Shown: positions 1 to 64,000 of the stretch, one piece after another
Numbering within the stretch: position 1 is the stretch's first letter
Layout of the letters: every line of letters begins with the position of its first letter
Origin: a virus
Reading direction: 5' to 3' (one strand)
IMG/VR virus record: IMGVR_UViG_3300026256_000121
Coordinates: 1-64,000 of that record
Length of the DNA stretch: 64,000 nt
Position numbers and translations under genes: made by a program
The notes under the pieces: model-generated
What the model was told of the DNA's origin: nothing
Databases searched by the model: none
What the model saw: only the letters and a program-made list of their open reading frames with translations

Positions 1-528
1 TTAATGGATTGTGAGCATTGGGATAAGTGCGTTGCTATTGTAGAGAAGATGAAAACTAGTAAACAACCTTGGATTATCGAAGCTAAAAGCATTGTTCAAT
101 TCCCAGGTAAAGATATTAACTCTTATACTCAAGAACAAATAGACTATGTTGCAAATACTATTAAAAGAGTTCCAGACCCAAAGTACATATTAAAACATAT
201 TGATGATTTTAATGTATTTCAAAGTGTTGCTTTATTTAATGATGGTACTGCAACAACTATGAAGTCTGAAGATTATATTCATAACAAATGGAATTATTTT
301 AATGATTGGACTTGTCATGTACCTATAGAAAATTTAGTTATAGTATATGATGGTACTGTTACAGGATCATGTAATGCAAATATTTTTAAAGATGCAAAAA
401 TTAACATTTTTTCAGAAACATTTAAAGAAGAATTTGAAGAAAAATCATTTGATTTAAAACCAATTAAATGTCCATTTAAGGTTTGTAATTGTTTACCTGA
501 TACTCATATTACGAAGTATATTTCGTAA
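1..528 (+). CDS. Radical SAM/SPASM-like protein, C-terminal part (cut by window edge)
   Basis: The reading frame is open to the left edge, so only the C-terminal ~175 residues are present and the radical SAM core lies outside. It contains DWTCHV, a second cysteine in GSCNAN, and a terminal cysteine cluster (CPFKVCNC) ending in ITKYIS. The radical SAM protein at 509-1405 ends in the same layout (CTREWCTC then ITKYTS), so the two are paralogues. By family knowledge such C-terminal cysteines often bind an auxiliary iron-sulfur cluster; the substrate is unknown. It converges on 509-1405 and the last codons overlap. Confidence 0.6.
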   Translation, partial: LMDCEHWDKCVAIVEKMKTSKQPWIIEAKSIVQFPGKDINSYTQEQIDYVANTIKRVPDPKYILKHIDDFNVFQSVALFNDGTATTMKSEDYIHNKWNYFNDWTCHVPIENLVIVYDGTVTGSCNANIFKDAKINIFSETFKEEFEEKSFDLKPIKCPFKVCNCLPDTHITKYIS

Positions 529-529
529 T
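508..529. terminator. Bidirectional hairpin shared by two convergent gene ends
   Basis: ATTACGAA and TTCGTAAT form a perfect 8-bp stem around a 6-base loop (GTATAT). The hairpin contains the last codons and stop codons of both convergent radical SAM genes. It has no long T-tract, so factor-independent termination is only a possibility. Confidence 0.45.
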
Positions 530-1405
530 ATTAATATCTGCGGCGCAAGTACACCATTCCCTAGTACACGTAATAGATTCAGTAGGTTTTTTAAAACTAC
601 CTTTATAAATGTTACCCAAACTACCGCCTACTCTACAAGTAGCACGGTGTACATCACCATCCCAATTTATCATTAAACTTTCCAGACCTGCCTGGCAAGT
701 CCAGCCTTTAAATCCGTTTGTTTTATTGATAAGCAAGTCGTTTACATTACATTCAATAGTGTTATCAATCAATGTATTAGTTGGAGGATTGTGATTTTCG
801 GTCTTTAAAAAGTCCAATTCTTCCTTAGAATAGCGTTCCAAATCTTCAAAAATATCATGTGTTTCAGTCCAGCGTATAGGACGTAAAGCATAGGGTATTC
901 CTGCATTAGAAAGGCGTCTACAAGCGTCTATAACGTCGTTTAAGCGTTGGTTAATCATCATGACATGTACAAGTACCATCTTGTTTTTAGATGTATTATG
1001 TACGCTTATAATGGTCTCTAAAACACGCTCCCAATCGTACTCAAAATGCAAACTAAACACTATATGATCTAGATATTTTTGGAGCATATCAACATAAAAG
1101 TTTTTGGTTCTTGTACCATTTGTAGTTACATTAATCCAGCTAACTTTAGGACGAGCATAGTTTAATAAAGTAGTAATATCAGGATGAACAAATGGTTCTC
1201 CTCCTGTAAAACTAATTCTTACATTTTTGAGTTTAGATAATTCGTCTACAGTATTTTTAAGAATTTGAATATCAGTATGTTCGCTAACCATGTCATGAAT
1301 TTCTGCTGGGCAATACGAACAGTCATAATTGCATCGTTTGCCTAGGTTCCATTCAACCTTAATACTTTCTGCATAATGGGGATATTTGTTTTCTACCTTA
1401 AACAT
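509..1405 (-). CDS. Radical SAM protein with C-terminal cysteine cluster
   Basis: The cluster motif CNYDCSYC (C25, C29, C32) is the CxxxCxxC signature that holds the SAM-cleaving [4Fe-4S] cluster, and TGGEP follows near residue 68. Additional cysteines sit around residues 237-257 and at C280, C285 and C287, in a SPASM/twitch-like position that may bind an auxiliary cluster. It is the last gene of a minus-strand operon and overlaps the gene before it by 13 bases. Its C-terminus matches the convergent protein at 1-528. Substrate unknown; peptide or sugar modification would be guesses. Confidence 0.8.
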   Translation of the reverse strand: MFKVENKYPHYAESIKVEWNLGKRCNYDCSYCPAEIHDMVSEHTDIQILKNTVDELSKLKNVRISFTGGEPFVHPDITTLLNYARPKVSWINVTTNGTRTKNFYVDMLQKYLDHIVFSLHFEYDWERVLETIISVHNTSKNKMVLVHVMMINQRLNDVIDACRRLSNAGIPYALRPIRWTETHDIFEDLERYSKEELDFLKTENHNPPTNTLIDNTIECNVNDLLINKTNGFKGWTCQAGLESLMINWDGDVHRATCRVGGSLGNIYKGSFKKPTESITCTREWCTCAADINITKYTS

Positions 1406-2220
1406 TGTATAGTTCCAATTTTATTATACACTGAAAGAGTTTCTATAATATCTTTATATGATTTATGATTTAATCCACTTTTAATAAGATTAATTTTAGC
1501 AACAGGAATCATCCCAAAGCTATTCTTTTTAAACGTATAACCTTTTTTGTTAAGCCATAGTTTGATTTGAAGCTTTCTTAAAGTATGCATAACCCAATTA
1601 ACACTTCTACCAAATTTTATCATAAAATCAGAACTATAATGTGTTTGTGGTACATCTGTAGTATATTGATCTTTGTCTTTAAAAATGTCTAACATATTTT
1701 TACCTACATGACAATAGTTAATATATACACAACCAAATTGCCATTTAAATGTAAAATCGTCATAGTTTGCTAACTCTAATTTTTGTCTAGGCCTATCTTT
1801 AAATGTTACAACAATGGTAGCCGCATTGCCTCTTTTTTGTGATTCATATTCGTGAATTAAGATATTAAATTGTTCAACAGCTACTTTTATTTCTTTAGGT
1901 GCATTGTTAAACCATTGTGTACCTTCAGTAATATCACCTCGTAAGTCTTCAAAGTACGTATGCAATAAATTTAAATCAGTGCAGTTAGTTACAAATATAT
2001 CTATTACTCTATCATATCTATTGATAATTTCAATTTGTTTATTAATTAATTTAATATAATATCTTTTATCCTGCCCTGGCCAATCAGTAAATCTTGTATT
2101 CTCATAAAGTTCGTTATGATTATATAATTCCTTATACCACTTTTTAGCAATATTAGTATCATATGTATCGAAGTATACCCATTTACTATCTTTATTATTT
2201 TTAAATAGTATTCTAAACAT
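1393..2220 (-). CDS. Conserved-looking protein of unknown function (275 aa)
   Basis: I do not recognise the family. The protein is soluble, rich in aromatic and basic residues, with a central stretch around TFKDRPRQKLELANYDDF followed by WQFGCVYINYCHVGK, which looks like a compact conserved core. It lies between two radical SAM genes and overlaps both (8 bases upstream, 13 downstream), so the three are probably translated together. A role as substrate-binding partner of the neighbouring radical SAM enzymes is possible but unproven. Confidence 0.6.
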   Translation of the reverse strand: MFRILFKNNKDSKWVYFDTYDTNIAKKWYKELYNHNELYENTRFTDWPGQDKRYYIKLINKQIEIINRYDRVIDIFVTNCTDLNLLHTYFEDLRGDITEGTQWFNNAPKEIKVAVEQFNILIHEYESQKRGNAATIVVTFKDRPRQKLELANYDDFTFKWQFGCVYINYCHVGKNMLDIFKDKDQYTTDVPQTHYSSDFMIKFGRSVNWVMHTLRKLQIKLWLNKKGYTFKKNSFGMIPVAKINLIKSGLNHKSYKDIIETLSVYNKIGTIQCLR

Positions 2221-3487
2221 AATTAGCGAACTCAGGATTGATTACATCAAATGGTCCTTGATTTCTTCTAGAGTCTAATGTTTTATTAAATGCAATACAG
2301 TCTTGCCAATATTCTGATAAATCTTTTGCTTCTAAAAAGTTTATATTGTCAGTAATTTGTTGTTGTGTAATCTTTTTCAATATAGGATGTTTTTTTACTA
2401 ACTTATAGCTATCTATCTTAGTATACATATCATTTAGTTGTCTAATTACATCATCTTTTAAAGGTTTAGGTAAAACTTGAGCACTTAATACTCTAGGGTA
2501 TTGTACTCTATGGCTATAAAACACTATCTCCAGATCATTTAAAAAGTATTCAATAACCTTTGGTAGTTGTAATATATTATTAGCTTGAACAGTAAATGCA
2601 CCAACAACTCTACTTACATTTGGAAATTGTTTAATTGCGTTAACGTTCTCGACAACTTCTTTAAAGTTACCGCCACTACGAATGTATTCATATATTTTCC
2701 ATAACCCGTCAATACTAACATTAACAGCTACACTTTTAAATTTAGGCCAATAGTCATAGATAGTGCGACCCCCTTTAATTCCTAATACAGTTCCGTTTGT
2801 AGCATACTTAATTTCAATATTATCGCCATACGGGGCTAACATATCTAAAATTTTATAATGCATTGGGTCCATTAACGGTTCACCACCAGCAAATTCTACT
2901 CGTCTAAAGTGCGGTAATAGTTTTTCAAAACTTTCCCACCAATTAGGACTATTATCAAACAAGCCTACATAAGGTGCTTTAGTTAATCCTAAGTTTTCTA
3001 CAGCCTTGACAAGGTAGTTGTTTTCAGCTTTATAATGATGTACAATAGAGTTCCAATCTTTCCATTGTGTACTATCTAACGGATTGCACATACGACATTT
3101 TAAATTACACAAATTATTAATTTTAATTTCCATTGTAGGTAATTCAAATGGCATTGTGTAATCGTCATTTAGTGTTTCTAATGCGTCTGGATATAAATTA
3201 ATTCTAGACTCTGGAATAACATCACTAATATGTCGTTGGCGTAAACTTTCTACACCCTGGTCTTCTAAATCAAAGCAAGGTTTACATACTTCAGGACGTT
3301 CGTTGTTTAATACTTGTTTACGAACTTTACGCATTGTATCATTGTTCCATGCTTCTTCTAAAGTTTCGTTTTGTATCCAACCAATAGGTTGACTACGACA
3401 GCAAATTTTAATTGCGCCGTCTTCTCGTGTTGCCAACCCCGTAAAAGGGTGCATACAATATGTACATGATTTTTTAGTTGAGGTCAT
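2213..3487 (-). CDS. Radical SAM protein with N-terminal SPASM/twitch-like domain
   Basis: The N-terminus has paired cysteines (C8/C11, C29/C30, C68/C71) resembling a SPASM-type auxiliary cluster domain placed ahead of the core. The radical SAM motif CNLKCRMC follows at C127, C131, C134, with AGGEP near residue 200. The order is reversed relative to classical SPASM enzymes such as PqqE, but I have seen this arrangement in marine phage radical SAM proteins. It overlaps the QueC-like gene by 14 bases. The reaction is unknown. Confidence 0.8.
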   Translation of the reverse strand: MTSTKKSCTYCMHPFTGLATREDGAIKICCRSQPIGWIQNETLEEAWNNDTMRKVRKQVLNNERPEVCKPCFDLEDQGVESLRQRHISDVIPESRINLYPDALETLNDDYTMPFELPTMEIKINNLCNLKCRMCNPLDSTQWKDWNSIVHHYKAENNYLVKAVENLGLTKAPYVGLFDNSPNWWESFEKLLPHFRRVEFAGGEPLMDPMHYKILDMLAPYGDNIEIKYATNGTVLGIKGGRTIYDYWPKFKSVAVNVSIDGLWKIYEYIRSGGNFKEVVENVNAIKQFPNVSRVVGAFTVQANNILQLPKVIEYFLNDLEIVFYSHRVQYPRVLSAQVLPKPLKDDVIRQLNDMYTKIDSYKLVKKHPILKKITQQQITDNINFLEAKDLSEYWQDCIAFNKTLDSRRNQGPFDVINPEFANYV

Positions 3488-4250
3488 TTTGTTTTATAGC
3501 CCAGTTGCGTTCTTTACACCAAAAACATTTTCCGCATTCTGGAACAGCTTGTCCTGGAACGTAAGTTTTATAATCTAGGTCACCAAAGACTTCAGGATAA
3601 TGTGTTTTATCACCTTCGCAACTACGAGTAAGTATTAATAGTCCTCTAATATTATGATCGTAATATTGTTTAATAATCCAGTCTTTACGTGTATAGATAA
3701 AAGGATGACAAACTGTTACACCCATGTGTTCTCTAACTAAAGGTGTTAAGTCTTCGGAAGGGTCAATATCTCTATCGTCTAGCTTACCTTTAAAGTCTTC
3801 AATAGGATTTTTGTTTACGCCGGCAAACCAAGCATCTAATCCGTATCTAAATGCAATATATTCTGCATGAGAACGTAGAATAATTTGATTACCACTTTTT
3901 AGTTTACCATATTCATCTATAATAGTAGGCCCTTTATCTCCCCATTCTAAATCAGGCGGAATAAAGTTTTGATGCATAGTAAATCTATGATCTGGAAATC
4001 TTACTTCTAACCAGTTATATACAGCTAATGCATTATATTTTTGCCAAGGTCTTGTTTTCCACATTCTAATATTAGTTAAAATATGTATATTAGTTGTATG
4101 GGGAACATTTGAACAAATTAAATAAGCCAATAATGCACTATCGGCTCCGCCACTTAAACTAATGCCAATATTTCTCCAGTTAGTTAATACAGGAAATTCT
4201 ACGTCATCATACTTAACAATATTTTCTGCATATTTTGTATCTTTTAGCAT
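3474..4250 (-). CDS. QueC-like PP-loop ATPase (candidate preQ0 synthase)
   Basis: SLSGGADSA near residue 31 is the PP-loop that binds ATP and releases pyrophosphate. Near the C-terminus, TRSCEGD and later CGKCFWCKER reproduce the zinc-site layout of QueC, which converts carboxy-deazaguanine to preQ0 with ammonia; here an insertion of about 25 residues separates the first cysteine from the others. The frame extends to a TTG at 4286, but the ATG at 4250 is preferred because the longer start would read through a perfect palindrome. FolE, QueE, QueD-like and DpdA-like genes elsewhere in the window support the call. Alternative: a PP-loop enzyme serving the adjacent radical SAM operon. Confidence 0.65.
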   Translation of the reverse strand: MLKDTKYAENIVKYDDVEFPVLTNWRNIGISLSGGADSALLAYLICSNVPHTTNIHILTNIRMWKTRPWQKYNALAVYNWLEVRFPDHRFTMHQNFIPPDLEWGDKGPTIIDEYGKLKSGNQIILRSHAEYIAFRYGLDAWFAGVNKNPIEDFKGKLDDRDIDPSEDLTPLVREHMGVTVCHPFIYTRKDWIIKQYYDHNIRGLLILTRSCEGDKTHYPEVFGDLDYKTYVPGQAVPECGKCFWCKERNWAIKQNDLN

Positions 4251-4267
4251 AACAGTATTTACCGCAT

Positions 4268-4283
4268 TTAACTGGCCAGTTAA
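4268..4283. promoter_or_regulatory. Perfect 16-bp palindrome between divergent operons
   Basis: TTAACTGGCCAGTTAA is its own reverse complement. It lies in the 54-base gap between the ATG of the QueC-like gene (4250) and the start of the plus-strand operon (4305), where a dimeric regulator could control both. No regulator gene was recognised in the window. Confidence 0.5.
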
Positions 4284-4304
4284 CAATTTACGGTAAGTAT
4301 ATAT

Positions 4305-4979
4305 ATGCTTTTGAAAAACACATTTATCTATGCTGATGCACAGGAAATCCTTGATATATTACCGCAATTAGAAGAAGGAAAAAACGAATTATCCAAACCA
4401 ACTGGAAATTTTTTTTATGATCCTTGGGAATTGTTACCGCAATATAAAGGTACAGCGTTAGAAGTTTTGTATAACAAGTTGCCCGAAGCAGGCCAGGCAA
4501 GAGTTATGTTAATAAAAGAAGGTACGTGTTATTCTGAACATGCCGACATTGATGATCGATACCATTTAACATTAGATGCAGAAAGTAGTTATTTAATCGA
4601 TATGGACAATCGCATTATGAACGCAACTACAGTTGACGATACAATTTTTTTAATGGATGGTAGTATTATCCATTCAGCCGTTAATTTTGGTCATCTACCT
4701 AGAGCAGAACTAGTAGTAAGGAAACTACTAACGCACAATAAACTAAAAGATCCAGCTAGGATTAATTTAACAGTTCGATACGACGTATTTGATTTACGTT
4801 ACCGTTTTGATATGGTGTTTAGCCCGTGGCTGAATCGTGCAAACAAAAAAGGGATAATTGATAACTTTGAGCCGATTAGTGAAACAGAACTAAATCTGGA
4901 TCTAGAAAAAAAATATATTGATGAGTTTAAAACATTAATAGAGGTGTCGGAGTTAGACATGGAGTTAAAAATTGACTGA
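4305..4979 (+). CDS. Cupin / Asp-Asn beta-hydroxylase-like protein
   Basis: A double-stranded beta-helix pattern is visible: EHADIDDRYHLTL gives an HxD-type metal pair around residue 78, and GSIIHSAVNFG supplies the distal histidine about 50 residues later, followed by RAELVVR. This matches the 2-His-1-carboxylate iron site of aspartyl/asparaginyl hydroxylase-like and cupin enzymes. It is the first gene of the plus-strand accessory operon. The substrate is unknown, and the C-terminal 80 residues are not recognised. Confidence 0.55.
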   Translation: MLLKNTFIYADAQEILDILPQLEEGKNELSKPTGNFFYDPWELLPQYKGTALEVLYNKLPEAGQARVMLIKEGTCYSEHADIDDRYHLTLDAESSYLIDMDNRIMNATTVDDTIFLMDGSIIHSAVNFGHLPRAELVVRKLLTHNKLKDPARINLTVRYDVFDLRYRFDMVFSPWLNRANKKGIIDNFEPISETELNLDLEKKYIDEFKTLIEVSELDMELKID

Positions 4980-5550
4980 AACTAAATGGAAAGAATTCCG
5001 TAAAATTATTGACGGTAAATTAGAAAGAGGTAGTTTAGCATACGAAGCCTATCAAAGTGAAAATCAATACTTAATGCATTTCTCTAATGAGCTTATATTC
5101 CAGAAAGAAATAGAGCATATTGAGAGATTATCTGAAAAAGATTATGCACCAGATATAGATAAAATAGATATTGAAAACATGAAGATCTATCTTCCACACC
5201 ATGCCTGGTACAATAACTTAAACCATTTAATTCATGAAGGTAGAGCACCTGATAATTGGAGAGAACAAGTTAGTAGAATTATTGAAGACTTAGAACGTGG
5301 AAATATTTATAAATTAAATTTGTTTACACATTGTTTTTATTTAGAAGAAGGAAAAATGCATCTAATGGATCTTTATGGATGTGTATTCCCAGATCAAATT
5401 GTTATGTTTGATCATATTAATCCTATTTTATCAAAACGATCAAGAGACCTTTTTTTACAATTCAAAGAATTAAATGGTATAGTTGATATGAAGGAAGCAT
5501 ATAGATACAGCAAAATTAATAATGTGTGGGGATTAAATGAAGATAGTTAA
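4972..5550 (+). CDS. Kinase-fold-like protein (192 aa)
   Basis: The TTG start overlaps the previous stop, with GGAG upstream at good spacing. The second half (NIYKLNLFTHCFYLEEGKMH followed by LMDLYGC) resembles the catalytic loop plus metal-binding Asp region of small kinase-like proteins, but the canonical HxD and DFG residues are not intact. The protein at 8335-9042 shows a similar pattern, so the operon may hold two divergent copies. Activity is doubtful. Confidence 0.4.
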   Translation: MTETKWKEFRKIIDGKLERGSLAYEAYQSENQYLMHFSNELIFQKEIEHIERLSEKDYAPDIDKIDIENMKIYLPHHAWYNNLNHLIHEGRAPDNWREQVSRIIEDLERGNIYKLNLFTHCFYLEEGKMHLMDLYGCVFPDQIVMFDHINPILSKRSRDLFLQFKELNGIVDMKEAYRYSKINNVWGLNEDS

Positions 5551-6058
5551 TAAATGTACCCTTATTAATTGGAATCCGGTCTTAGAAGAAATTAGAGACA
5601 AGCCAGGTCTTAATGCTCCTCTTAGATTACCGATAGATGAACCAGAAGTACAAAAGATGATAGAAGATTTAAAAGACTATCCAGCAGAATCAATTGAATG
5701 GTTTAATTATTATCCCGGAGTAGATTTTAATGTTCGTGTAGTAAAGGAATTTAGTGATCTTGTAAACAAAGAATGCGTTCGTGCGTGGATTAGCAAAGTT
5801 AATCCAGGAAAAACAGCACCGTGGCATTGGGATTATGATGATAATGAAGAAGCATATTTAAAGAAGGGCGAGTTAGTTAGATATCATGCAAGTATAAGTA
5901 AACCTTCTCCAGGCCATGTGTTTATGTTAGGTGATGAATGTTTTTATAACGAAGCTCAAGGAACAATCCATGAATGGCCTAATTATAAGTTATACCATGC
6001 TGGAGCAAACTGTGGGAGCGAACCAAAGTTCCAATTTAACTTTCTAGGATATAGATAA
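5537..6058 (+). CDS. 2-oxoglutarate/Fe(II) oxygenase-like protein
   Basis: APWHWDYDD contains an HxD iron-binding pair near residues 98-100, and LYHAGANCG gives the distal histidine near residue 155. FQFNFLGYR at the end takes the place of the usual 2-oxoglutarate-binding strand. The layout fits the aspartyl/asparaginyl beta-hydroxylase-like branch. It overlaps the previous gene by 14 bases and abuts the aminotransferase-like gene (stop and start share a base). Substrate unknown. Confidence 0.6.
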   Translation: MKIVNKCTLINWNPVLEEIRDKPGLNAPLRLPIDEPEVQKMIEDLKDYPAESIEWFNYYPGVDFNVRVVKEFSDLVNKECVRAWISKVNPGKTAPWHWDYDDNEEAYLKKGELVRYHASISKPSPGHVFMLGDECFYNEAQGTIHEWPNYKLYHAGANCGSEPKFQFNFLGYR

Positions 6059-6966
6059 TGAATCTTATACAAGTTCCTGACACATATACAGAAGAACATA
6101 TCAACGCTGATAGGCTAGGAGGAATGGTCCCTTTATTTGATAAAAGAATAGAGGAATTAATACATAATTTAAAAACTAAGAATATTGAATTTTTAGATCA
6201 TACATTAATGACGTTAAAGGAAAACGTTGGTGAAGATTTATTTGAAAGATTTAAACATAATTTTACTAATCATATAACAGCATCTATGTATAACCATTTA
6301 ACTGGGTTTGATGCATTTGAAGAAGTAAATATTATTGCAGGCTGTACACAATTTTTTGATGACCTATATGTTATGAATAAAGAAATACAGGTTTTAAAAA
6401 ATGAATACAAATATCATGAATTAATAAATCCTAATTTACAATATAAAACAATTGAATCATTAAGAGCCAACGTTCCGTTAGTTATTAGTTTACCTTTTAG
6501 TTTTCACGGTCAAGAACATCCAGAGATGAATAAAATTTTAGAAGTATGTTTGCAAAGACATATACCGTTGCATATTGATTCAGCATGGATTCCTGCTAGT
6601 AAAGATATCTGTTTTAATTATGATCATCCTGCTATACATTCTTTTGCTATAAGCATGAGTAAAGGATATGGTACTGCTGGTTGGAATCGTATAGGAATAC
6701 GTTGGAAAAGAAAACGTAATGGTAGTGATACTATTAATATATTAAAAGATTATCATCAAATAACTACATACCCTGTAGCAGTTGGATTGTATTTTTTAGA
6801 TAACTTATTACCAGATCATTTGTGGTCTACACATAAAGATCGTAATGAAAAGATTTGTAAAGACTTTGGTTTAACACAAACTAAAGCAATTCATATGGCC
6901 CGAAAGGGCGAAATTAATTATGGGCTTTCGCCTTTAATTAGATATTTGGAGTATAATCATGATTAG
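6058..6966 (+). CDS. PLP-dependent aminotransferase-like protein (fold type I)
   Basis: PLHIDSAWIPA carries the aspartate that pairs with the PLP ring nitrogen, and SFAISMSKGYGTAGW carries the Schiff-base lysine followed by the glycine/arginine stretch typical of aspartate and histidinol-phosphate aminotransferases. At 302 residues it is shorter than the usual 350-400, with a reduced N-terminal part. It lies between two oxygenase-like genes, so an amino-acid or amino-sugar side chain may be the common substrate; that is inference. Confidence 0.65.
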   Translation: MNLIQVPDTYTEEHINADRLGGMVPLFDKRIEELIHNLKTKNIEFLDHTLMTLKENVGEDLFERFKHNFTNHITASMYNHLTGFDAFEEVNIIAGCTQFFDDLYVMNKEIQVLKNEYKYHELINPNLQYKTIESLRANVPLVISLPFSFHGQEHPEMNKILEVCLQRHIPLHIDSAWIPASKDICFNYDHPAIHSFAISMSKGYGTAGWNRIGIRWKRKRNGSDTINILKDYHQITTYPVAVGLYFLDNLLPDHLWSTHKDRNEKICKDFGLTQTKAIHMARKGEINYGLSPLIRYLEYNHD

Positions 6967-7768
6967 AGGAATTGGTGGGCAACCATATATTGCATTAGAT
7001 AATTATTTAGATGTAGACGGGTTTAAAGAATTACACCCAGAAATTTGCAAAGGATTTGCTTTAGCAAGGGACTATGCAAAAGAAGGCACATGGATGAAGC
7101 CTGGGTTTACGTTTGACGACATGAGCTATATTATAGATTGGAAACCTATATACAAAGCATTTGCGGAATATGAAGCATTACCTGATAACGATCCTATTAA
7201 GGTTCAAGGTGCAGAGTTATTTCCAAAAGATTTTAAAGATTATAAACAAAGAAATTTATTTACAAGATATTTAAAATCAGCCTTAGGAGCAAACGATCCT
7301 TACATATATTATTTTCTTTGGGAAGAAGGCGACTGGCACAAACGCAATGCCAAACGTACTCCTACACCAGAACAACAATATTTTCCTGGTGTTGTAAAGT
7401 GGGTTACAGAATTAATTGAAAAAAATGTTATTACACAAATAGGACGAGTTATATTTTTTCATTGTGAACATGGTGGTAAAGCATTTGAACACAGAGACCT
7501 AGATGGCTCTAAAGGTACCGAACAAGGCTTTAGTCCACATAACAATGAGTTTATTCATATAAGGTATAGAACTAAAAGAGGCTTCTATATATGGGATCCT
7601 GAAGCAAAAAACAAAACATACATTAATGCCAATGCGGCATTTTGGAATGATCAAGATTGGCATGGTGGTGATGTCAGCAACGAACAAGAATATAGCTTAC
7701 GAATTGACTGTGTGTTCACAGACAAGTTCAGAAAGCAGATAGGTATAGCTCACCTAGAGCATTACTAA
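6959..7768 (+). CDS. 2-oxoglutarate/Fe(II) oxygenase-like protein
   Basis: AFEHRDLDG supplies an HxD pair near residue 180, DQDWHGGDVSN the distal histidine near residue 239, and YSLRIDC the arginine that usually binds the 2-oxoglutarate carboxylate. All three elements of the iron-dependent oxygenase site are therefore in order and at plausible spacing. It overlaps the aminotransferase-like gene by 8 bases. Substrate unknown. Confidence 0.65.
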   Translation: MIRGIGGQPYIALDNYLDVDGFKELHPEICKGFALARDYAKEGTWMKPGFTFDDMSYIIDWKPIYKAFAEYEALPDNDPIKVQGAELFPKDFKDYKQRNLFTRYLKSALGANDPYIYYFLWEEGDWHKRNAKRTPTPEQQYFPGVVKWVTELIEKNVITQIGRVIFFHCEHGGKAFEHRDLDGSKGTEQGFSPHNNEFIHIRYRTKRGFYIWDPEAKNKTYINANAAFWNDQDWHGGDVSNEQEYSLRIDCVFTDKFRKQIGIAHLEHY

Positions 7769-7769
7769 T

Positions 7770-8342
7770 ATGGCTTTTAAGTTAATACCATACTCGGATA
7801 CATTAGACCTTACTGAATTTTACGCAACCGCACAACAAAAAGGATTTGTTAATAACAATTCTAAAAAGATGTTAGTTGATTCTTTAGCTAAAGAAGATAG
7901 GTTTCAAGTTTGGATGTTAATGTGGAAAGAAAAAGTTATAGGTTGTACAGCGGCACATTCGTTCCCTGAAATGGGACCTGATAGTTATCGTATTGCTTGT
8001 CGTATATGTACATTTACAGATCAATTGCCTAAAGAATATAAAGGATTACGTGGTACTGATACAATAAGAAATCATCAAACTACTACACAACAATTTTTTC
8101 AACCTGCAGGTATTAAATGGGCAGGTCCTAATAAGAATTACTATGTAACAACAAATGAAAATGCAGAAGGTACCCAACGATTAGTACATAAAATTGTTGC
8201 TCCTACGTTAGAAGAAACAGGAGTATATACAAAGGCAAGAGTATTAGAGTACAGAGGTACACGCCAAACTGTATGGCGGGTTAATGCTGATATATATTTT
8301 AAACAATTACAGACTGCAAAAAAATGGCCAACTTATGAGTAA
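7770..8342 (+). CDS. GNAT acetyltransferase-like protein
   Basis: The centre (VWMLMWKEKVIGCTAAHSFP, then YRIACRICTFTDQLP) resembles the beta-strand core of GNAT N-acetyltransferases, with ARVLEYRGTRQTVWRVNADI at the end as a late strand. The acetyl-CoA loop (Q/RxxGxG/A) is not clearly seen. It starts one base after the upstream stop and overlaps the next gene. The call is tentative. Confidence 0.4.
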   Translation: MAFKLIPYSDTLDLTEFYATAQQKGFVNNNSKKMLVDSLAKEDRFQVWMLMWKEKVIGCTAAHSFPEMGPDSYRIACRICTFTDQLPKEYKGLRGTDTIRNHQTTTQQFFQPAGIKWAGPNKNYYVTTNENAEGTQRLVHKIVAPTLEETGVYTKARVLEYRGTRQTVWRVNADIYFKQLQTAKKWPTYE

Positions 8343-9042
8343 ATATAATTATTATTATAATAACGTCCCTGGAAAAGGATTATGTAGAAATAATTTAGTC
8401 TATACAAGCCTTATGAATGAGGATCAAACTGAGTTTATACAATGGTATTATAATGATACTGAATATCATAAAGGACATAATCAAGTAGTTGATCCTGTAT
8501 TAATGAATCAAAAATGGGAACGAGAACTTGTATTTTTACAGTTTATGGAAGTAGAAGCACCTAACTTAATTCCCAAAATTATTACTATTAATAATGAAGA
8601 ACGTAAAATTAAATTAGCAGTTGACGGCCCAGATTTTTGGGAACAATCAAGCTGTTCAGTAAATGGGTTTGATGAAACCTGTCCGGATTGGCAAGATCAA
8701 ATGTTAGATATTATTGCTAAACACGCCGAGCTTGGTCTTTATAAATTTAGTTTACACCCTAGTAGTTATTTTGTCGTAAATGGTATATTAAAAAGTATAA
8801 ATTATTTCTTTTGTTATTCAGAAGAAGAACCACAGATTGCTGTTAAAGATGTGTTAAGTCATATTAGCGAAGATAGGAAGCAAAAATTATTTCCTGCAAT
8901 GGCTAATTTGGGCATTAGCTTTGAACAGCCAGAGGAGTTTTTTAATTTGCAAATGTTATGTTTTGAAAGTTTTAGGGAAGATTATCCTAGAGAGTTTATA
9001 GAAGAAGCAAAGGAAATCTATGTGCGAGATAGCAGATTATGA
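8335..9042 (+). CDS. Kinase-fold-like protein (235 aa)
   Basis: The ATG at 8335 (MSKYNYYY), overlapping the previous stop, is preferred over an upstream ATG deep in the preceding gene. WERELVFLQFME then KIITINNEERKIKLAV resembles the N-lobe of small kinases, and LGLYKFSLHPSSYFVVNG resembles a degenerate catalytic loop. It shares this style with 4972-5550. Canonical catalytic residues are not clear, so it may be a pseudokinase or unrelated. Confidence 0.4.
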   Translation: MSKYNYYYNNVPGKGLCRNNLVYTSLMNEDQTEFIQWYYNDTEYHKGHNQVVDPVLMNQKWERELVFLQFMEVEAPNLIPKIITINNEERKIKLAVDGPDFWEQSSCSVNGFDETCPDWQDQMLDIIAKHAELGLYKFSLHPSSYFVVNGILKSINYFFCYSEEEPQIAVKDVLSHISEDRKQKLFPAMANLGISFEQPEEFFNLQMLCFESFREDYPREFIEEAKEIYVRDSRL

Positions 9043-9782
9043 GTTTTGAAACGAAGTTAAGAGTAATACATATATTAAATCATTTAGCAATTGTTCCCGC
9101 AATATATTATGGTGAATGGTGGATGTTTCTTGCGGCTCTAGGTTGGTGGAGCGTAATTGGTTGCGTTGGGATATCTGCAGGATTTCATAGATACTTGTCG
9201 CACAAGGCTTATAAAACACATCCTTGGTTTGAAAAGATAAGTTTATTTCTAGGATCTTTAGCGATGGGTGGATCACCATTAGCATGGGCAGGAGCTCATA
9301 GAATGCATCATGCATATACAGATAAAGAATTAGATCCTCACTCCCCAATACAAAAAGATTGGTGGAAAATATATATTCATTATTGGGGACGTATACAAGT
9401 AGATAAACGTTTTATTGCTGACTTACTAAAAAATAAAACAGTTATGTGGATTCATAGGCATTACTTTAGTATTATAACTTTCTGGGCATTAGGGTTAACA
9501 TTAATAGATCCTTTATTGCTTATCTTTGGATTTTGTATTCCTGCTGTATATGCCTTTCATGCATATGGTCAAATAAATGCTTGGTGTCATATGTTTGGAT
9601 ATCGTACATATAATACAAAAGATCATAGTTATAATAATTTTTTAGCAAATCTTATAACATGGGGTGAAGGGTGGCATAACAATCATCACAATAAACCAAC
9701 TAAATGGCAATTTGGCGAACGCTGGTGGGAGTTTGACCCAGCCGCAACTTTGATTAAGTTAGTAAAAAAGGATAAACTATGA
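9039..9782 (+). CDS. Delta-9-type fatty-acid desaturase
   Basis: Three histidine boxes are present in order: HRYLSH, HRMHH and HNNHH, which hold the di-iron centre of membrane acyl desaturases. Hydrophobic segments flank them (around residues 10-45 and 145-185). The length, 247 residues, is slightly short for the family. It would introduce a double bond into a membrane acyl chain, using electrons from a ferredoxin-type donor; a ferredoxin is encoded at 57656-57997. It overlaps both neighbouring genes by 4 bases. Confidence 0.9.
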   Translation: MSFETKLRVIHILNHLAIVPAIYYGEWWMFLAALGWWSVIGCVGISAGFHRYLSHKAYKTHPWFEKISLFLGSLAMGGSPLAWAGAHRMHHAYTDKELDPHSPIQKDWWKIYIHYWGRIQVDKRFIADLLKNKTVMWIHRHYFSIITFWALGLTLIDPLLLIFGFCIPAVYAFHAYGQINAWCHMFGYRTYNTKDHSYNNFLANLITWGEGWHNNHHNKPTKWQFGERWWEFDPAATLIKLVKKDKL

Positions 9783-10435
9783 CTTTAGCACCACTAACTG
9801 GGTCCTTCTTTATAATTCTAAGGGAAGGGTTCGAGGCGATGCTAATCGCTATGTTAATCTTTACCTATTTAAAGAAGTTCCACGCACAAGGTAAAGAGAA
9901 ATACGTATGGTACGGCATCATAAGTGGTATCGCACTATCAATAGTCATTGCAATGGGATTCAAATACATTGCTGGACTAACACACGAACACGAAGAATGG
10001 TTTGAAGGAGTCACAATGCTCACCGCGGCGGGTGTATTGGCATATCTGTCAATATGGTGCCACGGGGCCAAGAATCACTTTCAAGAGGATATACAGTCGA
10101 AACTCAAACCATTAGACAAAGAAATAACGCTTGGAGCAAGTTTGGCATTGTCTTTTGCCGTTTTTATTGCTATACTACGTGAAGGTTTTGAGATTGTATT
10201 ATTCTATGTGGCACTTATTTCATCTAGTGTAGACTCAGGCTTTGAGATACTTTTAGGTGGTGGACTTGGTGTTGCTGGTTTAATAGGTCTTTTTATTATA
10301 ATGCGAAAGAGTATGGATAAAGTTCCCACAGATACAATATTTCAATGCAGTAAATACCTGTTTATAATTGGGTCAATTTATTTTGCTTATTTAGGAGGCT
10401 CAGAAGTTTACGAACTATTAACTGAAACTCACTAA
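9779..10435 (+). CDS. FTR1-family iron permease
   Basis: Two REGFE motifs (ILREGFEAML near residue 14 and ILREGFEIVL near 129) are the hallmark iron-binding repeats of the FTR1/EfeU family. About six membrane segments can be read in 218 residues, slightly fewer than full-length members. The first ~350 bases look visibly richer in G and C than the neighbours, which suggests recent acquisition. Its oxygenase, desaturase and radical SAM neighbours all need iron, so iron supply to these enzymes is a reasonable inference. Confidence 0.85.
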   Translation: MTLAPLTGSFFIILREGFEAMLIAMLIFTYLKKFHAQGKEKYVWYGIISGIALSIVIAMGFKYIAGLTHEHEEWFEGVTMLTAAGVLAYLSIWCHGAKNHFQEDIQSKLKPLDKEITLGASLALSFAVFIAILREGFEIVLFYVALISSSVDSGFEILLGGGLGVAGLIGLFIIMRKSMDKVPTDTIFQCSKYLFIIGSIYFAYLGGSEVYELLTETH

Positions 10436-10444
10436 GGAGAAATT

Positions 10445-10795
10445 ATGCTTGAGGGACATTTCGCACACCCATCAGATGTAGCAGAAGCACAAGAGCAAAA
10501 GAAGAAAGATACCTTAATGATTTATTGTCCATCGTGCCAAGGTCGAGTAGATGTACCAATTGAACACGATGGACAAGACGGAAGACACCATCAAGGGATT
10601 AATTTATTGCCTGCAATTGCAGTAAATATGAAATGGAACAAGATGGATGCCGTTTGTAAAAAGTGTTTATTAGTTTTAGATATCGACCCGATTCTACAAG
10701 ATAGACAAAGGGTCGAATTGAAAGTTAGAATTGATTGTTCAAATATGTCTAGGGGACATATGGATTATTATGATGATGATAAATATAGCTACTAG
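10445..10795 (+). CDS. Zinc-ribbon protein
   Basis: YCPSCQGRV and VCKKCLLVLDID provide two CxxC pairs about 45 residues apart, the layout of a zinc ribbon. A histidine-rich patch (DGRHHQG) lies between them and the tail is acidic (YYDDDKYSY). AAGGAGA precedes the ATG. It sits between the FTR1 permease and a radical SAM gene; a metal-handling role is possible but not shown. Confidence 0.55.
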   Translation: MLEGHFAHPSDVAEAQEQKKKDTLMIYCPSCQGRVDVPIEHDGQDGRHHQGINLLPAIAVNMKWNKMDAVCKKCLLVLDIDPILQDRQRVELKVRIDCSNMSRGHMDYYDDDKYSY

Positions 10796-10804
10796 GGTAA
10801 TTAA

Positions 10805-11887
10805 ATGAAAGATCGAGAAACATTAAGTTTATGTCATACGTGTTATAGACACATACCAGCTGACCGTGTTACTAAAGATAATGGAGTTTATCTTATTAAA
10901 ACGTGTCCCGAACATGGTCATATGGAAGAATGTATTGAAAAGGATGTTGAATTTTACAATAGTTTAATATATAATAGAGTTACTACTGGAAAGAATACTA
11001 TAGATGAAGATCATGATAGTAATTATGAAAATTGTATTTTATTTGAAGTAACTGATCGTTGTAATTTAGAATGTCCTCATTGTTATCTACAACCCGATAA
11101 TAAAATAATAGATAAATCTTTTGACCATATCTTTAAAATGATAACGGAGCAAACACGATCTACTATGGATACTGTATTCCTTTCAGGTGCTGAATGTACA
11201 GTACGTAAAGATTTACCTGAATTAATTAAAGCTATTACAGACAGAGGAAATGATGTTTGTATTATGACTAATGGTGTTAAACTTTCCAAAAGAAATTATG
11301 TTAAGTCACTTGTAGACGCTGGCCTTAAAATGGCTGTTCTAAGTTTAAACCATGAGTCTTATCAAGGTAAAGTAGTACATGGAAAGCAAGTAGCTGGTAT
11401 AGATATTTGTAATGAAGAAGGTATGTGTGTAGAGAAAATATTTTATACAGTAGAACATATAGACCAAGTAGACGATGTAATGGAAGAAATACAAGCTATG
11501 GGTCTAAAAAATCACCCAAGAACTGAATATAGAATTAGAGCTGGTTCAGATATAGGTAGAACTCCAGATGAACCTAGATTCTTTTTAAGTGATCACGTAA
11601 AACTTATAAAAAGTATTGCTGATAAAAAAGGATGGACTTGGGAGAAAATACCAGGAGACGATAATTTATATCATTATATGGTTAAGATTAACGGTCTTGT
11701 TCATAGAATTATTCAATGGTGTGATGCTAGAACTATTGATATGGAACAATTAAAATGTGGACCTTATGCTTATTTTGTTCCGGGAAAACCTGTAAGTAAC
11801 TTTTTACATCAAATCATCTTACGTGATGCACATATTAATAATGGGTTACCATTATTAGATACTGTACCTGATCGTTATATAGCTTAA
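10805..11887 (+). CDS. Radical SAM protein of MJ0619/Tes type
   Basis: The N-terminal domain (LCHTCYRHIPA, then IKTCPEHGH) is characteristic of the radical SAM group that includes the archaeal pterin methylase MJ0619 and tetraether lipid synthase Tes. The core motif CNLECPHC follows near residue 87, with SGAECT in the place of GGEPT. At 360 residues it is shorter than archaeal members. Being downstream of a desaturase makes a lipid substrate thinkable, and the deazaguanine/pterin enzymes elsewhere make a pterin thinkable; neither is shown. It ends overlapping the convergent tail-fibre gene by 4 bases. Confidence 0.7.
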   Translation: MKDRETLSLCHTCYRHIPADRVTKDNGVYLIKTCPEHGHMEECIEKDVEFYNSLIYNRVTTGKNTIDEDHDSNYENCILFEVTDRCNLECPHCYLQPDNKIIDKSFDHIFKMITEQTRSTMDTVFLSGAECTVRKDLPELIKAITDRGNDVCIMTNGVKLSKRNYVKSLVDAGLKMAVLSLNHESYQGKVVHGKQVAGIDICNEEGMCVEKIFYTVEHIDQVDDVMEEIQAMGLKNHPRTEYRIRAGSDIGRTPDEPRFFLSDHVKLIKSIADKKGWTWEKIPGDDNLYHYMVKINGLVHRIIQWCDARTIDMEQLKCGPYAYFVPGKPVSNFLHQIILRDAHINNGLPLLDTVPDRYIA

Positions 11888-13242
11888 TGTAAGTCGACCC
11901 AAGCCACGCCAGTGCGTCCTTGGAATTTAGAATCAGTAGTATTGTAGATTATCATACCATCTGTTGGTGTTAATGCATCTCTTTCAACTGTAGTTAAGTT
12001 ACCAATTTTCATATAACCAGTTACTTGTGCATTACCTGTAACGTCTAAGTTTGTATCAGAGTTTGCAACTAGTGTTCCACCAACACAAAGTCTTCCACCA
12101 CTGTCAACTGATATACCAGCCCAAGTTCCACCATTGTCTGGTGTTGATATAATGAAAATCTTACCTGGTACTGCACCGTTTGAAACTGTTGCACCATCTT
12201 CAACAGAAAATTGAACTAGACTTGATACTGTGTCTTCGTTAGTGCCGTCGTGTCCGTGTACTTTAATTGATGTTAGCTCGTCGCCTGCCTGTAAAGCTGT
12301 TTTAGTTGCTAGGTCGCCTCTTGAAACTTTGTAAACTATACCTGTAGATTGTGTTCCAGTTGATAAACTTTCTACTTGAAGAAATTTACCTGCCGCCGAA
12401 CCTGCTTTAAAAATAAGTCCTTGAGTTTCTATATCAGTATCTTTACCAATAGTTAAATATCTACCAATTCCTGCTTGTGATGTAATATCAAGAACGCCTT
12501 CACTAAATGTAAGTGTTCCGTTACTAAGTGTTCCGTTAATTCCGTCTACTAATACAGTTGAGTCATCACCAAATACAGTACCTTGAACATCGCCTACTAT
12601 ACTTCCTACGAAACTACTAGCTTGTACTACTCCACTAAATGTACCTTGTCCAGCAACAACGGCTTTTGATGTTGCATTATAAAAATAGCTATCATCAACG
12701 GCTTTAACATCACCTTTAAGAATACCTGTAGCATTTAAGGCTCCAGTTGCTCTATTAAGTAAAACTGTACTATCGTCTCCGACAATATTTGCATTAACAC
12801 TTGGGGAAATTATATCATCAGTAACATGAACAGTATTAGCCCAAATTTGATTAAATTTGTTAGTGCTAGATCCAAGATTTCTTGCACCGTCAACATCAGG
12901 AAGAACATGGCTTTCTACTTTAGCTAAAAAACTAACAGTATCGCTAGGTGCATCACCTATAATAAGGTTGCCGCCTAATGTTAAATTTCCATCTGCTGTA
13001 ATATTGCCTGTTGCTGTAATACTACCAGTAATATTAATATTACCAGTACCTGTTAAGTCGTAATTATTTAGATCAACGTTAGAACCAAAAGCCGTACCAG
13101 CAGTATCAACTGGATTACCACCTACAGTAGTTCCATCACCTATATACAGTCTTTTAGTATCTGTAGTATAGACTAATTCACCGTCAGCAGGCGTAATTAA
13201 GCCTCGTTCGCTGTTTGTACCTCTTCTTAGTCTTAAAGCCAT
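11884..13242 (-). CDS. Tail-fibre protein with major-tropism-determinant-like N-terminus
   Basis: The first 45 residues (LRRGTNSERG, PADGELVYTTDTKRLYIGDG) match the N-terminal domain seen in phage tail fibres and the major tropism determinant. The rest is a Gly/Thr/Ser/Asn-rich repetitive beta region (for example NITGSITATGNITADGNL), typical of trimeric fibres. The C-terminus (TDGMIIYNTTDSKFQGRTG) is a common fibre-tip element. A late-type promoter box lies 29 bases upstream. Confidence 0.85.
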   Translation of the reverse strand: MALRLRRGTNSERGLITPADGELVYTTDTKRLYIGDGTTVGGNPVDTAGTAFGSNVDLNNYDLTGTGNINITGSITATGNITADGNLTLGGNLIIGDAPSDTVSFLAKVESHVLPDVDGARNLGSSTNKFNQIWANTVHVTDDIISPSVNANIVGDDSTVLLNRATGALNATGILKGDVKAVDDSYFYNATSKAVVAGQGTFSGVVQASSFVGSIVGDVQGTVFGDDSTVLVDGINGTLSNGTLTFSEGVLDITSQAGIGRYLTIGKDTDIETQGLIFKAGSAAGKFLQVESLSTGTQSTGIVYKVSRGDLATKTALQAGDELTSIKVHGHDGTNEDTVSSLVQFSVEDGATVSNGAVPGKIFIISTPDNGGTWAGISVDSGGRLCVGGTLVANSDTNLDVTGNAQVTGYMKIGNLTTVERDALTPTDGMIIYNTTDSKFQGRTGVAWVDLH

Positions 13243-13270
13243 TCTTTTTAACTCCTGGATATCTTATATG

Positions 13271-13278
13271 TATTTATC
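13271..13278 (-). promoter_or_regulatory. T4-late-like promoter box GATAAATA
   Basis: On the minus strand GATAAATA lies 29 bases before the tail-fibre start codon, matching the T4 late core (TATAAATA). Confidence 0.55.
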
Positions 13279-13290
13279 CTGAATACAATT

Positions 13291-13608
13291 TTATTTATTC
13301 TTCTTTAAGAACTTACTTGTACGTTTTTGTATGTCTTTTTTAACTTGTTCTACATCTACTCTAAAATCAACGTGTTTGATAGTAGCATCGTAGGTTGAAA
13401 ACAAATCTTTCAGTATCTTTTCAAGATATCCTACAGGATTAGGATTCTGTCTATCTTTAATAAGTACATCCCATACCTTGCCATTCCCGAATTTAACTCT
13501 GACAGAATGCAGATATTCAATCGGGATAGCTTTAATATCAAGGTCTTTAAAAACCTCTGGCCACTTATTAATAACTTCTTGTGGTAGCCTCTTCTTAGGC
13601 CTTACCAC
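13291..13608 (-). CDS. Conserved phage protein of unknown function (105 aa)
   Basis: A small basic protein beginning MVRPKKRLPQEVINKWPEVF. I recall similar proteins next to the 205-residue neighbour in cyanophage genomes, always unnamed. It overlaps that gene (13595-14212) by 14 bases. A virion or assembly role would fit the late promoters flanking this group, but no motif shows it. Confidence 0.6.
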   Translation of the reverse strand: MVRPKKRLPQEVINKWPEVFKDLDIKAIPIEYLHSVRVKFGNGKVWDVLIKDRQNPNPVGYLEKILKDLFSTYDATIKHVDFRVDVEQVKKDIQKRTSKFLKKNK

Positions 13609-14212
13609 GCGAGCCGGCCTTTTTGCTAGGGCTCAACTTATCTGCTTGTTTACGTAGCTCAGTTGCTTCTTTAAACAGAGAGTCAGCGTCTTTACGCATC
13701 TTATTAGCTAAATCTTCATCAGATAATGCTTGTTCTTTAGTAGATGTAGCATCGTCATTAGTAGCCATTTTAGGTGCTGGTGCTGTGCTTTGATCTGTAA
13801 CAGATCCTACTTCTTCTACTGATGATCCACCTACTGCTAAGTCTTTAACTTGTACACCTTTTTGCTGAGCAATCGTTTCGTTTAACTCATTTAGTGATAG
13901 TGTAGTAGTTGTATTAGGTGTCATCTCAATGTTAGAAGTACTAACTTTAGTTAAGAATCCGCCTGTATGAAAACGTGCTAACATAATGCTACCATCACCT
14001 AGTGGTGTACGTTGCATAGCATCTGCTAATTCTTCAGCATTCTGTCCGGCATTGCTTTCAATTAATTTAATTAAGAGATCATGATCTTCGTCTCTTAAAG
14101 TCTCTGTTGGACAAACCAAACATGACTCTGGCTCGTCAGGTAAAGTACGGAATACTACCGCAACCTTACGTTTTGTATCTTTTATGCGACCAATATGTTT
14201 TAAGTCAGCCAT
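13595..14212 (-). CDS. Conserved marine-phage protein (205 aa), possible structural role
   Basis: The first 115 residues (start MADLKHIGRI, then ESNAGQNAEELADAM and TTTTLSLNELNETIAQQ) look like a protein I remember from T4-like cyanophages, where it has no named function. The C-terminal third is an Asp/Lys/Ala-rich helical tail. It is 3 bases from the next gene upstream. The virion assignment rests only on position. Confidence 0.6.
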   Translation of the reverse strand: MADLKHIGRIKDTKRKVAVVFRTLPDEPESCLVCPTETLRDEDHDLLIKLIESNAGQNAEELADAMQRTPLGDGSIMLARFHTGGFLTKVSTSNIEMTPNTTTTLSLNELNETIAQQKGVQVKDLAVGGSSVEEVGSVTDQSTAPAPKMATNDDATSTKEQALSDEDLANKMRKDADSLFKEATELRKQADKLSPSKKAGSRGKA

Positions 14213-14215
14213 AAT

Positions 14216-14560
14216 TTATTCTCCTGGTGTAGCTGGAACAGGATTTACAGGTGCATCACCTTGTGCCGCTACTTGTTGATTTTGAATACTAGTTAGAAAT
14301 GTATCTAGTTTAGTATACGTTTTTCCAATTGCTTCCATTTCGTTCGGCTTAAATGCTCCACGAGTCTGAGCAACTTCAATGATAGTCTTCAACACACCTA
14401 GATCTTGAACAGTAAGTTCAGGATTACCTGTTGGAGCCCCGTCGGGTCCTGGTGCCGCTGAAGTGTTTGGAACGCTGGCAGGTCCTGGTGCTGATGGTGC
14501 CTTTTGAGGTGGCGTTGCATCAGTACCTTCTGGTGCCATTGCTTGTTTTCCGTCTGACAT
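14216..14560 (-). CDS. Pro/Ala/Gly-rich protein of unknown function (114 aa)
   Basis: The first half is low-complexity Pro/Ala/Gly sequence. The second half (LTVQDLGVLKTIIEVAQTRG, then FKPNEMEAIGKTYTKLD) looks like a compact helical domain that I recall in marine phages. It starts a three-gene group behind a late-type box at 14604-14611. No function can be assigned. Confidence 0.55.
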   Translation of the reverse strand: MSDGKQAMAPEGTDATPPQKAPSAPGPASVPNTSAAPGPDGAPTGNPELTVQDLGVLKTIIEVAQTRGAFKPNEMEAIGKTYTKLDTFLTSIQNQQVAAQGDAPVNPVPATPGE

Positions 14561-14603
14561 ATATGTTCTCCTTTTTAGTATCTATATAGTTATATACGTA
14601 CAT

Positions 14604-14611
14604 TATTTATT
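14604..14611 (-). promoter_or_regulatory. T4-late-like promoter box AATAAATA with GTATATAAC
   Basis: AATAAATA on the minus strand is followed six bases later by GTATATAAC, 44 bases before the start at 14560. The same two-part arrangement occurs at 18228, 18262 and 51942. Confidence 0.5.
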
Positions 14612-14891
14612 AGTATTTTAAAAGTGGACACGCCAACATGAAATAAGAAAGCTCTTTTGGATCTTCAAATCCCAAGTGGACCATTGATGTAATAGTATTC
14701 TCTTTGTCCAAATCTATCTTTTTACCAATAAAAAATCTACTTTTTAAGTTCTTTAGAATCCACTTTCGAATAGCGTCTTCCAAATTGTAGTTTTGCTTTA
14801 AAGTTATGTACTCAAAATGTGGTGGGGCCACTGATAATTCTCTAATACCGAAGTAGTTTAAGGCGTTAGGTATACCTGTTTTTGTTAACAT
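14610..14891 (-). CDS. Conserved phage protein of unknown function (93 aa)
   Basis: A short protein with start MLTKTGIPNALNYFGIREL and a hydrophobic C-terminus (ELSYFMLACPLLKY). I have seen similar unnamed proteins in T4-like marine phages. It follows the VWA-metallopeptidase gene by 20 bases with TGAGGAGA as ribosome-binding site. Function unknown. Confidence 0.55.
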   Translation of the reverse strand: MLTKTGIPNALNYFGIRELSVAPPHFEYITLKQNYNLEDAIRKWILKNLKSRFFIGKKIDLDKENTITSMVHLGFEDPKELSYFMLACPLLKY

Positions 14892-14911
14892 AATCTCCTC
14901 AGTTACGCCGT

Positions 14912-16195
14912 TTATTCTTCGTAATGTGCTGTTACACCAAACGGTGCTTTTAAATTTTTATCGTGATGCCCGTGAATAATAAAAACTGTTTCACAGTAAT
15001 TTTCATCACCCCATTTTTCCCAGGGATAACCATCAGTAAACATTATAAAACGTTTTGGATTAATCCCTTCTTCCTCCATATATTTCCAGTTTGCCATGAA
15101 GTCTGTTCCACCGCCACCTATGATCTGATAGTCTTCTAGTTCTTGACCATTGTCAGCAGTAAAATCTTGTTCGTTATATACCTTAGTATCAAAGCACCAT
15201 AACTTAATTTTGTAATCTTGATATTCTTGCATAATCCCTTGTACTTCGCTTAAGAATATTTCAGCTTGTTTATTACCAATTGATCCACTCATATCAATTC
15301 CAATACAAATATCAATAGTTGTATCAAAGTTCATACCTGGAAGAATTGCTCCAGTATGCCATCCTTTACGTGACGGACGTTGGAAAGAGTAATCATTTCT
15401 GATAGTACTTTGGATTTGCTGGCGTAGTAGCTCTCTCCAATTCATTTTAGGTTCAGTAAGTTCCTTAATAAATCTTTCAACTTCTTTTGGAATGTTACCT
15501 GCACCAGCCGCCTGTGCCGCCCCTAGCATACTTTCTTTTACTTCGTCACGTATCTTACGAAGCTCATCTTTAGAATAGCTTGGAGCACTACCTTTTTTAC
15601 CTTGTTTTTTGTCTTTTTTACTATTGCCGTCTTGACTATCTTTATCCCAATCAATATGCTCGTCAAGTAATTTACCTAATTTTTCAAGGTCTTCTTCATC
15701 ATATTTTTTGAAAAGCTCATCATAAACTGCTTCACTAGTCCAACCTTCATATTTAAAATCTTGGAAAATTGGAATCTCTTTAGGTTTGCTACCAATAGCA
15801 TCTCTAACTAGAGTATTGTTAACAATATAATCTGATGCAATATTATGGATTTGAGGATCTCTATCTTCACGTCTTGTCATATGATCAAAAACACAATGAA
15901 GAATTTCATGAGCAATAACAAACTCAATTTCTTTGTTTGTCATTTTAGCGAAAAACTGTGAGTTATAAAATAAATGTCTACCGTCAGTTGCGGCAGTAGG
16001 ACACCAATCATCACATTCTTTAATAATAAGTCTTGTAGCCATATTACCAAAAAATGGATGTCTTAAAAGTAGTCCAATTCGTGCAACAATAATTTTGTCC
16101 AAAACTTCAGCTCGAAGATCTTTTAATTCTTCTGGTGAAAGTTTAACTTCTTCTGTTTTTGGTTTTTCTAAAATTTCTGTAGTCATTTGTGCCAT
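14912..16195 (-). CDS. VWA-like metallopeptidase-domain protein
   Basis: HEILH (in FVIAHEILHCVFDHM) is an HExxH zinc site in the N-terminal half, as in the putative metallopeptidase domain fused to VWA-like domains. The C-terminal half has a MIDAS-type pattern: DMSGSIG, then GGGGTDF and FTDGYP. Proteins of this design pair with MoxR AAA+ ATPases, and one is encoded immediately upstream (16293-17387). The pair probably remodels or matures a protein or metal-enzyme target. It has its own sigma-70-type promoter. Confidence 0.8.
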   Translation of the reverse strand: MAQMTTEILEKPKTEEVKLSPEELKDLRAEVLDKIIVARIGLLLRHPFFGNMATRLIIKECDDWCPTAATDGRHLFYNSQFFAKMTNKEIEFVIAHEILHCVFDHMTRREDRDPQIHNIASDYIVNNTLVRDAIGSKPKEIPIFQDFKYEGWTSEAVYDELFKKYDEEDLEKLGKLLDEHIDWDKDSQDGNSKKDKKQGKKGSAPSYSKDELRKIRDEVKESMLGAAQAAGAGNIPKEVERFIKELTEPKMNWRELLRQQIQSTIRNDYSFQRPSRKGWHTGAILPGMNFDTTIDICIGIDMSGSIGNKQAEIFLSEVQGIMQEYQDYKIKLWCFDTKVYNEQDFTADNGQELEDYQIIGGGGTDFMANWKYMEEEGINPKRFIMFTDGYPWEKWGDENYCETVFIIHGHHDKNLKAPFGVTAHYEE

Positions 16196-16219
16196 TCCTC
16201 AATTTCTTATTATATGTAT

Positions 16220-16248
16220 ATTATACTATATTTAATGTTCATTGTCAA
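16220..16248 (-). promoter_or_regulatory. Consensus sigma-70 promoter (TTGACA-17-TATAAT)
   Basis: The -35 TTGACA (16243-16248) and -10 TATAAT (16220-16225) are both perfect and exactly 17 bases apart, in front of the VWA-metallopeptidase gene. Confidence 0.85.
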
Positions 16249-16257
16249 CCGAAATCT

Positions 16258-16280
16258 GGAAGGGGATTAAATCCCCCTCC
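16258..16280 (-). terminator. Strong hairpin after the MoxR gene
   Basis: GGAGGGGGATT and AATCCCCTTCC pair along about 10 bp with one G-T wobble. It lies 13 bases after the MoxR stop and just before the next promoter. No T-tract follows, so it may be a processing or stability hairpin rather than a true terminator. Confidence 0.5.
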
Positions 16281-16292
16281 AAATAGCGCCTA

Positions 16293-17387
16293 TTAGGCCG
16301 ACGCCTCGCCTTGTGCGGCTTTAATATATTTGCCAAAACGTTCATGGAACTCATCAAAGCAATCAACTTCATCTGGATCGATTGGAAGTTGATATTGTGT
16401 AAGAGCCAATTTAATACCCATAACTACTAATTCAGTATCAAAATTGTCCATTGCGAACCTTAAGAAGTTATTAACTTTATCATCAAACTTCTTATCGTTC
16501 TTATCACTTGCTTCTTTAAGCTCGTAGCACAAAGAGACTGTTAAGGAATACATGGCACTGATTTCTTTAGTCTCTAACTTCTTAACCTTAGCAGTAAGTA
16601 TATCGCTAGGATTAGGAAGGTCTGCGGCCACTCGTCTATGAGCCATAAACTTAACGGCAAGTCCTTCGCCGACTGCACCACTAACTAAATCTGTAGTGGT
16701 ATTTTCATCGTCATCATCTTCCAAAAGTTCGGAAACAAACGACCATGAACGGGGTGTAGCAAATGAACGACTCGGTGATTTTGGATCAAAATCGTATAAG
16801 TCCTTCTTGCTAAATGTCAAATAACCAACAACATCTTGATGCTGATTGTTCTTAACAGCCCACTCAAACCAATCATCAAAATCCACTTTAATTTCTAAGT
16901 GAACAAAACGGTTGGCTAACGGAGCAGGCATTCTATAAGTAACACCTTTATCAGCTTCTCTGTTACCTGCGGCAACAATCAAAACGTTATCTGGAAGTGT
17001 ATAAGTACCAACCTTACGATTAAGAATTAATTGGTAAGCCGCGGCTTGTACTGCCGGTGGTGCTGAATTCATTTCATCCAAAAACACAATAATCTGTTTA
17101 TGCTTTTTCGCCATTTTCTCATCTGGCAATTCGCTTGGTGGTGCCCAAACCATTGTACCTTGTTTAGAATCAAAATATGGAATACCTTTAATATCTGTAG
17201 GTTCCCATAAACTTAGACGTATGTCAATAACATGGGCTTCTATGCTATCACCAATTTGCCTAACTATGTCTGATTTTCCAATGCCTGGGGGACCCCAAAT
17301 AAAGATTGGACGTTTCTTTTTAAATGCTCGAATAATACTTGCTTTTGCACTATTCGGACTTACTTGTCTTACTGCTAGATTTTCCAT
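16293..17387 (-). CDS. MoxR-family AAA+ ATPase
   Basis: Walker A is GPPGIGKSD near residue 33, Walker B is IIVFLDEMNSAPP, and AAGNREAD is sensor 1. The order and the 364-residue length fit MoxR chaperone-like ATPases, which act with VWA-domain partners; that partner follows directly (14912-16195). The C-terminal 100 residues form the usual lid plus an unassigned extension. A TTGACC-17-TATAAT promoter with phased A-tracts stands upstream. Confidence 0.85.
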   Translation of the reverse strand: MENLAVRQVSPNSAKASIIRAFKKKRPIFIWGPPGIGKSDIVRQIGDSIEAHVIDIRLSLWEPTDIKGIPYFDSKQGTMVWAPPSELPDEKMAKKHKQIIVFLDEMNSAPPAVQAAAYQLILNRKVGTYTLPDNVLIVAAGNREADKGVTYRMPAPLANRFVHLEIKVDFDDWFEWAVKNNQHQDVVGYLTFSKKDLYDFDPKSPSRSFATPRSWSFVSELLEDDDDENTTTDLVSGAVGEGLAVKFMAHRRVAADLPNPSDILTAKVKKLETKEISAMYSLTVSLCYELKEASDKNDKKFDDKVNNFLRFAMDNFDTELVVMGIKLALTQYQLPIDPDEVDCFDEFHERFGKYIKAAQGEASA

Positions 17388-17438
17388 TTTGTACTCCTTG
17401 TTTGCCTTTTAATGTTCAGTGCCTTATTGTTATATACT

Positions 17439-17467
17439 ATTATACGTTCATAATCGTCAAAGGTCAA
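17439..17467 (-). promoter_or_regulatory. Sigma-70-type promoter (TTGACC-17-TATAAT)
   Basis: The -35 TTGACC (17462-17467) and -10 TATAAT (17439-17444) are 17 bases apart, upstream of the MoxR gene. Confidence 0.8.
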
Positions 17468-17478
17468 CCAGAATCTGC

Positions 17479-17507
17479 AAAAAAGATGAAAAAAAGTGCG
17501 AAAAAAA
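17479..17507 (-). promoter_or_regulatory. Phased A-tracts upstream of the MoxR promoter (UP-element-like)
   Basis: Three A-tracts (17479-17484, 17489-17495, 17501-17507) recur at about one helical turn, 12-45 bases upstream of the -35 box. Such tracts bend DNA and can bind the RNA polymerase alpha subunit. Confidence 0.5.
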
Positions 17508-17518
17508 GTGTAGTAATA

Positions 17519-17914
17519 TCAAGGACTTAGTGAGCTATTTGCCCGATTTAGAGCTTTAGTAAGTCCGTATTTCCTTAAATCTCCGGAGAAAAGATGCAGT
17601 TCGAGTGCCTTCTTTTCGTTCAGTACTATAATACCTTGGTTAGTAAGGTAGTAAGGACAGTCAATAAACTTGTCTAAGAAGATTACAACTTGAGTCGTAA
17701 CTTTAAAATCCTTAGGAAACGGAACATTATAATTAGATAACTCTAAAGTTTCGGATAAAAAATTAAATCCGTCTTCTGTTAATCGTAATCCACCTGATAT
17801 TTTGGATCGAGTATTCTGCCACCATAATGGCATATACTCTTTTAATGTATTTTCATTAATTGATATGTTGGCTTGTTTTAAGAACACCTTAGTGTAGGTT
17901 TCTTTTAAGTTCAT
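17519..17914 (-). CDS. Conserved T4-like marine phage protein (131 aa)
   Basis: The stretches PLWWQNTRSKISGGLRLTED and ELHLFSGDLRKYGLTKAL are familiar from cyanophage hypothetical proteins. No enzymatic motif is visible. It overlaps the gene upstream by 4 bases, with which it is co-transcribed from the late-type box at 18228-18235. Confidence 0.6.
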   Translation of the reverse strand: MNLKETYTKVFLKQANISINENTLKEYMPLWWQNTRSKISGGLRLTEDGFNFLSETLELSNYNVPFPKDFKVTTQVVIFLDKFIDCPYYLTNQGIIVLNEKKALELHLFSGDLRKYGLTKALNRANSSLSP

Positions 17915-18201
17915 TTTTCTGTTACTACTTCACCAGTTATTAATTTTACAACTGTAAAGTCTTTAGTATTAAAAAGATCGTTTAGTTTTTTAGCAAGATT
18001 ATGTGCATGGCCTGGGTTACTAAAACTAACCTTTTTATATTTTGGCCCAGGATAGTTTGTTAGCACATTTGATGATTTTAAATTAAATGGTTTGTTAGTA
18101 TAAAATACAGCCCAGATGGCTTCTGCATTTAATACTTGTTCTGAGCGGTATGTTTTTTTATTAACATGCTCTAAAATTATTTCGGGTTTAGGTCTACTCA
18201 T
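17911..18201 (-). CDS. Protein of unknown function (96 aa)
   Basis: A small basic protein starting MSRPKPEIILEHVNKKTYRS. NAEAIWAVFYTNKPFNLKS in the middle looks like a folded strand-helix core. It overlaps the next gene by 4 bases. Not recognised further. Confidence 0.5.
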   Translation of the reverse strand: MSRPKPEIILEHVNKKTYRSEQVLNAEAIWAVFYTNKPFNLKSSNVLTNYPGPKYKKVSFSNPGHAHNLAKKLNDLFNTKDFTVVKLITGEVVTEK

Positions 18202-18227
18202 ATCTTTATCCTGTTATATACTACTAT

Positions 18228-18235
18228 TATTTATC
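18228..18235 (-). promoter_or_regulatory. T4-late-like promoter box GATAAATA with GTATATAAC
   Basis: GATAAATA on the minus strand is followed six bases later by GTATATAAC, then an AGGA ribosome-binding site and the start at 18201. Confidence 0.6.
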
Positions 18236-18261
18236 TAAAAATAACAGTTATATACGCAGTT

Positions 18262-18269
18262 TATTTATG
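18262..18269 (-). promoter_or_regulatory. Second late-like box CATAAATA with GTATATAAC
   Basis: This lies 34 bases upstream of the box at 18228 and has the same spacing to GTATATAAC, so the two look like tandem late promoters. Confidence 0.5.
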
Positions 18270-18291
18270 AGTATATTAGCTTATTTCCAGC

Positions 18292-18534
18292 TTATTTCCA
18301 GCTATTACCACCATCCATTGTAATATTTACAACTTCTTCGGTTTTATTAGATTGATCTACTAGCTTTTCTAAGTCTCCGTGTAATCTAGACATTACACTT
18401 GCTAATGTGAAAGCGAGGTTCTTAGCTTCTTTTAATTCTATCTTTACTTCAATTGCTTTAGAATTATCAGCAATTTTTACCTTATCAATAAATTGTTGTA
18501 AAGGAATAGTGTTTAATGGTTTAACGGTTTGCAC
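18292..18534 (-). CDS. Protein of unknown function (80 aa), helical
   Basis: The sequence is predicted helical (IELKEAKNLAFTLASVMSRL, then HGDLEKLVDQ). It overlaps the upstream 170-residue gene by 14 bases. I recall similar small proteins in marine T4-like phages; no function. Confidence 0.5.
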   Translation of the reverse strand: MQTVKPLNTIPLQQFIDKVKIADNSKAIEVKIELKEAKNLAFTLASVMSRLHGDLEKLVDQSNKTEEVVNITMDGGNSWK

Positions 18535-19033
18535 GGCTTAACTCCTGACGCATTTCTAATCCAGTTTTAAAAGGTCCGCGATATTCGTATTTTTCTAAAG
18601 TAACTTGTTTTGGACATAAACTTTTAACCCAACCTTTTTCAAAATGAATTATAAAGTATCCTGCACAATACAAGCTCTTAGATTTTTTACTTTTTGTAAA
18701 TAGTGCAAATTTTCTTTTTAGATCGTACATTGCATTATAAGGAACAGTACTAGTAACTAGTCCATAAATTTCTTTTGAAACTGTTTTATTAGCATCACTT
18801 ATAGTAGCATTACTCCAAAGAATTTCTCCACCAATACCTTTTTTAAGATCTTTTAAACAACTGTAATATTCAGTTCTTGTCCTGCAACCTACTCCTTCAC
18901 ATGGTCGCTGACAATAATACATATAATGGTTATTCTCGTCTTTGGATAATGTACCAATCTTGTTTCCTTGATTTGCATCTTCAATTATCCAAAACTTATT
19001 TTTTAATATTTCTTTTGCTTTTATGTTAGTCAT
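18521..19033 (-). CDS. Protein of unknown function (170 aa)
   Basis: Starts MTNIKAKEILKNKFWIIED. It has several cysteines (YYCQRPCEGVGCRTR and SLYCAG) but not in a clear metal-site spacing. It overlaps the flap-nuclease gene by 4 bases, placing it in the same replication-linked operon from the 20047-20075 promoter. Confidence 0.5.
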   Translation of the reverse strand: MTNIKAKEILKNKFWIIEDANQGNKIGTLSKDENNHYMYYCQRPCEGVGCRTRTEYYSCLKDLKKGIGGEILWSNATISDANKTVSKEIYGLVTSTVPYNAMYDLKRKFALFTKSKKSKSLYCAGYFIIHFEKGWVKSLCPKQVTLEKYEYRGPFKTGLEMRQELSRANR

Positions 19034-20013
19034 ACAGGATACCTTGCTTGTAATGGCTCAGCATAAGCCTGAGCATTATCAGTTATTCTTTGCATATCGT
19101 ATATTGCACAGAATTTCATTAGCCGCAATCCCACTTGCGGTATATTTTTGGGTTGTGCATTTTCTATAATCGTATTAAAGATCTTGTCTTTAATATTTTG
19201 TGGTTGTGCAGATAAGTCACATAGTTCTACATTACGATTATAATCGTCTAATACTCGATGTTCTACACCTTCGTGATCGGCCCATCTTTGTAGCATTAAG
19301 TTATTCCAGTTGTAGCCTTTTGTGTCTTTATCGTTAAATGCTTCTGTTAAGCCTACTTTGTTACGTGTACCTTTAACTCTTACCCCGGGATAAGCACTAA
19401 ACACATTATCACTTGTATCACCTCTCATGCATTTTTCAAACAATAACCATTCTGGGTTAGGTGCAAGTTTTTCTTGTTTAGTCTTTTTATCTATAATCTT
19501 TTTACCTTTATCATCAAAGTATCCTTCATGTGTAATAGTTGTATTAGAAACTCCGTTATACTGAATTACCTTAGGTGATATTAGTTGTGCAAAATCACCA
19601 TCAGTTGATATAATTACATGATTATCATCTGGATGATGTTGTACCCAACCTGCAATTAGATCATCTGCTTCTAATTCGTCATGTTGCAAGACTGTACAAT
19701 TAGTTTTTTCTATAATAAAGTCTTTAAAACTATCAAATGTTTCCCAGAAAACTTTTTCTTCTTCTTGTTGTGCTTCTGTTAAAGCATCACGAGCCGCTTG
19801 TCTATTTCGTTTATAAGGAGCGTAGACGTCCTTGCGCCAACTACGGCCTTCTAAGCAAAATACAATATGATCCGCATCAAAGTTGTTCCATGCTTTTTTT
19901 AGACTATTAAAGGTTATATGAAAAGCCATTCCTACTTTCATATCAAGATCGCCACGTACTACATGACGAGCTCTAAAGAATGTATTTGCTGTATCAACTA
20001 GAACATATTTCAT
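19030..20013 (-). CDS. 5'-3' exonuclease / flap endonuclease (T4 RNase H-like)
   Basis: Acidic clusters of the FEN/PIN family are visible: VDTANTFFRAR at residues 5-15, FCLEGRSWRKDVYAPYKRNR near 52-71, ELEADDLIAGW near 114, and STDGDFAQLI near 140. A helix-hairpin-helix-like part follows (GDTSDNVFSAYPGV). It would remove RNA primers and flaps at the replication fork. The length (327) is close to T4 RNase H (305). It has its own sigma-70-type promoter. Confidence 0.85.
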   Translation of the reverse strand: MKYVLVDTANTFFRARHVVRGDLDMKVGMAFHITFNSLKKAWNNFDADHIVFCLEGRSWRKDVYAPYKRNRQAARDALTEAQQEEEKVFWETFDSFKDFIIEKTNCTVLQHDELEADDLIAGWVQHHPDDNHVIISTDGDFAQLISPKVIQYNGVSNTTITHEGYFDDKGKKIIDKKTKQEKLAPNPEWLLFEKCMRGDTSDNVFSAYPGVRVKGTRNKVGLTEAFNDKDTKGYNWNNLMLQRWADHEGVEHRVLDDYNRNVELCDLSAQPQNIKDKIFNTIIENAQPKNIPQVGLRLMKFCAIYDMQRITDNAQAYAEPLQARYPV

Positions 20014-20046
20014 TGTGTATATTTCACCTTATCTTTATTTTTTAAT

Positions 20047-20075
20047 AGTATAACGCATTTATTATTGTTTGTCAA
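20047..20075 (-). promoter_or_regulatory. Sigma-70-type promoter (TTGACA-17-TATACT)
   Basis: The -35 TTGACA (20070-20075) and -10 TATACT (20047-20052) are 17 bases apart, in front of the flap-nuclease gene. Confidence 0.8.
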
Positions 20076-20076
20076 C

Positions 20077-20571
20077 CTAAATAATTTGAGCAAACTTTTC
20101 CGTTTCATAGTCAGCACTACTCCAACTATCTTCGTCAGCACCTGGCCCTATCATAGTTAACTCACGTTTAACAAACATCTCATATGGATGCCAAGTTCTA
20201 TGACTACTTCTATTGTGGATTTTTATAGCTTCCATGCCTACTTCTTTTTCACTTAATAAACATACACCATAATGAAATCCTGTATATATTAGTTTTGTAA
20301 TATCGTTCTTAATACAATAACGGTTTAATTTCGATAGTGTTTTCATATGAGGATAATTTGAAAATGTAGATATAGTATCATCATCGTCATTTATAACAAT
20401 AAACTTATGATGACAAGGTCTTAAGTAGTAGTTTATACGTTGACTCATACGTACCATTTCTGCACCTAACCAAGGAAACATTTGATCAGCTTCCCAGCCC
20501 ATACGTTGTACAGGGTGCATAACTAACCATAAGCCATTTTCTTGTAGATCTTCTAGTTTCTTAGACTTCAT
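20077..20571 (-). CDS. Possible isochorismatase-fold protein (164 aa)
   Basis: ITKLIYTGFHYGVCLL resembles the strand carrying the cysteine nucleophile of isochorismatase-like hydrolases, and LWLVMHPVQRM could be the first strand, though the usual catalytic Asp is replaced by His. The family call is weak. An AATAAATA box lies only 4 bases upstream of the ATG. Confidence 0.35.
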   Translation of the reverse strand: MKSKKLEDLQENGLWLVMHPVQRMGWEADQMFPWLGAEMVRMSQRINYYLRPCHHKFIVINDDDDTISTFSNYPHMKTLSKLNRYCIKNDITKLIYTGFHYGVCLLSEKEVGMEAIKIHNRSSHRTWHPYEMFVKRELTMIGPGADEDSWSSADYETEKFAQII

Positions 20572-20580
20572 TTATATTTA

Positions 20581-20952
20581 TTAAGATACTTCACTTTTAC
20601 CGTCTTTATTAACATTGCCTACATTAATATATCCAGCACCTCGTGATGTATCTTGACCTTGATCTTTAAGAATATTTCTTGCAACATCTTTAAACCAGCC
20701 GTCAACAATTTGTTCGTTTGTTTCACCCGTGTATCCGGCATCTAATAGTTGTTCAATAAATTCATTGTTCCAATCAAGTTCAAAGAATCCATTTTTAATA
20801 TCTTTTTCATTTACATGAGTATCTAAAACTGCTACCCAAGGCTTCTTAGCTTTTTGAGCCGCTTTCTTTTCAGCCATTAACAACTCAAGCCTTGATTTTT
20901 CTTTAGGTTTATTTGTTGTTTTGGACATTAAGTTTTTTAGTTTATCTAACAT
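20581..20952 (-). CDS. Conserved T4-like marine phage protein (123 aa)
   Basis: The core KKPWVAVLDTHVNEKDI, NGFFELDWNNEFIEQLLDAG and GWFKDVARNIL is familiar from unnamed proteins in cyanophages and related phages. The N-terminus is a lysine-rich helix. No catalytic motif is visible. It follows queE by about 50 bases. Confidence 0.6.
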   Translation of the reverse strand: MLDKLKNLMSKTTNKPKEKSRLELLMAEKKAAQKAKKPWVAVLDTHVNEKDIKNGFFELDWNNEFIEQLLDAGYTGETNEQIVDGWFKDVARNILKDQGQDTSRGAGYINVGNVNKDGKSEVS

Positions 20953-21003
20953 AGTTATATTCCTGATTCTCTAAGTTTATTAAGCTCAATTTCTGTCTTA
21001 AGT

Positions 21004-21870
21004 TTAGGTTCCCCAACTGTTTCCGAAGATGTCGACGTGTAGTCTCGGGGTATACCTCCATCCCCTCCCCATGGCAAGGGTGGCAACGGTTTTGGCGTTT
21101 TCTTGATACTCTTCATAGCATCCACCCACCGCCATACAGTATACTGGACATTCCACTTTAGCATCTCTATACTCGGCAACCGCTTTTTCAACTTCGTCGA
21201 CGTCGACTTTATCAGCAACCACAAATTTAAGATACAAGTGAGTATTGGGTACAGTATAATATGAATTAGCAATTTCAGGCTTGATAGCATCACTCCATAG
21301 CTCGCCACTGACACTAAGTTTCGGAGAGCAAGACCAAGTTGTATGAAATCTAGCTTTAGTTGAGATGTAGTCTTTGAAATCATCTCTAAGTTCTTGCGTT
21401 GTGTTCGTTTCAAATGTAACATTTTTTAAATCCTCCATTCGAGGATGTTCAAATAGCTCGATGTACATCCTTTGCCAACCAAGCAATGGTTCACCCCCTG
21501 TTATTACTAGGTGGATATCTTGCCCATTATCGCAAGTCCATTTGCCTTCTGGTGTAAGAGAAAGTAATTCTTCAACTAGCTCATCTAGTTGATAATCCGT
21601 AGTAAACTTCTTAAATCTAGGATCCCATGATGCATAACTATCACAACCTGTATGCACTAATGGCAAATCTTTCAATACTTTGTACTTATCCGGGTTTTCC
21701 TGGTGGTCCTTAGCAATTAGATCATAGTCATTCGCCAATTCACCACGTGGCATACCAAAACCACGGCATTTAAAATTACAACCAAACATACGTAAAAATA
21801 CCGACGGTACACCAACAAATCTACCCTCGCCTTGTACACTATAGAATGATTCGCATACTCTAGCCTTCAT
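21004..21870 (-). CDS. queE: 7-carboxy-7-deazaguanine synthase QueE, with split cysteine motif
   Basis: SVQGEGRFVG at residues 11-20 and FLRMFGCNFKC identify QueE, the radical SAM enzyme converting 6-carboxy-tetrahydropterin to carboxy-deazaguanine. VITGGEPLLGWQ near residue 130 and the end PRLHVDIFGNSWG also fit. The cluster motif is unusual: C31 and C35 keep the CxxxC spacing, but the third cysteine is missing there (F38). It appears as C76 in HTGCDSYASWD, which matches the canonical WCDTxYxW, after an insertion of about 38 residues. This explains the larger size (288 against about 220). folE lies just upstream. Confidence 0.85.
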   Translation of the reverse strand: MKARVCESFYSVQGEGRFVGVPSVFLRMFGCNFKCRGFGMPRGELANDYDLIAKDHQENPDKYKVLKDLPLVHTGCDSYASWDPRFKKFTTDYQLDELVEELLSLTPEGKWTCDNGQDIHLVITGGEPLLGWQRMYIELFEHPRMEDLKNVTFETNTTQELRDDFKDYISTKARFHTTWSCSPKLSVSGELWSDAIKPEIANSYYTVPNTHLYLKFVVADKVDVDEVEKAVAEYRDAKVECPVYCMAVGGCYEEYQENAKTVATLAMGRGWRYTPRLHVDIFGNSWGT

Positions 21871-22018
21871 ATATCTTCTCCCTTATAACAGCCTTATCGT
21901 AGCCTAATCTGGACATCTCGTCCAAAAACTTTTCTTCTGTCCAAGCCCCATACTCAAACATTTGTATTGCTTTGTCCACTTTACGATCCCAAAACTCTCT
22001 GACAGGTGATACACTCAT
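21860..22018 (-). CDS. Small protein between folE and queE (52 aa)
   Basis: The ATG overlaps the folE stop (ATGA), and the frame ends 11 bases inside queE, so translation of the three genes appears coupled. The peptide is charged and aromatic, starting MSVSPVREFWDRKVDKAI and containing FEYGAWTEEKFLDEMSRLG. It is not recognised. Its place inside the deazaguanine operon suggests an accessory role in that pathway. Confidence 0.6.
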   Translation of the reverse strand: MSVSPVREFWDRKVDKAIQMFEYGAWTEEKFLDEMSRLGYDKAVIREKIYEG

Positions 22019-22695
22019 TTTGAATGTCCTTTCATGCTTAAACAGATGTCATAAAATTCTTGTTTTAGTGCTGGATCTTCGCTAAATGCACCAAGCATAA
22101 TAGCAGTAGTCATATCACTCTCGTGTTCTTTAACTCCACGTTGTGTCATGCAATGATGTTCTGCTTTTACTACTACTGCTACATTAGGTGTTTTTGCAAA
22201 CCTAACTAATTCGTTTGCAATCTCAGTCGTCATTTCTTCTTGTATTTGTGGGCGTTCTGCAATATGGTGTACTAGTCTATTAAACTTACTAAGACCAATA
22301 ACTTCTTCTTCAGGTACAATACCTATCCATGCATTACCTACAATATTCTGAAAATGGTGGGCACAAGTGGACCTAATACTTATAGGCCCACTCGTGTACA
22401 GTGATTTGTAACCCATATTTGGAAAACTAGTAATAGCAGGTCTAGGTTTAAATCTGCCAGAAAATATTTCTCTGACATACATCTTTGCTACTCGTCTAGC
22501 AGTATCGTTGGTATTATGATCGTGTTCAGTATCAATTACTAGTGCGTCTAATACATCACGAAATGCCTCTGCGACTTCATCTTGCAGTAAAGCTATTTCT
22601 CCTTCGTGTACAAACTTACTAATGTTATCGTTGGAATGAAACCGTTCACCTGCTTTTACTAGACGTTGTCTTATTATATCACTTATCTTTTCCAA
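22015..22695 (-). CDS. folE: GTP cyclohydrolase I (FolE)
   Basis: STCAHHFQNIVGNAWIGIVP and VVKAEHHCMTQRGVKEHES carry the zinc-binding Cys/His residues and active site of FolE, which makes dihydroneopterin triphosphate from GTP, the first step to preQ0. The length of 226 is typical. The start is TTG at 22695 with CGGAGAA upstream. It heads the operon folE - 52-aa ORF - queE behind a perfect sigma-70 promoter. Confidence 0.95.
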   Translation of the reverse strand: MEKISDIIRQRLVKAGERFHSNDNISKFVHEGEIALLQDEVAEAFRDVLDALVIDTEHDHNTNDTARRVAKMYVREIFSGRFKPRPAITSFPNMGYKSLYTSGPISIRSTCAHHFQNIVGNAWIGIVPEEEVIGLSKFNRLVHHIAERPQIQEEMTTEIANELVRFAKTPNVAVVVKAEHHCMTQRGVKEHESDMTTAIMLGAFSEDPALKQEFYDICLSMKGHSK

Positions 22696-22743
22696 ATCTG
22701 TTCTCCGATGTTAAGGCAGTGGATTGCCATTAATTAATATACT

Positions 22744-22772
22744 ATTATACTGTATATTTAGGTTATTGTCAA
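22744..22772 (-). promoter_or_regulatory. Consensus sigma-70 promoter (TTGACA-17-TATAAT)
   Basis: The -35 TTGACA (22767-22772) and -10 TATAAT (22744-22749) are perfect and 17 bases apart. It drives folE and queE. Confidence 0.85.
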
Positions 22773-22777
22773 GTACT

Positions 22778-22975
22778 TTAAAAATGTTTGTTAGCCATTT
22801 CTAGCATATCATTATACTTGGCAATGTTTTCCATCTCAGTACCAATAGTACCGATTACATCCGGATGGTCTCCTACTCCAGTAGGATTGGTAAGTAATAC
22901 CTCAACATTCGCTACTGACTTGGCAATATTACCCTCCATTTGCGCCTTAAAGGCGTTTAAGAGTTTATCTCGCAT
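22778..22975 (-). CDS. Conserved small phage protein (65 aa)
   Basis: The stretch NVEVLLTNPTGVGDHPDVIG with a helical C-terminus (IAKYNDMLEMANKHF) is one I remember from cyanophage small hypothetical proteins. It abuts the SGNH-like gene, whose stop shares a base with this start. Function unknown. Confidence 0.6.
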   Translation of the reverse strand: MRDKLLNAFKAQMEGNIAKSVANVEVLLTNPTGVGDHPDVIGTIGTEMENIAKYNDMLEMANKHF

Positions 22976-23853
22976 TATACTTCTCCTTTTTTAAATTGCG
23001 ATGGTAGATATTCTAAAGCAATCATGCGGTGAATTTCTTCATTTAAATGTTCACCATCCTTGGTATGCTTCGAAACATCAATCTGTTTATTCTGTAAAAA
23101 CCAATCGTTTACAGAATCTTTTGCAACTTGCATAGTATCAAATGTATAAAAGTCGTTCATTTGAGGTGGTATCCAAGTTAAGTCATTTAGTCCGAACAGC
23201 TTTAGTTCGGCTCCGTATTCTTTACAAAGAGTTTGTAAAATATACATTTCTTTAAACCATTCTCGTTGGTTCTTTAAACTGTAAATTTCCATCCAAGTTT
23301 TTACTTGCATATATGAAGTATCTCTTAAGTCCGGAGTCTTCCAATGAAAGGATGGTTTCGTTTCTATTTCTAATTCTGGTTTCTTTTGCATATCAATTGC
23401 ATGGACTTGTAACGGCATATCAAATGCTTTAAACAATGATAAGTTACGTTCTTGTTTTGACATGTGTTTACTCCAACAATCGATCTTTCCTTTTGTTGTT
23501 TCTTTAAAAAATAAATCTTCTAATTGAATAATGTTCTCATAGTCCGGTGGTTCTACCCAAGTAACTCTAAAACGATTCCAGTATGTGTTTTGTACTATAA
23601 CTTCTTTAATATCATCATATTTTCTAAAAAGGAAAGTTAACCACTCGCTATATTCCCACCAACCGTTAGAAGGGTTTGCAAATATAACACCGTCAGCGTC
23701 TTTACTATTAATATAATATTCAGCCCAGTTGTTATCATTCCATCTACCTGAGAATGGCCAAGTTTCATAATTTAATGGTGTATTATCATCAGCAGGCATA
23801 TTAGCTATATGATATCCACAAGTATGACTACAACCTAGTGCGGCAATTCTCAT
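22975..23853 (-). CDS. SGNH/GDSL-hydrolase-like protein
   Basis: MRIAALGCSHTCGYH places a serine (GCSHT) where the block I nucleophile of SGNH hydrolases sits, and DGEHLNEEIHRMIALEYL near the C-terminus gives the DxxH pair of block V. These are the first and last parts of an esterase-type catalytic triad. The middle is aromatic-rich and unassigned. It overlaps the HIT-family gene by 4 bases. Substrate unknown. Confidence 0.55.
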   Translation of the reverse strand: MRIAALGCSHTCGYHIANMPADDNTPLNYETWPFSGRWNDNNWAEYYINSKDADGVIFANPSNGWWEYSEWLTFLFRKYDDIKEVIVQNTYWNRFRVTWVEPPDYENIIQLEDLFFKETTKGKIDCWSKHMSKQERNLSLFKAFDMPLQVHAIDMQKKPELEIETKPSFHWKTPDLRDTSYMQVKTWMEIYSLKNQREWFKEMYILQTLCKEYGAELKLFGLNDLTWIPPQMNDFYTFDTMQVAKDSVNDWFLQNKQIDVSKHTKDGEHLNEEIHRMIALEYLPSQFKKGEV

Positions 23854-24242
23854 TCAAACAACCTCATTTGTTGGGGGTCTGGTTCGTGTTTCTTATAATT
23901 GCCTTTTTCTGGAATAGCATGGCGTACACCACCTGTTGGGTCTTTCATATCTGATTTACGTCTAGGAATTAAATGAATGTGCGGATAGTCAATTGTTTGT
24001 CCAGCGGCTTCTCCACAATTCTGACCAATATTAAAAGCATCACAATAACCTCTTTCTACCCAATCATATCCCCATTGGTAAGCGGCCTTGTAAGCCTTTT
24101 CTAATCCTGGCCAGTCACGTGTCTTAGGCACGATAAGGACATGGCCTTCAGTAACAGGATATTTGTCTTTATATACAATAAAGTGTCGTGTATCAATTAC
24201 AACTTCTCCAGATTTATACCACGGCGTTTCAGTTAATTCCAT
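23850..24242 (-). CDS. HIT-family protein
   Basis: GHVLIVPKTRDWPG and YPHIHLIPRRK match the HIT-family core of nucleotide hydrolases and transferases. Compared with HxHxHxx, the first histidine appears to be tyrosine. The ATG at 24242 is preferred because GAGGAG lies just upstream; a longer frame to 24260 has none. It probably hydrolyses a nucleoside phosphate bond; exact substrate unknown. Confidence 0.75.
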   Translation of the reverse strand: MELTETPWYKSGEVVIDTRHFIVYKDKYPVTEGHVLIVPKTRDWPGLEKAYKAAYQWGYDWVERGYCDAFNIGQNCGEAAGQTIDYPHIHLIPRRKSDMKDPTGGVRHAIPEKGNYKKHEPDPQQMRLFE

Positions 24243-24244
24243 TG

Positions 24245-24463
24245 TTACTCCTCTTCCCACTCAAGTACACTCATCATTGAATGTAATCGTTTACGGGCTT
24301 CATTACGATTAAGTGCTGGTACCCATGCAGTACCTTTATTTTGTTGTACTTCTAACATTATATCATTATGTGAATCATCTTTAGTAAATGAAATCACATC
24401 ACTTGTTTTAAACTTTAAAACGAAAACTTCTTTCTTTTTAGTAAATTGTACAACATTAGTCAT
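24245..24463 (-). CDS. Protein of unknown function (72 aa)
   Basis: A small basic protein (MTNVVQFTKKKEVFVLKFK). The ATG at 24463 with GGAAG upstream is preferred to one 18 bases earlier. It overlaps the phosphoribosyltransferase stop by 8 bases. Not recognised. Confidence 0.5.
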   Translation of the reverse strand: MTNVVQFTKKKEVFVLKFKTSDVISFTKDDSHNDIMLEVQQNKGTAWVPALNRNEARKRLHSMMSVLEWEEE

Positions 24464-24938
24464 CTTTATAACTTCCAACATTCTCCCATGGATATACTAA
24501 CCATACATCTTCTTCAGCTTTGTTTACTTCATGAGCCCAATACTTAACTTCCTCAAACTCACTTGATAAATTTTCAGTTAAAACTGCAAAGCGAACATTG
24601 TCCATATTATCATTAATACACCAATCATGTTTAATCCATTTAAATGTAGCACCTGTATCATTAATGTCGTCTACTACTAAAATATTTTTTCTTTTTGCAA
24701 CAGCATCTTCAGCCATCCATGTATTAGATTCATTTTTTCTTTTATGATCACGTAATGCAACTTTTAATGATTCGCATCTAATATCTAACATATTACTTAA
24801 TATAGCCGCAGGTATGTTTCCACCTCTTGTAATACCTACAATGTAATCAGGTATCCATTTATCTTTGTACATACCAAGCACAATTTGTTTGCACATATTT
24901 TCTATGTTAGTCCAACTGTAGTAATGTTTTTTAATCAT
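24456..24938 (-). CDS. Phosphoribosyltransferase
   Basis: NILVVDDINDTGATFKWI is the PRPP-binding loop of type I phosphoribosyltransferases, and VGITRGGNIPAAILSN is the preceding pyrophosphate loop. The length of 160 is near that of xanthine and hypoxanthine phosphoribosyltransferases. A purine-salvage or nucleotide-recycling role is likely; the base cannot be told. Confidence 0.8.
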   Translation of the reverse strand: MIKKHYYSWTNIENMCKQIVLGMYKDKWIPDYIVGITRGGNIPAAILSNMLDIRCESLKVALRDHKRKNESNTWMAEDAVAKRKNILVVDDINDTGATFKWIKHDWCINDNMDNVRFAVLTENLSSEFEEVKYWAHEVNKAEEDVWLVYPWENVGSYKDD

Positions 24939-24947
24939 TTATAATCC

Positions 24948-25649
24948 TTAACAATGAGCAATTGGATCATGAGTTAATGATGCCATTTGTTCTAATCTAT
25001 TTTTAGGTTCTTGTTTCTTGCATTTTACAATCTTTATTTTATCGTTTGGTGTACGACCTTCTATTCCATTACCTGGATATTTTAAAGGTGTTTTAAGCCA
25101 CTCGTCTCTTCGCTTGTTCATCACCTCTTGTGACACAAACTTTAATGTAGGTGTAAAACGTTGTCTACCTCGTAACCCTGTTGCTGTATGCGACATTGTA
25201 CCTGGGAACGTCATAATACGTCCTGGAATCGGTGCTATACTATGAATAATCTTTTTAGGATCTATTAAAATTTTAGTTTCACCTCCTTCATTAATATCCC
25301 AAAAAGTTTGTGGATAAAGTAATAGTGTCATTGCTTTTGGGTCACTATCATCAATATGATAGTATGCGTTTTCGCTAGGTGCAAAGATATTGCAAGAAGA
25401 TTTAAAAAGAGCTAGTCCGTTAAGTTCTGGACAATGTTCTTCACAAAACTTCCATAACAATTTAAAAGTTTCTGTATGTGTTATTCCTTCACAAGCCAGT
25501 CCTGTTGGAACAGGATTTTCTTTATTATCATATGCTCCAAAACTAAAAAGTAAACTTGAATTTTCTACTTCTAGTTCTCTAATTTTTTCAATAGAAAATA
25601 CATCATCATATACTGTAACTTGGTCGTTTATATATTTATTTACAATCAT
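24948..25649 (-). CDS. 2-oxoglutarate/Fe(II) oxygenase, prolyl-4-hydroxylase-like
   Basis: YYHIDDSDPKAMTLLLYP gives the HxD pair and following strand, NEGGETKI the next conserved strand, and SHTATGLRGRQRFTPTLKFV the distal histidine and basic residue for 2-oxoglutarate. All parts of the prolyl-4-hydroxylase-type core are present. The target is unknown. It overlaps the cupin-like gene downstream by 4 bases. Confidence 0.75.
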   Translation of the reverse strand: MIVNKYINDQVTVYDDVFSIEKIRELEVENSSLLFSFGAYDNKENPVPTGLACEGITHTETFKLLWKFCEEHCPELNGLALFKSSCNIFAPSENAYYHIDDSDPKAMTLLLYPQTFWDINEGGETKILIDPKKIIHSIAPIPGRIMTFPGTMSHTATGLRGRQRFTPTLKFVSQEVMNKRRDEWLKTPLKYPGNGIEGRTPNDKIKIVKCKKQEPKNRLEQMASLTHDPIAHC

Positions 25650-26086
25650 AAGTCGTATTTTTCCTTTAAGTACTTGTCATTATGTATCCAAGTATATCTA
25701 CCTTTTATTGCTTTTATGAATCCCCATTCTCGTTGCTGTTTGCCCATAATAAACAATGACCAACACGGAATTTCATTTCCGTCTTTATCTCGTTGTAATT
25801 CAAGACGGTGTAAATCAGTTGCTTTAGATCTACGAAAGTGTCCTGGACCACGCCAAAATTTACCTTCAGGTGTATGTTCGTAATATCCACCTTTTAAAAT
25901 TAATGTAGAATAATTCCATGGATGATCATGTAAATCGTCTACATCACTTTTTAAAATTTTATGTAATGTTACATTAAACGGGAACTTCTTTCGATCTTTC
26001 AAGAACAAGTAATACCGAATCAAATAGTCTTTTTTATGATTACGGTCGTATATAATTCTTTTTCTATTTTTAAACCACTTAATCAT
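25646..26086 (-). CDS. Cupin-like protein
   Basis: LHDHPWNYSTLILKGGYYEH resembles cupin motif 1 (HxHxx...E) and a second histidine follows in KATDLHRLEL. The protein is 146 residues, one cupin domain with a basic N-terminus. It sits between a prolyl-hydroxylase-like gene and an unknown gene, with 4-base overlaps on both sides. Function unassigned. Confidence 0.55.
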   Translation of the reverse strand: MIKWFKNRKRIIYDRNHKKDYLIRYYLFLKDRKKFPFNVTLHKILKSDVDDLHDHPWNYSTLILKGGYYEHTPEGKFWRGPGHFRRSKATDLHRLELQRDKDGNEIPCWSLFIMGKQQREWGFIKAIKGRYTWIHNDKYLKEKYDL

Positions 26087-26430
26087 TCGTCGCCTTCATA
26101 TGTGTAATCATCTTTAACTAAGTTATATACAGTCATAAATTTTTCATATTGTACTTTAAGACCAGGGTACTTAGTAATCATATCTTTAATAACTACTTCC
26201 GATGGCCAATCAAACATCTTTCTAGTCCATTCAGTACCTAATGGATCATCATTTAAGTTTATACTAATAGGTGAACTATTATTATATGTAACAGTACTAG
26301 ATGGATTATCAACCATTGTAGTACTATCAAATGAAATAGTATACTCGTTATCAATTGAAGCTATGGAAGGCTTAGTATCATATGATATGTTAATAGGTGT
26401 TTTTGGTAAGATTTTTGTATCAATTGTCAT
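26083..26430 (-). CDS. Protein of unknown function (115 aa)
   Basis: The N-terminal half is Ser/Thr/Asn-rich, and the C-terminal half (KMFDWPSEVVIKDMITKYPG, then KFMTVYNLVKDDY) is helical. It overlaps the glycosyltransferase gene by 11 bases. Not recognised. Confidence 0.5.
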   Translation of the reverse strand: MTIDTKILPKTPINISYDTKPSIASIDNEYTISFDSTTMVDNPSSTVTYNNSSPISINLNDDPLGTEWTRKMFDWPSEVVIKDMITKYPGLKVQYEKFMTVYNLVKDDYTYEGDE

Positions 26431-27481
26431 TACATATTTCCTTATAAAGTTTTTTACCGCTAAAATAATCTGTTTTCAATTTAGCAACCTGCTTTTGTAT
26501 TAAAGGAAGATACTTATCGTAATTTTCAATATAGTCAATAATTCTTTCTCTAACTTCTGCTTTATGGTGCGTATAAGATTTAAATGTTGTAGTCCATTCT
26601 GATGGATATTTAAATGCTGGTAGTCCCATTTCTTTATAACTTAATCGATCTGGAACCATTGGAATTGTATCAACCAATGCACCTTCATACCAACTAATAC
26701 CTAATGTTTCTTGTAAGTTAGCACTAAACACAATTTTAGCACGACCTAACAAGTTGTGATATTCATTTTTTGTAAGTTGTTGATCTTGACATACAATGAA
26801 TTCATAATCAGGTAATTCTGTTTTTAATTCTCTAAATATATCTGGTTGCTTTTCTGGTGCGATTCTATGTGGAAAAAGAATTAAATTTTCTTTAGGCATA
26901 TTTTTATAACTATCTAAACTATGTGCTAGATATTCCATAGGCCAACCTACACGATGTGTTTTTGTTTTATCAACATCATGAAATGTATTTAAAAACATAT
27001 CGATATGAAAATCTGTAGCAAAAAAGTTATCGTTATAACATTCATACATACTTTTTTCAGCATGTCTAACCCAAGGTCTATCGCCAATCAATCTGCCTAA
27101 AAAGTCTGCCGGGTCATAACTACCCGCATGCCAAAGACCACCAATGCGAATATTAATACCTAATAGTTCTGCCATATAACGCAGTTGTATAACTGTAGGA
27201 TTCCAAGCATCAGTATAAAGGAAATAATCATTATCTTTAACTTTTCCTGCACAAAACATTTCGCCTATTGTTTCTAATTGTTTACTTTTATAAACATTAG
27301 TCCCACCAAAATTAAGAAAGGCCCCAGGCGTTGTAGCCTGAGGGGTCTCTCCACCGGAAATAACTTCCACAGTAATATCATTTGCACCAGTAGAATTTTG
27401 AAGTTGTACGGGAAGATGTTCTTTCCATTGTTTTGTATAACGTGTATCAACTGCTTCAATATCTACTATAAAAATTGTCAT
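26420..27481 (-). CDS. GT-B type glycosyltransferase
   Basis: The second half has the GT4/GT1-like layout: ENLILFPHRIAPEKQPDIFR (nucleotide-sugar strand with basic residues), FSANLQETLGISWYEGALVD (the E-x7-E region that contacts the donor), then PMVPDRLSYKEM. The N-terminal half is divergent. Acceptor unknown; DNA, lipopolysaccharide or a virion protein are all possible. It lies in the same region as the DNA-modification genes. Confidence 0.7.
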   Translation of the reverse strand: MTIFIVDIEAVDTRYTKQWKEHLPVQLQNSTGANDITVEVISGGETPQATTPGAFLNFGGTNVYKSKQLETIGEMFCAGKVKDNDYFLYTDAWNPTVIQLRYMAELLGINIRIGGLWHAGSYDPADFLGRLIGDRPWVRHAEKSMYECYNDNFFATDFHIDMFLNTFHDVDKTKTHRVGWPMEYLAHSLDSYKNMPKENLILFPHRIAPEKQPDIFRELKTELPDYEFIVCQDQQLTKNEYHNLLGRAKIVFSANLQETLGISWYEGALVDTIPMVPDRLSYKEMGLPAFKYPSEWTTTFKSYTHHKAEVRERIIDYIENYDKYLPLIQKQVAKLKTDYFSGKKLYKEICNDN

Positions 27482-27483
27482 GC

Positions 27484-27705
27484 TTATGATTTCCTATGGT
27501 TATGTTTATTCCTTCGTTGACGGCTTCTAGCCGCTCTTTCTCTTCGAGCTTTTTCAGGATCTAAAAATGCCTGCCAAACTCTTGACTTTTTGTTATATAA
27601 ATCGCGTTCGTCGAACTTATATCCTTCAAAGCGACAAAAGTCTCTTAACTTATCTAGATCATCAAAGATCTGTACTACGTCGGGTCGATTCGCAAAATAG
27701 CCCAC
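27484..27705 (-). CDS. Small basic conserved phage protein (73 aa)
   Basis: RFEGYKFDERDLYNKKSRVW followed by an Arg-rich tail (RRERAARSRQRRNKHNHRKS) suggests nucleic-acid binding. I recall similar small proteins in T4-like cyanophages. Function unknown. Confidence 0.55.
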   Translation of the reverse strand: MGYFANRPDVVQIFDDLDKLRDFCRFEGYKFDERDLYNKKSRVWQAFLDPEKARRERAARSRQRRNKHNHRKS

Positions 27706-27722
27706 AATGTGTTCTCCTTCAT

Positions 27723-28103
27723 TTAGCTATGTGCATATTGAACATGGCAACCATTTTCACCATCTTCAGAAATGTCAATGTGTACTTCTCTACCTGGATA
27801 ACGGTCAGCTACTTTTTCATATAAGTCGTCCGCCATCATCTCACAAGATTTGTAGTCTACATCTAGTTCCCCTTCATATAGTTCCTCCAACCATCTTTTA
27901 AATTGTATAAATTCAATATCCCGATCATCATGGAATACTGTAATTGCTATTTTAAAATGAAAAATATGTCTGTGTGGATATCCTAAAAAGGATACATCAA
28001 ACTTATCTCCCGTTGCTAATTTTGGATCATCAAGTGCCGCCGGATACTTATGTATCCCTTCTTTGCGGAATGTAACCCAGATCATACGTTTTGATGTTCG
28101 CAT
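27723..28103 (-). CDS. queD: QueD-like 6-carboxy-tetrahydropterin synthase
   Basis: The tunnelling fold of 6-pyruvoyl-tetrahydropterin synthase/QueD is suggested by GIHKYPAA (first zinc His), GYPHRHIFHFKIAITVF (HxH zinc pair), KSCEMMADDLYEKVADRYPG and ISEDGENGCHVQY (late catalytic Glu region). QueD makes 6-carboxy-tetrahydropterin, the QueE substrate. The frame opens to an ATG at 28139, but the promoter -10 box ends one base before it. The in-frame ATG at 28103 therefore seems likelier; 28130 is another option. Confidence 0.7.
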   Translation of the reverse strand: MRTSKRMIWVTFRKEGIHKYPAALDDPKLATGDKFDVSFLGYPHRHIFHFKIAITVFHDDRDIEFIQFKRWLEELYEGELDVDYKSCEMMADDLYEKVADRYPGREVHIDISEDGENGCHVQYAHS

Positions 28104-28139
28104 AATTTTTTCTTTGCCTATTGTGTCCATTGTACTCAT

Positions 28140-28168
28140 AGTATACTACCTTTTTGTTTCTGTGTCAA
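28140..28168 (-). promoter_or_regulatory. Sigma-70-type promoter (TTGACA-17-TATACT)
   Basis: The -35 TTGACA (28163-28168) and -10 TATACT (28140-28145) are 17 bases apart, immediately before the queD-like frame, so transcription would start inside its longest open frame. Confidence 0.75.
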
Positions 28169-28697
28169 CCTTTACAGGTTCGTCTTTTGAGTACGAATCC
28201 CAACCTGTAAATTTTTTACGATCCATCAAATCATGTACTTGGTGTATCCAAACACCAGGATTGCTATGATTAAAGTCTGTATCATCGAGTTTAATACAAG
28301 CATTATAATTTAAATGATGAATATCTGGTAATTTTATGCTAATCTGTGAAATAAATTTATCTTCTGAATTCCAATCATTATCAAGTACCCATTCATGATA
28401 TTTAATATCATAATCTAAGGTTACCCAATAATTTTTTTCTAGTAAAGGATTTATAATCTTATTCCACAACTCTACTTCTCCCGGATGTCGTTGCATAAGA
28501 TCTATATGAAAACTTTGGTTCGCACCCAAATAAATGTGTTGAGAACCGAAATGCTCAGCCTGATCAATAATTTCGTCTACGGGTTGAGGACCAACTACAA
28601 ATAATGTATCCATATCATATGCTGGAGTTTTTTCTACTTCAAACCCAGTAAAATATGTTACATCTGTTTTTGTACCGCTTGTATATATACGTTCCAT
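28146..28697 (-). CDS. Conserved T4-like marine phage protein (183 aa)
   Basis: DTLFVVGPQPVDEIIDQAEH, HIYLGANQSFHIDL and PGVWIHQVHDLMDRK recall an unnamed family in T4-like cyanophages. No active-site motif is seen. Its 3' end carries the queD-like promoter. Adjacent placement suggests a link to the deazaguanine pathway, but that is only positional. Confidence 0.55.
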   Translation of the reverse strand: MERIYTSGTKTDVTYFTGFEVEKTPAYDMDTLFVVGPQPVDEIIDQAEHFGSQHIYLGANQSFHIDLMQRHPGEVELWNKIINPLLEKNYWVTLDYDIKYHEWVLDNDWNSEDKFISQISIKLPDIHHLNYNACIKLDDTDFNHSNPGVWIHQVHDLMDRKKFTGWDSYSKDEPVKVDTETKR

Positions 28698-28990
28698 TAT
28701 CTTCCCATTTCAGGATCTTCTTGTACTTGATGATCTACAGAAGTAATCTTTTTAAAGTCGGGTTTTTCTGCACAACCAATATGCGTCAATTCAACTTTCC
28801 AGTCTTTTCTAAGCATATTTTGTACAGCATCTAATCCACGTGACCTAATAGTTTCCTCCCAATCAAGAACAAATTCAGTACATTCGGGTTTTGAATCGAA
28901 GTGTCGTGAAAGAACATTCACAATTTCATCTCGTTGTGTACCATCTGGTTCAGTTAGTGTGAATGCTAAGAGTAGCATAAATGTCTTCAT
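28697..28990 (-). CDS. Protein of unknown function (97 aa) with short hydrophobic N-terminus
   Basis: MKTFMLLLAFTL at the start could be a short export signal, but there is no clear cleavage site or lipobox. Two cysteines (PECTEF and IGCAEK) might form a disulfide. It starts an operon behind the 29042-29069 promoter. Confidence 0.45.
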   Translation of the reverse strand: MKTFMLLLAFTLTEPDGTQRDEIVNVLSRHFDSKPECTEFVLDWEETIRSRGLDAVQNMLRKDWKVELTHIGCAEKPDFKKITSVDHQVQEDPEMGR

Positions 28991-29041
28991 TGTCTTGTCC
29001 TTTTGTTTGCCTAAGTGTTTTTATACCTTTACTATTCTATA

Positions 29042-29069
29042 ATTATAACAGAAAACAGCAATAAGTCAA
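29042..29069 (-). promoter_or_regulatory. Sigma-70-type promoter (TTGACT-16-TATAAT)
   Basis: The -35 TTGACT (29064-29069) and -10 TATAAT (29042-29047) are 16 bases apart. AAATAATGC just upstream of the -35 is shared with the 31570 promoter. Confidence 0.75.
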
Positions 29070-29072
29070 GCA

Positions 29073-29270
29073 TTATTTTTTCATGAATTTTGCCAATTTT
29101 TCTATTTGATCTTTGACCTTAAGTTTTAATTTTTTATGCCTTTTTATTAATTCTTTTGTTTGCCAACCTCTGTAGGCGTTTTCTTCACGTTCGTTTTCCA
29201 TTTGTTCTACTTTGTTATGTAGATAACGGTGTTCGTTCTCTAATCTCTTCTGTTCCTTGCTCTTGTTCAT
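29073..29270 (-). CDS. YdcH/DUF465-like small coiled-coil protein (65 aa)
   Basis: EHRYLHNKVEQMENERE and LIKRHKKLKLKVKDQIEKL fit the DUF465 (YdcH) pattern of a short two-helix coiled coil. A longer frame reaches 29420 but lies inside the upstream gene; the ATG at 29270 is preferred. It overlaps the DpdA-like gene by 56 bases in another frame. Function unknown. Confidence 0.5.
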   Translation of the reverse strand: MNKSKEQKRLENEHRYLHNKVEQMENEREENAYRGWQTKELIKRHKKLKLKVKDQIEKLAKFMKK

Positions 29271-30801
29271 TTTCAAGTTCCTCCAACTTGCTTTCTTGTA
29301 ACTCGGGTTCATTATCAGAATCATCTTCAGTACTGTTAATGTCATCACCTTCATAAAAAAGATTCTTATAAAATGTACTTGAGTTAATAGTCTTTTTACC
29401 CGTTGCACCTCTAGTACCAATAATAGATAACCAAAATCGATTATATTCTTCTATTACTGCATTTGCTTCATCTTTGTTACTAGTTGCAAATATTGCCTCA
29501 ACGACATCTTTGAAATAAGTCCTATCAAATTTTTCTTCAACTAACATTTTAGGAATTACACCATTGTCATATTGTCTATTTGCTTCTTGTACAGCATTAA
29601 TATGATGCCAAACGTTATGCCCCATTTGAATTGCATAACTAAATGAATCCCAACTAGTTTTTCCTTCTTTACCTATCTTATTTAGGTCCCCGGGCTTATA
29701 ATAACATATATCTGAAACTTTTAATCCGTCCGTTATAGGAGAATCTTCAAAGTTTTTAAATATACCATCTTGTAATACTGCATCTTTAAATAAACGAGAA
29801 TCTGTAGCATATTTCTTATCATCAACACTCGGCACCATTCGATACACCCATTTAGATCTATCTTCTGTTTCTGTTTGAATATAAACTTGTCCATTTGCAG
29901 TTGCTAAGAAAGGACTTGCACAATCAAATGTAACTGTAAAGTTTGGATTATGATATTTACGAACTGCTCGTTGTACGTCAGTTAGTAAGGCCGCCCATTC
30001 AAGTTTAGATGTACCTAAGAAGTGCATGAAGTCATGTTTACCTGTTTCTAATAGTCCATCAAAACGTAATGCTACAAGTCTTTTTAATACTAGGTGTATG
30101 TCACACATATTTTGACCACCCATCGACCAACCTTTAAAATGATCGCTATATTTTTTAGGATCACAATAGTCTTTCATTTGCTGATACCAATCTTCTGCAT
30201 CAGCATGGTTTTCGCCTTGTAAAACATTTAAGAATTTACAATTACCATTTTGTTCTTTCATAAAGTAATCGTTATTAATGCGTGTAGCATTAACGGCATC
30301 TTGATAATTGTCAATTCCTGTTGCTTTTGCTCCTGCTGGAGAACGTGATACCCAAGCTGGAATATCTAAAATCATTCCATAGTCCATATACTCATCCATC
30401 CAAGCAAGAACTTGTTCACGTTTCTTTTTAGCTTTAGGACAGTTAGGATCTTTCCAATCGCCTTCCCAAACACCTTTACCAATTTGGAAACCACCTGAGT
30501 CACCAAGTAGCCAACTATTATCACGATCCCTATTACGAATCATATCTTCTTTAGGTGAATGTTTGTTTATATCTAATTCGGCATGACCTGCACTATATAA
30601 ACTCCAATGATAGTTGAATAAACCCTTTTGTGGATTTAACCAATTCATACTCTCTACATCATTTGGAAAGTTAGAAGGGATTCTAGTTTTATCAACATAC
30701 TCCCCGTGGCGTTGTTTTCCTATATAGGTTGCGAAAAAGCCACTTAATGCTGGAAGAAAAACTGCATAATCTTTTTGTGCTTTTGTTAGATCTTTGTTCA
30801 T
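29215..30801 (-). CDS. dpdA: DpdA-like DNA 7-deazaguanine transglycosylase
   Basis: TGT-fold motifs are in order: LGDSGGFQIG (catalytic and binding Asp region, near residue 98), GWSMGGQN (near 223), HFLGTSKLEWAALL, and VTFDCASPF carrying the second Asp of the TGT active site. TGT enzymes exchange guanine for 7-deazaguanine; the phage DpdA branch acts on DNA. The length of 528 exceeds bacterial Tgt (about 375), and the acidic C-terminus is an extra. FolE, QueD-like, QueE and QueC-like genes supply the base. No clear CxCxxC zinc site was noted. Confidence 0.8.
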   Translation of the reverse strand: MNKDLTKAQKDYAVFLPALSGFFATYIGKQRHGEYVDKTRIPSNFPNDVESMNWLNPQKGLFNYHWSLYSAGHAELDINKHSPKEDMIRNRDRDNSWLLGDSGGFQIGKGVWEGDWKDPNCPKAKKKREQVLAWMDEYMDYGMILDIPAWVSRSPAGAKATGIDNYQDAVNATRINNDYFMKEQNGNCKFLNVLQGENHADAEDWYQQMKDYCDPKKYSDHFKGWSMGGQNMCDIHLVLKRLVALRFDGLLETGKHDFMHFLGTSKLEWAALLTDVQRAVRKYHNPNFTVTFDCASPFLATANGQVYIQTETEDRSKWVYRMVPSVDDKKYATDSRLFKDAVLQDGIFKNFEDSPITDGLKVSDICYYKPGDLNKIGKEGKTSWDSFSYAIQMGHNVWHHINAVQEANRQYDNGVIPKMLVEEKFDRTYFKDVVEAIFATSNKDEANAVIEEYNRFWLSIIGTRGATGKKTINSSTFYKNLFYEGDDINSTEDDSDNEPELQESKLEELENEQEQGTEEIRERTPLST

Positions 30802-30809
30802 ATTAACCC

Positions 30810-31544
30810 CTATTTAGATTGTGCTGGCAAAATATAATCGTATTCAGCTAATCCAGAATCAACTGTAATTTGCATAGCACCTTGATCGGAAATTTTCATT
30901 ATTTGCTTTCCGTCGAGACTTAGGATTGCTTGTACTTGTGCTACAGGCCAACTCCAAGAATGTTTTAATTCAGTTTCAATGCCTGTATGTTGAAATACAA
31001 AGTCACCTGAATGAGTTGAATGATCACCAAAGTAAAATACTAAAGTCTTGTCTACAGTTTTTACTGTGAAAACAGTTTCTTCAGCATGTGCGGCACTTTG
31101 TAGTTTCATTCTATTAATCGATGCCATAGTTGGTTCAAACTCAACTTCCCATGTTGCACCTTTAAACTTTACAGATTTAAGTTTCTCATTAATAATTTCG
31201 CTATTCATAAAACGATAATCGTTTTTGAAATCACCTGCTTCATTTTCAAAGTGTATATGTGTTGGAATTGTAACACCGTTTCTATCTGCTTTCTCCACAG
31301 ATAGTTTTGCATTTTTTTGATATTCTGGATTCTTTAAATGCAAAGCTAACTTATCTAAGTTAGGCATACCAAATGTTTCGTTAAATTCAGTAACTGGTGC
31401 TTTAGTTTTAGATGAAAGAATTACTGATCGATCTTCAGCCATACTTTCAATTGTTGTTGATGTTGCATCACCTGTAACTTTAATTAGATTTAAAAAACCT
31501 AACGAATGTGTATGTGCAACAATGTCTTGTAAGATATCTTTCAT
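30810..31544 (-). CDS. DNA polymerase sliding clamp (T4 gp45-like)
   Basis: The length of 244 is close to T4 gp45 (228), and the pattern fits phage clamps: VTEFNETFGMPNLDKLALHL in the first domain and SGDFVFQHTG in the second. It would be loaded by the clamp loader (58033-58953) and tether the family-B polymerase. It has its own promoter at 31570-31598. Confidence 0.8.
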   Translation of the reverse strand: MKDILQDIVAHTHSLGFLNLIKVTGDATSTTIESMAEDRSVILSSKTKAPVTEFNETFGMPNLDKLALHLKNPEYQKNAKLSVEKADRNGVTIPTHIHFENEAGDFKNDYRFMNSEIINEKLKSVKFKGATWEVEFEPTMASINRMKLQSAAHAEETVFTVKTVDKTLVFYFGDHSTHSGDFVFQHTGIETELKHSWSWPVAQVQAILSLDGKQIMKISDQGAMQITVDSGLAEYDYILPAQSK

Positions 31545-31569
31545 AAATTCATTTCTCCATTTAAATTAT

Positions 31570-31598
31570 ATTATACTTAAAAATTATTAAAAAGTCAA
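31570..31598 (-). promoter_or_regulatory. Sigma-70-type promoter (TTGACT-17-TATAAT)
   Basis: The -35 TTGACT (31593-31598) and -10 TATAAT (31570-31575) are 17 bases apart. The TGA inside the -35 is the stop codon of the epimerase gene upstream. Confidence 0.8.
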
Positions 31599-32332
31599 GC
31601 ATTATTTGCCATGTTTAACTCATCAAAGTACTCAAAAATATTAATACTAGGTTTCCAACCTATTTCTATTAATTTACTAATGTCGGCTTGATTATCAAGT
31701 CGTTCATGTTTATCACCAATTTTTTCTTTAGGAGTTAATCCTATATGATTAGTAATGTCTTTTATTGGATAGGATTGTCCTGTGCCTAGGTCAAATACCC
31801 CAGTTAATGGATGAGTCATTAGCAACATAAGTGCATCACAAACGTCTGTAACATGAATAAAATCTCTTTTGTGGTTGCTATTGATAAATTGTATATCTTT
31901 TCTTAAGAGCTTTGGAATAAACATATCTGGTCGAGGTTCCTGGTCTCCATTGTATATAGTCGTAAAACGTAGGCCTAATGCATGATCTGGGGCAATGCCT
32001 TCAATAGTTTTTTTTGATAATGCATAAGGATTCCTCCAAGGTTCTTTAGCAGTACTAGAACTTGCGTAGATAATTCGAGTATTTGGAAATGCTTCAAATA
32101 ATCTATGTGATGCCATTACGTTGTGTTCGAAGTATTCTTTAGGGTTATCTATACTTTTTCTAACTCCACTTTTACCAGCTAGATGAAATATAACATCAAC
32201 ATCATAATCTAAATTACAGTTTCGTAGATCTTGACCATCTAGTAAATCAATAGTTTTTACATCATGATTAAATAAATGGTTTTGTAATTCTTGTCCGACC
32301 ATTCCCGAACTTCCTGTTATTAATATTCTCAT
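31595..32332 (-). CDS. NAD-dependent epimerase/dehydratase-like protein
   Basis: ITGSSGMVGQELQNHL is the Rossmann GxxGxxG loop at the N-terminus. ASSSTAKEPWRNPYALSK carries the catalytic Ser/Tyr/Lys (YxxxK) of short-chain sugar epimerases. At 245 residues it is shorter than usual (about 310). With the nucleotidyltransferase next door it may make or modify a nucleotide sugar. Confidence 0.8.
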   Translation of the reverse strand: MRILITGSSGMVGQELQNHLFNHDVKTIDLLDGQDLRNCNLDYDVDVIFHLAGKSGVRKSIDNPKEYFEHNVMASHRLFEAFPNTRIIYASSSTAKEPWRNPYALSKKTIEGIAPDHALGLRFTTIYNGDQEPRPDMFIPKLLRKDIQFINSNHKRDFIHVTDVCDALMLLMTHPLTGVFDLGTGQSYPIKDITNHIGLTPKEKIGDKHERLDNQADISKLIEIGWKPSINIFEYFDELNMANNA

Positions 32333-32754
32333 ACTTTACCAATCATTCGTTCTTGGAACCGTTCTCTTAAACCACTACTAGAAAATCTATGATTGCGTTG
32401 ATTATAATGATGTTCTATTCCTAAACGTTCACCTGTTGCTTTACCACTAAAGTCTTTGCCTTCATATTCTACACCTAATATTCGTACATTAATATTATTG
32501 TAAAGTTCTAATATATCGTCAATATCTTTTTCTCGTACATACGGAATAATTTCATCAACATACTTTACACCCTTTAATTGAGTATACCTTTCAACTACAG
32601 TTTGAATTGGTTTATTTTTTCCTGGTCTCTCCATTGAAGGATCTATTTGTAACCCGCATATAAGATAATCACATTGATCTTTTGCTTCACGTAACATAGC
32701 AATATGACCAGCATGTAATAAATCAAATGTAGAAAAAGTTATACCTACTTTCAT
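32329..32754 (-). CDS. Cytidylyltransferase-like nucleotidyltransferase
   Basis: ITFSTFDLLHAGHIAMLREA contains the HxGH motif of the cytidylyltransferase superfamily, as in glycerol-3-phosphate cytidylyltransferase. SSSGLRERF near the end matches the (I/S)STxxR/K substrate motif. The length of 141 is typical. It overlaps the epimerase by 4 bases; activated sugar or alcohol synthesis is the likely role. Confidence 0.8.
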   Translation of the reverse strand: MKVGITFSTFDLLHAGHIAMLREAKDQCDYLICGLQIDPSMERPGKNKPIQTVVERYTQLKGVKYVDEIIPYVREKDIDDILELYNNINVRILGVEYEGKDFSGKATGERLGIEHHYNQRNHRFSSSGLRERFQERMIGKV

Positions 32755-33281
32755 TTTTTAATTCCAAAGTGCTTATATGTTTGTTGTACGCATTTAGCTT
32801 GATAGTAACAATCTGCTAAGGCGTTGTGTGCGTCGCTCTGTATTGCTTTACGAGGGTCTTTAGGCATCATTGCAAACAATGTACGACTATCGCGAATTTG
32901 CCAAAAGTTCCAAGGAATAGGAATTTGTAAATTCTTATATAGATTTTCTAAGATAGCATAATCAAATAGTGGACCTTGGCACCACAAATAATCTAAGCCT
33001 ACACACCATTTATTTAGGCTTTTAGTTAATTCTTTTAAGCCAACTCTATCTCCGTCACCAAGAGCTTCTTCACGTATGCTTTCGTCTTGTTTGCCCCACC
33101 AATCTAAAGTGCTTTGGTCGATAGTACGACCTATCTCTGTTTGATCGTCTACATTAACACGTAAGTATAGACCATCGGATGGTTCGACATTAGTGTAAGG
33201 ATCAAACTTAATTGCTCCTAAAGTTAGTATTACTGTATCAGGACTAGTACCTAATGTTTCTAAATCTATCATTCCATGCAT
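32751..33281 (-). CDS. DnaQ-like 3'-5' exonuclease
   Basis: MIDLETLGTSPDTVILTLGA has the DxE motif of the DEDD exonuclease family. CQGPLFDYAILENLY gives the second Asp, and SDAHNALADCYYQA the last His/Asp pair. The protein resembles short phage exonucleases related to RecE/ExoVIII-like nucleases. It follows the DNA polymerase, sharing one base, and may proofread or degrade host DNA or RNA. Confidence 0.8.
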   Translation of the reverse strand: MHGMIDLETLGTSPDTVILTLGAIKFDPYTNVEPSDGLYLRVNVDDQTEIGRTIDQSTLDWWGKQDESIREEALGDGDRVGLKELTKSLNKWCVGLDYLWCQGPLFDYAILENLYKNLQIPIPWNFWQIRDSRTLFAMMPKDPRKAIQSDAHNALADCYYQAKCVQQTYKHFGIKK

Positions 33282-35956
33282 TATTCATTACCTCCAAAGT
33301 CAAATAGCGAACCAAATGTGTTATTTTGTAATGTACTTTGGATATCCCAATCAAGTACTCCGATTAAGTTGCTTAGTTTGTTATCTATAATAGTTGATTC
33401 CATAGCATCGTTGTCAAATGGAAGTTCTTTAAACCAATCAGGTAATCGTAATTCGTCTGTTGGATATGCAACACTTGTATACCCTAATGGATTTTGTTTT
33501 AATTTACAAACAATAACTTTCATACCATCTACAATTTCCTGACTATACTTGTCTCCGTTCATGCGTTTTAACGTATTCCAATTAATACTTGCTCGAACGT
33601 GTCCGGGCATATTTGCTTTACCTTCTTTTTCTTCTTTACGTCTATAATCTCCAATTTTATTTGCACGTTTCGGAGAACCTTTTTCATATCCAGGACGTAA
33701 TTTAAATTCTGTTCTAAATTCTGTAATACGTTTTAATACTTCAGCTTCTGTTTGATTAGTTAATACCATAAGCAATAGTTCACTTAAGAAGTTTTGCATA
33801 AACTCAGGTGTATCAGAACGTTTTAAGTCTAAACCCATTGCTTTTACTTTACCAGGCTTGTCATTTGTATCTTTACGTTCACCTTCTTCATCGTAAATTA
33901 GTGCCGCATATCTTTTCTTAGTAATATATAATCCACTTTCTGCAACAATTTCTCTACCTGCGGCAATAACATCTGCACGAGTTTTCGGACAATGAAAAGC
34001 CTTGCTCATAAATTCTATAAAGGTTTTATTAACTTCACCTGCTACTTGGTCGTATAATTTAATAACACTTTCTTTATCCCAAGGTATATCTTTGTTTTCT
34101 ATTTCTTTTTTCAAAACAGGAAACGCAGAAAAGTATACAGAATCTGTATCACCATAAATTACTGCATCACCAACGTGATCGTATTCGCCTGTGATTACTT
34201 TATTACATTCAGCACTCATATGTTTTGCAATTTGCCTACCAGTAAGTGTAGTTGATTGACCAATACGTTTGTCAAAGAATCTACAACCAGGATTTAGTAT
34301 TGCACCATATAAACTATTTAGGTTAATCTTCTTAACAAGTTGTCGTTTATCCCAGAATGCTATTTCTATTTTATTACCAGCTTCAATGGCTTTCCCCTTC
34401 ATTGCTTGTAATTCTTTACGTTCTGCATACCAACGTTTTAGCAATCCAGGAATAACACCGTCAAATTCAGTTGTTAAAATAGTTCCATTAGCAGATAACA
34501 TCCACGGATTTCGCGAATTAAAAATAACATTATATACTTCGGCCGCACTCATTAGTTGTTCGTCACCATTTTCCCAATCAACAGTAATATCAACATCTTT
34601 GCGTTGCTCCATTACAGCATCATACTCTAGTGTACCAAATCGTCCTTCCCAAGCACCTGCAAACGATTTTTTCTGTAGTGTCATTGCTTCTTCAACCATT
34701 GCATCTGTATCAGATGGTCTTAGTTGTCCTACTATAGTTGCAGGATCCATATTCAATGCTCTAATAACAGATGGATATAGTGAATTTAAGTCCATTGAAC
34801 CAATCCACTTATGTAAACCTTTCTTAGGAAATGCAACATAGGCACCAGCGGCTGGTTCACTACCTGGTTCACGTTTAATTCTATTAGGAACTTGTAGACC
34901 TCTGCCATGAGCTTCGTTAATAATTGCTTGTTCTGTAACTGCAACGGCACCCATTGTAGTCTGTAGCAAAACAGTATTTGCGTGTGCTAGTTCATTTGAT
35001 AAATCAATAAACTTTAGTTTTTGGTCCAGCTTGTCCAGTAATGCAACATCTTGTCTGTTGTATTCAATGAATGTCTTGAAGTCATTGTTATAAAGTTGAT
35101 CGAGCGTACCTTCGTAAACAGTTTTTTGCTCACCGATCTCAGTTTCGCCAATAGCATCAAGTCTGTATGTGTGTCTTTCTTCATACGTATATTTACGATA
35201 TAATTCTAAACTATCTAAATGTACTCTACCTATTAAGTCATAGGTTTCAGCTTTTTTACCGTATTTTTCGTATTCACGTTTCTTAGGCAATTGTCCCCAA
35301 AGACAAAAACGTCTTGTATCATCTTTGCTTAATACTCTGCTTACTCTATTAACTGTATATGGAATATCATATCCTTCGCTATTCCAACCAGTAAGAATAT
35401 CAGCATCTTCGATTAAGTCAAGAAATGTTTTTAACATATCTCCTTCTTTTTCGAATAAATGTGTATTAGGGAATTCCTTTGTTTGTTCTTTAGCTTCTTC
35501 CATTGTAAGTGTTTTCGGAGGAACTGCTAAAGTAACAAGAGTATTCATCCATTGTAGATGTACACTAATTGCAGTTATAGGCATAAACGGCTCACTAGGA
35601 TCAGCAAAGCCACGTTCAGGATCAAAATCTGTTTCAATATCAAAAAATGCTACATTAAGTTTCGGAGCATCAACGTTAAGATAGTTTTCGCTTAAACATT
35701 GAAAGATAGGATTAATATCACTTTCAAATAATTGTTTTGTATTGTTAATTGCAAGTTCTTTACGGAAGTCTTTAGTAGACTTTGAAACAATTCTATTTAA
35801 AGGATCACCATAAATGCTTTTATACTTGCCACGTGGGTCTTTGTAAAAGAATGTATACTTAATAGGGTATTCAGTAAAATGCCTTTTACCTTCTTTGCGT
35901 TCTACAACACGAAGAATATCTGCATTTCTATCAAATAGAGCATCAACGTAACTCAT
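33281..35956 (-). CDS. Family-B DNA polymerase (T4 gp43-like)
   Basis: The exonuclease motif FFDIETDF is near residue 109; polymerase motifs A (MDLNSLYPSVI, near 387), B (KINLNSLYGAI, near 543) and C (IYGDTDSVY, near 598) are intact. The length of 891 nearly equals T4 gp43 (898). It is the replicative polymerase with proofreading. AGGAG precedes the start. Confidence 0.97.
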   Translation of the reverse strand: MSYVDALFDRNADILRVVERKEGKRHFTEYPIKYTFFYKDPRGKYKSIYGDPLNRIVSKSTKDFRKELAINNTKQLFESDINPIFQCLSENYLNVDAPKLNVAFFDIETDFDPERGFADPSEPFMPITAISVHLQWMNTLVTLAVPPKTLTMEEAKEQTKEFPNTHLFEKEGDMLKTFLDLIEDADILTGWNSEGYDIPYTVNRVSRVLSKDDTRRFCLWGQLPKKREYEKYGKKAETYDLIGRVHLDSLELYRKYTYEERHTYRLDAIGETEIGEQKTVYEGTLDQLYNNDFKTFIEYNRQDVALLDKLDQKLKFIDLSNELAHANTVLLQTTMGAVAVTEQAIINEAHGRGLQVPNRIKREPGSEPAAGAYVAFPKKGLHKWIGSMDLNSLYPSVIRALNMDPATIVGQLRPSDTDAMVEEAMTLQKKSFAGAWEGRFGTLEYDAVMEQRKDVDITVDWENGDEQLMSAAEVYNVIFNSRNPWMLSANGTILTTEFDGVIPGLLKRWYAERKELQAMKGKAIEAGNKIEIAFWDKRQLVKKINLNSLYGAILNPGCRFFDKRIGQSTTLTGRQIAKHMSAECNKVITGEYDHVGDAVIYGDTDSVYFSAFPVLKKEIENKDIPWDKESVIKLYDQVAGEVNKTFIEFMSKAFHCPKTRADVIAAGREIVAESGLYITKKRYAALIYDEEGERKDTNDKPGKVKAMGLDLKRSDTPEFMQNFLSELLLMVLTNQTEAEVLKRITEFRTEFKLRPGYEKGSPKRANKIGDYRRKEEKEGKANMPGHVRASINWNTLKRMNGDKYSQEIVDGMKVIVCKLKQNPLGYTSVAYPTDELRLPDWFKELPFDNDAMESTIIDNKLSNLIGVLDWDIQSTLQNNTFGSLFDFGGNE

Positions 35957-35967
35957 TTAATACTCCT

Positions 35968-36288
35968 TTATCTACGTAGGCCCTTAGGACCGTGCCAAAA
36001 ATAATCATTATCACTTGTTGCCTTATCATCTATCCATAAATCGTAATGTGGTTTGCATGTTTTTACAGAAGTAAACTTTACTCCCCAGCCTTTTAATTGT
36101 TCTTTAGTAAACTCTATCCAATCTATTCCAGACTTTGCACCCCTGGCTGTCCAGTAATGTATTTCATCGCCTTTATCAAATAGTTCATTTAAATACTCTA
36201 TTCTAGCTTGTTTAGGTTTACTTTCTTTATATTTGTTACCATCAGTATAACATATTGTACCGTCTATGTCTACCATATAGATTGTCAT
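35968..36288 (-). CDS. HAD-family phosphatase-like protein
   Basis: YMVDIDGTICYTDG is HAD motif I (DxDGT), HYWTARGAKSG is motif II, and DLWIDDKATSDND is motif IV. The ATG at 36288 is preferred over a frame starting at 36339, which runs deep into the upstream gene. The size (106 residues) and pattern match small capless phosphatases near nucleotide-sugar genes in phages. Substrate unknown. Confidence 0.7.
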   Translation of the reverse strand: MTIYMVDIDGTICYTDGNKYKESKPKQARIEYLNELFDKGDEIHYWTARGAKSGIDWIEFTKEQLKGWGVKFTSVKTCKPHYDLWIDDKATSDNDYFWHGPKGLRR

Positions 36289-36563
36289 AAAAATAATTTC
36301 CAAAGTGCTATAGCATTCATAAGAGTAAACCATGAACACAATATAATAACAAATGCCGCTCGTCTAATGACTGCACTTATAATACCAAAAATTGATCCAA
36401 TAAAGTACATTGGTATAAAAATCTTGGTTGCTGGATCTAGTACAGTAAATGTAAGAATTGCACTTGCACTAATTAATAAACTTGCCTCAATCATTTCACA
36501 ATAAAATGCTGTAGGACTTAATCTATAAGATTCTTTAAAAAAGTTTTGTATTCGAAATATCAC
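36285..36563 (-). CDS. Small membrane protein (92 aa)
   Basis: Two to three hydrophobic segments are visible (LLISASAILTFTVL, IFIPMYFIGSIFGIISAVI, AFVIILCSWFTLMNAIAL). There is no signal peptide. It overlaps both neighbours by 4 bases. It might be a holin-like or inner-membrane protein, but it lies among replication genes, not the lysis module. Confidence 0.5.
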   Translation of the reverse strand: MIFRIQNFFKESYRLSPTAFYCEMIEASLLISASAILTFTVLDPATKIFIPMYFIGSIFGIISAVIRRAAFVIILCSWFTLMNAIALWKLFL

Positions 36564-36823
36564 AGTTTGTCTTTGCCAACCGTAGCAACTAAAGTTTCTA
36601 AGTCGTCAAATGCATCAGCAGTCGCTAACCAATCTCCTTTATGAGCAATTTTAATTGCTTTAGTAATAAGAGATGGTTTCATATCTAATTCTTCTGCTAC
36701 TGCTTTGACAGTATCTTTTAGTCCGGCATTAAGATCTTCAATTTCTTGTAGAACTGTTGCGCCTTCATTTACTAGTCTTGTTAATTTGTCTTTCTCTTCG
36801 GGGCCGTATGTGCGGTCACTCAT
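36560..36823 (-). CDS. Protein of unknown function (87 aa), helical
   Basis: The sequence is predicted helical, with EEKDKLTRLVNEGATVLQE and LNAGLKDTVKAVAEELDM; similar small proteins (T4 DsbA-like or late-transcription adaptors) exist, but I cannot identify it. TGGAGG precedes the ATG. It is first in the operon leading to the HAD protein and the DNA polymerase. Confidence 0.5.
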   Translation of the reverse strand: MSDRTYGPEEKDKLTRLVNEGATVLQEIEDLNAGLKDTVKAVAEELDMKPSLITKAIKIAHKGDWLATADAFDDLETLVATVGKDKL

Positions 36824-36847
36824 GTTTTACCTCCAGGTTATTAGTAT

Positions 36848-36876
36848 ATTATACTTGTTTTCTTGTCTAATGTCAA
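36848..36876 (-). promoter_or_regulatory. Consensus sigma-70 promoter (TTGACA-17-TATAAT)
   Basis: The -35 TTGACA (36871-36876) and -10 TATAAT (36848-36853) are perfect and 17 bases apart. The TGA in the -35 is the stop codon of the upstream oxygenase gene. It drives the operon containing the DNA polymerase. Confidence 0.85.
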
Positions 36877-37445
36877 GTGTTTTCTGCAATTTTTTTTGGA
36901 TTAGCTTTCTCTAATTTATATGCAATATTTCCAGCTATACAAATTCTATTATGATCGCATTCGTGTTTTGGTACAGAATGTGATATTGGTCCAGGAAAAA
37001 TTATAACTAATCCTGTATTTGGTTTGATGGCTTTTCCTGCTCCTGGAAATACCAATGGAGCACATTTTGGACAAGCATCAACATAATATACGAAACCCCA
37101 TTGTGCTGGCCAATGAGCATGAGGGTTAGTATAGTCGCCTGTTTTATAATTAACACCCCAGCAATCAACACAATAAAGTTTTGTTGTGTCTTTTGGTGCA
37201 GACGGTGTGTCGCTTAGTTTTAAAGTTTCAATTACCCAATCAATTATAGGAATAAAGTCTTTATTTGAAAACATGTCCCACGATGTCATGTTCGCTTGAA
37301 CATTTGTTCTTCTGTACTGTTTATCGCCTTCTTGTTTAATAAGTTGGGTGAGATGTTCTTTCACTTCTGTTGCTTTTGAGTATACATTAGTATACACATC
37401 AAATTGTTCAGTAAATGATAGTTGTTCTATTCTAAAATCTTGCAT
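36873..37445 (-). CDS. 2-oxoglutarate/Fe(II) oxygenase-like protein
   Basis: NPHAHWPAQWGFVYYVD supplies an HxH first metal pair, SHSVPKHE the distal histidine, and NRICIAGNIAY the basic residue for 2-oxoglutarate. The arrangement matches short phage oxygenases related to the TIGR02466-like group. A cysteine pair, CPKC, lies between. The target is unknown. Confidence 0.65.
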   Translation of the reverse strand: MQDFRIEQLSFTEQFDVYTNVYSKATEVKEHLTQLIKQEGDKQYRRTNVQANMTSWDMFSNKDFIPIIDWVIETLKLSDTPSAPKDTTKLYCVDCWGVNYKTGDYTNPHAHWPAQWGFVYYVDACPKCAPLVFPGAGKAIKPNTGLVIIFPGPISHSVPKHECDHNRICIAGNIAYKLEKANPKKIAENT

Positions 37446-37490
37446 AACAATACTTATGTACTGCTAAGGTTCTTAGATATGCCTTCCGGC

Positions 37491-38255
37491 TTATTGCCCG
37501 GCGTTAGCTTGTTTCATTAATAGTTTAAATTTAGAAAATAATTGAGGATCTTGCATCATCTTTTGAATGCTTTGTGTATAAGGTGCTATTGCTTTTATTA
37601 AATTAGGAGGTAATGTACTTCCTGAGGCAACTTTATCCATTCCTTTAGCAACCATACCGCCACTTGCTGAACCGCCAGCTACACTTTTTAGTGCTGTGGC
37701 TCTTTGTGCAACTTTTTGTGTTGCTTTTTGGTCTGGTTTTCCTGCTGGTTGTCCTGGTGGAATTTCTTGTGCTGGTGTTTGTGCTTGTTGTTGTTTAAAA
37801 CCTTGTGCCGCCTGTTGTGCTACACCTTTAACTTTATCAACACCTTGTCCAACTGCCGCGCCTGCCTGTTGTGCAATTGCTCCAACTCCGCCTGCGGCGT
37901 CAACAGCTTGTCCAACGGCTTTGGCTCCTTGAGCAATTCCACGTCCAGCCGCTTTGGCTCCTTGACCAGCCGCCTTAGCTCCTGCTTTAGCTCCTTTAAC
38001 AGCTAACTTACCAGCCGCCTTAGCTCCTGCTTTAGCTCCTTTAACAGCTAACTTGCCTCCAGCCTTTGCCGCTTTGGCTCCTACTTTACCAACACCTTTT
38101 GCTACTGCTCCTGCACCCTTCGCCGCCATTCTTCCTATGCCAGCAAGTGCAGGTAATATTTCATTTATTTCTTCGTCAGACATACCTTCAGTAATATAAC
38201 CATACTTCTTCCCAAAATTGATTAGAGCATCTCTTTCAAATTGATGAAATCTCAT
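37491..38255 (-). CDS. Ala/Lys/Gly-rich histone-like protein, candidate internal head protein
   Basis: After an amphipathic N-terminus (MRFHQFERDALINFGKKYG) comes ITEG, which fits the T4 prohead-protease rule (I/L-x-E before A/G). The middle is a long Ala/Lys/Gly repeat similar to histone H1 tails, with a perfect 15-residue tandem repeat. The C-terminal ~60 residues look folded. Packaging inside the head and binding of DNA are inferred. Confidence 0.6.
   Translation of the reverse strand: MRFHQFERDALINFGKKYGYITEGMSDEEINEILPALAGIGRMAAKGAGAVAKGVGKVGAKAAKAGGKLAVKGAKAGAKAAGKLAVKGAKAGAKAAGQGAKAAGRGIAQGAKAVGQAVDAAGGVGAIAQQAGAAVGQGVDKVKGVAQQAAQGFKQQQAQTPAQEIPPGQPAGKPDQKATQKVAQRATALKSVAGGSASGGMVAKGMDKVASGSTLPPNLIKAIAPYTQSIQKMMQDPQLFSKFKLLMKQANAGQ
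37965..38054 (-). repeat. Perfect tandem duplication of 45 bp
   Basis: Positions 37965-38009 and 38010-38054 are identical and adjacent. Each encodes KLAVKGAKAGAKAAG in the histone-like protein, and the length keeps the frame. Confidence 0.9.
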
Positions 38256-38366
38256 TTACTTTTTCCAGAATTTAAATTTAGTAAGAAGTTCTTGCAAGTC
38301 TTCAAATTTTTCGTTTATATACCAACCTGCTACGAATCCTATAATAAAGCCAATTGTTAAAAACAT
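38256..38366 (-). CDS. Small membrane peptide (36 aa)
   Basis: ATG at 38366; the sequence is MFLTIGFIIGFVAGWYINEK followed by a charged helix ending FWKK. One membrane segment is clear. The ATG lies 2 bases before the stop of the upstream 96-residue gene and the stop is 3 bases ahead of the next start. Function unknown. Confidence 0.55.
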   Translation of the reverse strand: MFLTIGFIIGFVAGWYINEKFEDLQELLTKFKFWKK

Positions 38367-38657
38367 CTAGCCCTCCAGCTTTTTAAGTTGTTTTTGTAAT
38401 ATTAGTATTTGTTTTTTTAATAATGCGTTTTGTTTTTCTAAATCAACTTCTTTTGTCTTATCATCTTTAGGCTCTGCGGCTTTGCCAGTCCAGCCTGCTT
38501 TTGTTGGTCCTGCTATATCAGTACCAGTAGCTGGTTCTACAGTCATATCTCTTCCAGAGGCTTTACCGAGGCCTTTATTAAATTTATCAAACCCAGCTCC
38601 TGCACCTTTTTTAAAAGCGTCCCAGCCCGGTCCTTCAATAAGATCTCTAATTTTCAT
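38367..38657 (-). CDS. Candidate internal head protein (96 aa)
   Basis: The N-terminus MKIRDLIEGPGWDAFKKGAG has LIE before G, a match to the T4 gp21 cleavage rule after a short amphipathic leader. A Gly/Lys-rich region and a C-terminal coiled coil (LLKKQILILQKQLKKLE) follow. It overlaps the upstream gene by 11 bases. Function unknown. Confidence 0.5.
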   Translation of the reverse strand: MKIRDLIEGPGWDAFKKGAGAGFDKFNKGLGKASGRDMTVEPATGTDIAGPTKAGWTGKAAEPKDDKTKEVDLEKQNALLKKQILILQKQLKKLEG

Positions 38658-39603
38658 TTTTTTTCGCTTCTAATTTAGTTTGTAGTTGGTCTTTATATGT
38701 TTCGTTTTTAACCCTATCTACATAGTGAGAACTCATCTTACCATAACCGTGTCTCCACGCCATTTGTTTTAGAGTTTTTTCATCTTTACCTTTAAAATGA
38801 CTTGCTAATTCTTTGTCAGACATGTCAGCGTATTTCTGTTTGTTCTTAATAACGCTTGTTGGCATTCCACCTTCGTTAGTTCTTTTTAAAACTTTTTGTA
38901 CATCTGGATGGCTTGATAACCCTTTTGCAAGTTTTTCAATAGCCTTAACTGCACCTGAATAGTTACCTTGTTTGTATCTAGGGTCATTTGCAATTCCGTA
39001 TGCTTGTTTGATTTGTTGTGAAGTAAACTTAGTTTCTTCTTTAACTTTTTTCTTTTTATGAGTTTTACCACAACTTTCACAGATTTCTTTACCACAGCTA
39101 CAATTACATGTAGACTCTGATACTTCGTCAAATTTTGTTTGGTAATCTAAATGATGGAAAACAGTACCAAGATAGTCAGATGCTTTAGTAATTTTAGCTG
39201 ATACCCAACCGTCTAATCCTTCTGCTTCACTCATACCTTTAAGCATGTCATGAAGTTTAATAGAATATTTTGCGGCTTTATATAACTCGCCTCTAGCGAG
39301 TTGGATTTCATGATCTTGCTCAACTTTATGAGCTAAGTCACCTAAGTTTTCTTGAACTTCTTCTTTATCTTCTACTGGTTTTAATGTTTCTTTAACTACA
39401 TCAAAACTAGTTGGTACTTTACCTGTCATTCTCTTTAAAATTCCACGGCCAACTTCTTTTGGATCCTTACCTGCTGGTACATTAACTATAATAGAGTTAG
39501 GCACCTCACCACCAGTATTTGGTGGCATTTTAATATTTTTTATTCTAACAACCATATCCTCTTCTAATTCAACTTCTTGTTTTATAATTTCTTTTTCTCG
39601 CAT
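38647..39603 (-). CDS. Virion-associated candidate with Cys-rich segment and shared helical module
   Basis: The ATG at 39603 has AAGGAT upstream and is preferred over a longer frame to 39645. A cysteine-rich stretch (CNCSCGKEICESCGKTH) precedes a ~50-residue module (YGIANDPRYKQGNYSGAVKA, then LSSHPDVQKVLKR) that also occurs in the 770-residue neighbour. The rest is charged and helical. Zinc binding is likely; its function is unknown. Confidence 0.55.
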   Translation of the reverse strand: MREKEIIKQEVELEEDMVVRIKNIKMPPNTGGEVPNSIIVNVPAGKDPKEVGRGILKRMTGKVPTSFDVVKETLKPVEDKEEVQENLGDLAHKVEQDHEIQLARGELYKAAKYSIKLHDMLKGMSEAEGLDGWVSAKITKASDYLGTVFHHLDYQTKFDEVSESTCNCSCGKEICESCGKTHKKKKVKEETKFTSQQIKQAYGIANDPRYKQGNYSGAVKAIEKLAKGLSSHPDVQKVLKRTNEGGMPTSVIKNKQKYADMSDKELASHFKGKDEKTLKQMAWRHGYGKMSSHYVDRVKNETYKDQLQTKLEAKKNEN

Positions 39604-39622
39604 AGTATTATCCTTACTGTAT

Positions 39623-41935
39623 TTAGCGTTTAACTGCGCCGCCACCCATTAAATTATTACTCATGTCTAATGCATTTACGGCTGTACCATCAGCCTTCTT
39701 TTTTTGTGGTGCCTTAGGAGCTCCAAATTTACCTTTTTTTGCAGGTTTATGTTTAGCAATTACAGGATTAGCCACAGTTGCGATATTGCCTGCACTTGTT
39801 GATCCAGCTGTAGCTGTTTCGCCTATTTCTTTCATACCATCATATATTTGTGATTCATAATTTTCAGCGTTTTCTTTATCATAATTAACTTTCCACGTTG
39901 CTAATTCTCTATATCTACGTCTTACTTCATCAGCAAGTTCCGGATCGCTTTTCATATAGCGTTCTAAACTATAAAGAGTTTTCATTTTTTCTCTATAGTC
40001 TTCTAAATCTGTAACGCCAAATTTTTCTTCAGACATAAATGCTTCCTTTTTATCTTTTGATAATGTTTTTGCTTCTTCTTCATCATCGTCATCATATTCA
40101 CGTCCTGGAACATTTGTTAGATCACGTGCGGCAGTACCAAATTCTTTTTCATCATCATCTGTCCAGTCGTCATCTTCTGGATCTCTATTACTAGGATGAT
40201 CTGGCCAATTCATTTCATCATTTGATGGATCAATACGTCCCCAATATTGGTGTTCGCTTGAGTAGTCTTTAGTTGAATCATAAAATTCGTGGTCTTGAAC
40301 TCTATCACTATTTTTGCCATCTAGCCATTTATCAAATGCTTCGTCATAATTTTTTGCAGGTACTTTATAGATGTGCATTTCTGTTGGTGTATCAGTAATC
40401 ATATGCGTACCTTCTGCATCGGCATCATAATCATCTGGATCTAACCAGTTACGTCCGATCGGATTTGATTTGTGCCACATTGATGAATATGCTTTATGCG
40501 ATTTTGAATCAAGATCTTCGTTTGCTCTTTTTAATGCGTTAGCAACGTCTGGATGTTTTGATAATCCTTTTTTAAGTTTTTCAATAGTATTTGATGCTCC
40601 AGTGTAATTGCCATCTTTATATCTTTTATCAAAAGCAATACCTTTTGCTTGTTTAATTTCTTTATCAGTTGGTTTTTCTTTATCTTCTTTAATTGCATTA
40701 CAATCACAATGAGGACAATCTGGTGGACAATGACATTCGCTAACTGGCACACCACAACAGGCTTCAGGACACATTTTTTCTTTTGCTTCACCTATATCCC
40801 ATGGATGTTTCCAATCACGTCTTTTAGTAGCTTTACCTAATGCATCTGTAGGATGTTCAAGATCTAGTTCATCGCGGTTCATATACTTTGTGTCACCGTT
40901 TTGAAATTCTACTTTATATACTCCAGCTTTAGGATCAGCTTGTATTATTTTTACTCTACGTCCTTTAATTGTTCTTACAACTGTTCCAACTCGATCGTCA
41001 ATAAATTCTTTAATGCTTTCGCCGTTTGATCTTGTTTTATATACGTTATGTATTTTGTCAATTGCGTCTGGCCAACCGTCTACAATAACTCTTGCCATGC
41101 TTTCAGCTTTGAACTTATCTCCATCTAATACGTGTTGAGCCATTTCTAACCCATAGCCTAAATGAGCTTGGGCGACTCCTAAAAGTCTTGCTGGAGCATT
41201 TTCATCACTTTCGTCTTGTATATCTTCTTGTGGTTGTGCTTCGGGGTCGTCTTCATCTTGTATATAGTCATAAAGTTTTTTACCACCGTATAAGATTGCA
41301 ATAATTGCCGTTGCCGGTAACGCCCATTTTACTGCCACTTGTGCAAGTGCTTTGATAGTTTCATTATCAAGCATATCACCTACAAGTTCTTTGATGTGAT
41401 CAAATAATTCATCTACTTCAGTATAAATTTTTGCACCTACGCCTAATATTGTAGCTTTAATAGGATGTTTAAGAATTTGTTTTCCTACGCCTTTTGCTAC
41501 ACTTCCAGCACCTTTGGCAATCTTTGGTGCTACTTTTATTGCACCTTTACCTGCCGCTTCTGCACCTTTTTGAATAAGTGGTTTGGCATTTTTTGCTATA
41601 TTAGCCGCCGCACCTGCTCCGCTCTGAGCTCCTTTTTTAATTATTTCTTTTGCACCCTTTTTTCCAAGGAATCTAAGCACATGAGGAGCACCTATTCTAA
41701 CAGCGGTTGCTAATGCTGGTATTAATAATGGTAAGAAAGCAAGTTCAGTTAAGTGCTGAACATCTTCATTTGTGAATTCGTCTTTGTATTTTGCTTTGCG
41801 TGGAATTTCTTTAGTTTTATCACCATGAGATCCAGCGGCACCACTCTTTTTAAGATCTTGCATTTGTTTCCAGTTAGGATCGCGGGGTTTTACTACTCTG
41901 CCATCCTTGTATTTTTTAAGCTCGTTAAATCTCAT
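39623..41935 (-). CDS. Large multidomain candidate internal/virion protein (770 aa)
   Basis: N-terminus MRFNELKKYKDGRVV is followed near residue 64 by LTELAFLPLL (LTE could be a prohead-protease site), an Ala/Lys/Gly-rich region resembling the histone-like protein, and a hydrophobic segment (WALPATAIIAILYGG). A cysteine/histidine cluster (CPEACCGVPVSECHCPPDC) precedes the module shared with 38647-39603. The C-terminal part is acidic and low in complexity. A late-type box lies 19 bases upstream. Function unknown. Confidence 0.6.
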   Translation of the reverse strand: MRFNELKKYKDGRVVKPRDPNWKQMQDLKKSGAAGSHGDKTKEIPRKAKYKDEFTNEDVQHLTELAFLPLLIPALATAVRIGAPHVLRFLGKKGAKEIIKKGAQSGAGAAANIAKNAKPLIQKGAEAAGKGAIKVAPKIAKGAGSVAKGVGKQILKHPIKATILGVGAKIYTEVDELFDHIKELVGDMLDNETIKALAQVAVKWALPATAIIAILYGGKKLYDYIQDEDDPEAQPQEDIQDESDENAPARLLGVAQAHLGYGLEMAQHVLDGDKFKAESMARVIVDGWPDAIDKIHNVYKTRSNGESIKEFIDDRVGTVVRTIKGRRVKIIQADPKAGVYKVEFQNGDTKYMNRDELDLEHPTDALGKATKRRDWKHPWDIGEAKEKMCPEACCGVPVSECHCPPDCPHCDCNAIKEDKEKPTDKEIKQAKGIAFDKRYKDGNYTGASNTIEKLKKGLSKHPDVANALKRANEDLDSKSHKAYSSMWHKSNPIGRNWLDPDDYDADAEGTHMITDTPTEMHIYKVPAKNYDEAFDKWLDGKNSDRVQDHEFYDSTKDYSSEHQYWGRIDPSNDEMNWPDHPSNRDPEDDDWTDDDEKEFGTAARDLTNVPGREYDDDDEEEAKTLSKDKKEAFMSEEKFGVTDLEDYREKMKTLYSLERYMKSDPELADEVRRRYRELATWKVNYDKENAENYESQIYDGMKEIGETATAGSTSAGNIATVANPVIAKHKPAKKGKFGAPKAPQKKKADGTAVNALDMSNNLMGGGAVKR

Positions 41936-41953
41936 AGTTTTTCCTAGCTTTAG

Positions 41954-41961
41954 TATTTATG
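41954..41961 (-). promoter_or_regulatory. T4-late-like promoter box CATAAATA
   Basis: On the minus strand the box lies 19 bases before the ATG of the 770-residue gene and overlaps the stop codon of the gene upstream. Confidence 0.5.
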
Positions 41962-43447
41962 CTTTTGCTAGTTTCGTAGCTGTAGCATACATAACTGCTT
42001 TAGCGTCATCACCATAGCGTTTTGCGAAGCCTTTTTTGTCTTTTTTCATACCTTTAACAATACGTTCTTTGTCTTTTTCTTGACCTTTTGTAAGCTCACG
42101 CTCTGTAGCTGGATTTCGTCCTTTTCTAGCCAACTGTCTTGGAGAATTATCTATATCATGTATAGTATAATTTTTACCGTCCCAATCAACATCCTGTCCT
42201 GACAGGAGTTCGTAAATTTTCTTTAGTAATTTTGGGTCGTATTCTGATTTGCCATATCCTTTTTGTGGCTGTCTAACTTTATCAGCAACAAAGTCTTTAA
42301 AATCGCTGTATTTCATTTTTAAATCACCTTCAATAATAGTAGATTCTTTAAAATGTTGTTGTAAGTTTTTAGCAGTTCTTTCAAACTTATGGTCTTTATG
42401 TTTAAAGCCCACTCCACCAGCACCTTCCCATTTAGCAACATTTTGCCCAAAGTCATCAATTAAGATGTTTGGTGTTCCATCTTTTTGTACAGCATATTGT
42501 TTTTTATTAGTTGTAATAATAACATCATCGGGTGGAAATGCTTTTAAATTCTTTTGCACCCATTCTCTTTTACTAGGCTCAACTCTATGATCGTCTGCCA
42601 TCGGTGCAGAAAGAATTATGTAACTTCCTTTAATTTGTTTAATAATGCCTAATAGATTATCGGCATTAGATGTTGGTTTTAGTTTAGTCCAAAAGTCTGG
42701 AGTATTTCTAATTTTATCAAGTCCTACATTTACATTCGAAATGTCTTTCCAAGTTTTAACTCCCATTAATTTAGTCCAAGCACTAAAGAAATCTACAAGT
42801 ACTCCATCCATGTCTACATAAATTTTGCTGTTACTTGATAAACCTTTAGCTTCTTTTTCTTGTAGGTTATCTGGAACATCAAATTGCCATACTTTACCCT
42901 TACCAGTTGTTCTTATTGCCGCGGTAAGTCTTGTATTACCACCTACAAGCTCTAACCATCCATCACTATAACTTGCAACAATAGGTAATTCAATTTTACC
43001 TGTTTGTAATTGTTGTACTACTCTTTTTTTCCGTACAGGATCTATTTTATCCCAATCTTTTACGTTACCAGCTTCAGTATTTTTAATCTTTTTAACTGTT
43101 TCAGCATCATAGTCTACTACTTTACCTTTTTTAGCAAGAGCAATCCATTTATCTTTACCTATATTTTTAAATTCCTTGTAACGTTTTGCTTCGCCCCATT
43201 CATTATCAAAGTTAGGGTCAGTATATGCAATAGAGTTTTTTGATTCTGACATTCCTAAATTAAAAAGTGTATTAGGGTTAGTATTTTTGTATGCTTTATC
43301 GTGCATAAAGTAGCCAGGACGGCCATCTTTGTCAACTTTGTTTCCGAATTTAGCGGCTTGTTTTTTAATTTCGTCAGGGCCTACGTCAGATGTTTGATTC
43401 TGCTTTGTAATTCTGCCGACACCTTCGTATAACTGACGTAATTTCAT
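41957..43447 (-). CDS. ParB-like / HAD nucleotidase fusion, candidate internal head protein (496 aa)
   Basis: The ATG at 43447 overlaps the previous stop (TAATG); a TTG 12 bases earlier is less likely. The N-terminus MKLRQLYEGVG has LYE before G, a prohead-protease-like site. Residues ~130-200 resemble a ParB-like fold (ASYSDGWLELVGGNTRLTAA), and residues ~205-370 a HAD 5'(3')-nucleotidase (IYVDMDGVLVDFFSAW, NILIDDFGQNVAKWEGAGG). The C-terminus (KRYGDDAKAVMYATATKLA) is a tail I recall from many marine phage proteins. Confidence 0.65.
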   Translation of the reverse strand: MKLRQLYEGVGRITKQNQTSDVGPDEIKKQAAKFGNKVDKDGRPGYFMHDKAYKNTNPNTLFNLGMSESKNSIAYTDPNFDNEWGEAKRYKEFKNIGKDKWIALAKKGKVVDYDAETVKKIKNTEAGNVKDWDKIDPVRKKRVVQQLQTGKIELPIVASYSDGWLELVGGNTRLTAAIRTTGKGKVWQFDVPDNLQEKEAKGLSSNSKIYVDMDGVLVDFFSAWTKLMGVKTWKDISNVNVGLDKIRNTPDFWTKLKPTSNADNLLGIIKQIKGSYIILSAPMADDHRVEPSKREWVQKNLKAFPPDDVIITTNKKQYAVQKDGTPNILIDDFGQNVAKWEGAGGVGFKHKDHKFERTAKNLQQHFKESTIIEGDLKMKYSDFKDFVADKVRQPQKGYGKSEYDPKLLKKIYELLSGQDVDWDGKNYTIHDIDNSPRQLARKGRNPATERELTKGQEKDKERIVKGMKKDKKGFAKRYGDDAKAVMYATATKLAKA

Positions 43448-44049
43448 TATGCCGCCCAAACATGAGTTGCACCACGTTGTTTTCCAATACGTGCAATTTT
43501 ATTCATCATCATTATTACTTCATTAAAGTAACCTTCACGTTTGCCGCCACCAATCATTGTAGCACCGCCGCCACTTTTATCTACTGTAGTAGGTTCCTCT
43601 GCTGAACGTTTGCCTATATGTCGTTTTAACCATTGAGTAGTGAATGCAATGAACTCGTCTATAGGGACATTAGAGTCCGGATCTCCAAATCCAAGCTCGT
43701 CAAACACTTCACGCATATTTGAATTAGACAAATTTAAATCTAGTTCTGGATCGTAATCAGGATTTTCAGGTGGTTCTTCATCACCATACATATACTTGTC
43801 TGAATTTTTATAAAAGTCATCACCATAACGGCTTCCTGAATCAGTATCGCTAGTCCAGTAACCTTTTTCTTTGTCTTTATGACCTGCGGCAAAGCTCATA
43901 CTTTCATTAGCTTTATTATTGCCTTTGTTTTTAAAGTCAAATCTGTTATTTGGACCAATACCTTTTTTATGTATTAAACCTTGTGGCTTAATTGTTTGAG
44001 GCATTATTATCCATTCTTGTTTGTAACCTAAAACTTCAGTTATTTTCAT
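43447..44049 (-). CDS. Protein of unknown function (200 aa), head-block member
   Basis: Starts MKITEVLGYKQEW, resembling the other short amphipathic N-termini in this block. The middle is charged and Asp/Asn-rich, and the C-terminal third is helical with EVIMMMNKIARIGKQRG. It overlaps both neighbours by one or four bases. Function unknown. Confidence 0.5.
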   Translation of the reverse strand: MKITEVLGYKQEWIIMPQTIKPQGLIHKKGIGPNNRFDFKNKGNNKANESMSFAAGHKDKEKGYWTSDTDSGSRYGDDFYKNSDKYMYGDEEPPENPDYDPELDLNLSNSNMREVFDELGFGDPDSNVPIDEFIAFTTQWLKRHIGKRSAEEPTTVDKSGGGATMIGGGKREGYFNEVIMMMNKIARIGKQRGATHVWAA

Positions 44050-44264
44050 TTTTTACGCCCCCTAAATGGTACGTTACTTGCAACCATGAAAGGTCTACTA
44101 AACCAAAGTTTGAACCAATCTTCTGTACCTGGTTTAATACCTTGTTCTTTTTCTTTTTTCTTTAATGCCGCGGCAGTTATACTAGGATTCTCGTCTATTT
44201 TGTATTCAGAGTATCCTTGAAACTCGTTAACCCCTGCTAATTGTTTTAATCTTTCTATATCCAT
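44046..44264 (-). CDS. Small phage protein (72 aa) with MDIERLKQLAG start
   Basis: MDIERLKQLAGVNEFQ is an N-terminus I recall from small marine phage proteins; it resembles a packaging leader, but no clear cleavage site follows. The C-terminus is basic (FRGRKK). It overlaps the next gene by 4 bases (ATGA). Confidence 0.5.
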   Translation of the reverse strand: MDIERLKQLAGVNEFQGYSEYKIDENPSITAAALKKKEKEQGIKPGTEDWFKLWFSRPFMVASNVPFRGRKK

Positions 44265-44265
44265 T

Positions 44266-44439
44266 TTACTTTTTATCTATTCCACAATATTTACTTGCTT
44301 CGTCTACTTTGCCCATGCTAATTTTATGAAATGTTTTCATAATGTTTTTATGCTTTACGTTATTCGGACATGAACATTGCCATTGATACATCGCTTCGCA
44401 TTTTACACAATATCTAGACTTTAGTTTACTGATTAGAAT
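44266..44439 (-). CDS. Candidate small zinc-ribbon ORF with non-ATG start
   Basis: The frame fills the gap between 44264 and the gene upstream. It encodes SRYCVKCEAMYQWQCSCPNN and a basic helical tail with a further Cys near the end. AAGGAG lies just before, but only ATT (44439) or ATC (44433) are available as full-length starts; the first ATG would lose the CxxC. The cysteine pattern makes it worth listing. Confidence 0.4.
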   Translation of the reverse strand: MLISKLKSRYCVKCEAMYQWQCSCPNNVKHKNIMKTFHKISMGKVDEASKYCGIDKK

Positions 44440-45442
44440 CTCCTTCTATTCGGGTTACGTTACTTGCGTCAAAGATTAATAAACCTTCAACAGCTTTATC
44501 ACTAACTACTCCATCATATCCTGCTTCTTTTAAGTCCATTGTTAGTATTGCTGAGTACATTTTATCTCCAGTATACTCCCAAGGTTTAAGTCCCATTTTT
44601 GCTTTGATATCTGCTACTTCGTCGCTTTGATAATCAGCTATTTTTAACCCTGGCTTTACTTTATACTTAACAATCTCACCATCAGCACCATGATGTATTG
44701 AAAATGCATTCGCGGCAGACTCAGTCCATGTAAGATAAACTCCTCTACCTAATGCACCTAGTCCTAAACCTTTGCCCCCTTTACCTTCTCCTCGGTAAAA
44801 TACGCCGTCTTCTTTCTTATATAAATGTGGATAAAAATCTGCTTCTGATTCTATTACTTGTATAGCTTCGCCTTGTATTCCTAATCCAGCACGAACTTTA
44901 TTGTATAACATTTTTCCTACTTTAGGATCTTTGCTACAAACACCAGATCTAAATGATTCAATGTCTCCGTCAACTGCCGCTTGTTTCATTTTACTAGCAC
45001 TCATACCTTCAGCACCTTCGGCATCTGGATCTCGTTGTCCTGCACTTATAACATTTATGGAATTAAATTGATAATCATCGCCACCGTTGTATTTGTTTAG
45101 TAATGTATCAAAAGATTCTACACGATCGTCACCAGCTACGTAGATAAGATCAGTATATTTTCTACTGTAAAGAAATTTGCAACAATCAATAATAGTTCTA
45201 ACACTATCATGCCCGATAGTAATTCCATTGCCGAAACATTTACGAGCAAAAAAAACTTTTTCTGCAAATGATAAAGGATCTGTTTTAGGTTTTTGTGTAT
45301 GACTTAAAAATAGGAAAGGATCGCCTGGCTGACTTGTAATTACATCAACTAATTTAGCGTGTCCAATTGTAGGAGGATTCATTCGCCCGAAGGCAAATAC
45401 AGCCGTTTTCCCGTCAGCTTCAGTAAGTTGTCGTAAGAGCAT
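44426..45442 (-). CDS. NMN-adenylyltransferase-like / ADP-ribosyltransferase-like fusion
   Basis: Residues ~10-200: AFGRMNPPTIGHAKLV is the HxGH nucleotidyltransferase motif and GMSASKMKQAA the C-terminal substrate motif, as in NMN adenylyltransferases. Residues ~205-338: VFYRGEGKGGKGLGLGALG, GRGVYLTWTESAANAF and AGYDGVVSDKAVEGLLIFD match ADP-ribosyltransferase (ART) folds. The N-terminus MLLRQLTEADG has LTE before A, like a prohead-protease site; T4 Alt is an ART with such a leader. A packaged, injected NAD-active protein is inferred. Confidence 0.65.
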   Translation of the reverse strand: MLLRQLTEADGKTAVFAFGRMNPPTIGHAKLVDVITSQPGDPFLFLSHTQKPKTDPLSFAEKVFFARKCFGNGITIGHDSVRTIIDCCKFLYSRKYTDLIYVAGDDRVESFDTLLNKYNGGDDYQFNSINVISAGQRDPDAEGAEGMSASKMKQAAVDGDIESFRSGVCSKDPKVGKMLYNKVRAGLGIQGEAIQVIESEADFYPHLYKKEDGVFYRGEGKGGKGLGLGALGRGVYLTWTESAANAFSIHHGADGEIVKYKVKPGLKIADYQSDEVADIKAKMGLKPWEYTGDKMYSAILTMDLKEAGYDGVVSDKAVEGLLIFDASNVTRIEGDSNQ

Positions 45443-45786
45443 TAATAATCACCTTTTTCAATTAGCTCCATTTCTTCGCCATAGATTTTTTCAATTAACG
45501 CATCAATTTCTTCGCTTTGCATCAAATCCTCTGGACGTTTAGGAATACTATATTTTGCACAATAGTGATTAATACCTTTGTTTACCATAGGCAATATTGC
45601 CTTTTTTGTATCAATTGGATTGCCTTGTTTTAGACGATCTTGCATATTAGCAATAGTTGGATAATACTGTTTACGATAAAACATAGGGTCGTTCTTCATA
45701 TGGACATGAAGGTCACTTACAACATCAAACCCTAAGTTAGGTTTGCTTTCATCGTTATGATCATCTATAAATTCATTAATTTTCAT
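45442..45786 (-). CDS. Protein of unknown function (114 aa), head-block member
   Basis: Starts MKINEFIDDHNDESK, in the style of the other leaders. The rest is helical (VDALIEKIYGEEMELIEKGD-like C-terminus, shortened here). It shares one base with the NMNAT-ART gene and follows the Cys-rich peptide by 2 bases, so all three are co-transcribed from 45923-45930. Confidence 0.45.
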   Translation of the reverse strand: MKINEFIDDHNDESKPNLGFDVVSDLHVHMKNDPMFYRKQYYPTIANMQDRLKQGNPIDTKKAILPMVNKGINHYCAKYSIPKRPEDLMQSEEIDALIEKIYGEEMELIEKGDY

Positions 45787-45788
45787 AG

Positions 45789-45899
45789 TTATTCTTCTTC
45801 TTCTGTTCTAGTACAGCATTCGCAACGCATTGTTGCAGTACACTCACAGGGATCGCAAGTACATTTTTTGTCCTTGCATTGGTCATTATTACAAGCCAT
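45789..45899 (-). CDS. Cysteine-rich metallothionein-like peptide (36 aa)
   Basis: Nine of 36 residues are cysteine: positions 3, 8, 13, 15, 18, 20, 26, 28 and 29, with CTCDPCEC and CECC clusters, and a Glu-rich tail. ATAGGAGG lies 7 bases before the ATG, and a late-type box (45923-45930) precedes it. The arrangement resembles metallothioneins, which bind zinc or copper in thiolate clusters. It is the first gene of the NMNAT-ART operon. Confidence 0.65.
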   Translation of the reverse strand: MACNNDQCKDKKCTCDPCECTATMRCECCTRTEEEE

Positions 45900-45922
45900 G
45901 ATGAAACCTCCTATGTATAGAG

Positions 45923-45930
45923 TATTTATC
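45923..45930 (-). promoter_or_regulatory. T4-late-like promoter box GATAAATA
   Basis: GATAAATA on the minus strand, 24 bases before the Cys-rich peptide ATG, followed by TATACATAGGAGG. Confidence 0.6.
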
Positions 45931-45941
45931 AGACTTTAAGG

Positions 45942-46211
45942 CTAGACAGAAATTTCGATATCGAAGTGATTATAACCTAAATCAAATAGTTTATGAGCAA
46001 TACGCTCAGCTACTACAGTAGATTCAGAATCTTTGAGGTTTTTGTGTGTTTCTACAGTTAATATAACGCCACCTTGTTCAGTTTCACCTATTTCGTAATT
46101 TGTTTCATCTTCAAGTAATGCTTCGTCGGCACATTCGAGGATTGAATCAACTACAACCTCGTCTACATCTTCTGGTTTCTTTTCCCATACTATATTAATA
46201 AAGTGCTTCAT
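45942..46211 (-). CDS. Protein of unknown function (89 aa), acidic
   Basis: An acidic alpha/beta-looking protein: EDVDEVVVDSILECADEALL and GGVILTVETHKNLKDSEST. It follows the structural gene 46221-46562 by 9 bases. Not recognised. Confidence 0.45.
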   Translation of the reverse strand: MKHFINIVWEKKPEDVDEVVVDSILECADEALLEDETNYEIGETEQGGVILTVETHKNLKDSESTVVAERIAHKLFDLGYNHFDIEISV

Positions 46212-46220
46212 ATTACTATC

Positions 46221-46562
46221 CTAATGATTTAATAGTACAGATGTTACTGTACCTGCTGTATATGTTACTGATACTCTAACATATACAAAATTACCGGTAA
46301 AATTCTTAAAATGACTATTGTTTGATGTACTTACTTCTGTACCTACAATATCACCCCAATCAGCTTCAACTGGTGTTGTTGCTAATGTACCTTGCATCTT
46401 AATTGTACCATTAAAGTTGACTAAATTATACTGAACAGTATGAAATCCATCTGCTCTGCCATAATATCCGTCACCTTTATATGCAGTTCCGTTGACAGTC
46501 ACTGAAGTGCTATCACCTGGGTGTACATTTTGGGTTAAAATTGTTTCGCTTGTACTGGACAT
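46221..46562 (-). CDS. Beta-rich virion structural candidate (113 aa)
   Basis: DGYYGRADGFHTVQYNLVNF and GTIKMQGTLATTPVEADWGD are familiar from unnamed structural proteins in marine T4-like phages. The composition is Thr/Val/Gly-rich, beta-type. A GATAAATA box ends only 5 bases before the ATG, with no ribosome-binding site, so a leaderless transcript is possible. Confidence 0.55.
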   Translation of the reverse strand: MSSTSETILTQNVHPGDSTSVTVNGTAYKGDGYYGRADGFHTVQYNLVNFNGTIKMQGTLATTPVEADWGDIVGTEVSTSNNSHFKNFTGNFVYVRVSVTYTAGTVTSVLLNH

Positions 46563-46566
46563 ACTG

Positions 46567-47238
46567 TTATTTATCTACATCTTGCTTTAGAACTATTCTG
46601 TCTACCCTGGTAATATTGCCTGATAAGAAAAGCATTGCAAGGGTTAAAACCTTCTCATCACGCAGATACAAGTATTTGCCATTTACATATCCTTTTTGAG
46701 ATAATCGAGACATAAGCCCTGGACTAACACGGATTTTATCACCATTCTCTTTTGCCCAGTTATAAAAATTATAGTCTATTGAGTTCCCTCCAAGAGTTAC
46801 TTTAAATTCGTACTCAAACGGAGTATTTTTAATAATGATATTCTTATTTTTTAAAAGTAGATCAGCAGTATTATCTGCTGGCTCATAAAAGTCGCTAACA
46901 CGATGAAGTTTTTTACTTACGTGTTTAAGCCATGTATCGTCATTTGAAAAAAGGCCAACTTTACGCTGTTCACAGCGTACCATAAAAGATGATGCACTTT
47001 CAAGTTCACTAAGTAATATTTTTAAATCGTGTAAGTCATCTTGAGTAACATCAATATGCCGCATCGATGGCATATATCGAAGAGTTTCTTTTTCTTCTAA
47101 TTTAAATTGTAAATCGTCGATGACTGTTCTAGCATGACTAAAATTTTTATTACGAAAGATAAACCCTAATGGATTAACAACACCTAATTTATAAAGGTAT
47201 TTGTCATAAAATAGTTTAGTTGTTTCGTGTCGTATCAT
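46567..47238 (-). CDS. Protein of unknown function (223 aa)
   Basis: Starts MIRHETTKLFYDKYLYKLG; mixed alpha/beta, basic, no motif recognised. Parts such as EYEFKVTLGGNSIDYNFYNW and YVNGKYLYLRDEKVLTLAML look like a folded core. Its stop codon lies within the GATAAATA box of the next gene. A late-gene regulator or nucleic-acid binding role cannot be excluded. Confidence 0.5.
   Translation of the reverse strand: MIRHETTKLFYDKYLYKLGVVNPLGFIFRNKNFSHARTVIDDLQFKLEEKETLRYMPSMRHIDVTQDDLHDLKILLSELESASSFMVRCEQRKVGLFSNDDTWLKHVSKKLHRVSDFYEPADNTADLLLKNKNIIIKNTPFEYEFKVTLGGNSIDYNFYNWAKENGDKIRVSPGLMSRLSQKGYVNGKYLYLRDEKVLTLAMLFLSGNITRVDRIVLKQDVDK
46568..46575 (-). promoter_or_regulatory. T4-late-like promoter box GATAAATA, leaderless spacing
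   Basis: It lies immediately before the ATG at 46562; a start site 6-7 bases downstream would coincide with the ATG. Confidence 0.4.
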
Positions 47239-47252
47239 AACCGCCTTCTATA

Positions 47253-49499
47253 TCAATGGACGGTTGCTTTCACGTCCTTGGTATTAGTATTTAAGACAAA
47301 TTCTTCGTCTTTTACATCAATTGTTACAATTCCGCCTGCTTTTAATTCACCGAATAATAATAGTCTAGATAAAGGACGTTTAATGTCGTTATCAATAACA
47401 CGTTGTAAAGGTCTTGCACCCATTTTCTTATTAAACCCTTTATCTACTAATACATCAATAGCTTCGTCGGAAATAGTAATGTCAACATTTTTATCAGTTA
47501 ACATTTTCTTTAACTCTACTAAAAACTTACCAACTATTTTTATCATAGTATTTTTATCTAGTTTATCAAAAGTTATAACACCATCTAATCTATTTCTAAA
47601 TTCTGGCGGAAAAAATTTCTTAAGTTCAGTATCTTCAAATTCGCCTTCGTCATTTCCAAAGCCAATTAATGACCTTTCTGATTCTGCGGCTCCTAAGTTA
47701 GTTGTTAGAATTAAAACAATATTTCTACAATCAGCAGTTTTACCATTACTACCTGTTATAAATCCATTGTCCATTATTTGCAATAGTAACGAGCTAACAT
47801 CTGGATGTGATTTTTCAATTTCGTCTAGTAGTAAAACACAATTAGGAGTTTCCTGTAATGCAGTTATAAGCATTCCAGCATTTTCTTCAAATCCTACGTA
47901 TCCTGGAGGCGAACCAATTAGTTTAGAAACAGAGTGCTTCTCTTGATACTCTGACATGTCAAATCTAATAAGTTTTACACCAAGTTGTTTAGCAAGTTGT
48001 CTTGCAGTTTCTGTTTTACCTATGCCTGTTGGACCCATAAACACAAAAGAACCAATTGGTTTACGTTCTTCTTTAAGTCCTGCTTGTGCAACTAGTATTT
48101 TATCAACTACGTTTGTAATAGCATCATCTTGACCATAAATTTCACCTTTAAGGTTCTTTTCTAAATTAGCAAGATTACTAGTTTCTTTTTCCTTAATTTG
48201 TTCTTCAGGAAGATTAACCATTTTTGCTAATTCAAATTGAATTTCTTCTTCATTTATAACTCTATCTTCAGGATCGTTAAGGTTAAACCTAGAACAAGCA
48301 CAATCAAGTAAGTCAATAGCTTTATCAGGTAATTTTTTATCTGTTTGGTACTTAACACTTAATTTAATAGCCGCATCAACAGCCTCTTCTGTAATAGTAG
48401 TATTGTGAAATTCTTCATAGTATTTCTTAATGCCAAGTAAAATATCTTTTGCAACTTCTTTGCTAGGTTCATCGATTGTAACTCTAGCAAACCTACGCAT
48501 TAATGCTCTGTCATTTTCAAAATATTTACGGTATTCTTCCCATGTAGTAGATGCAACTACTTTAATATTGCCTTTAGTTAATATAGGTTTTAGCATATTT
48601 GCAAGATCGTTTGAACTACTACTACCTGCCGCACCTGCTCCGCTTATCATATGTGCTTCGTCGATAAACATAATAGTCTTTCCACGTTTCTTTAATGCAG
48701 ATATTACAAGTTTAAATCGTTCTTCAAAATCACCTCTATACTTACTACCAGCTAACATAGATCCTATGTCTAAGTTATAAACATTATACTCTTGTAGGAA
48801 CTTTGGACATTCTTTCTTGACAATTTTCCAAGCAAGTCCTTCTGCAATAGCAGTTTTACCTACACCAGGATCACCTACAAGTAAACAATTATTTTTAGTT
48901 CTACGTCCAAGGGCTAATGCAATAGTATCCAACTCATCACGTCTACCAACTACAGGATCAATTTTTCCTGAGTCAACTTCTTGATTTAAATTAGTAGTAA
49001 ATGAACGTAATGCCCTACTAGCCAGGCCTTGTGTTTCTTCATCTTCATATGTTGCTTCTAGTTCATTATTTAAATAATCTGAAAATTTAGTTTTGTCGAT
49101 ATTTGCTTTAGAAATATGAAAATATGCCCAAGTTTTTTGTTCATTCATCATACTAAGGAATACATCTGCTATTTCAATTAATTGACGTCCACTAAACAGT
49201 ACCTGAGTAAATGCTCTATTAAGAACACGTTCAACAGCGTGTGTTTTTTTAGGTTTGTATTTTTTACCTTGGACTTCAACAGTTTCAATTGATGTTAAAT
49301 TATTTTTTAGATAATGCTCAATATTCTTTTTAATTAGTTCATGATCAGTGCCAAATCCTTCTAAGATTTTTGAGAAACTTTCTTCACAAAGCATAGCAAA
49401 GAGTAAATGCTCTATAGTTACATACTCGTGTTTTAGCTTTTTCGAAACCTCAACAGCCTTATCAAAAACTAATTGTAATTTTTCGCTTGGTTCAACCAT
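47253..49499 (-). CDS. clpA: ClpA-like AAA+ unfoldase
   Basis: The Clp N-domain (TIEHLLFAMLCEESF) is followed by two AAA+ modules: GDPGVGKTAIAEG at residues 208-220 and GPTGIGKTETARQ near 490. The length of 748 matches E. coli ClpA (758). SLIGFG in the second module sits where the ClpP-binding IGL/IGF loop lies, so it probably docks on host ClpP. No clpP was seen here. It overlaps the deformylase gene by one base. It probably directs host or phage proteins to degradation. Confidence 0.92.
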   Translation of the reverse strand: MVEPSEKLQLVFDKAVEVSKKLKHEYVTIEHLLFAMLCEESFSKILEGFGTDHELIKKNIEHYLKNNLTSIETVEVQGKKYKPKKTHAVERVLNRAFTQVLFSGRQLIEIADVFLSMMNEQKTWAYFHISKANIDKTKFSDYLNNELEATYEDEETQGLASRALRSFTTNLNQEVDSGKIDPVVGRRDELDTIALALGRRTKNNCLLVGDPGVGKTAIAEGLAWKIVKKECPKFLQEYNVYNLDIGSMLAGSKYRGDFEERFKLVISALKKRGKTIMFIDEAHMISGAGAAGSSSSNDLANMLKPILTKGNIKVVASTTWEEYRKYFENDRALMRRFARVTIDEPSKEVAKDILLGIKKYYEEFHNTTITEEAVDAAIKLSVKYQTDKKLPDKAIDLLDCACSRFNLNDPEDRVINEEEIQFELAKMVNLPEEQIKEKETSNLANLEKNLKGEIYGQDDAITNVVDKILVAQAGLKEERKPIGSFVFMGPTGIGKTETARQLAKQLGVKLIRFDMSEYQEKHSVSKLIGSPPGYVGFEENAGMLITALQETPNCVLLLDEIEKSHPDVSSLLLQIMDNGFITGSNGKTADCRNIVLILTTNLGAAESERSLIGFGNDEGEFEDTELKKFFPPEFRNRLDGVITFDKLDKNTMIKIVGKFLVELKKMLTDKNVDITISDEAIDVLVDKGFNKKMGARPLQRVIDNDIKRPLSRLLLFGELKAGGIVTIDVKDEEFVLNTNTKDVKATVH

Positions 49500-50035
49500 T
49501 AAATGACCCTTCTTTTATGTAATTGATCGTATTTTTTTATATACTTGCTTCTTTTCTTTCTAGCCATTTCTAGTCTAAGTTTACTTACTCTATCAATAAA
49601 ATTAATTCCGTATAGGTGATCGTATTCATGCCCAAAGATTCTAGCATTCCAACCTGTTAACTCTATTGTACACTCTTTTCCTGCAATGTCAAGACAGTCT
49701 ACAACCAATCCGTATGGTCTTTTTACTTTTATATATAAAAAAGGAAAACTTAAACATCCTTCTTCGCCTATAAGTGTTTCTTGTGATACATGAGTAATTT
49801 TAGGATTAATTATAGCAAATCCTTTATTATCTTCATATCCTTTTAAGTCTGTAGGCTTTATAACAAATATTTGTGCATCAAGTTCTACTTGATTAGCCGA
49901 TAATCCAATACCTTGCTCTTTATCCATGATTTCTACCATTTCCTTTTCAATAGAAGGTGCATCATGTTCATCAAAATTAAAAGGCTTTACAGTTTTTTCT
50001 AACCAATCATTTGGTGCGTGAATTAATTTCATCAT
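49499..50035 (-). CDS. def: Peptide deformylase
   Basis: All three motifs are present: GIGLSANQV (motif 1), EEGCLSFP (motif 2, metal Cys) and GHEYDHLYG (HExxH-type motif 3). It removes the formyl group from nascent proteins. Marine phages often carry short deformylases; this one (178 residues) is close to bacterial length. It overlaps dnaJ by 29 bases. Confidence 0.95.
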   Translation of the reverse strand: MMKLIHAPNDWLEKTVKPFNFDEHDAPSIEKEMVEIMDKEQGIGLSANQVELDAQIFVIKPTDLKGYEDNKGFAIINPKITHVSQETLIGEEGCLSFPFLYIKVKRPYGLVVDCLDIAGKECTIELTGWNARIFGHEYDHLYGINFIDRVSKLRLEMARKKRSKYIKKYDQLHKRRVI

Positions 50036-50903
50036 TTATTTTTCTTATTTTTTCTCTTATTATTTCGTTATCAACTTTTGGTGTTACAGCATTAATTTTA
50101 ATAAAAAGTGCGCCGGTTTGCCCACTCCTGTGATCTGGCAATCCTTGTTCGTGTATACTAAAAGTTGTTCCTGCATTTGCTCCTGCTGGTACTGTTACAT
50201 TTAAAGTTTTACCATGAATAGTATCAATTGTTATATTAGTACCTAAGATAAGATCTAGTACACTAACATTTTTATTTACATATAAATTAATTCCATCTAC
50301 ATCATATATGGCATGTTTTCTTACACGTATTTTAACATGAAGATCCCCCGGTTGTCTACCTGGAGCATACTCATTTGCACCCATTCCGGGAAAATTTACT
50401 ATGTCACCGTTTCTAATACCTCGAGGTATATCAATATTAACTGTTTGTTCTGAACCGTTAGCTGTTCTAAATGTTGCAATTAAACTTTTACCATTTACAA
50501 TATCTTCTAACTCAAGATCTGCGGCTATTGTTATATTTTGATTTCGTTGATGTGCTCGTTGGCCAGGACCAAAGCCGTTTCCAAAAAATGGTTCACCTTG
50601 TCCAAAGAAAGAATTAAATATATCTTCTACATTTATATTTCCGTTAGGGCCTCTAGTATGAAAATGATATTCTTGCTGGCGAGGACGATGTTGATGTGGA
50701 TGTGGATCAGTACTACCAAATTGATCATACATCTGCTTTTTTTGAGGGTCTTTTAATGTATCGTATGCTTCGTTGATTTTTTTAAATTGTTCTTCTGACC
50801 CGCCACGATCGGGGTGATGAGTCATTGCTTTCTTTTTAAAAGCTTCTTTTAAATCACTTTTACTTGCGTTACGGTTAACACCTAGTATGTCGTAGAAATT
50901 CAT
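50007..50903 (-). CDS. dnaJ: DnaJ/CbpA-type Hsp40 co-chaperone
   Basis: The J domain covers residues ~1-65 with THHPDRGG (HPD). A Gly/Phe-poor linker (PHPHQHRPRQQEYHFHTRGP) and two beta-rich CTD domains follow (ADLELEDIVNGKSLIA, NVTVPAGANAGT). The CxxCxGxG zinc repeats are absent, as in CbpA. It would stimulate host DnaK; together with ClpA and Def it forms a proteostasis cluster. Confidence 0.92.
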   Translation of the reverse strand: MNFYDILGVNRNASKSDLKEAFKKKAMTHHPDRGGSEEQFKKINEAYDTLKDPQKKQMYDQFGSTDPHPHQHRPRQQEYHFHTRGPNGNINVEDIFNSFFGQGEPFFGNGFGPGQRAHQRNQNITIAADLELEDIVNGKSLIATFRTANGSEQTVNIDIPRGIRNGDIVNFPGMGANEYAPGRQPGDLHVKIRVRKHAIYDVDGINLYVNKNVSVLDLILGTNITIDTIHGKTLNVTVPAGANAGTTFSIHEQGLPDHRSGQTGALFIKINAVTPKVDNEIIREKIRKINDEINSRTK

Positions 50904-50930
50904 ACTATTACTTATCGTGTATTAAGATGA

Positions 50931-51263
50931 TTACTTAGTCTTACTGGATCCTGTATACAAACCAAACCAAGCCGCGCCGGCACCAACTACAATAGAAATT
51001 AAACCTGATTGTTCCATAGTAGGTTTTGGTAAAGCTAGATACCAATGCACACATTGATACAATAATATAATATAAGTTGTAATAAAAATACGTGGAAAGA
51101 TTCTCCACTGGTCAAATGCTTTTGCTAAATGAATCCATCGTTGATAAGGATTAGGTCCTATGTCTTTAAGTTGTGAATCAACTTCAAGTTCAACTACTAC
51201 TTTTTTACTTGTAGTTGTCTTGTCAGCTGGTACAGGTATCTTGTCTACTTTAGGATTACTCAC
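50931..51263 (-). CDS. Holin candidate, two membrane segments (110 aa)
   Basis: The N-terminal half is charged. Then come two hydrophobic segments (IFPRIFITTYIILLYQCVHW and SGLISIVVGAGAAWFGLYTG) with a short basic tail (SSKTK), a topology seen in class II holins. It begins the lysis-type region that also holds spanins and endolysin. Identity is inferred from topology and context. Confidence 0.5.
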   Translation of the reverse strand: MSNPKVDKIPVPADKTTTSKKVVVELEVDSQLKDIGPNPYQRWIHLAKAFDQWRIFPRIFITTYIILLYQCVHWYLALPKPTMEQSGLISIVVGAGAAWFGLYTGSSKTK

Positions 51264-51667
51264 TTCTTTCCTCCATTCTTAAGTTTGTGTATCTCTTCAC
51301 GATTCTTGTGAATCGAACTTGTATTTTGATGTGGAGTCGAATCAAAAATTACTTTTTCTAATTTAAGAAACGGTATTCTATCATTAGGTACGTAACGCCA
51401 TATATAATCACCGTCCCATTCACCGCCTTTTTTAGTAATTCCAAAAACAGTTTCTGTCATTCCAATTTTAACAATAAGAGCTCTCTCACCGTCAAGTACA
51501 ACTTTATCACCTTCTCTAAATTGAGGGTTATATTTAAATGCTATACCTTTAGCAAGTTTAGTTGCTACATCTTTAAACCATATTGCTATCATGATAGAGA
51601 TTAAAACGCCTATCCACGGCATCAATACATCTGTCAGCTGTATGGACAGGTCACTTAATTCGTTCAT
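51260..51667 (-). CDS. MscS-like single-domain membrane protein
   Basis: One hydrophobic segment (LTDVLMPWIGVLISIMIAIW) is followed by NPQFREGDKVVLDGERALIV and KIGMTETVFG, which resemble the last helix and beta domain of the small mechanosensitive channel MscS. At 135 residues it keeps only part of the channel. It overlaps the holin candidate by 4 bases. It could assist membrane permeabilisation or osmotic control. Confidence 0.55.
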   Translation of the reverse strand: MNELSDLSIQLTDVLMPWIGVLISIMIAIWFKDVATKLAKGIAFKYNPQFREGDKVVLDGERALIVKIGMTETVFGITKKGGEWDGDYIWRYVPNDRIPFLKLEKVIFDSTPHQNTSSIHKNREEIHKLKNGGKK

Positions 51668-51916
51668 CTATTTTCTCTTTTCAAGTTTGCTAAGACGGCC
51701 TTCTAAATCCTTTAGCTTTTCTTGTAGTTTTGGAAACTTTACCATCTGTTTTTCTTCGTCTGTGATTAATTTAATATCATAGCGTTTAGCGGCCCAAGTA
51801 TATAATTTATCTACTTTATTGTAGAACCAAACTCCTACTTTAGTGTCACGGAACCAACTTTCGGTTGCCGCACCAATAATACTACCAGCTATTGCTTTTA
51901 TTAAAAAGAACCACAT
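51668..51916 (-). CDS. Small membrane-anchored coiled-coil protein (82 aa)
   Basis: The N-terminal segment FFLIKAIAGSIIGAA is hydrophobic, and the C-terminal third (KLQEKLKDLEGRLSKLEKRK) is a coiled coil. It immediately precedes the MscS-like gene. A late-type box with GTATATAAC and AAGGAG lies upstream. Confidence 0.45.
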   Translation of the reverse strand: MWFFLIKAIAGSIIGAATESWFRDTKVGVWFYNKVDKLYTWAAKRYDIKLITDEEKQMVKFPKLQEKLKDLEGRLSKLEKRK

Positions 51917-51941
51917 ATAATCTCCTTGTTATATACTACTA

Positions 51942-51949
51942 TATTTATC
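51942..51949 (-). promoter_or_regulatory. T4-late-like promoter box GATAAATA with GTATATAAC
   Basis: GATAAATA on the minus strand followed five bases later by GTATATAAC, 26 bases before the start at 51916; it would drive the distal lysis-region genes. Confidence 0.6.
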
Positions 51950-51989
51950 AGGAGATATGGATTTAAAACGGAGTGTCTATTTAGGTGGG

Positions 51990-52358
51990 TTATTCTTTAG
52001 GTAATTGTTCGTCTTTTTCGTAGTAATCTTGATATTTTTTAATAATTTCGCGTTGTTTAATAATATATGCTCTAATTTGTGCGAAGTTTTTTGTAAGTGA
52101 TTCATACCCTTCATCAGTTAGACCGAAAACGACAGGATCATCTCCGCCTTTTTTAATCTTATCTAATACTTCCTCAGCATTATCAGAATTAACAATATAC
52201 CATTTTAGTTCTTCTACTTTAAGTGGTTCTGGAAGAGTTAACGCTAACGGTTCACGTTTAACTTCAGTTTTAAAAATATCTAATTTTTGTACACTACTAC
52301 AGCCGTTTAAAAATACAGCTACTAAAATAACGAGTAAAAAGTTTTTAATGTTTAACAT
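51990..52358 (-). CDS. Outer-membrane lipoprotein, o-spanin (Rz1-like) candidate
   Basis: The signal sequence ends in the lipobox LNGC (FLLVILVAVFLNGCSS), so residue ~20 should be acylated. The mature part is Pro-containing, then helical (GLTDEGYESLTKNFAQIRAY). With the inner-membrane coiled-coil protein upstream it forms a plausible two-component spanin. I recall similar proteins in T4-like cyanophages. Confidence 0.65.
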   Translation of the reverse strand: MLNIKNFLLVILVAVFLNGCSSVQKLDIFKTEVKREPLALTLPEPLKVEELKWYIVNSDNAEEVLDKIKKGGDDPVVFGLTDEGYESLTKNFAQIRAYIIKQREIIKKYQDYYEKDEQLPKE

Positions 52359-52367
52359 AATTTTTTC

Positions 52368-52862
52368 CTATTGATATGGCACATAATTTGGATTCGCTAT
52401 AGATGGACAATCCGGATTAATTTGTGACTTTTTAGTTGCCGCAATTTCCTTCTCTGTTAGCGGAGATCCAGTAGCAATTTCAATGCATCTGTTAGCATTA
52501 GTATTAAGTTTGTTTATAGTTTTATCTACTAATTTAGGCTTTTGTTCTGCAAGGTTACCAAGATCACGTTTTTTACCTGATGCATTTAATTTATTAAATC
52601 TATCATTTAATGCTAATTTTTCTTTAGTAAGTTGTTGATTAGTGTGTTCTAGTTCTGCCTTAATTTTATTAATAGCTTCCCAATCAGCTTTCATTTGGGC
52701 AATTACGGCTTTTTGTGAATCAACACTTTCTATTAGTTTTGAATTATTTGCTTCACTTACTTCTAAGTCAGCTTTAAGTGTTTTTACATACATAAATCCA
52801 CCTCCAGCACCAGCTAAAAGCATTAATACTAATACTACTTTAATACCGCTAATTATTCCCAT
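52368..52862 (-). CDS. Inner-membrane i-spanin (Rz-like) candidate
   Basis: One membrane segment (IKVVLVLMLLAGAGGGFMYV) is followed by a long periplasmic coiled coil (residues ~28-100). The C-terminus contains two cysteines (NRCIEIATG and NPDCPS). The topology and length fit Rz-type i-spanins, and it is 9 bases upstream of the o-spanin candidate. It would fuse inner and outer membranes at lysis. Confidence 0.65.
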   Translation of the reverse strand: MGIISGIKVVLVLMLLAGAGGGFMYVKTLKADLEVSEANNSKLIESVDSQKAVIAQMKADWEAINKIKAELEHTNQQLTKEKLALNDRFNKLNASGKKRDLGNLAEQKPKLVDKTINKLNTNANRCIEIATGSPLTEKEIAATKKSQINPDCPSIANPNYVPYQ

Positions 52863-53091
52863 TTACCTTCTCCACAAGATCATAAAGATCCTGGACTGTA
52901 TTAACATCGCCTACAATATTTTCATCTATCTTAATTGAAAGTTTTTCTTCAATAGCTGTAATAAGTTCAATATAGTCAAAGTCATCACCGTCTAAATCAT
53001 CAATGATATGACTAGTAGCTTCTATGTTTTTATCAGCCCCATATTGTGCATGAAGTACTTCTAAAATTGCTTTTTGGTTATCTATGTTCAC
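52849..53091 (-). CDS. Acyl-carrier-protein-like protein lacking the attachment serine (80 aa)
   Basis: The GTG at 53091 overlaps the upstream stop (GTGA) with CGGAGAAG before it, giving an 80-residue protein of exact ACP size; a longer frame to 53142 is less likely. IIDDLDGDDFDYIELITAIE aligns with the ACP core, but the phosphopantetheine-bearing Ser of DSL is Asp (DDF), confirmed by codon GAC. The usual carrier function would be lost. It sits in the lysis module beside endolysin. Confidence 0.7.
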   Translation of the reverse strand: MNIDNQKAILEVLHAQYGADKNIEATSHIIDDLDGDDFDYIELITAIEEKLSIKIDENIVGDVNTVQDLYDLVEKVNGNN

Positions 53092-53252
53092 TGGCTTCTC
53101 CGATTGTTGTTTGTAATAAGACTGCATTTTGTACAAATACATGTTTTACAAATTTCTATTTCTACAGGAAGATTATCTCCGTCCTGCATTGTTTTTCTTA
53201 ATGGCGTCCCGCAATGGCTATCATGTCCACAATTTTTACAACCTACTGTCAT
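53088..53252 (-). CDS. Small zinc-finger-like protein (54 aa)
   Basis: The ATG at 53252 overlaps the endolysin stop. Two cysteine groups are present: CKNCGHDSHC near the N-terminus and CKTCICTKC near residues 35-43, a likely two-site or single treble-clef zinc fold. Its stop overlaps the ACP-like GTG start, so translation is coupled. Function unknown. Confidence 0.6.
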   Translation of the reverse strand: MTVGCKNCGHDSHCGTPLRKTMQDGDNLPVEIEICKTCICTKCSLITNNNRRSQ

Positions 53253-53758
53253 ATTAGTTTATTAGCAGATTGTGTTGTTTCAGTAACCCTACGAGTCCAT
53301 CCTCTCCCAAATGTTGCAAATGTTGTTAGTTTTTCATAGTATCCTTGTCTTGCTTCTTGATAGTTATGAATTGTTTTTTCTAATCCAACTTCTTCAACAT
53401 AATTCGCTACAGCTTTTAACGTATTTGGCCCAATGCCTCCGTCAGCAGTTGTACCTATCATTGTTTGTAAATACTTTGCCGCTCTACCAGGCCCAGCATT
53501 AACGCCAAAGTCAAATACACATAAATCTAAGCCATTTGGTAAATCATCACATTTAAGTCTACCCCAATAATTCTTTTCATATATTGGTGCAACATCTTCA
53601 ACTGTTAGGTCTTTCATATCCTTTGTACCACCCCATTCTTCGTATACTCTTTTCGTTACACCAAGATTAGTTTCGCCACCGGGGTCTTTAGGATGATTCA
53701 CATATCCGCCTTCATGATGTAAAATCACCTCTAGTGCATGTTTATAATTTGTTTGCAT
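53249..53758 (-). CDS. Endolysin, GH108-type muramidase
   Basis: ILHHEGGYVNHPKDPGGETN is the signature of GH108 lysozymes (zliS family); the Glu is catalytic. DFGVNAGPGRAAKYLQTMIG fits the peptidoglycan-binding DUF3380-type C-terminal part. The length of 169 is typical. AAGGAT precedes the ATG. It degrades host peptidoglycan. Confidence 0.93.
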   Translation of the reverse strand: MQTNYKHALEVILHHEGGYVNHPKDPGGETNLGVTKRVYEEWGGTKDMKDLTVEDVAPIYEKNYWGRLKCDDLPNGLDLCVFDFGVNAGPGRAAKYLQTMIGTTADGGIGPNTLKAVANYVEEVGLEKTIHNYQEARQGYYEKLTTFATFGRGWTRRVTETTQSANKLI

Positions 53759-53770
53759 GTTTAATCCTTG

Positions 53771-54481
53771 TTACTTTGTTAATACTAATGTATATCCTGT
53801 ATTCTCAATGAGGTATTTCTCACCGTATTTGGCAATATCATAATCGCCCAAATATTTAGTAAGGAATATAATTTCTGCAAAAGAATTGGCATCAAAAGAC
53901 TCTGTCATATTAGTCTGGATGTCTTTAGATTTACCAAATTCTTTAATTTTAAATTTTAATGGTTCAGCATATGATTTTCTAAATTTAATATTGTCTTGTA
54001 ATACTTCAACTGAATCCACATAACTGCGGTTAAAGAAATTTTTATAGTTATTTAAACTGTTCTCGTTTACATTAATTTCATATGCCATTGTATCTAAAGG
54101 AATAATTTCTGATAATGTTTCTGTGTCAGCATCTTGACTATCAAAACTCTTATAATATCTAAATCTAAGTTTATCAATATCAGCTAATTTTTTTACACCA
54201 TCAATTATTTCCATAATTTGTTCTGGAACATCTTTATTACGTTCAATCTCAACAAATACTTTATATGTACCGTCTGGTTGTTCTCCTGATGTTACATCAG
54301 AATCTAATACAAAATTATAACCTTTTTCTAAAAAGTTCATTAAGTCTATTGCTGGTTCTTGCGACTTGACTGAAAAACTTAAAGTTACAATATCTTTATC
54401 TTCACCCATTTTTGATTTAAATGAATCAATTTCAAAAATATCATAAACTAAATTTTTTAAATCGTGTGCTTGTAAACCCAT
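53771..54481 (-). CDS. Conserved phage protein of unknown function (236 aa)
   Basis: The start MGLQAHDLKNLVYDIFEIDS and the core VTLSFSVKSQEPAIDLMNFL, then FVLDSDVTSGEQPDG, look like a regular alpha/beta protein I recall in marine phages without a name. It shares one base with the gene upstream. A virion role is possible. Confidence 0.5.
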   Translation of the reverse strand: MGLQAHDLKNLVYDIFEIDSFKSKMGEDKDIVTLSFSVKSQEPAIDLMNFLEKGYNFVLDSDVTSGEQPDGTYKVFVEIERNKDVPEQIMEIIDGVKKLADIDKLRFRYYKSFDSQDADTETLSEIIPLDTMAYEINVNENSLNNYKNFFNRSYVDSVEVLQDNIKFRKSYAEPLKFKIKEFGKSKDIQTNMTESFDANSFAEIIFLTKYLGDYDIAKYGEKYLIENTGYTLVLTK

Positions 54482-55044
54482 TATACTTCACCCTCGACTG
54501 GTGCTGGTGCCGCCGCACCGGTTTCTTCTGCACCTGTTGGCGCCGCCGCTACTTCTTCACCCGGTTGTACTTCGCCATCAACGGCTGTCCCGGCATCCAC
54601 AGCTGGATCTGTAACAAAGTCTAATGCTTCTTTATAACCGCTATAGATGTTTATAATTAATTCTTTTGGCATTTGAATTTTAACTACCCAAACAGGATGT
54701 CTATCCAATTTACCTTTTTTAGTACCAGGACGTATATCACCTGGTTCTTGAATTTTACGAGGTTTAAGTATGCTAGTTTTTTCATAACTTACTTTACAGT
54801 CATAATCCATAAGTCTTTTACCACCCATTGGATCAGGCATTTTGTCTTTATCCCACATAAATTCGCAAACTACCCAATGTTTTTCAATATTAGGTCCTGA
54901 AGCTAATTCGCCATCTTCCCAGTTATCGTAAACATAGATATCTAATTCGTCAAGTACTCGTTCAAAGTCTTTAAGAACGCTAAAAGCGGTATCGCTTTCA
55001 TATATACTTTCTAGGTTTTTTACAATGTCCATCACGTCATGCAT
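54481..55044 (-). CDS. Protein of unknown function with acidic Ala/Pro-rich tail (187 aa)
   Basis: The ATG at 55044 with ACAGGAG upstream is preferred to the longer frame starting at 55086. The N-terminal 140 residues look folded (YVYDNWEDGELASGP, HWVVCEFMWDKDKMPDPMGG). The last ~50 residues are Ala/Glu/Pro/Gly-rich. A CTAAATA box lies upstream. Function unknown. Confidence 0.5.
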   Translation of the reverse strand: MHDVMDIVKNLESIYESDTAFSVLKDFERVLDELDIYVYDNWEDGELASGPNIEKHWVVCEFMWDKDKMPDPMGGKRLMDYDCKVSYEKTSILKPRKIQEPGDIRPGTKKGKLDRHPVWVVKIQMPKELIINIYSGYKEALDFVTDPAVDAGTAVDGEVQPGEEVAAAPTGAEETGAAAPAPVEGEV

Positions 55045-55203
55045 ATTAGAAGCTCCTGTACACTTATTTAGCTGAGTTGTGTCCATATAGTAGCAGTTTT
55101 GTTTCTCGATTCATGTGCTAAATATTTTAGTAAAGGTACAACTGAGTTGTGTCTAAGCTCAGAAGTGTGCTTTATGCGAATTCCACTCATAAAGGAGGAC
55201 TGC
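55045..55203. promoter_or_regulatory. Divergent control region between 54481-55044 and phoH
   Basis: CTAAATA boxes occur on both strands: minus near 55066-55072, plus near 55118-55124 within CTAAATATTTTAG. TGAGTTGTGTC is repeated in the same orientation (near 55072 and 55144), followed by CTGAG...CTCAG inverted halves. AAAGGAGG precedes phoH. No perfect sigma-70 pair was seen. Confidence 0.4.
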
Positions 55204-55914
55204 ATGAGTAATAAACGTCAAAAACGGCACTATCAAAGTGCTAGTAATATTATTAACTTTCAACCACAGAATAACAACATTAAAATACTACCTAGAAATA
55301 AAAATCAAGAATCATACATGCTAAAACTAATGGATCCTAAGAAAGACATAGTCTTCGGAATAGGCCCTGCAGGAACCGGAAAAACGCTTCTAGCTGTTCA
55401 GGTGGCTGTAAAATTATTTCAAGAAGGTGTTGTAGATAAGATTGTGGTTACTAGACCAGCAGTAAGTGTTGATGAAGATTTAGGCTTTTTACCAGGAACA
55501 TTAGAACAAAAAATGGCTCCTTGGACTATGCCTATATTTGATGTATTTCGAGAAAGTTATAATACAAGCCAAATTTCAGGCATGATTAACGAAAGTATAA
55601 TTGAAATTGCACCATTGGCGTATATGAGAGGCCGAACGTTTAAAAAGGCTTTTATAATTGCAGATGAGATGCAAAATGCTACAGTTAGTCAAATGAAAAT
55701 GCTATTAACACGTTTAGGATTAAAATCACAAATGGCTGTTACAGGCGATCTACACCAAGCAGATAGATTAGCAAGTAATGGGTTATTAGATTTTATCAAA
55801 CAGCTTGAAGGCTATAGACAAACTACACATCTTGATGTTGTAAGATTTCATCAAGGTGATATTGAACGCCACAATGCTGTGCGTGAAGTATTACAAGTTT
55901 ATGGAGATGAATAA
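55204..55914 (+). CDS. phoH: PhoH-like ATPase
   Basis: GIGPAGTGKTLLAVQVA is Walker A, and AFIIADEMQNATVSQMKMLL is Walker B, followed by MAVTGDLHQADRL (motif III), all typical of PhoH. The ATG at 55204 has a strong AAAGGAGG six bases upstream, so it is preferred over a frame starting at 55099. PhoH is common in marine phages; its action on RNA is presumed. It is on the opposite strand to its neighbours. Confidence 0.93.
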   Translation: MSNKRQKRHYQSASNIINFQPQNNNIKILPRNKNQESYMLKLMDPKKDIVFGIGPAGTGKTLLAVQVAVKLFQEGVVDKIVVTRPAVSVDEDLGFLPGTLEQKMAPWTMPIFDVFRESYNTSQISGMINESIIEIAPLAYMRGRTFKKAFIIADEMQNATVSQMKMLLTRLGLKSQMAVTGDLHQADRLASNGLLDFIKQLEGYRQTTHLDVVRFHQGDIERHNAVREVLQVYGDE

Positions 55915-55924
55915 AAAGACTTAA

Positions 55925-56674
55925 TTAATCAGTATCGCCTGGCAAATCTAAATCGTGTGCTTCTACGACATAGTTTTTCTTTTCGTGTTGCCAACGTTTC
56001 CAACCGGAAAATATAAGATTTCTTAGGCCTATAATAGAATTATGTCTATCGACTGTAGCAGGACGCATATCACCAGTCCGAGCAACAATTTTTTCTCGTT
56101 TAATAGGAATTACTTGTACTAACGGGTCACCTAGTTTAATACTAGTATGTTTAATTTCTTTTAACATAATATTAACTGGACTCATTAGAGCACCTAAGTC
56201 ATGATCTATGATACCAGGGACGGCATCATAGTTTCTATCTTCAAAGTACCACATAGGTTGATAAATTAAACTCCAACCATCAGGTGCATACATTTTCCAA
56301 GGGTTATCTAATTTAATTGGTGACCGTACTTTATATTGTGGTATAAAATTAGGGTTAAGTTGGTCTGGTGGATGAAACGCATGATTATATGTGGGATCAG
56401 AATAACGTACATCAGTAGCCATTCCGTCCTCTGTAGGATGAATTTCTATATCACACCAAGCAGGAATTACATAGCCTAATGCCATAAAATCTCCTACGCC
56501 AGGACAGGCTTTTACAGTTTTCTCACTATCAAGTGGAAATGGACATTTTTTTGTATAGACTTCTGTTTGTGTCCATGATTTAGGAATAAATTCTTTAGCT
56601 GGGCGTATAGGAGCATGTTTGCGTACAGCCCATCGTTCAGTTTCAAAGTATATATGTGTTTTTACTTTTTTCAT
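55925..56674 (-). CDS. Conserved phage protein (249 aa), DUF6065-like
   Basis: MKKVKTHIYFETERW, CPGVGDFMALGYVIPAWCDI, NPWKMYAPDGWSLIYQPMW and DPLVQVIPIKRE form a pattern I remember for a marine phage family of unknown function (I believe DUF6065). The ATG at 56674 overlaps the ThyX stop (ATGA) and has TGGAGG upstream; the longer frame to 56719 lies in thyX. Confidence 0.55.
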   Translation of the reverse strand: MKKVKTHIYFETERWAVRKHAPIRPAKEFIPKSWTQTEVYTKKCPFPLDSEKTVKACPGVGDFMALGYVIPAWCDIEIHPTEDGMATDVRYSDPTYNHAFHPPDQLNPNFIPQYKVRSPIKLDNPWKMYAPDGWSLIYQPMWYFEDRNYDAVPGIIDHDLGALMSPVNIMLKEIKHTSIKLGDPLVQVIPIKREKIVARTGDMRPATVDRHNSIIGLRNLIFSGWKRWQHEKKNYVVEAHDLDLPGDTD

Positions 56675-57333
56675 AATTCCTCCATTATAGGAAAAATACC
56701 AGCAATTACAGTTGCACATTCCTGAGCAATTTCCATGTGTTCTTTCTGAGTGCCATTAGCACTACGTAATTCAATATAATGTACCCAACTTCTAAGACTT
56801 CCATTCATATATAATCGTGTTTTAGTGTTACCTTCCGGCAATACTACCCTAGCTTGTTCTTTTGCAATGTTATGTTCAATAGCCCAGTCGTATGCAAGTT
56901 TAGAATGTTCAATAACTCTTTGTTGCATAGCATTCCATTGATCTTGTAGTAATTTATCTTCTACTTCAACTGAATTTTGTCTATTCTTTTCATCTTGTAA
57001 ACGTGCTTCTCTATGAATAAACATATCTCCCATTTCTTCAGGATTAGCATAACGTTGACTAAACTCTTGAAAACTAAAACTACGATGTCTTACAATTTGA
57101 TGTGCAATATCTCTAGTAGTATTAATTTCTAAACAAGCATTAACCATTTCTAATGGTGACCAATGTTTATGTTTAATCAAGTACTTAATAAGTTTTTCAC
57201 TAGTTTCAGAGTTAATTTGATTATTTGGATTGCTTACTTTAGCACAAAAGGCAATTAAGTCTTGTACGTTTTCTAATCCTTCTTCGAGAAAATCATCTGA
57301 TGGTTTTGAATATGAAACTAATTTTACATTCAT
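56671..57333 (-). CDS. thyX: Flavin-dependent thymidylate synthase ThyX
   Basis: RHRSFSFQEFSQRYA near residue 79 is the ThyX signature (RHRxxSxxxxSxR), and the C-terminal RLYMNGSLRSWVHYIELR binds dUMP. The length of 220 is typical. It makes dTMP from dUMP using flavin and methylenetetrahydrofolate, supplying DNA synthesis. It ends overlapping 55925-56674. Confidence 0.97.
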   Translation of the reverse strand: MNVKLVSYSKPSDDFLEEGLENVQDLIAFCAKVSNPNNQINSETSEKLIKYLIKHKHWSPLEMVNACLEINTTRDIAHQIVRHRSFSFQEFSQRYANPEEMGDMFIHREARLQDEKNRQNSVEVEDKLLQDQWNAMQQRVIEHSKLAYDWAIEHNIAKEQARVVLPEGNTKTRLYMNGSLRSWVHYIELRSANGTQKEHMEIAQECATVIAGIFPIMEEL

Positions 57334-57334
57334 G

Positions 57335-57652
57335 TTATCCTGTCCTTAGTATAATATGTACTCCAAATGGTGAAATACAAGGAGGACCTATGTCATCCTT
57401 TGTAATAGTTTTACAAGCATTAGAAAATTCAAACGCCATAGTTTCTTCTTCAAACCATCCTAAATCACCGCCCTGGTTTTTGCTCGGACAAGCACTATTT
57501 TCTCGTGCCGCCTGATCAAACGATATTTGTCCATTTTTTATCTTGTCTACTAATTCTTGTGCTTGGGTCATTGCTAGTGCAATTCCTCTGCTATGTGTAG
57601 GAGGATTAGCATCTTTATGACTCAATAAAATATGTGATGCTCTCATTCTCAT
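57335..57652 (-). CDS. Parvulin-type peptidyl-prolyl isomerase
   Basis: RASHILLSH at the N-terminus, SACPSKNQGGDLGWFEEETM in the middle and PFGVHIILR at the end are the PpiC/parvulin motifs. The 105-residue protein is a lone catalytic domain without signal or chaperone domains, so it is cytoplasmic. It lies next to thyX and the ferredoxin. Confidence 0.9.
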   Translation of the reverse strand: MRMRASHILLSHKDANPPTHSRGIALAMTQAQELVDKIKNGQISFDQAARENSACPSKNQGGDLGWFEEETMAFEFSNACKTITKDDIGPPCISPFGVHIILRTG

Positions 57653-57655
57653 ATA

Positions 57656-57997
57656 TTAATCTCCTTTGCCTGGAGCTTCATTAAAGTATTTCATTTTTCC
57701 TTTTACGCCTTCCCAGTCTTTAACATCAGCTGGTACGTCTTCTTCTCGTTTTTGCGTAATGTTAGGCCATATATTAGCATATTCTTGATTTAACTTTAAC
57801 CACTTATTATCTTCATCCATATTATCTGTAATAATTGCGTCTGCAGGACATTCTGGTTCGCATACACCACAATCAATACATTCATCAGGATGTATGACCA
57901 ACATATTTTCTCCCTCATAAAAACAGTCTACAGGACAAACTTCAACACAATCCATATGCTTACAGTTAATACAGTCATCATTTACAAGGTATGTCAT
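57656..57997 (-). CDS. 7Fe-type ferredoxin
   Basis: [18 protein letters not shown] and [12 protein letters not shown] give two iron-sulfur sites, a 3Fe-4S and a 4Fe-4S, as in FdxA-type ferredoxins with a ~50-residue C-terminal extension. The length of 113 matches alphaproteobacterial members. It may carry electrons to the desaturase or the radical SAM enzymes of this phage. Confidence 0.93.
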
Positions 57998-58032
57998 TGT
58001 TTGCTACTCAGTTCCTTATTTGCACTTATTTA

Positions 58033-58953
58033 CTATTCTTTAAGTCTGTTCAGCTTTATCATGGTTGCGGCTAAATTAATTTCGGGATCTACAACTAACG
58101 TATGATCCACTAACCCTTGTTTAATTATAATAACAGCTTGGTCTTGTTTATCTTCATTACCAAATAATTCTATGTTATCATAAAGCCAACGATATACATC
58201 TTCCATTTCTTCTGCTTTTGCAGATCCGCAAACTAGTTTTCTTGCTTCAGTTATTTTGCCTGCTTTAAATAACTCAACCATATCTAACTTCCAATCAGCA
58301 TCACCTTTATCCATCTCATTTGCGGCTAAAAGTGTACCATCAGTACTATTCATTTGTACCATATTAATACATTTACGTAAGTCAGGATATGTTGCTTTTA
58401 CATACGTATCAAGTGTGTCTAAGTCTGGAGTAATACCTTCTGTAATAAGAATTTCAGCTACACGAGCCGTAAACTCTGTTTGATCTATTCTAGCAATATG
58501 AAAACCTTGACAACGACTATGTAAAGCAGGGATAACACGGTTGGGGTAATTGCAAGTAAGAATAAACCTTGAAGTGGTGTGATATTCTTCCATAACTCCA
58601 CGTAATGCCGCTTGAGCGTTAGGGGAAAGGTAATCAGCTTCATCAAGTAATACAACTTTAAAATCTCCAAACGGTATCATTTGTACAAAGTTTACAATTT
58701 TATCACGAACATCTTCTACACTATTTGTTCTACTCGCATTAATTTCAAGAATGTCTAAGTCATTGAGATCAAGTTCGTTAAACAATAATTTTGCAAGTGT
58801 TGTTTTACCTATACCTGCGTTACCACTAAACAATAAGTGTGGAATTGTTTTTTCTTTAATCCAATTCTTAACTTGTGCTTTTTGATGTTCATCTCGAAAG
58901 ACATAACCATCTATAGTTTTTGGTCTATACTTTTCTACCCACAGCTCTTTCAT
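58033..58953 (-). CDS. Clamp-loader ATPase (T4 gp44-like)
   Basis: FSGNAGIGKTTLAKLLF is Walker A, KVVLLDEADYLSPNAQAALRG is Walker B with the RFC box (shown here in part), and ILTCNYPNRVIPALHSRCQ is sensor 1/SRC. The length of 306 is near T4 gp44 (319). It loads the sliding clamp at 30810-31544. It follows the small membrane gene by 18 bases. Confidence 0.95.
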   Translation of the reverse strand: MKELWVEKYRPKTIDGYVFRDEHQKAQVKNWIKEKTIPHLLFSGNAGIGKTTLAKLLFNELDLNDLDILEINASRTNSVEDVRDKIVNFVQMIPFGDFKVVLLDEADYLSPNAQAALRGVMEEYHTTSRFILTCNYPNRVIPALHSRCQGFHIARIDQTEFTARVAEILITEGITPDLDTLDTYVKATYPDLRKCINMVQMNSTDGTLLAANEMDKGDADWKLDMVELFKAGKITEARKLVCGSAKAEEMEDVYRWLYDNIELFGNEDKQDQAVIIIKQGLVDHTLVVDPEINLAATMIKLNRLKE

Positions 58954-58971
58954 TTTGACTCCATATTAATT

Positions 58972-59139
58972 CTAGTCACGTTTTTGAGTTCCTTCTTGCC
59001 CTGCGGCTACTAAGATTATAAAAATATATAAAAATGGCCAAGCCCATCCTACTAAATGTCCTGTAATATGTAAGATCATTAATGTAATACCTGTAGCACC
59101 GACGGTGCCAATGCTCATACGTTGTACTGGTAATTTCAC
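58972..59139 (-). CDS. Small membrane protein (55 aa), GTG start
   Basis: The GTG at 59139 has AAGGAGAG upstream; an overlapping ATG reads straight into a stop. The peptide has two membrane segments (IGTVGATGITLMILHITGHL and WAWPFLYIFIILVAAG). It is the first gene after a perfect promoter and precedes the clamp loader. Function unknown. Confidence 0.6.
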   Translation of the reverse strand: MKLPVQRMSIGTVGATGITLMILHITGHLVGWAWPFLYIFIILVAAGQEGTQKRD

Positions 59140-59160
59140 ATACTCTCCTTATTTTATTAT

Positions 59161-59189
59161 ATTATAGACTAAAATGTAGAAGATGTCAA
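59161..59189 (-). promoter_or_regulatory. Consensus sigma-70 promoter (TTGACA-17-TATAAT)
   Basis: The -35 TTGACA (59184-59189) and -10 TATAAT (59161-59166) are 17 bases apart, driving the small membrane protein and the clamp loader. Confidence 0.85.
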
Positions 59190-59192
59190 GTA

Positions 59193-59795
59193 TTATTTTT
59201 GAAGGGGTAATCCGTTAAAGATGAATCCAATTGTAGCTCGTGGACTAACATTTTTTGGCGGTAATCCTTTATGAAGGTAACTACTTGGAAATACTACGCA
59301 TCGACTCTTTTTCCAATCAACATTATGGGTTGGACCATTGTTACGATCTGACCAAAATTCTAAACCTGTATCGCCTTGTAAAAAATATACTAATGTGTGT
59401 GAAGGAATCCATCCAGGCATATTCATTTGAGTTGCATCATCAGGAGCATCAGGATGTAGTCCACCGTAATGTTCTTCTGTAGTTAAATTAATTTGTACTT
59501 GATTTAATTGTAAATCCTCTTGAAGGTTTTTAAAAAGATTTGTTTTTTTATGATGTATGATGGTCCAAAGTGCTTTAAGTTCCCAGGGCATGTCAACTAA
59601 AAACTTTGTATGATTAACTGTGGCTCCGTGTTGTATGTCACGAGTCCATTGTTCACTAAAAGTATTATAACCCTCATCGTACCCTAATCCCCGATGTCCA
59701 AATCTTAAAGGCATGTGAGGTATTACAGCTTCAATTTGATCTATTAACCAATCTGGTACTAAATCATCAAACACTAAAATATTATTTTTGTTCAT
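59193..59795 (-). CDS. 2-oxoglutarate/Fe(II) oxygenase (short paralogue)
   Basis: GGLHPDAPDD gives the HxD pair, YLHKGLPPKNVSPRATIGFI the distal His and 2-oxoglutarate Arg. It shares RFGHRGLG and the GLPPKNVSPR end with the next gene, so the two arose by tandem duplication. They overlap by 14 bases. Substrate unknown. Confidence 0.75.
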   Translation of the reverse strand: MNKNNILVFDDLVPDWLIDQIEAVIPHMPLRFGHRGLGYDEGYNTFSEQWTRDIQHGATVNHTKFLVDMPWELKALWTIIHHKKTNLFKNLQEDLQLNQVQINLTTEEHYGGLHPDAPDDATQMNMPGWIPSHTLVYFLQGDTGLEFWSDRNNGPTHNVDWKKSRCVVFPSSYLHKGLPPKNVSPRATIGFIFNGLPLQK

Positions 59796-60636
59796 TCGTA
59801 ACTCCCCAGTTATCTATATTATCTTGATTAAAAATAGAATGAATAATTCTACGTTCTCTTGCAAATGGTGTAGCTTCACCACTAATAATAAAAGCCATAG
59901 TTACACGTGGACTAACATTTTTTGGTGGTAATCCTTGGTGTATAAATTTACTAGGAAATATTACCATACGTCCATCTTTCCAATCAACAGTATGACATTT
60001 AAACGAATCCATTTTCCCTGGATGATTAGCAAAGTCATCGTCATACCATGTTCCGTCTTTTGTTCGTAGACCTTTATTTTTATATGCTAGTTCTCTTGTT
60101 TTTTCTATTTCAGCATGTACTTCTGCTTCTGTAACTGTACCTTGCGTTACTCCATGCGATAATTCTGCTATTTTAGGATTTACATGTTCAGGATTATTAG
60201 ACCAAAATTCTAAACCAGCATCACCTTGTAACATATAAAGCATCGTATACGCAGGTGCGTCTTCTTGAATGTCAACGTGTAATCCGCCGGAATGTTGTTT
60301 AGTTGTTAAGTTTAGTTGTATTTGATTTAGTTGAATGTTCCCAACATTTGGAGAAATTCTTTTTCTATTTTCGTTTAATACTGTCCATATAGCTGTTAAT
60401 TGCCAGGGAGCTTCATCTAAATTTTTATTAGCATTAGCGTCACCCCATTGCTCAGACCAGAACTGATATCCTTGATACGGACCAAGGCCTCGATGGCCGA
60501 AACCTAATGCAATGTGTGGAAGTGTTTTTACTGCTTCTTTGTGCAACCAACTTGGAACAATATCGTCTAAAACATATATGTCTTGAGCTATATTATAAGT
60601 CGCCGGACTTCCTATTTTCTGAGTGATAGACGTCAA
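59782..60636 (-). CDS. 2-oxoglutarate/Fe(II) oxygenase (long paralogue with insertion)
   Basis: GGLHVDIQED supplies HxD and FIHQGLPPKNVSPRVTMAF the distal His and Arg. Compared with its paralogue it carries an insertion of about 65-70 residues between the two halves of the site (from NPKIAELSHG to KMDSFKCH) and a ~25-residue C-terminal extension. It overlaps the MazG-like gene by 44 bases. Substrate unknown. Confidence 0.75.
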   Translation of the reverse strand: MTSITQKIGSPATYNIAQDIYVLDDIVPSWLHKEAVKTLPHIALGFGHRGLGPYQGYQFWSEQWGDANANKNLDEAPWQLTAIWTVLNENRKRISPNVGNIQLNQIQLNLTTKQHSGGLHVDIQEDAPAYTMLYMLQGDAGLEFWSNNPEHVNPKIAELSHGVTQGTVTEAEVHAEIEKTRELAYKNKGLRTKDGTWYDDDFANHPGKMDSFKCHTVDWKDGRMVIFPSKFIHQGLPPKNVSPRVTMAFIISGEATPFARERRIIHSIFNQDNIDNWGVTNEQK

Positions 60637-61000
60637 ATTCTCCTCCTGGATATCTGTCTTTTAATTTCTTAACATTTTCTGCAACTACTGAATTAGGATC
60701 AAGGCCAAGAGACCTACAAGCATTAGTCCAGTACCACATAATATCGCCCAATTCTCGTTTAAGATGAAATGCAGTTTCATCGTCAAGCGGTTTACCTTGG
60801 AATAGACATTTTTTAACAATTTCACTAAACTCACCTCCTTCACTTGATAAGCCAATTGATGCTGTTAATAATAATGGAATATTAACATCTGTTGTTTGTT
60901 CTAGTTCTTGAACTCTTCCGAAGAATGCTCCAGAAACATTACTTTCAACTGACGTAACTTTTTCTACAAATTCTTCATACCGCTTTAAGTCAATGTCCAA
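60593..61000 (-). CDS. mazG: MazG-like nucleoside triphosphate pyrophosphohydrolase
   Basis: SSEGGEFSEIVKKCLF and FHLKRELGDIMWYW reproduce the ExxE...ExxD metal site of the MazG/all-alpha NTP-PPase fold. It starts with TTG at 61000 behind AAGGAGG. Marine phage MazG proteins are thought to act on nucleotides or alarmones. A near-duplicate AAATTAGTTA segment lies upstream. Confidence 0.85.
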   Translation of the reverse strand: MDIDLKRYEEFVEKVTSVESNVSGAFFGRVQELEQTTDVNIPLLLTASIGLSSEGGEFSEIVKKCLFQGKPLDDETAFHLKRELGDIMWYWTNACRSLGLDPNSVVAENVKKLKDRYPGGEFDVYHSENRKSGDL

Positions 61001-61035
61001 CTTAACCTCCTTAGTAACTAATTTATTTAACTAAT

Positions 61036-61440
61036 TTATGTTATATCCCCAATCCATCCTGAATCGGGTTCTTCATGTTGCCACGCTAAAATACCATCGG
61101 TATCTACAGTACGCAGAATAACAACTTCATCTTCATCAGGTAACTCAACATTGTACCCTCTAGTCCACCTTCCGTGTTCTATAAGAAGCCAGTCACCTAC
61201 TTTATACTCTTCTTTATTTTCATGCCCTATAGCATAGATCTTACCCCATCTAGGCTTAATGCCATGATTTTTACCATCATCTGACATAATAATAAGTCCA
61301 GCTGTAGTTTTCATCTCACCAAAGTTCATTTCTCGAACAATAACTCGATCATGTAACGGTCTTATATTACCTTTAAAAACTGCAATAGACTTACTTGGCC
61401 CGCCAAGTTGGGAGGCCATATCGTAATTGTTTGGATCCAT
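61036..61440 (-). CDS. GroES-like co-chaperonin (gp31-type)
   Basis: NIRPLHDRVIVREMNFGEMK matches GroES/gp31, and TTAGLIIMSDDG matches the mobile-loop GGIxL region; WLLIEHGRWTRG and DEVVILRTVD follow. It is longer than GroES (134 against 97). Phages use such proteins with host GroEL to fold the capsid protein. Confidence 0.85.
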   Translation of the reverse strand: MDPNNYDMASQLGGPSKSIAVFKGNIRPLHDRVIVREMNFGEMKTTAGLIIMSDDGKNHGIKPRWGKIYAIGHENKEEYKVGDWLLIEHGRWTRGYNVELPDEDEVVILRTVDTDGILAWQHEEPDSGWIGDIT

Positions 61441-61443
61441 TTG

Positions 61444-61845
61444 TTAGTCACCCTTTTTCACAAAGTTACCATCGCTATCTTCAAGCCAATCCTCATCTTT
61501 TGCTTCTTCAACCTTAGCTTCTACCTTAGGTGCAACCTTAGGTTCTGCCTTTTTAGGCTTTGAAACTTTTTTAGGTACTACTGTTGGTTCTTTTTGCATT
61601 TCTGCAACACCAACACCAGCTTCTTCATTTGGAACTGCTTGTGGATGATCTCTATAATAATCACCCATAACTTCTTCACGTTTTTTAATGATTTTGCCGC
61701 CAGGGCCTAATTCATCACCGCGAGCATTAACACGAACATTACCTACTGCTGGTGTTAATTCATTTTTTTGGCGCAATAAATCCATATCAACAGCTTTACC
61801 TTGTAGTGATATGTGTTGTTTGCGACCTGTTTGACTATTTGCCAT
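61444..61845 (-). CDS. Lys/Ala-rich protein of unknown function (133 aa)
   Basis: The N-terminal 75 residues look ordered (AVGNVRVNARGDELGPGG), and the C-terminal part is a Lys/Pro/Val/Glu-rich linker ending SDGNFVKKGD. It starts behind a late-type box, so it is probably expressed late with GroES, 3 bases downstream. Confidence 0.5.
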   Translation of the reverse strand: MANSQTGRKQHISLQGKAVDMDLLRQKNELTPAVGNVRVNARGDELGPGGKIIKKREEVMGDYYRDHPQAVPNEEAGVGVAEMQKEPTVVPKKVSKPKKAEPKVAPKVEAKVEEAKDEDWLEDSDGNFVKKGD

Positions 61846-61867
61846 TATACTTCTCCTATTATGTACG

Positions 61868-61875
61868 TATTTATC
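61868..61875 (-). promoter_or_regulatory. T4-late-like promoter box GATAAATA
   Basis: GATAAATA on the minus strand, 23 bases before the start at 61845, followed by AGGAGA. Confidence 0.55.
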
Positions 61876-62389
61876 TCATGAACTCTTGCCAGGATAGCTG
61901 ATACTGGATCGGGTTAATCTTATGCACACCAATCAAGTATAATACATAACTTGCTACACTAGATCCACGTCCTACACCCCATACCATATTATTTTCTCTC
62001 ATAACATCTATCAAATATACAAGAAATCTTAATAAATTGAATAATCCTCTTTTTTCATACTCATGCATTTCTTCACGAACTCTTGCCATTTCTTTTGGCT
62101 CGTCTGGACATTTATCTAAAATATAATTATAGATATCTAATTTTTTATATTTTTCAGGCATAAACCAGTCTGATTGTAATGCTTCATCAAAATCTTTTTG
62201 TTCTACATCTATTGGAATATACTTTGTAAGAGTAGGAAGACCTTGTTCTTGCGATACTTTATTAAATTGGTCTATATCGTCACTAGGATCGCACAATACT
62301 ACATAACACTTTTCAGCATGACCTGTATAGATCATATCAATAAGGTCTTTGTTTGAGAATCGTGGTATTCCTAGGGAGTCTGTTTTCAT
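61871..62389 (-). CDS. Fragment-like DNA polymerase III alpha (DnaE) homologue
   Basis: GVGRGSSVASYVLYLIGV matches the GPGRGSAAGSLVAY stretch of the DnaE polymerase, just before the catalytic PDIDxDF segment, and MHEYEKRGLFNLLRFLVYLI matches the preceding helix. At about 172 residues it stops before the catalytic Asp residues, so it cannot polymerise. I recall such short proteins in some marine phages. The ATG at 62389 is one of two near options. It coexists with a complete family-B polymerase. Confidence 0.65.
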   Translation of the reverse strand: MKTDSLGIPRFSNKDLIDMIYTGHAEKCYVVLCDPSDDIDQFNKVSQEQGLPTLTKYIPIDVEQKDFDEALQSDWFMPEKYKKLDIYNYILDKCPDEPKEMARVREEMHEYEKRGLFNLLRFLVYLIDVMRENNMVWGVGRGSSVASYVLYLIGVHKINPIQYQLSWQEFMR

Positions 62390-62404
62390 AAGCATTTATA
62401 TATT

Positions 62405-62632
62405 TTAACTGATATTAATTAGATTGTCAAGATCTTTATTGTTCGAATCGTCCAATCTTGCTTTAACTTGGCGTTCACTAAGTTCTAATTTATAAGTGTC
62501 GATCAATAATGATATTTGATTTTGAGCTTCGGGGTTTCTAGTTTGAAAAAATTTCTTTGTTAATTCGGAAAGTGCTTCATCAATTTCTAAATCAGATTTC
62601 TGTGACAAATTATCTGCAAATGGATGATTCAT
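62405..62632 (-). CDS. Protein of unknown function (75 aa), helical
   Basis: The sequence is helical and charged (KSDLEIDEALSELTKKFFQT, then LIDTYKLELSERQVKARLD). It is located between the structural gene 62643-63209 and the DnaE fragment. Not recognised. Confidence 0.45.
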   Translation of the reverse strand: MNHPFADNLSQKSDLEIDEALSELTKKFFQTRNPEAQNQISLLIDTYKLELSERQVKARLDDSNNKDLDNLINIS

Positions 62633-62642
62633 TTATTACCTA

Positions 62643-63209
62643 TCAAGTAAAAGTACTAACGTAATGACCATATACTGTAGTGCCGCCGTCAGTAGTCCAA
62701 AAATCAAGTACCATAGGATTTACATTACTTCCGACAACAAACGGTGAAGGAAAACTAGCATCATACTTAATTACTCCGCCACCAGCAGTAGCCCATGTAA
62801 CTGTTCGAGCAGTACTATCACCTAGCGTATCTAACAACATTAATCTAATTTTACCAACTTTGCCTGTATCTGGCCAATCTGTAAAAGTTAGTGTAATATT
62901 ACCACCAATTGTAAATGTTTGATAATTACCATTTGTAAAACTAATATTTTGGGGAGCAACTACTGTTCCACCAGCATATACTTTTTCTGTATTAGCTGTT
63001 AAATTAGCACCTGTAACTTCGTTTCCTAGAAAGTCGTTATTTGCATTAAGTTTAGCCGTACTTGTTTGTAGAGTTTCAATCTCACTTTTAGCCGCAGTAA
63101 AGTTGTTCTTTATTGTGCTAAAATTATTACGAAATCCTTGACTATCATTATCCTGTCCTGCAATAGGATATGTAGAGTCAATGCTTGTGTTGTCAATATT
63201 ACTGGCCAT
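62643..63209 (-). CDS. Tail-fibre or fibre-tip-like structural protein
   Basis: DSTYPIAGQDNDSQGFRNNF at the N-terminus and repeats such as TVVAPQNISFTNGNYQTFT and GGVIKYDASFPSPF are typical of short phage fibre proteins. It has 188 residues. A GATAAATA box precedes it. Confidence 0.7.
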   Translation of the reverse strand: MASNIDNTSIDSTYPIAGQDNDSQGFRNNFSTIKNNFTAAKSEIETLQTSTAKLNANNDFLGNEVTGANLTANTEKVYAGGTVVAPQNISFTNGNYQTFTIGGNITLTFTDWPDTGKVGKIRLMLLDTLGDSTARTVTWATAGGGVIKYDASFPSPFVVGSNVNPMVLDFWTTDGGTTVYGHYVSTFT

Positions 63210-63231
63210 TATTATTCCTCTCTAGTATGTA

Positions 63232-63239
63232 TATTTATC
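63232..63239 (-). promoter_or_regulatory. T4-late-like promoter box GATAAATA
   Basis: GATAAATA on the minus strand, 23 bases before the start at 63209 with AGAGAGGA in between. Confidence 0.55.
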
Positions 63240-63243
63240 GCCT

Positions 63244-64000
63244 TTAAACATTAAAGGCATAGTTACCGAACGGAATATACTGCTCGGCGCTGTTATCTGT
63301 AGTAGTATCTATTATGTATCTATCAATCTCAAAGTCTAATACCTTAAAATTGAACCCGCTAGTAGTGATATTTAGTAATACTTTAGCACTAGTACCTGCT
63401 TTACAGTAGCATAATGGTATAGCTGTAACAAAACCTAATTCCTGTACTGTATTAGTTTGGGCAGTAGCCATCCATAATGGAAGAAAATTCCCTTCAGTTT
63501 TACCAACTGATGATAATTGATTCCGCATATTTGTAATGTTGTTAATATAACGAGTTTGATCATTAGTATCACTAATTTTAATAGCACTACTACTAACTTT
63601 AATTGGTGTATTTTTAGGTCTCCATCTAAACGGATCACTTGTAGTTGTAGCAATTTTTTGGGCACTTATAGTATTACCATTTTTTAGTTCTACCTGAATA
63701 ACCCCGTTTGCATCATAAATGACTGTTCCGGTTCTAGTAATAACTTCAAGATCGTTACCTAGTGCTACAACTTGGATTCGTTGTCCTTGAGAATTTAGTA
63801 TTTCAAATACTGCTACACCGGCTCCTTCTTTAGTAACATCATCCATTGTTTCAAACTCAACACTATCAACTGTAATTTTTTCTGAATTAGTAATAACATG
63901 TTTTGCTCTGACAGTCTTAGGACGATCTTCATATACTTTATCAAACGTTTCACGATCAAACATTTTTTCATTTATATCATATGGGTCATGTACTTCTACG
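63244..64000 (-). CDS. Large virion structural protein, C-terminal part (cut by window edge)
   Basis: An ATG at 63963 is available, but the frame stays open to the right edge (VEVHDPYDINEK before it), so this is probably the end of a longer protein. The pattern (AKHVITNSEKITVDSVEFET, GAGVAVFEILNSQGQRIQV, STDPFRWRP-like stretch) is beta-rich and resembles the end of a baseplate or tail-fibre protein I recall in marine T4-like phages. Confidence 0.55.
   Translation of the reverse strand, partial: VEVHDPYDINEKMFDRETFDKVYEDRPKTVRAKHVITNSEKITVDSVEFETMDDVTKEGAGVAVFEILNSQGQRIQVVALGNDLEVITRTGTVIYDANGVIQVELKNGNTISAQKIATTTSDPFRWRPKNTPIKVSSSAIKISDTNDQTRYINNITNMRNQLSSVGKTEGNFLPLWMATAQTNTVQELGFVTAIPLCYCKAGTSAKVLLNITTSGFNFKVLDFEIDRYIIDTTTDNSAEQYIPFGNYAFNV

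Follow-up and report, generated by a model that had tools for sequence, protein, structure and literature searches.

Linkage of a QueC-fold ATPase gene with two radical SAM genes in hypervariable islands of uncultivated phages

Results

Gene organization of the locus

The window is a stretch of 64,000 nucleotides from a virus (IMG/VR record IMGVR_UViG_3300026256_000121). Near its left end lie four minus-strand genes, B, C, D and E (Table 1), whose successive overlaps are 13, 8 and 14 bases. Overlaps were also kept among distinct relatives (E with D in 36 of 38 pairs, D with B in 74/74, D with C in 46/46, C with B in 48/50), therefore those in the window are not due to chance, and the tight coupling by overlaps of 8-14 bases that an earlier note on this DNA had described is borne out. 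B also overlaps the convergent gene A tail to tail by 20 bases. Gene A encodes 332 amino acids when complete, as seen in a contig of the same species, and a full-length relative matches PF04055 with an E value of 3.4e-12. The operon is the border of a far larger gene island.

Table 1. Genes of the island and deazaguanine-related genes in the window
Feature	Position	Strand	Evidence
A, 3' part of a further radical SAM gene, cut by contig start	1..528	+	
B, radical SAM, SPASM-like tail	509..1405	-	PF04055 54.3 bits (cutoff 29.5); SPASM below cutoff
C, optional gene between D and B	1393..2220	-	Foldseek: no PDB match
D, radical SAM with N-terminal twitch domain	2213..3487	-	NF033640 322 bits (cutoff 170)
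E, QueC-family PP-loop ATPase	3474..4286	-	SGGADS, Zn tetrad; fold match; PF06508 below cutoff
F, Asp/Arg beta-hydroxylase family (2OG oxygenase), divergent from E	4305..4979	+	PF05118 23.8 bits (cutoff 22.6)
G, unassigned, related to L	4972..5550	+	
H, 2OG-oxygenase-like	5537..6058	+	HxD...H motif only, by inspection; no Pfam match
I, PLP aminotransferase-like	6058..6966	+	SMSKGYG motif only; valine-pyruvate transaminase model 0.019
J, 2OG-oxygenase-like	6959..7768	+	HRD...WHGG...R motif only, by inspection
K, GNAT-like	7770..8342	+	Inspection only; no Pfam/PHROG match
L, kinase/phosphotransferase-like	8284..9042	+	Inspection only; no Pfam/PHROG match
O, radical SAM with HMPTM-type N-terminal zinc ribbon	10805..11887	+	PF23545 and PF04055
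P, tail-fibre/receptor-binding protein, Mtd_N domain, island right border	11884..13242	-	PF18454 45.5 bits (cutoff 26.3)
QueE-like	21004..21870	-	phrog_2076 E 1.4e-49
FolE, 17.8 kb from E	22015..22695	-	PF01227 E 1.5e-47; phrog_2197
TGT/DpdA-like	29215..30801	-	Motifs only (GDSGGFQ, FDCASP)

E has the fold of QueC and lacks its substrate motifs

The E protein has 270 amino acids when read from a TTG start and 258 from the ATG at 4250, which is the likely start, favoured by where the relatives begin; the numbering below is that of the TTG start. The predicted structure (pLDDT 90) gave VIA Z values of 14.7 with QueC, 13.3 with Cap9 and 12.7 with QatC. The SGGxDS phosphate-binding loop, in the form SGGADS, is invariant across 35 E members. 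The four cysteines of the zinc site (C223/C251/C254/C257) are the only invariant cysteines of the family, which argues against thiolation chemistry. The window protein scored 16.7 bits with PF06508, under the cutoff of 22 bits; 28 of the 35 members match this model (best E value 4e-6), and in the PDB the sequence profile of E found chance matches only. Thus the description of E as a QueC-like ATPase stands at the level of fold and superfamily, but not at that of the Pfam cutoff.

None of the motifs YxQxHxxE, VPxRN and YPDC appears in the invariant columns of the 35-member alignment. The canonical zinc spacing, C(x)8CxxCxxC, was not matched by the E members, most of which have C(x)20CxxCxxC, with a longer spacing in the window protein. 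In an hhalign alignment with E. coli QueC the zinc cysteines and one arginine (Arg172) are kept and YPDC is lost, GYPDCR of QueC being paired with GxLxDR of E, and PGRN, at the VPxRN site, with SGNQ. As judged from comparison with the published enzymes (PMC13279940; PMC13329287, where canonical QueC is cluster 1), the substrate pocket of E lacks the residues that recognise 7-carboxy-7-deazaguanine (CDG) in QueC and Cap9. Since all three canonical substrate motifs are missing, E probably does not make preQ0; with the CDG-recognising residues gone, a different product is likely, as the earlier note had supposed. Of the chemistry, only ATP-dependent carboxyl activation can reasonably be deduced from the predicted fold; the nitrile or amide that the earlier note suggested for the product found no support.

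QatC of the qatABCD system and Cap9 of type IV CBASS are, like E, repurposed QueC folds. The zinc site of most E members is similar, though not identical, to the C(x)19CxxCxxC site of QatC (C334/C354/C357/C360; PMC13279940), and the Tyr/Asp pair that binds deazaguanine is lost in both. However, QatC has about 400 amino acids with N- and C-terminal extensions, while the E relatives have about 230-270 and no such extensions, and Cap9 (about 185 amino acids) retains YxDC and Y/FxQ(x)5E, which are absent from E. E further differs from both in being phage-encoded and in having radical SAM partners. No qatA, qatB or qatD neighbours were recognised by eye in the islands.

The kinship with Cap9 and QatC, which are among the closest folds to E, raises the question whether E is itself a protein ligase that joins a nucleobase or another carboxylate to a protein, D and B then modifying that protein or a peptide, perhaps the adjacent tail fibre. 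CDG made by the phage FolE and QueE would be at hand, and radical SAM enzymes with SPASM or twitch domains often have peptides as their targets. We nevertheless regard this reading as unlikely, because E is without the extensions of QatC, an N-terminal Met-Gly of the kind found in Cap9 and QatC substrates is not conserved in any protein family of the islands, and no conserved small ORFs that could be RiPP precursors were found.

Genes D, B and C

D (424 amino acids) is above the PF04055 cutoff, its CxxxCxxC motif reads CNLKCRMC and the cysteines C11, C29, C30, C68 and C71 are invariant. It belongs to the NF033640 twitch domain-containing radical SAM proteins, from the rest of which it is set apart as a separate subfamily tied to E and B; a second NF033640 paralogue, D2, is present in 90% of the islands. 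The cellular relatives found for D are at most 36% identical, and E was absent from the three neighbourhoods checked. B (298 amino acids) has the motif CNYDCSYC and a C-terminal tail with invariant C237, C257, C280, C285 and C287, which scored 15.4 bits with the SPASM model PF13186 against a cutoff of 21.5. Both genes thus code for radical SAM proteins, in agreement with the first reading of the locus.

The third gene is different. C (275 amino acids) is optional and occurs in about a fifth to a quarter of the islands, where it always lies between D and B, so the idea that all four genes make up one unit was not supported. It was found only in phages: proteins of similar structure come from uncultured Caudovirales and from Agrobacterium phage Atu_ph07. 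Against the PDB, its sequence profile gave chance matches only and Foldseek nothing significant. With cyclophilin-like barrels C gave VIA Z values of up to 9.7 over about 132 of the 275 residues, too near background to support an assignment.

Linkage of E, D and B

Linkage was counted on distinct viral loci whose flanks were visible for at least 5 kb in both directions. D was present at 39 and B at 40 of the 40 E loci; conversely, E was present at 25 of the 27 D loci, and among 34 B loci E accompanied 33 and D all. The linkage persists where E is inverted relative to D and B, and of 12 contigs with a DpdA-like gene only the one with E has D and B orthologues. The genes E, D and B form a genuine three-enzyme module and do not usually occur apart in the relatives.

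A chance association of unrelated genes, hitch-hiking in the hypervariable island of one phage lineage, is disfavoured and in our view highly improbable. The island is indeed variable and the correlations of pairwise distances are only moderate (E-D 0.51, B-D 0.52, E-B 0.25). But E, D and B stay together despite rearrangements, strand changes and wide divergence (relatives of B are 46-86% identical to the window protein), while the neighbours C, I, K and O are gained and lost between islands.

Deazaguanine genes

In the window QueE lies 17 kb from E, and the distance between FolE and E was 15-46 kb in each of the 11 contigs where the two occur; the companions of E are thus the radical SAM genes. 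This confirms that the QueC-like gene is remote from the other deazaguanine genes, and answers the question of its company: D and B, in both directions, and not folE/queE.

Might E still be a divergent phage QueC in a DNA-modification pathway with FolE, QueE and the DpdA-like protein, with D and B elaborating the base further? FolE was found in all five E-carrying contigs above 100 kb that were examined, which makes some connection with deazaguanine metabolism possible, and the DpdA-like gene in 10 of 18 E-carrying records. QueD was not found in these 18 records, nor was full-length canonical QueC in E-carrying records, which leaves the preQ0 step vacant. However, a full E was present in only 1 of 20 relatives with the DpdA-like gene, and QueC was missing there too; thus the DpdA-like pathway does not need E. 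Together with the distance from FolE, the adjacency to D and B and the loss of the CDG motifs, this makes a divergent QueC quite improbable. The DpdA-like gene had no match in Pfam, PHROG or PDB, and so owes its name to motifs only.

Distribution of E

Within the sensitivity of the searches, every E relative found was in a viral contig, with none in 84,980 cellular species and none in 50,697 GenBank phages at 1e-5. A diverged member (L028), compared with the GenBank phages up to an E value of 1, gave a single chance match, to a portal protein. A pattern search of genome contigs returned 249 matches, none of which was confirmed, while one pattern search yielded 225 environmental contigs with E. 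The E/D/B enzyme set is conserved in uncultivated marine and freshwater phages. The polymerase is closest to those of jumbo phages (Sinorhizobium phage Phosso, 50.6%).

The hypervariable island

In the species of the window the island lies between tail-fibre genes, with tail-fibre-like ORFs and an ORF of at least 3788 amino acids on one side and the Mtd_N fibre P on the other. Radical SAM genes are dense in the islands, with a median of 6 in 16.7 kb. Other partners of the module are 2OG oxygenases, UDP-sugar dehydrogenases, GT8-like glycosyltransferases and a methyltransferase; F occurs in 36, J in 33, the L/G family in 34 and K in 18 of 40 islands. A contig of the same species carries two UDPG_MGDP_dh proteins, two further radical SAM proteins with N-terminal twitch domains, GT8-like genes and four tail-fibre-like ORFs. 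In 7 of 8 large genomes E has a putative glycosyltransferase, GT227, at a distance of about 8-11 kb; GT227 has no confident family match in Pfam or PDB. Records without E have UDP-sugar dehydrogenases as well as those with it, and this lack of enrichment leaves a uronic-acid substrate with no specific support.

The density of radical SAM, 2OG oxygenase, methyltransferase and PLP-like genes recalls natural-product tailoring clusters, and the module could then make a diffusible small molecule or a modified peptide. This is quite improbable, as no core-building enzyme and no conserved precursor peptide were found and no exporter was noticed in the stretches read.

Discussion

Hypervariable islands next to tail fibres have precedents. 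In T4-like marine phages the host recognition cluster is such an island between the tail-fibre module and VrlC, with glycosyltransferases. That of pelagimyophages shares with the present island the position by tail fibres, GT8 and UDP-glucose dehydrogenase genes and radical SAM cassettes, but the available part of that report (PMC7029224) describes no QueC-like/radical SAM module. A T4-like marine viral genome likewise belongs to a large phage rich in radical SAM genes, of which it has 12; the available part of its description (PMC5332604) treats them only as iron-sulfur proteins and mentions no such module or QueC-like gene. Surveys count queC and radical SAM genes among the common viral auxiliary metabolic genes (PMC9301287). 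Our literature searches did not find a description of the E/D/B module.

QueC is accompanied by queD and queE, whereas the partners of E are two radical SAM genes. The module probably makes or attaches a chemical decoration and not the known modified DNA base. A decoration is the likely job considering the tail-fibre-flanked island with its radical SAM, 2OG oxygenase, methyltransferase, UDP-sugar dehydrogenase and glycosyltransferase genes; since hypervariable islands collect unrelated genes, location by itself is weak evidence of function. We tentatively propose, as a possibility somewhat short of even, that E, D and B combine ATP-dependent carboxyl activation with radical chemistry to tailor a host-envelope glycan or a phage adhesin. 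E would adenylate a carboxyl group, other than that of 7-carboxy-7-deazaguanine, and transfer it, with ammonia or an amine as the acceptor; D and B would use 5'-deoxyadenosyl radicals for the oxidation, rearrangement or cross-linking of the substrate of E, and C, where present, may be an accessory protein. The unusual decoration, built during infection on the envelope glycan or adhesin, could alter receptor use or block rival phages.

QueC-fold enzymes have lately been found repurposed in bacterial anti-phage immunity, and here the fold is on the side of the phage. It keeps company with two radical SAM enzymes; environmental contigs have it by the hundreds, and none of the isolated phages searched has it. 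The E family shows that among the QueC-like genes of phages there are some that probably do not code for preQ0 synthases. An undescribed pathway, common among large uncultivated phages, is possible at slightly less than even odds: in it a ligase of QueC fold would work with two dedicated radical SAM enzymes to make a new chemical group, exposed on the adhesin of the phage or on the envelope of the infected cell. The tight E/D/B unit offers a small, testable target for new phage chemistry.

Linkage of the QueC-like gene with two radical SAM genes

The IMG/VR record comprises 74,451 bases, and the window covers its first 64 kb. The four overlapping genes of the earlier note were confirmed on the minus strand, with overlaps of 14 b (E/D), 8 b (D/C) and 13 b (C/B), in agreement with the 8-14 bases reported there. 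The QueC-like gene E probably starts at ATG 4250, since its close relatives start at the same position. The convergent gene A overlaps B by 20 b and is the terminal part of another radical SAM gene, whose complete form (332 aa) was found in a contig of the same species, G001.

One pattern scan of viral contigs gave 225 E relatives, the best 80 of which were retrieved; D, B and C were each used as queries in scans of their own. Linkage was counted for distinct proteins whose contig extended 5 kb or more to either side. E was accompanied by D in 39/40 and by B in 40/40 cases, D by E in 25/27 and by B in 27/27, and B by E in 33/34 and by D in 34/34. C always occurred with D and B (32/32) and with E in only 22/32. 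The unit of four genes supposed earlier is borne out for E, D and B; C is optional. D and B were on the same strand and overlapping in 74/74 cases, with C, if present, between them; E was retained near D/B even where it had the other orientation and was separated from them by several genes. Seventeen of the 19 larger records carrying D, B or C contained E, one of these as a weak, divergent copy.

D belongs to NF033640 (322 bits, cutoff 170), with five invariant Cys in its N-terminal domain. B matches the radical SAM family (PF04055, 54.3 bits) and has five invariant Cys in its SPASM-like C-terminus, the SPASM score being below the cutoff. C could not be assigned to any family and gave no significant match in a PDB search; its structural relatives are from uncultured Caudovirales and the jumbo phage Atu_ph07.

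Features discussed in the text
Feature	Location	Strand	Length	Description
A	1-528	+		3' gene part
B	509-1405	-		CNYDCSYC
C	1393-2220	-
D	2213-3487	-		N-terminal-twitch radical SAM, CNLKCRMC
E	3474-4286	-		QueC-like
F	4305-4979	+		PF05118 family
H	5537-6058	+		2OG-oxygenase-like
J	6959-7768	+
K	7770-8342	+
Desaturase	9039-9782	+		PF00487 fatty acid desaturase
FTR1	9779-10435	+		PF03239 iron permease
Radical SAM	10805-11887			HMPTM-type zinc ribbon (PF23545)
P	11884-13242	-		Mtd_N domain
QueE-like	21004-21870	-
FolE	22015-22695	-
TGT/DpdA-like	29215-30801		528 aa	GDSGGFQ, FDCASP
Acyl-carrier-protein-like	52849-53142			DGDD for usual DSL serine motif (by eye only)
2OG-oxygenase-like pair	59193-60636		200 + 284 aa	tandem paralogues (by eye)
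Second QueC-like family	L168 1423-2124; G076 4750-6209		233 aa	SGGIDS, C..CxxCxxC
PP-loop protein	L082 1345-2232		295 aa	LSGGLDS
Radical SAM array	L417 1072-13055			about nine genes, mostly N-twitch

Deazaguanine genes

FolE and QueE were confirmed as real genes of the window. FolE was present in 11/39 E-carrying records, including 5/5 over 100 kb, and the neighbourhood survey proposed in the earlier note placed E with D and B, and FolE always 15-46 kb away. The gene at 29215, third of the group, is DpdA-like from its motifs alone, with no Pfam or PHROG match; its relatives occur in PA5oct/Paride-like jumbo phages and in 582 viral contigs. Of the relatives with the DpdA-like gene, 19/20 lack a full E, and 0/12 have a canonical QueC above the cutoff, so the pathway can do without E. 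QueD was absent from the 18 records searched. That E acts in this pathway is unlikely. Among 12 contigs picked solely for the DpdA-like gene, true D and B orthologues were present in one, the one with E. We are highly confident that E-D-B is a genuine module, distinct from canonical preQ0 synthesis.

Comparison of E with QueC, Cap9 and QatC

The QueC models match E weakly (PF06508, 16.7 bits, cutoff 22), and were matched by 28/35 of its relatives (best 4e-6). The closest fold to the AlphaFold model (pLDDT 90) was QueC 3bl5 (Z 14.7, 3.4 A over 182 residues), followed by QueC 2pg3 (13.8), TilS (13.4), Cap9 (13.3) and QatC (12.7), Z differences below 1 being ties. SGGxDS and four zinc Cys are invariant; the spacing in most members, C(x)20CxxCxxC, is nearer to QatC than to the C(x)8 of QueC (PMC13329287), and none of the remaining three QueC signatures (PMC13329287) is conserved among the relatives. 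The hhalign alignment with E. coli QueC, weak in score but anchored by flanking motifs, places variable positions of E opposite the deazaguanine-binding YPDC; the one residue retained there is an Arg. The Tyr/Asp pair binds deazaguanine in Cap9 and QueC, with threonines instead in QatC (PMC13279940). Since neither the signatures nor this pair are conserved, E probably binds a substrate other than the deazaguanine of QueC. The only invariant Cys are the zinc Cys, which makes sulfur transfer as in TtuA-type relatives less likely.

Distribution

All E relatives found were on viral contigs; none was detected in 84,980 cellular species, by a pattern-based scan of limited sensitivity, or in 50,697 GenBank phages. 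Cellular D relatives are 24-36% identical, and E was absent in the 3/3 neighbourhoods checked. One lies in a long radical SAM array on a marine gammaproteobacterial MAG contig (L417), possibly a mis-binned phage contig; the array has a B-like gene, and no E within 6 kb. The virus is closer to jumbo phages than to pelagimyophages: its DNA polymerase shares 50.6% identity with the enzyme from Sinorhizobium phage Phosso (469 kb), and E is also present in a record of 357 kb.

The second, divergent QueC-like family has as neighbours a gene of the K family and an ORF resembling tail fibres. Further divergent QueC-like copies are present in another record; the QueC fold has thus radiated among these phages. 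The PP-loop protein of L082, a 170-kb E-carrying phage contig, lies beside SET-domain-like and subtilase-like ORFs.

Genomic surroundings and proposed function

In 40 distinct islands showing 6.5 kb or more to either side, the number of radical SAM genes ranged from 4 to 10, with a median of 6, over about 16.7 kb. Of the other genes, F was present in 90% of the islands, J in 82% and H in 78%; a kinase-like family occurred in 85% and a methyltransferase in 68%. On G001 the island extends to two UDP-glucose/GDP-mannose dehydrogenases, two further N-twitch radical SAM genes and GT8-like genes (glycogenin profile, 1.7e-4), beyond which are four tail-fibre-like ORFs and an ORF of at least 3788 aa; P lies on the opposite side. 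A putative glycosyltransferase (GT227), at least 60% identical, was found about 8-11 kb from E in 7/8 large genomes; Pfam and PDB searches gave no confident family match for it. In its radical SAM and GT8-like content the island is similar to the pelagimyophage host recognition cluster, for which PMC7029224 notes radical SAM cassettes and GT8 enzymes.

The desaturase and FTR1 genes overlap in the same plus-strand run, and the permease could provide iron to the island's numerous iron enzymes. The HMPTM-type class includes pterin methyltransferase and tetraether-lipid synthase relatives.

E would adenylate a carboxylate and make an amide-type bond. The main rival reading is that E conjugates a protein, as Cap9 and QatC do; however, neither a family with a Met-Gly N-terminus nor a conserved small precursor was found in the islands. 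A uronic acid would be a chemically attractive substrate, but UDPG dehydrogenases also occur in records lacking E. D and B would carry out radical chemistry on the substrate of E, and the product may decorate the host envelope or the phage adhesin, a surface role which we put forward tentatively, as somewhat short of an even chance.

Follow-up and report, generated by a model that had tools for sequence, protein, structure and literature searches.

Genes at the locus and their surroundings

We analyzed a window of 64,000 nucleotides from an IMG/VR virus contig of 74,451 bp. Genes for a desaturase, an FTR1 permease, a zinc-ribbon protein and a radical SAM (rSAM) protein lie in tandem on the + strand at 9039–11887 (Table 1), in the order given by a preliminary description, and Pfam matches were obtained for the desaturase, FTR1 and rSAM products. 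Stop and start codons overlap at 9039–9042 and 9779–9782, and both of the following intergenic gaps are 9 nt; therefore, the proposal of one phage operon is reasonable, with the four genes forming the 3′ end of an 11-gene + strand run starting at 4305. A promoter and terminator scan was uninformative, as promoter-like sites were fewer than in shuffled sequence (31 vs 47). Two further contigs (L002 and L004) carry the same genes at 100% amino-acid identity, except for the AspHyd-like gene at 4305, which shows 99.1% in one of them. The gene order is thus no assembly accident.

Table 1. Features of the island and its right boundary.
Feature	Position	Strand	Basis
rSAM	509–1405	−	PF04055 54.3 bits
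Unknown protein	1393–2220	−	Part of divergent half of island (509–4286)
SPASM + rSAM	2213–3487	−	PF04055 40.4 bits, SPASM 31.4 bits
PP-loop-like	3474–4286	−	QueC sub-threshold only, 16.7 vs 22
Asp_Arg_Hydrox-like	4305–4979	+	PF05118 23.8 bits vs cut-off 22.6
Second pseudokinase-like	4972–5550	+	Weak matches and motif reading only
Cupin/2OG-like	5537–6058	+	Weak matches and motif reading only
PLP-fold-like	6058–6966	+	Weak matches and motif reading only
Core O, 2OG-Fe(II)-oxygenase-like, 269 aa	6959–7768	+	H178xD180, H235, R248 motif
Core G, GNAT-fold acyltransferase-like	7770–8342	+	AlphaFold2 model, PA3270 match
Core K, protein-kinase-fold pseudokinase	8332–9042	+	Family profile to TTK
Putative SCD/DesA-type fatty-acid desaturase, 247 aa, accessory insertion	9039–9782	+	PF00487
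Compact FTR1/EfeU-type iron permease, 218 aa, accessory insertion	9779–10435	+	PF03239
Zinc-ribbon-like, four Cys, 116 aa, FTR1 companion	10445–10795	+	CPSC, CKKC
Core R, minimal rubredoxin-type rSAM, 360 aa	10805–11887	+	PF23545 and PF04055
Mtd_N-type tail-fibre-like, right boundary of island	11884–13242	−	PF18454 E 7e-12

The island is embedded in the tail-gene region of a T4-like giant phage, with tail-collar and fibre-like genes on its left flank in the identical contig and the Mtd_N protein on its right; UDP-sugar dehydrogenases are encoded inside it. At least nine rSAM genes are present in this virus. Related islands contain a Trp halogenase, a carbamoyltransferase, a class-III aminotransferase, TauD and a B12-binding rSAM. 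An amidinotransferase had also been read by eye in two contigs (L048 and L074), and this claim was dropped as Pfam did not confirm it in L048. Phages rich in rSAM and Fe-S genes are already published; a 183-kb T4-like marine viral genome contains 12 rSAM genes, an A-type Fe-S carrier and paaD (Nishimura et al. 2017; PMC5332604). None of the words ‘permease’, ‘FTR1’, ‘desaturase’, ‘Nfu’ and ‘NifU’ occurs in the text of that paper. Pelagibacter phage Mosig EXVC030M carries a desaturase, Asp_Arg_Hydrox, an aminotransferase, a GNAT-like protein and a MoaA-like rSAM near tail-fibre genes; however, tblastn gave no match in it to rSAM 10805, 2OG 6959, GNAT 7770 or kinase-like 8284. Neither a phage FTR1 permease nor the gene quartet described below was found in the open-licence PMC papers searched.

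The core quartet and the inserted genes

The quartet comprises a pseudokinase (K), a GNAT protein (G), a 2OG-oxygenase-like protein (O) and the rSAM protein (R). It is co-inherited despite reshuffling: among 37 non-redundant rSAM loci flanked on each side by 4 kb or more, the three partners occur in 36, 36 and 35, and eight core arrangements were seen, among them rSAM alone. Other quartet records hold 6–16 rSAM genes in 15 of 16 cases. By tblastn, the quartet had no match in 50,697 deposited phage records. Residues H178, D180, H235 and R248 of O are invariant across 22 aligned viral homologues; these 22 members gave no Pfam family, only stray sub-threshold matches, and no PDB sequence match, and therefore it is the motif alone that marks O as a putative 2OG-Fe(II)-oxygenase-like protein. 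An AlphaFold2 model of G (mean pLDDT 93.0) matched the GNAT PA3270 in the PDB with Z 13.2 over 156 residues, and G is predicted to have a GNAT fold; a weak Pfam FeeM match was found in 10 of 28 members (best E 0.0096).

The family profile of K matched the kinase TTK (E 3.1e-4). Its open reading frame was called from 8284, and homologues point to a start near 8332. The HRD/DFG region reads HPSSYFVVDGKLKSINYFF, where the catalytic Asp is not conserved; on a reading guided by the TTK match, the HRD Asp and DFG Asp expected of an active kinase are replaced across 32 aligned members. In 18 of 55 loci, the pseudokinase gene directly precedes the rSAM gene, mostly with a gap of 1–5 nt; here the desaturase, FTR1 and zinc-ribbon genes separate the two. 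The four genes at 9039–11887 are not a single unit; the desaturase and the FTR1/zinc-ribbon pair were inserted separately.

The desaturase matched FA_desaturase (PF00487) with E 4.2e-15 and 56.7 bits against a cut-off of 29.7, and its best solved relative was acyl-CoA desaturase 1 (E 1.6e-15). HX4H, HX2HH and HX2HH boxes with the N...H pair are present in 18 of 19 distinct viral homologues, the exception being L025. Judging from this full pattern, the product is predicted to be an SCD/DesA-type fatty-acid desaturase, which supports the desaturase named in the preliminary description. It was found in only 5 of the 37 rSAM loci and is missing from 32; therefore, the rSAM is not dependent on it.

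The identification of the FTR1 iron permease also held, with PF03239 at E 1.4e-26 (93.9 bits vs cut-off 25.3) and REGFE at residues 15 and 134, in or beside predicted hydrophobic segments 10–28 and 115–133. The protein shares both motifs and the Pfam match with EfeU/Ftr1, but it is shorter (218 aa) and leaves the C-terminal part of the model unmatched. That is, it is not a full-length permease (profile positions 6–191 of 282 and 4–176 of 284 matched), it scored 107.5 vs 303.8 on NCBIfam TIGR00145, below the cut-off, and no EfeO or EfeB was seen beside it. Relatives at 46–62% occur in 13 other full-length viral loci, where FTR1 measures 209–220 aa. A tblastn search of phage records returned weak FTR1 matches only, in unannotated records, and alignment against the PDB gave only a chance helix match. 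The zinc-ribbon gene encodes CPSC and CKKC pairs whose four Cys are invariant in five aligned members, but membership of a known family was rejected, with Pfam matches sub-threshold only and nothing below E 0.068 in the PDB profile search. It had no match in phage records. In 7 of those 13 other viral loci, this gene adjoins FTR1 or is next but one to it.

FTR1 with the zinc ribbon was present in one of the 37 rSAM loci, that of the window, and FTR1 was found in none of 16 other quartet records searched, all fragments; a constant linkage of FTR1 to the rSAM pathway was rejected on these counts. The FTR1 form closest to that of the window, accompanied by the zinc ribbon, comes from small-genome viral records, and rSAM was absent from all four examined, indicating that FTR1 needs no rSAM island. 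In six other viral contigs, FTR1 lies directly 5′ of Nfu and SufT/PaaD Fe-S-assembly genes, and all six contain rSAM (2–13 in each); in L014 and L017, FTR1 adjoins Nfu and FeS_assembly_P genes. Nfu was present in 6 of 6 records of this group vs 1 of 25 others. The preliminary description had suggested that the phage reshapes host lipids and iron supply together. These operons strengthen the iron half, whereas the separate insertions do not support a single unit.

The radical SAM protein and its relation to Tes

The rSAM protein matched Zn_ribbon_HMPTM (PF23545) with 56.2 bits (cut-off 27) and Radical_SAM with 49.4 bits (cut-off 29.5), which places it in the rubredoxin-type radical SAM superfamily; both matches, PF23545 above its cut-off, recur in 17 of 17 rSAM-quartet records within a set of 25. 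CX2CX20CX2H and CX3CX2C are found in 101 of 106 viral matches, the remaining five being two variants, two fragments and one unrelated rSAM, and CX3CX2C corresponds to C86, C90 and C93 in 43 of 43 non-redundant viral sequences. The kinship with Tes/MJ0619 noted at first is borne out: a PDB profile search returned 7TOL at E 1.8e-28, and the predicted model (pLDDT 88.4) matched 7TOL with Z 29.4 over 334 residues, the runner-up being MoaA with Z 17.1. Tes, MJ0619 and GDGT-MAS are one enzyme, the archaeal tetraether lipid synthase (PDB 7TOL/7TOM; PMC9433317). The two families share the CX2CX20CX2H spacing, the CX3CX2C motif and the overall fold, and their profiles align at E 1.6e-53 with 27% identity; however, the viral protein is about 140–170 residues shorter and is without the C-terminal part of Tes.

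The N-terminal auxiliary [Fe4S4] cluster of MJ0619 is bound by C73, C77, C80 and a His (PMC9433317). The C-terminal auxiliary [Fe4S4] cluster has a Met ligand and traps the lipid radical, and Tyr459 is strictly conserved. Under a strict pattern, the N-terminal motif was found in 0 of 101 viral rSAMs vs 109 of 114 cellular sequences, where the five failures were judged by eye to be variants. Residues C340, M442, C458, Y462 and C473 (L141 numbering; conserved over 17 Tes sequences) align with the very end of the viral protein or beyond it, so that these features are missing, and 43 viral sequences have no conserved C-terminal Cys. The NCBIfam model for Tes (NF045702) gave 90.3 bits against a cut-off of 450. 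The top-scoring NCBIfam model was TrsS (NF045646), a family of radical SAM (seleno)proteins, at 110 bits, far below its cut-off of 490, and the N-terminal motif is carried by all ten TrsS sequences used but not by the viral rSAMs.

In the tree, the 29 viral sequences group in a separate clade, to the exclusion of the cellular Tes/TrsS-type enzymes (SH-aLRT 100 for the viral and 97 for the cellular clade), on a long stem of 1.73. A position outside the Tes group had been named in advance as contrary to the original proposal; this outcome was largely obtained, as the clade is separate and the auxiliary-cluster features are absent, but AU tests did not reject a sister placement of the viral proteins and Tes (p 0.358). 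Tes orthology was rejected on the loss of both auxiliary clusters, the tree alone still permitting that sister position. The viral rSAM and Tes are distant relatives of common stock, and the viral enzyme probably has a different function. Because the auxiliary clusters and the C-terminal part are missing and the viral clade is separate, the unusual, tetraether-like lipid reaction once envisaged is not supported; that is, the likeness to Tes means kinship and is no evidence of a lipid reaction. Within the data examined here, the family was seen only in viruses. A first genome-contig scan with the full rSAM alignment confirmed zero relatives, and it used only two C-terminal patterns; therefore, absence from cells is not proven. 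A second scan with the N-terminal half recovered the cellular superfamily.

Possible functions of the island

The gene content, two quartet folds, the Tes kinship, the cluster loss, the co-inheritance and the separate insertions are established; from these we infer the substrate, its chemistry and a role of FTR1 in iron import as follows. The island would be a biosynthetic one centred on the quartet, with FTR1 as iron importer and the desaturase as an accessory; we favour this explanation tentatively and judge it nearly as likely to hold as to fail. The pseudokinase would most likely hold a peptide-, amino-acid- or sugar-like substrate, which acylation by GNAT, hydroxylation by the 2OG protein and hydrogen-atom abstraction by the rSAM may tailor into a small molecule or a change to the tail or surface of the virus itself. 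Having neither of the auxiliary clusters with which Tes joins lipid tails, the rSAM is expected to perform a simpler radical step. FTR1 and its zinc-ribbon partner, inserted between the pseudokinase and rSAM genes, would import iron for the many Fe and Fe-S enzymes of the island, and the desaturase, an accessory that recurs in such islands, would work on an acyl chain. No precursor peptide was identified for the island, and it could comprise several pathways rather than one.

Modification of the tail or receptor-binding proteins encoded alongside, by the rSAM, 2OG, GNAT and sugar enzymes of the island, appears rather unlikely; it agrees with the tail genes on both flanks, with the UDP-sugar dehydrogenases and with the similar gene set adjoining tail-fibre genes in phage Mosig, although a tail-gene neighbourhood may mark an insertion hot spot only. 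Still less do we expect the lipid remodelling originally suggested, in which the desaturase alters acyl chains, a Tes-like rSAM joins or branches lipid tails of the host membrane and FTR1 supplies both. The desaturase has its full SCD-type ligand set and recurs in such islands, the rSAM has a lipid enzyme as its top structural match, and G weakly resembles the N-acyl amino acid synthase FeeM; however, the rSAM is without the clusters and C-terminal part of Tes, TrsS outscores Tes (110 vs 90 bits, both far under their cut-offs), and most rSAM loci have no desaturase.

Thymidine-hypermodifying phages use enzymes of similar classes on genome bases. Alteration of a base in the phage genome by the rSAM, PLP-like, GNAT and kinase-like proteins of the island, to which the weak QueC-like PP-loop protein at 3474–4286 might be added, is nevertheless very unlikely: the kinase-like proteins have a protein-kinase rather than a P-loop fold, and the 5-hmdU kinase PF18723 was absent from 31 records, which are fragments searched without a positive control. 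We give as little credence to plain cargo, that is, unrelated auxiliary genes gathered at a hot spot and each serving the host alone in iron uptake or membrane fluidity. The FTR1 pair and the desaturase do move independently of the quartet, but the quartet survives reshuffling and FTR1 repeatedly adjoins Fe-S assembly genes.

Returning to the biosynthetic island, a bolder version, which we would sooner doubt than accept, is that in uncultured giant phages a virus-only, cluster-stripped rSAM centres a reshuffled but inseparable four-gene pathway making a specialised metabolite or virion modification, and that some lineages bring an iron importer and Fe-S assembly proteins feeding up to 16 rSAM enzymes. 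If the placement of FTR1 directly before Fe-S assembly genes is rightly read, laboratory tests could address whether a phage brings its own iron supply. A natural experiment on the role of the auxiliary clusters of Tes is provided by the stripped rSAM family, and, if the proposal is right, some giant phages would be miniature biosynthetic organisms with a conserved pathway.

Conserved neighbours of the radical SAM gene

The desaturase, FTR1 iron permease, zinc-ribbon and radical SAM (rSAM) genes occur in the order given by the preliminary description, which had read them as one lipid-and-iron phage operon. They end a plus-strand run from 4305, which faces a minus-strand run (4286-509) holding two further rSAM genes. 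After near-copies and self copies were taken out, 55 non-redundant rSAM loci were left; 37 of these had 4 kb or more of sequence on either side, and conservation of the neighbours was scored in those. The pseudokinase and the GNAT protein were each found in 36/37 loci and the 2OG-like protein in 35/37; the desaturase was found in 5/37, and FTR1 and the zinc ribbon in one each, both being the window itself. Across all 81 fetched loci, self copies counted, the numbers were 75 (pseudokinase), 69 (GNAT), 66 (2OG-like), 11 (desaturase), 2 (FTR1) and 2 (zinc ribbon). Eight core arrangements, one of them rSAM alone, were present among the 37 loci. The pseudokinase lay directly 5' of the rSAM gene in 18 of the 55 loci, usually with a gap of 1-5 nt; in the window, this junction is occupied by the desaturase, FTR1 and the zinc ribbon. 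The single lipid-and-iron operon dissolves: the arrangement is a conserved viral quartet with inserted accessory genes. Among 50,697 phage records, tblastn gave no match to the pseudokinase, GNAT or 2OG-like protein, and one partial match to the rSAM protein (30% over 36% of its length).

Features of the window and of related viral contigs or loci (L-numbers)
Feature	Location	Strand	Remark
2OG-like protein	6959-7768		quartet
GNAT protein	7770-8342		quartet
Pseudokinase	8332-9042		quartet
Desaturase	9039-9782	+	accessory
FTR1	9779-10435	+	accessory
Zinc ribbon	10445-10795	+	accessory
Rubredoxin-type rSAM	10805-11887	+	quartet
Second kinase-like protein	4972-5550		degenerate catalytic loop (by eye)
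VWA metallopeptidase (DUF2201) and MoxR-type AAA ATPase	14912-17387		pair
Tryptophan halogenase	L074:4664-6271		PF04820, E 2.1e-83
Cobalamin-binding rSAM	L074:12851-14455		B12 domain under Pfam cut-off
Cobalamin-binding rSAM	L086:1949-4012		B12 domain under Pfam cut-off
Carbamoyltransferase	L063:17850-19340
TauD-type dioxygenase	L063:5211-6266
Class-III aminotransferase	L048:3048-4145
Four or five similar tandem ORFs	L048:4157-7115	-	~200 aa each

The GNAT member (model pLDDT 93.0) matched GNAT enzymes, with PA3270 at Z 13.2; the N-acyl amino acid synthase FeeM was a weak match only. The pseudokinase profile matched the kinase TTK (E 3.1e-4), and its catalytic Asp residues are substituted. The putative 2OG assignment was made from an invariant HxD...H...R motif alone, and PDB and Pfam searches gave no confirmation of it. 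The family of the second kinase-like protein was present in 47 of the 81 rSAM loci. Five loci (L087, L091, L093, L101, L105) held at least two rubredoxin-type rSAM copies, adjacent or within one island; one record gave four Zn_ribbon_HMPTM matches.

The window desaturase has the full stearoyl-CoA desaturase ligand pattern, which is also complete in 18 of the 19 distinct homologues from viruses. Its substrate is likely an acyl chain; remodelling of bulk lipids would be a further, hypothetical step. Relatives in L048, L054, L060-L062 and L089 were 28-30% identical and inverted between GNAT and pseudokinase, those in L023, L024 and L034 were 40-43% identical, and phage Mosig also carries a desaturase in a like island. 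These low sequence identities suggest that the desaturase was acquired several times. Viral desaturases are already in print from Lake Baikal (available text of PMC7678222).

Kinship of the rSAM protein with Tes

According to the available text of PMC9433317, Tes, GDGT-MAS and MJ0619 are names of a single enzyme, the archaeal tetraether lipid synthase. What had been called its 'zinc ribbon' binds iron in a rubredoxin-type site (CX2CX20CX2H), and its clusters are an N-terminal auxiliary, a radical SAM and a C-terminal auxiliary cluster carrying the substrate radical. The viral protein (360 aa in the window, 380 aa in a relative from L037) has the Pfam domains Zn_ribbon_HMPTM and Radical_SAM. 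Its top NCBIfam model was TrsS, a radical SAM (seleno)protein family, at 110 bits, followed by Tes at 90 bits; neither score came near the cut-off. Its predicted model (pLDDT 88.4) matched the Tes structure at Z 29.4 over 334 residues, with MoaA as runner-up (17.1), which supports the proposed kinship at superfamily level.

The viral protein shares with Tes the radical SAM motif and the rubredoxin motif with spacing 20; both motifs were present in 101 of 106 viral hits, always with this spacing. However, the N-terminal auxiliary motif was found in none of these 101 proteins, whereas 109 of 114 cellular relatives had it by a strict pattern and the remaining five had variants by eye. In 43 non-redundant viral proteins, the only invariant Cys were the six of the rubredoxin and radical SAM motifs; one more was present in 39. 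C340, M442, C458, Y462 and C473, conserved in 17 Tes, have no viral counterpart because the viral protein stops there. A phylogeny of 102 proteins, of which 64 were cellular, 29 viral and 9 outgroup, grouped all viral members in a single long-stemmed clade (SH-aLRT 100), placed outside that of the cellular proteins (97). Nevertheless, AU tests on 48 of these rows rejected none of the alternatives, i.e., viral with Tes (p 0.358), with TrsS (0.125) or with the Bacteroidota/Chloroflexota type (0.355). It is the absence of the auxiliary clusters that argues against a Tes function, and the kinship is a wrong guide to what the viral protein does.

Islands and genome setting

The source record (74,451 bp, IMG/VR virus), of which the window is bases 1-64,000, is probably a piece of a giant-phage genome, since the closest relatives of the window DNA polymerase were Sinorhizobium phage Phosso (50.6%) and then other giant T4-like phages (348-490 kb), and the same rSAM family is present in a relative's contig of 269,730 bp. 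G+C of the window is ~34%, and no tRNA genes were found within its 64 kb. An identical contig extends 35 kb further left; there the island includes UDP-sugar dehydrogenases, beyond which tail-collar and fibre-like genes follow, and an Mtd_N tail protein lies to the right of the island. In that contig the virus has at least nine rSAM genes, and sixteen related records had 1 to 16 each, with at least six in 15. T4-like marine viruses rich in rSAM and Fe-S genes were described in 2017 (PMC5332604), in whose available text FTR1, permease, desaturase and Nfu are absent. The VWA/MoxR pair is kept in relatives at 61-87% identity.

Islands of relatives additionally carry a Trp halogenase, which in L074 (the 269,730-bp contig) adjoins the rSAM quartet, a carbamoyltransferase, a class-III aminotransferase, TauD and B12-binding rSAM proteins. 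One tested ORF of the L048 tandem array had no Pfam family.

FTR1 and iron supply

Viral FTR1 relatives occurred in two gene contexts. In L107-L112 and L114, seven of the 13 other full-length loci, a zinc-ribbon protein was next or next-but-one to FTR1; the window pair was closest to this group (62%), so the window probably gained FTR1 and the zinc ribbon together. The second context comprised L014-L018 and L113, where FTR1 was followed by two genes, identified by Pfam in L014 and L017 as Nfu (Nfu_N and NifU domains) and FeS_assembly_P (SufT/PaaD). ClpS, aldehyde dehydrogenase and ClpP surround them in L014; the order ClpS-like, FTR1, Nfu, SufT/PaaD-type recurs throughout the group, with Pfam-confirmed domains in L014 and L017 only. 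A NifU domain was present in 6/6 records of this group versus 1/25 others. Both IMG/VR and PHROG matches mark the contigs of this group as viral; no capsid or terminase gene was among ten proteins scanned. Their rSAM genes numbered 3, 4, 3, 13, 12 and 2 per record, up to 13 within 38 kb.

FTR1 in the Nfu group likely imports iron for Fe-S enzymes, and by extension window FTR1 may have the same role. The zinc-ribbon group is a counter-example, as four examined records of its seven loci held no rSAM genes. Nonetheless, iron supply, favoured by FTR1 beside Nfu and SufT/PaaD in rSAM-bearing contigs, is the part of the earlier interpretation that gained support. For the quartet, a tailoring pathway is the preferred reading, at only low-to-moderate confidence.

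Follow-up and report, generated by a model that had tools for sequence, protein, structure and literature searches.

An ORF in a 64,000-nucleotide stretch of viral DNA (the window, in what follows) encodes a 36-residue peptide with nine cysteines, and the locus raises the question of whether so short a frame is a gene and, if so, what a phage might use its product for. The original prediction, of nine cysteines in 36 residues, was correct for the minus strand, on which the ORF reads MACNNDQCKDKKCTCDPCECTATMRCECCTRTEEEE, a peptide without Phe, Trp, Tyr or His; the plus-strand reading of the same positions does not give this peptide. The expression signals are listed in Table 1. Nine [TG]ATAAATA sites occur in the window and seven of them are 13–36 nt upstream of a start, that of the peptide gene included (it was added to the tally after the 70-aa cut-off of the script had omitted it); calling the upstream element a late promoter is therefore reasonable in a T4-like phage. 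Chance would not be expected to give such an ORF: 60 first-order Markov simulations of the window produced a single one of comparable shortness and Cys content (mean, 0.017 per window), compared with one in the real window.

Table 1. Positions in the window of the peptide gene, its signals and other features discussed in the text
Feature	Position	Strand	Remarks
Fatty acid desaturase gene	9039–9782		flanks the FTR1 gene
FTR1-family iron permease gene	9779–10435	plus	PF03239, E 1.4e-26
Radical SAM gene	10805–11887		flanks the FTR1 gene
Genes opening with similar motifs	37491–45786	minus	several genes
NMNAT-like cytidylyltransferase protein	44426–45442	minus	phrog_3041, E 2.5e-49; first called NMNAT-ART
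114-aa protein	45442–45786	minus	no assigned function; starts 2 nt after peptide stop
Nine-cysteine metallothionein-like peptide gene, 36 aa	45789–45899	minus	runs from 45899 down; ATG start; C-x4-C-x4-C-x-C-x2-C-x-C-x5-C-x-CC
Shine-Dalgarno site AGGAGG	45907–45912	minus	7 nt before peptide ATG
Late-type promoter, GATAAATA(CTC) / GATAAATACTC	45923–45930	minus	31 nt upstream of peptide ATG
89-aa protein	45942–46211	minus	upstream of peptide gene; flank common to relatives without peptide gene
ClpA-like ATPase	47253–49499	minus	from search
Peptide deformylase	49499–50035	minus	from search
DnaJ-like protein	50007–50903	minus	by reading only
Spanin-like gene set	51.6–52.9 kb		
Ferredoxin-like protein (Fer4, DUF3470)	57656–57997	minus	

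Searches with the 114-aa and NMNAT-like proteins retrieved syntenic IMG/VR contigs. In six of these (L002–L006 and L018) the peptide gene stands just before the 114-aa gene and the spacing of all nine cysteines is identical to that in the window, so that both a homologous ORF in related phages and conserved Cys spacing, the two checks named with the original prediction, were found. AGGAGG or AGGAG also precedes the peptide in L002–L006, and the late-type promoter is kept in syntenic relatives, including two without the peptide gene (ATAAATACT). Pairs of syntenic peptides gave pN values of 0.04–0.19 and pS values of 0.31–0.90, with a dN/dS of 0.06–0.22 (about 0.1) in the unsaturated pairs, and the peptide is thus under purifying selection. 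In two contigs, L012 and L017, the 114-aa gene comes immediately after the same upstream gene and promoter; because these contigs share the promoter and flanking genes without the peptide gene, the latter is a discrete cistron. The ribosome site, the promoter, the dN/dS values and the homologues demonstrated that the nine-cysteine ORF is a genuine late-type gene, as had been proposed.

Co-transcription with the NMNAT-like gene, proposed at the same time, is plausible given the tight gene spacing, but it would run through the intervening 114-aa gene. The stop of this gene overlaps the start of the NMNAT-like gene, and no terminator-like site was found on the coding strand between the peptide gene and the NMNAT-like gene. 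All full-length NMNAT-ART-type loci with the upstream side present had the peptide and none of the loci with the NMNAT part alone did, a co-occurrence that may only reflect one clade. Upstream of the peptide gene, the genes for the ClpA-like ATPase, peptide deformylase and DnaJ-like protein form a proteostasis block. Downstream, several genes open with a similar motif (MKIRDLIEG, MRFNELKKY, MKLRQLYEG, MKITEVLGY, MLLRQLTEA and MKINEFIDD), possibly a capsid-targeting peptide of injected proteins by analogy with those on T4 Alt and the T4 internal proteins. The window also carries a ferredoxin-like protein and an FTR1 gene, the latter absent from seven other phage records, a 199.8-kb relative (G001) among them.

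A degenerate DNA pattern for the core CTCDPCEC was matched in at least 119 IMG/VR contigs, and every match listed lies inside a short Cys-rich ORF, most with a Shine-Dalgarno site. A second, independent pattern that describes the N-terminus only (M-C-N-N-E-x-C-x4-C, with no core residues) gave at least 120 IMG/VR matches; among those listed, 58 of 58 distinct ORFs are evident family members, some with the variant cores CTCEPCTC, CTCGSSCKC, CNCESCEC and CTCENCQC. Most members matched by the N-terminal pattern alone share the C-x-C-x2-C-x-C motif, from which a few depart (CTCGSSCKC). Family peptides have 20–50 residues, mostly 27–38, and MCNNEHCDCENCTCDPCECTDKSPCGCE is a natural example of 28. 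In the branch with core CTCENCQC (L215, L220, L223, L224, L246 and L277), most members carry TAATGCTGCTGCTGCT ahead of the start codon (L220 differs), and the start codon of these members may be misplaced. No family in Pfam, NCBIfam or PHROGs matches the nine-cysteine peptide. Profile search found no member in any of nine phage records from GenBank (HTVC008M, Melnitz, P-SSM4, S-CAM9, P-TIM68, S-RIM32, ACG-2014f, C48C1 and AG-345-A17), tblastn with two family peptides found no match in GenBank phages (a weak sign of absence, since parts of the queries were perhaps masked as low complexity), and blastn of the gene gave weak matches only, at E 0.04 or worse. No description of a phage or viral metallothionein was found in open-access PMC. 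The earlier view that such peptides are unusual in phages holds for these GenBank records but not for marine virus contigs: the family is large, unannotated and abundant in uncultured marine phages. T4-type gp23 or gp20 was present in 6 of the 19 large contigs searched, which makes T4-like phages at least a main carrier group; neither gene is in the window fragment, and we infer that its phage is T4-like from the relative G001 and from gene content.

The CTCDPCEC core pattern is rare in bacteria and archaea (18 GTDB contigs, from 84,980 genomes), and one of these contigs, L184, holds a phage peptide within a MAG. Nine-cysteine peptides in Verrucomicrobiota and Defluviitaleaceae also resemble the phage family. 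Two from Verrucomicrobiota (L192 and L195) have its exact spacing, C-x4-C-x-C-x2-CTCDPCEC-x5-C-x-C, and L191 has one additional residue ahead of the last CxC. The family profile was matched in 1 of 288 sampled Verrucomicrobiota genomes; no metal genes were evident around L191 or L192, and the bacterial neighbourhoods gave no functional clue. Micropeptides with CxCDPCEC repeats (e.g. KCDNPNCTCDPCECDPCEC) occur in SAR202/Chloroflexi (L180, L182, L185, L189, L196 and L197), SAR86 (L194) and Vampirovibrio (L188 and L193) and are a possible host-side relative of the phage family.

Across the family, cysteine number is conserved and cysteine position is not. Nine cysteines are reached by three layouts: C-x4-C-x-C-x2-C-x-C-x2-C-x-C-x5-C-x-C; the window type, which lacks the second CxC and ends in CC; and the EKCCEC type, in which the first Cys is missing and an adjacent Cys pair is present. 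The terminal CC and the extra Cys that forms the second CxC all but exclude each other (unique peptides, 65/1/22/13), and the p-value for this carries no correction for descent. Exactly nine cysteines were counted in 79% of dereplicated viral peptides (n = 52, <80% identity) compared with 35 ± 6% expected from column shuffling, none of 5000 shuffles reaching the observed value (maximum, 58%). At <60% identity (n = 21) the corresponding values were 76% and 31 ± 10%, again with none of 5000 reaching the observed value (maximum, 71%); column shuffling leaves some shared descent in, and the result still stands for these 21 distant peptides. Some clear members depart from nine, with 7, 8 or 10 cysteines. 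A constant nine with moving positions is most simply read as a ligand count set by one metal-thiolate cluster, which suggests that cysteine number is selected as cluster ligands. Nine is also the number of cysteines in the beta domain of mammalian metallothionein, with its Zn3Cys9 stoichiometry (PMC10243857).

The original term metallothionein-like fits both the composition and this conserved count, with metal binding as a prediction. We lean slightly toward the reading that the peptide is a late-expressed, phage-encoded miniature metallothionein that would buffer zinc or copper in the infected cell. Its nine thiolates quite probably form a metal-thiolate cluster, folding round a single one, the simplest candidate being the M3Cys9 type of the mammalian beta domain, that would acquire Zn(II) or Cu(I) in the cytoplasm of the host. 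The chances are about even that the late-made peptide serves in cellular metal buffering; it would then buffer or sequester metal that host breakdown releases or misplaces, and so protect metal-sensitive proteins needed for phage production. Counting against this reading are the few members with 7, 8 or 10 cysteines, the small number of contig clusters with Fe-S neighbours, the mostly coil structure model, and the lack of a Foldseek match or of a significant match to any metallothionein family.

The neighbours of the peptide gene vary by lineage, and members occur in at least six phage contexts, in which some genes were confirmed by profile search and others assigned by reading. The gene is found after two A-type Fe-S carriers and iscU (the second carrier by reading); flanked by an NMNAT-like and a staphylococcal-nuclease gene, iscU lying farther along; with Hsp20 on one side and an M15-type endolysin on the other, ahead of a T4-like DNA polymerase (by reading); adjoining a putative neck-type structural gene (by reading); beside a spanin-like gene set, which the window also has; and, as in the window, before the 114-aa and NMNAT-like genes. 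The suggestion that the peptide delivers zinc to Cys-rich virion proteins found no support here: the neighbours differ from lineage to lineage, and no connection with such a protein was noticed.

Single-linkage clustering placed 196 carrier contigs in 28 clusters, and iscU lies within 2.5 kb of the peptide gene in only two; an A-type carrier is near it in one, and a glutaredoxin-like gene stands at some of these loci. No NifU_N gene was found in the 74-kb record of the window or in G001. IscU was dropped as a general partner on the basis of the two clusters and its absence from G001, and the Fe-S association is suggestive but not general in the family. Both iscU and A-type carrier/erpA genes are established in marine phages (PMC5332604, PMC9038755); the main text of PMC5332604 uses neither of the words metallothionein and cysteine-rich. 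Phage C48C1 has a NifU-like gene with no peptide gene nearby, and a match labelled Acinetobacter phage (MD-2021a) was rejected as being apparently from a bacterial isc operon. Zinc poisons IscU, IscA and ferredoxin (PMC6495748), and in the two iscU-linked clusters the protected proteins would be the Fe-S assembly proteins; such protection in some lineages is a tentative, rather unlikely reading of the gene neighbourhoods. Similarly speculative is the wider proposal that a new phage metallothionein family guards late-infection metalloproteome assembly, some lineages partnering it with IscU/A-type carriers so that Zn or Cu is kept off the Fe-S scaffold. If this were true, phages of the metal-poor ocean would have a function devoted to metal buffering.

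We considered four other explanations. The peptide could be a small zinc-finger-like protein in which zinc, instead of being buffered, holds a surface that recognizes some protein of the host or the phage, for instance in anti-defence or takeover. Residues conserved beyond what metal binding needs (the NN[ED] N-terminus and the T, DP and E of the core) fit such a surface, as does presence or absence at one site, in the manner of accessory genes; however, nine is not a multiple of four, cysteine positions shift while the total is constant, and the peptide is acidic and variable outside the conserved residues, and we regard this as doubtful. A redox or thiol role, in which the peptide buffers thiols or carries persulfide/sulfur (perhaps for phage IscU/A-type carriers) and metals are incidental, is improbable. 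The iscU, A-type carrier and glutaredoxin-like neighbours described above, in a setting where iscU and erpA are known phage genes, agree with this, but most contig clusters have no iscU nearby, the relative of the window has none at all, and carrying sulfur takes one or two reactive thiols, not a constant nine. Polycysteine uORF attenuators are described in mycobacteria, and the peptide, as first cistron after the promoter and 2 nt before the next start, is placed as a Cys-rich leader of the 114-aa gene would be. This is very unlikely, since the protein is under purifying selection with Cys spacing and DP/NN residues conserved, the family precedes unrelated genes in many contexts rather than being linked to one downstream gene, and L012 and L017 have the same operon without the peptide. 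A chance ORF, suggested by its shortness and the lack of a database family, is refuted by the homologues, dN/dS, Shine-Dalgarno sites and Markov simulation together, and its probability is negligible.

If the peptides do bind metal, as the metallothionein reading has it, T4-like marine phages would commonly buffer metal, a function so far overlooked, through genes of ∼27–38 codons that escape protein-family libraries. From the constant number of cysteines one would predict that each peptide binds about three divalent ions; the window peptide is short enough for chemical synthesis.

AlphaFold2 on the family alignment gave mostly coil with a C-terminal helix (mean pLDDT 77.7, pTM 0.39), and Foldseek found no structural match. 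Against the PDB, the sole match of the family profile was the metallothionein 1m0j, at a non-significant E of 0.22, which is a lead and not homology. The peptide had no significant match to metallothionein families and no profile match to PF02069 (Metallothio_Pro), a profile that gives its expected match in a control, Synechococcus elongatus; by these searches, the phage peptide is not a member of this bacterial family. Like the bacterial SmtA and BmtA of PF02069, it is small and Cys-rich with a C-x-C-x2-C-x-C motif, CTCDPCEC in the window peptide and CACEPCLC in SmtA. Unlike them, it has no His ligands and no counterpart of the GATA-type zinc-finger fold of SmtA (PMC10612145). The phage Fe-S assembly genes (iscU and A-type carrier/erpA) are neighbours in two contig clusters and have no homology to it. 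The beta domain (Zn3Cys9) of mammalian and fish metallothioneins likewise has nine Cys in ∼30 residues with CxC spacing; the beta domain is lysine-rich, whereas the phage peptide is acidic between its cysteines, and the 1m0j comparison gave no evidence of common descent with the vertebrate domain. In the terms by which metallothioneins are broadly defined, the window peptide is small, has >20% Cys in CxC/CxxC arrangements and has few aromatics.
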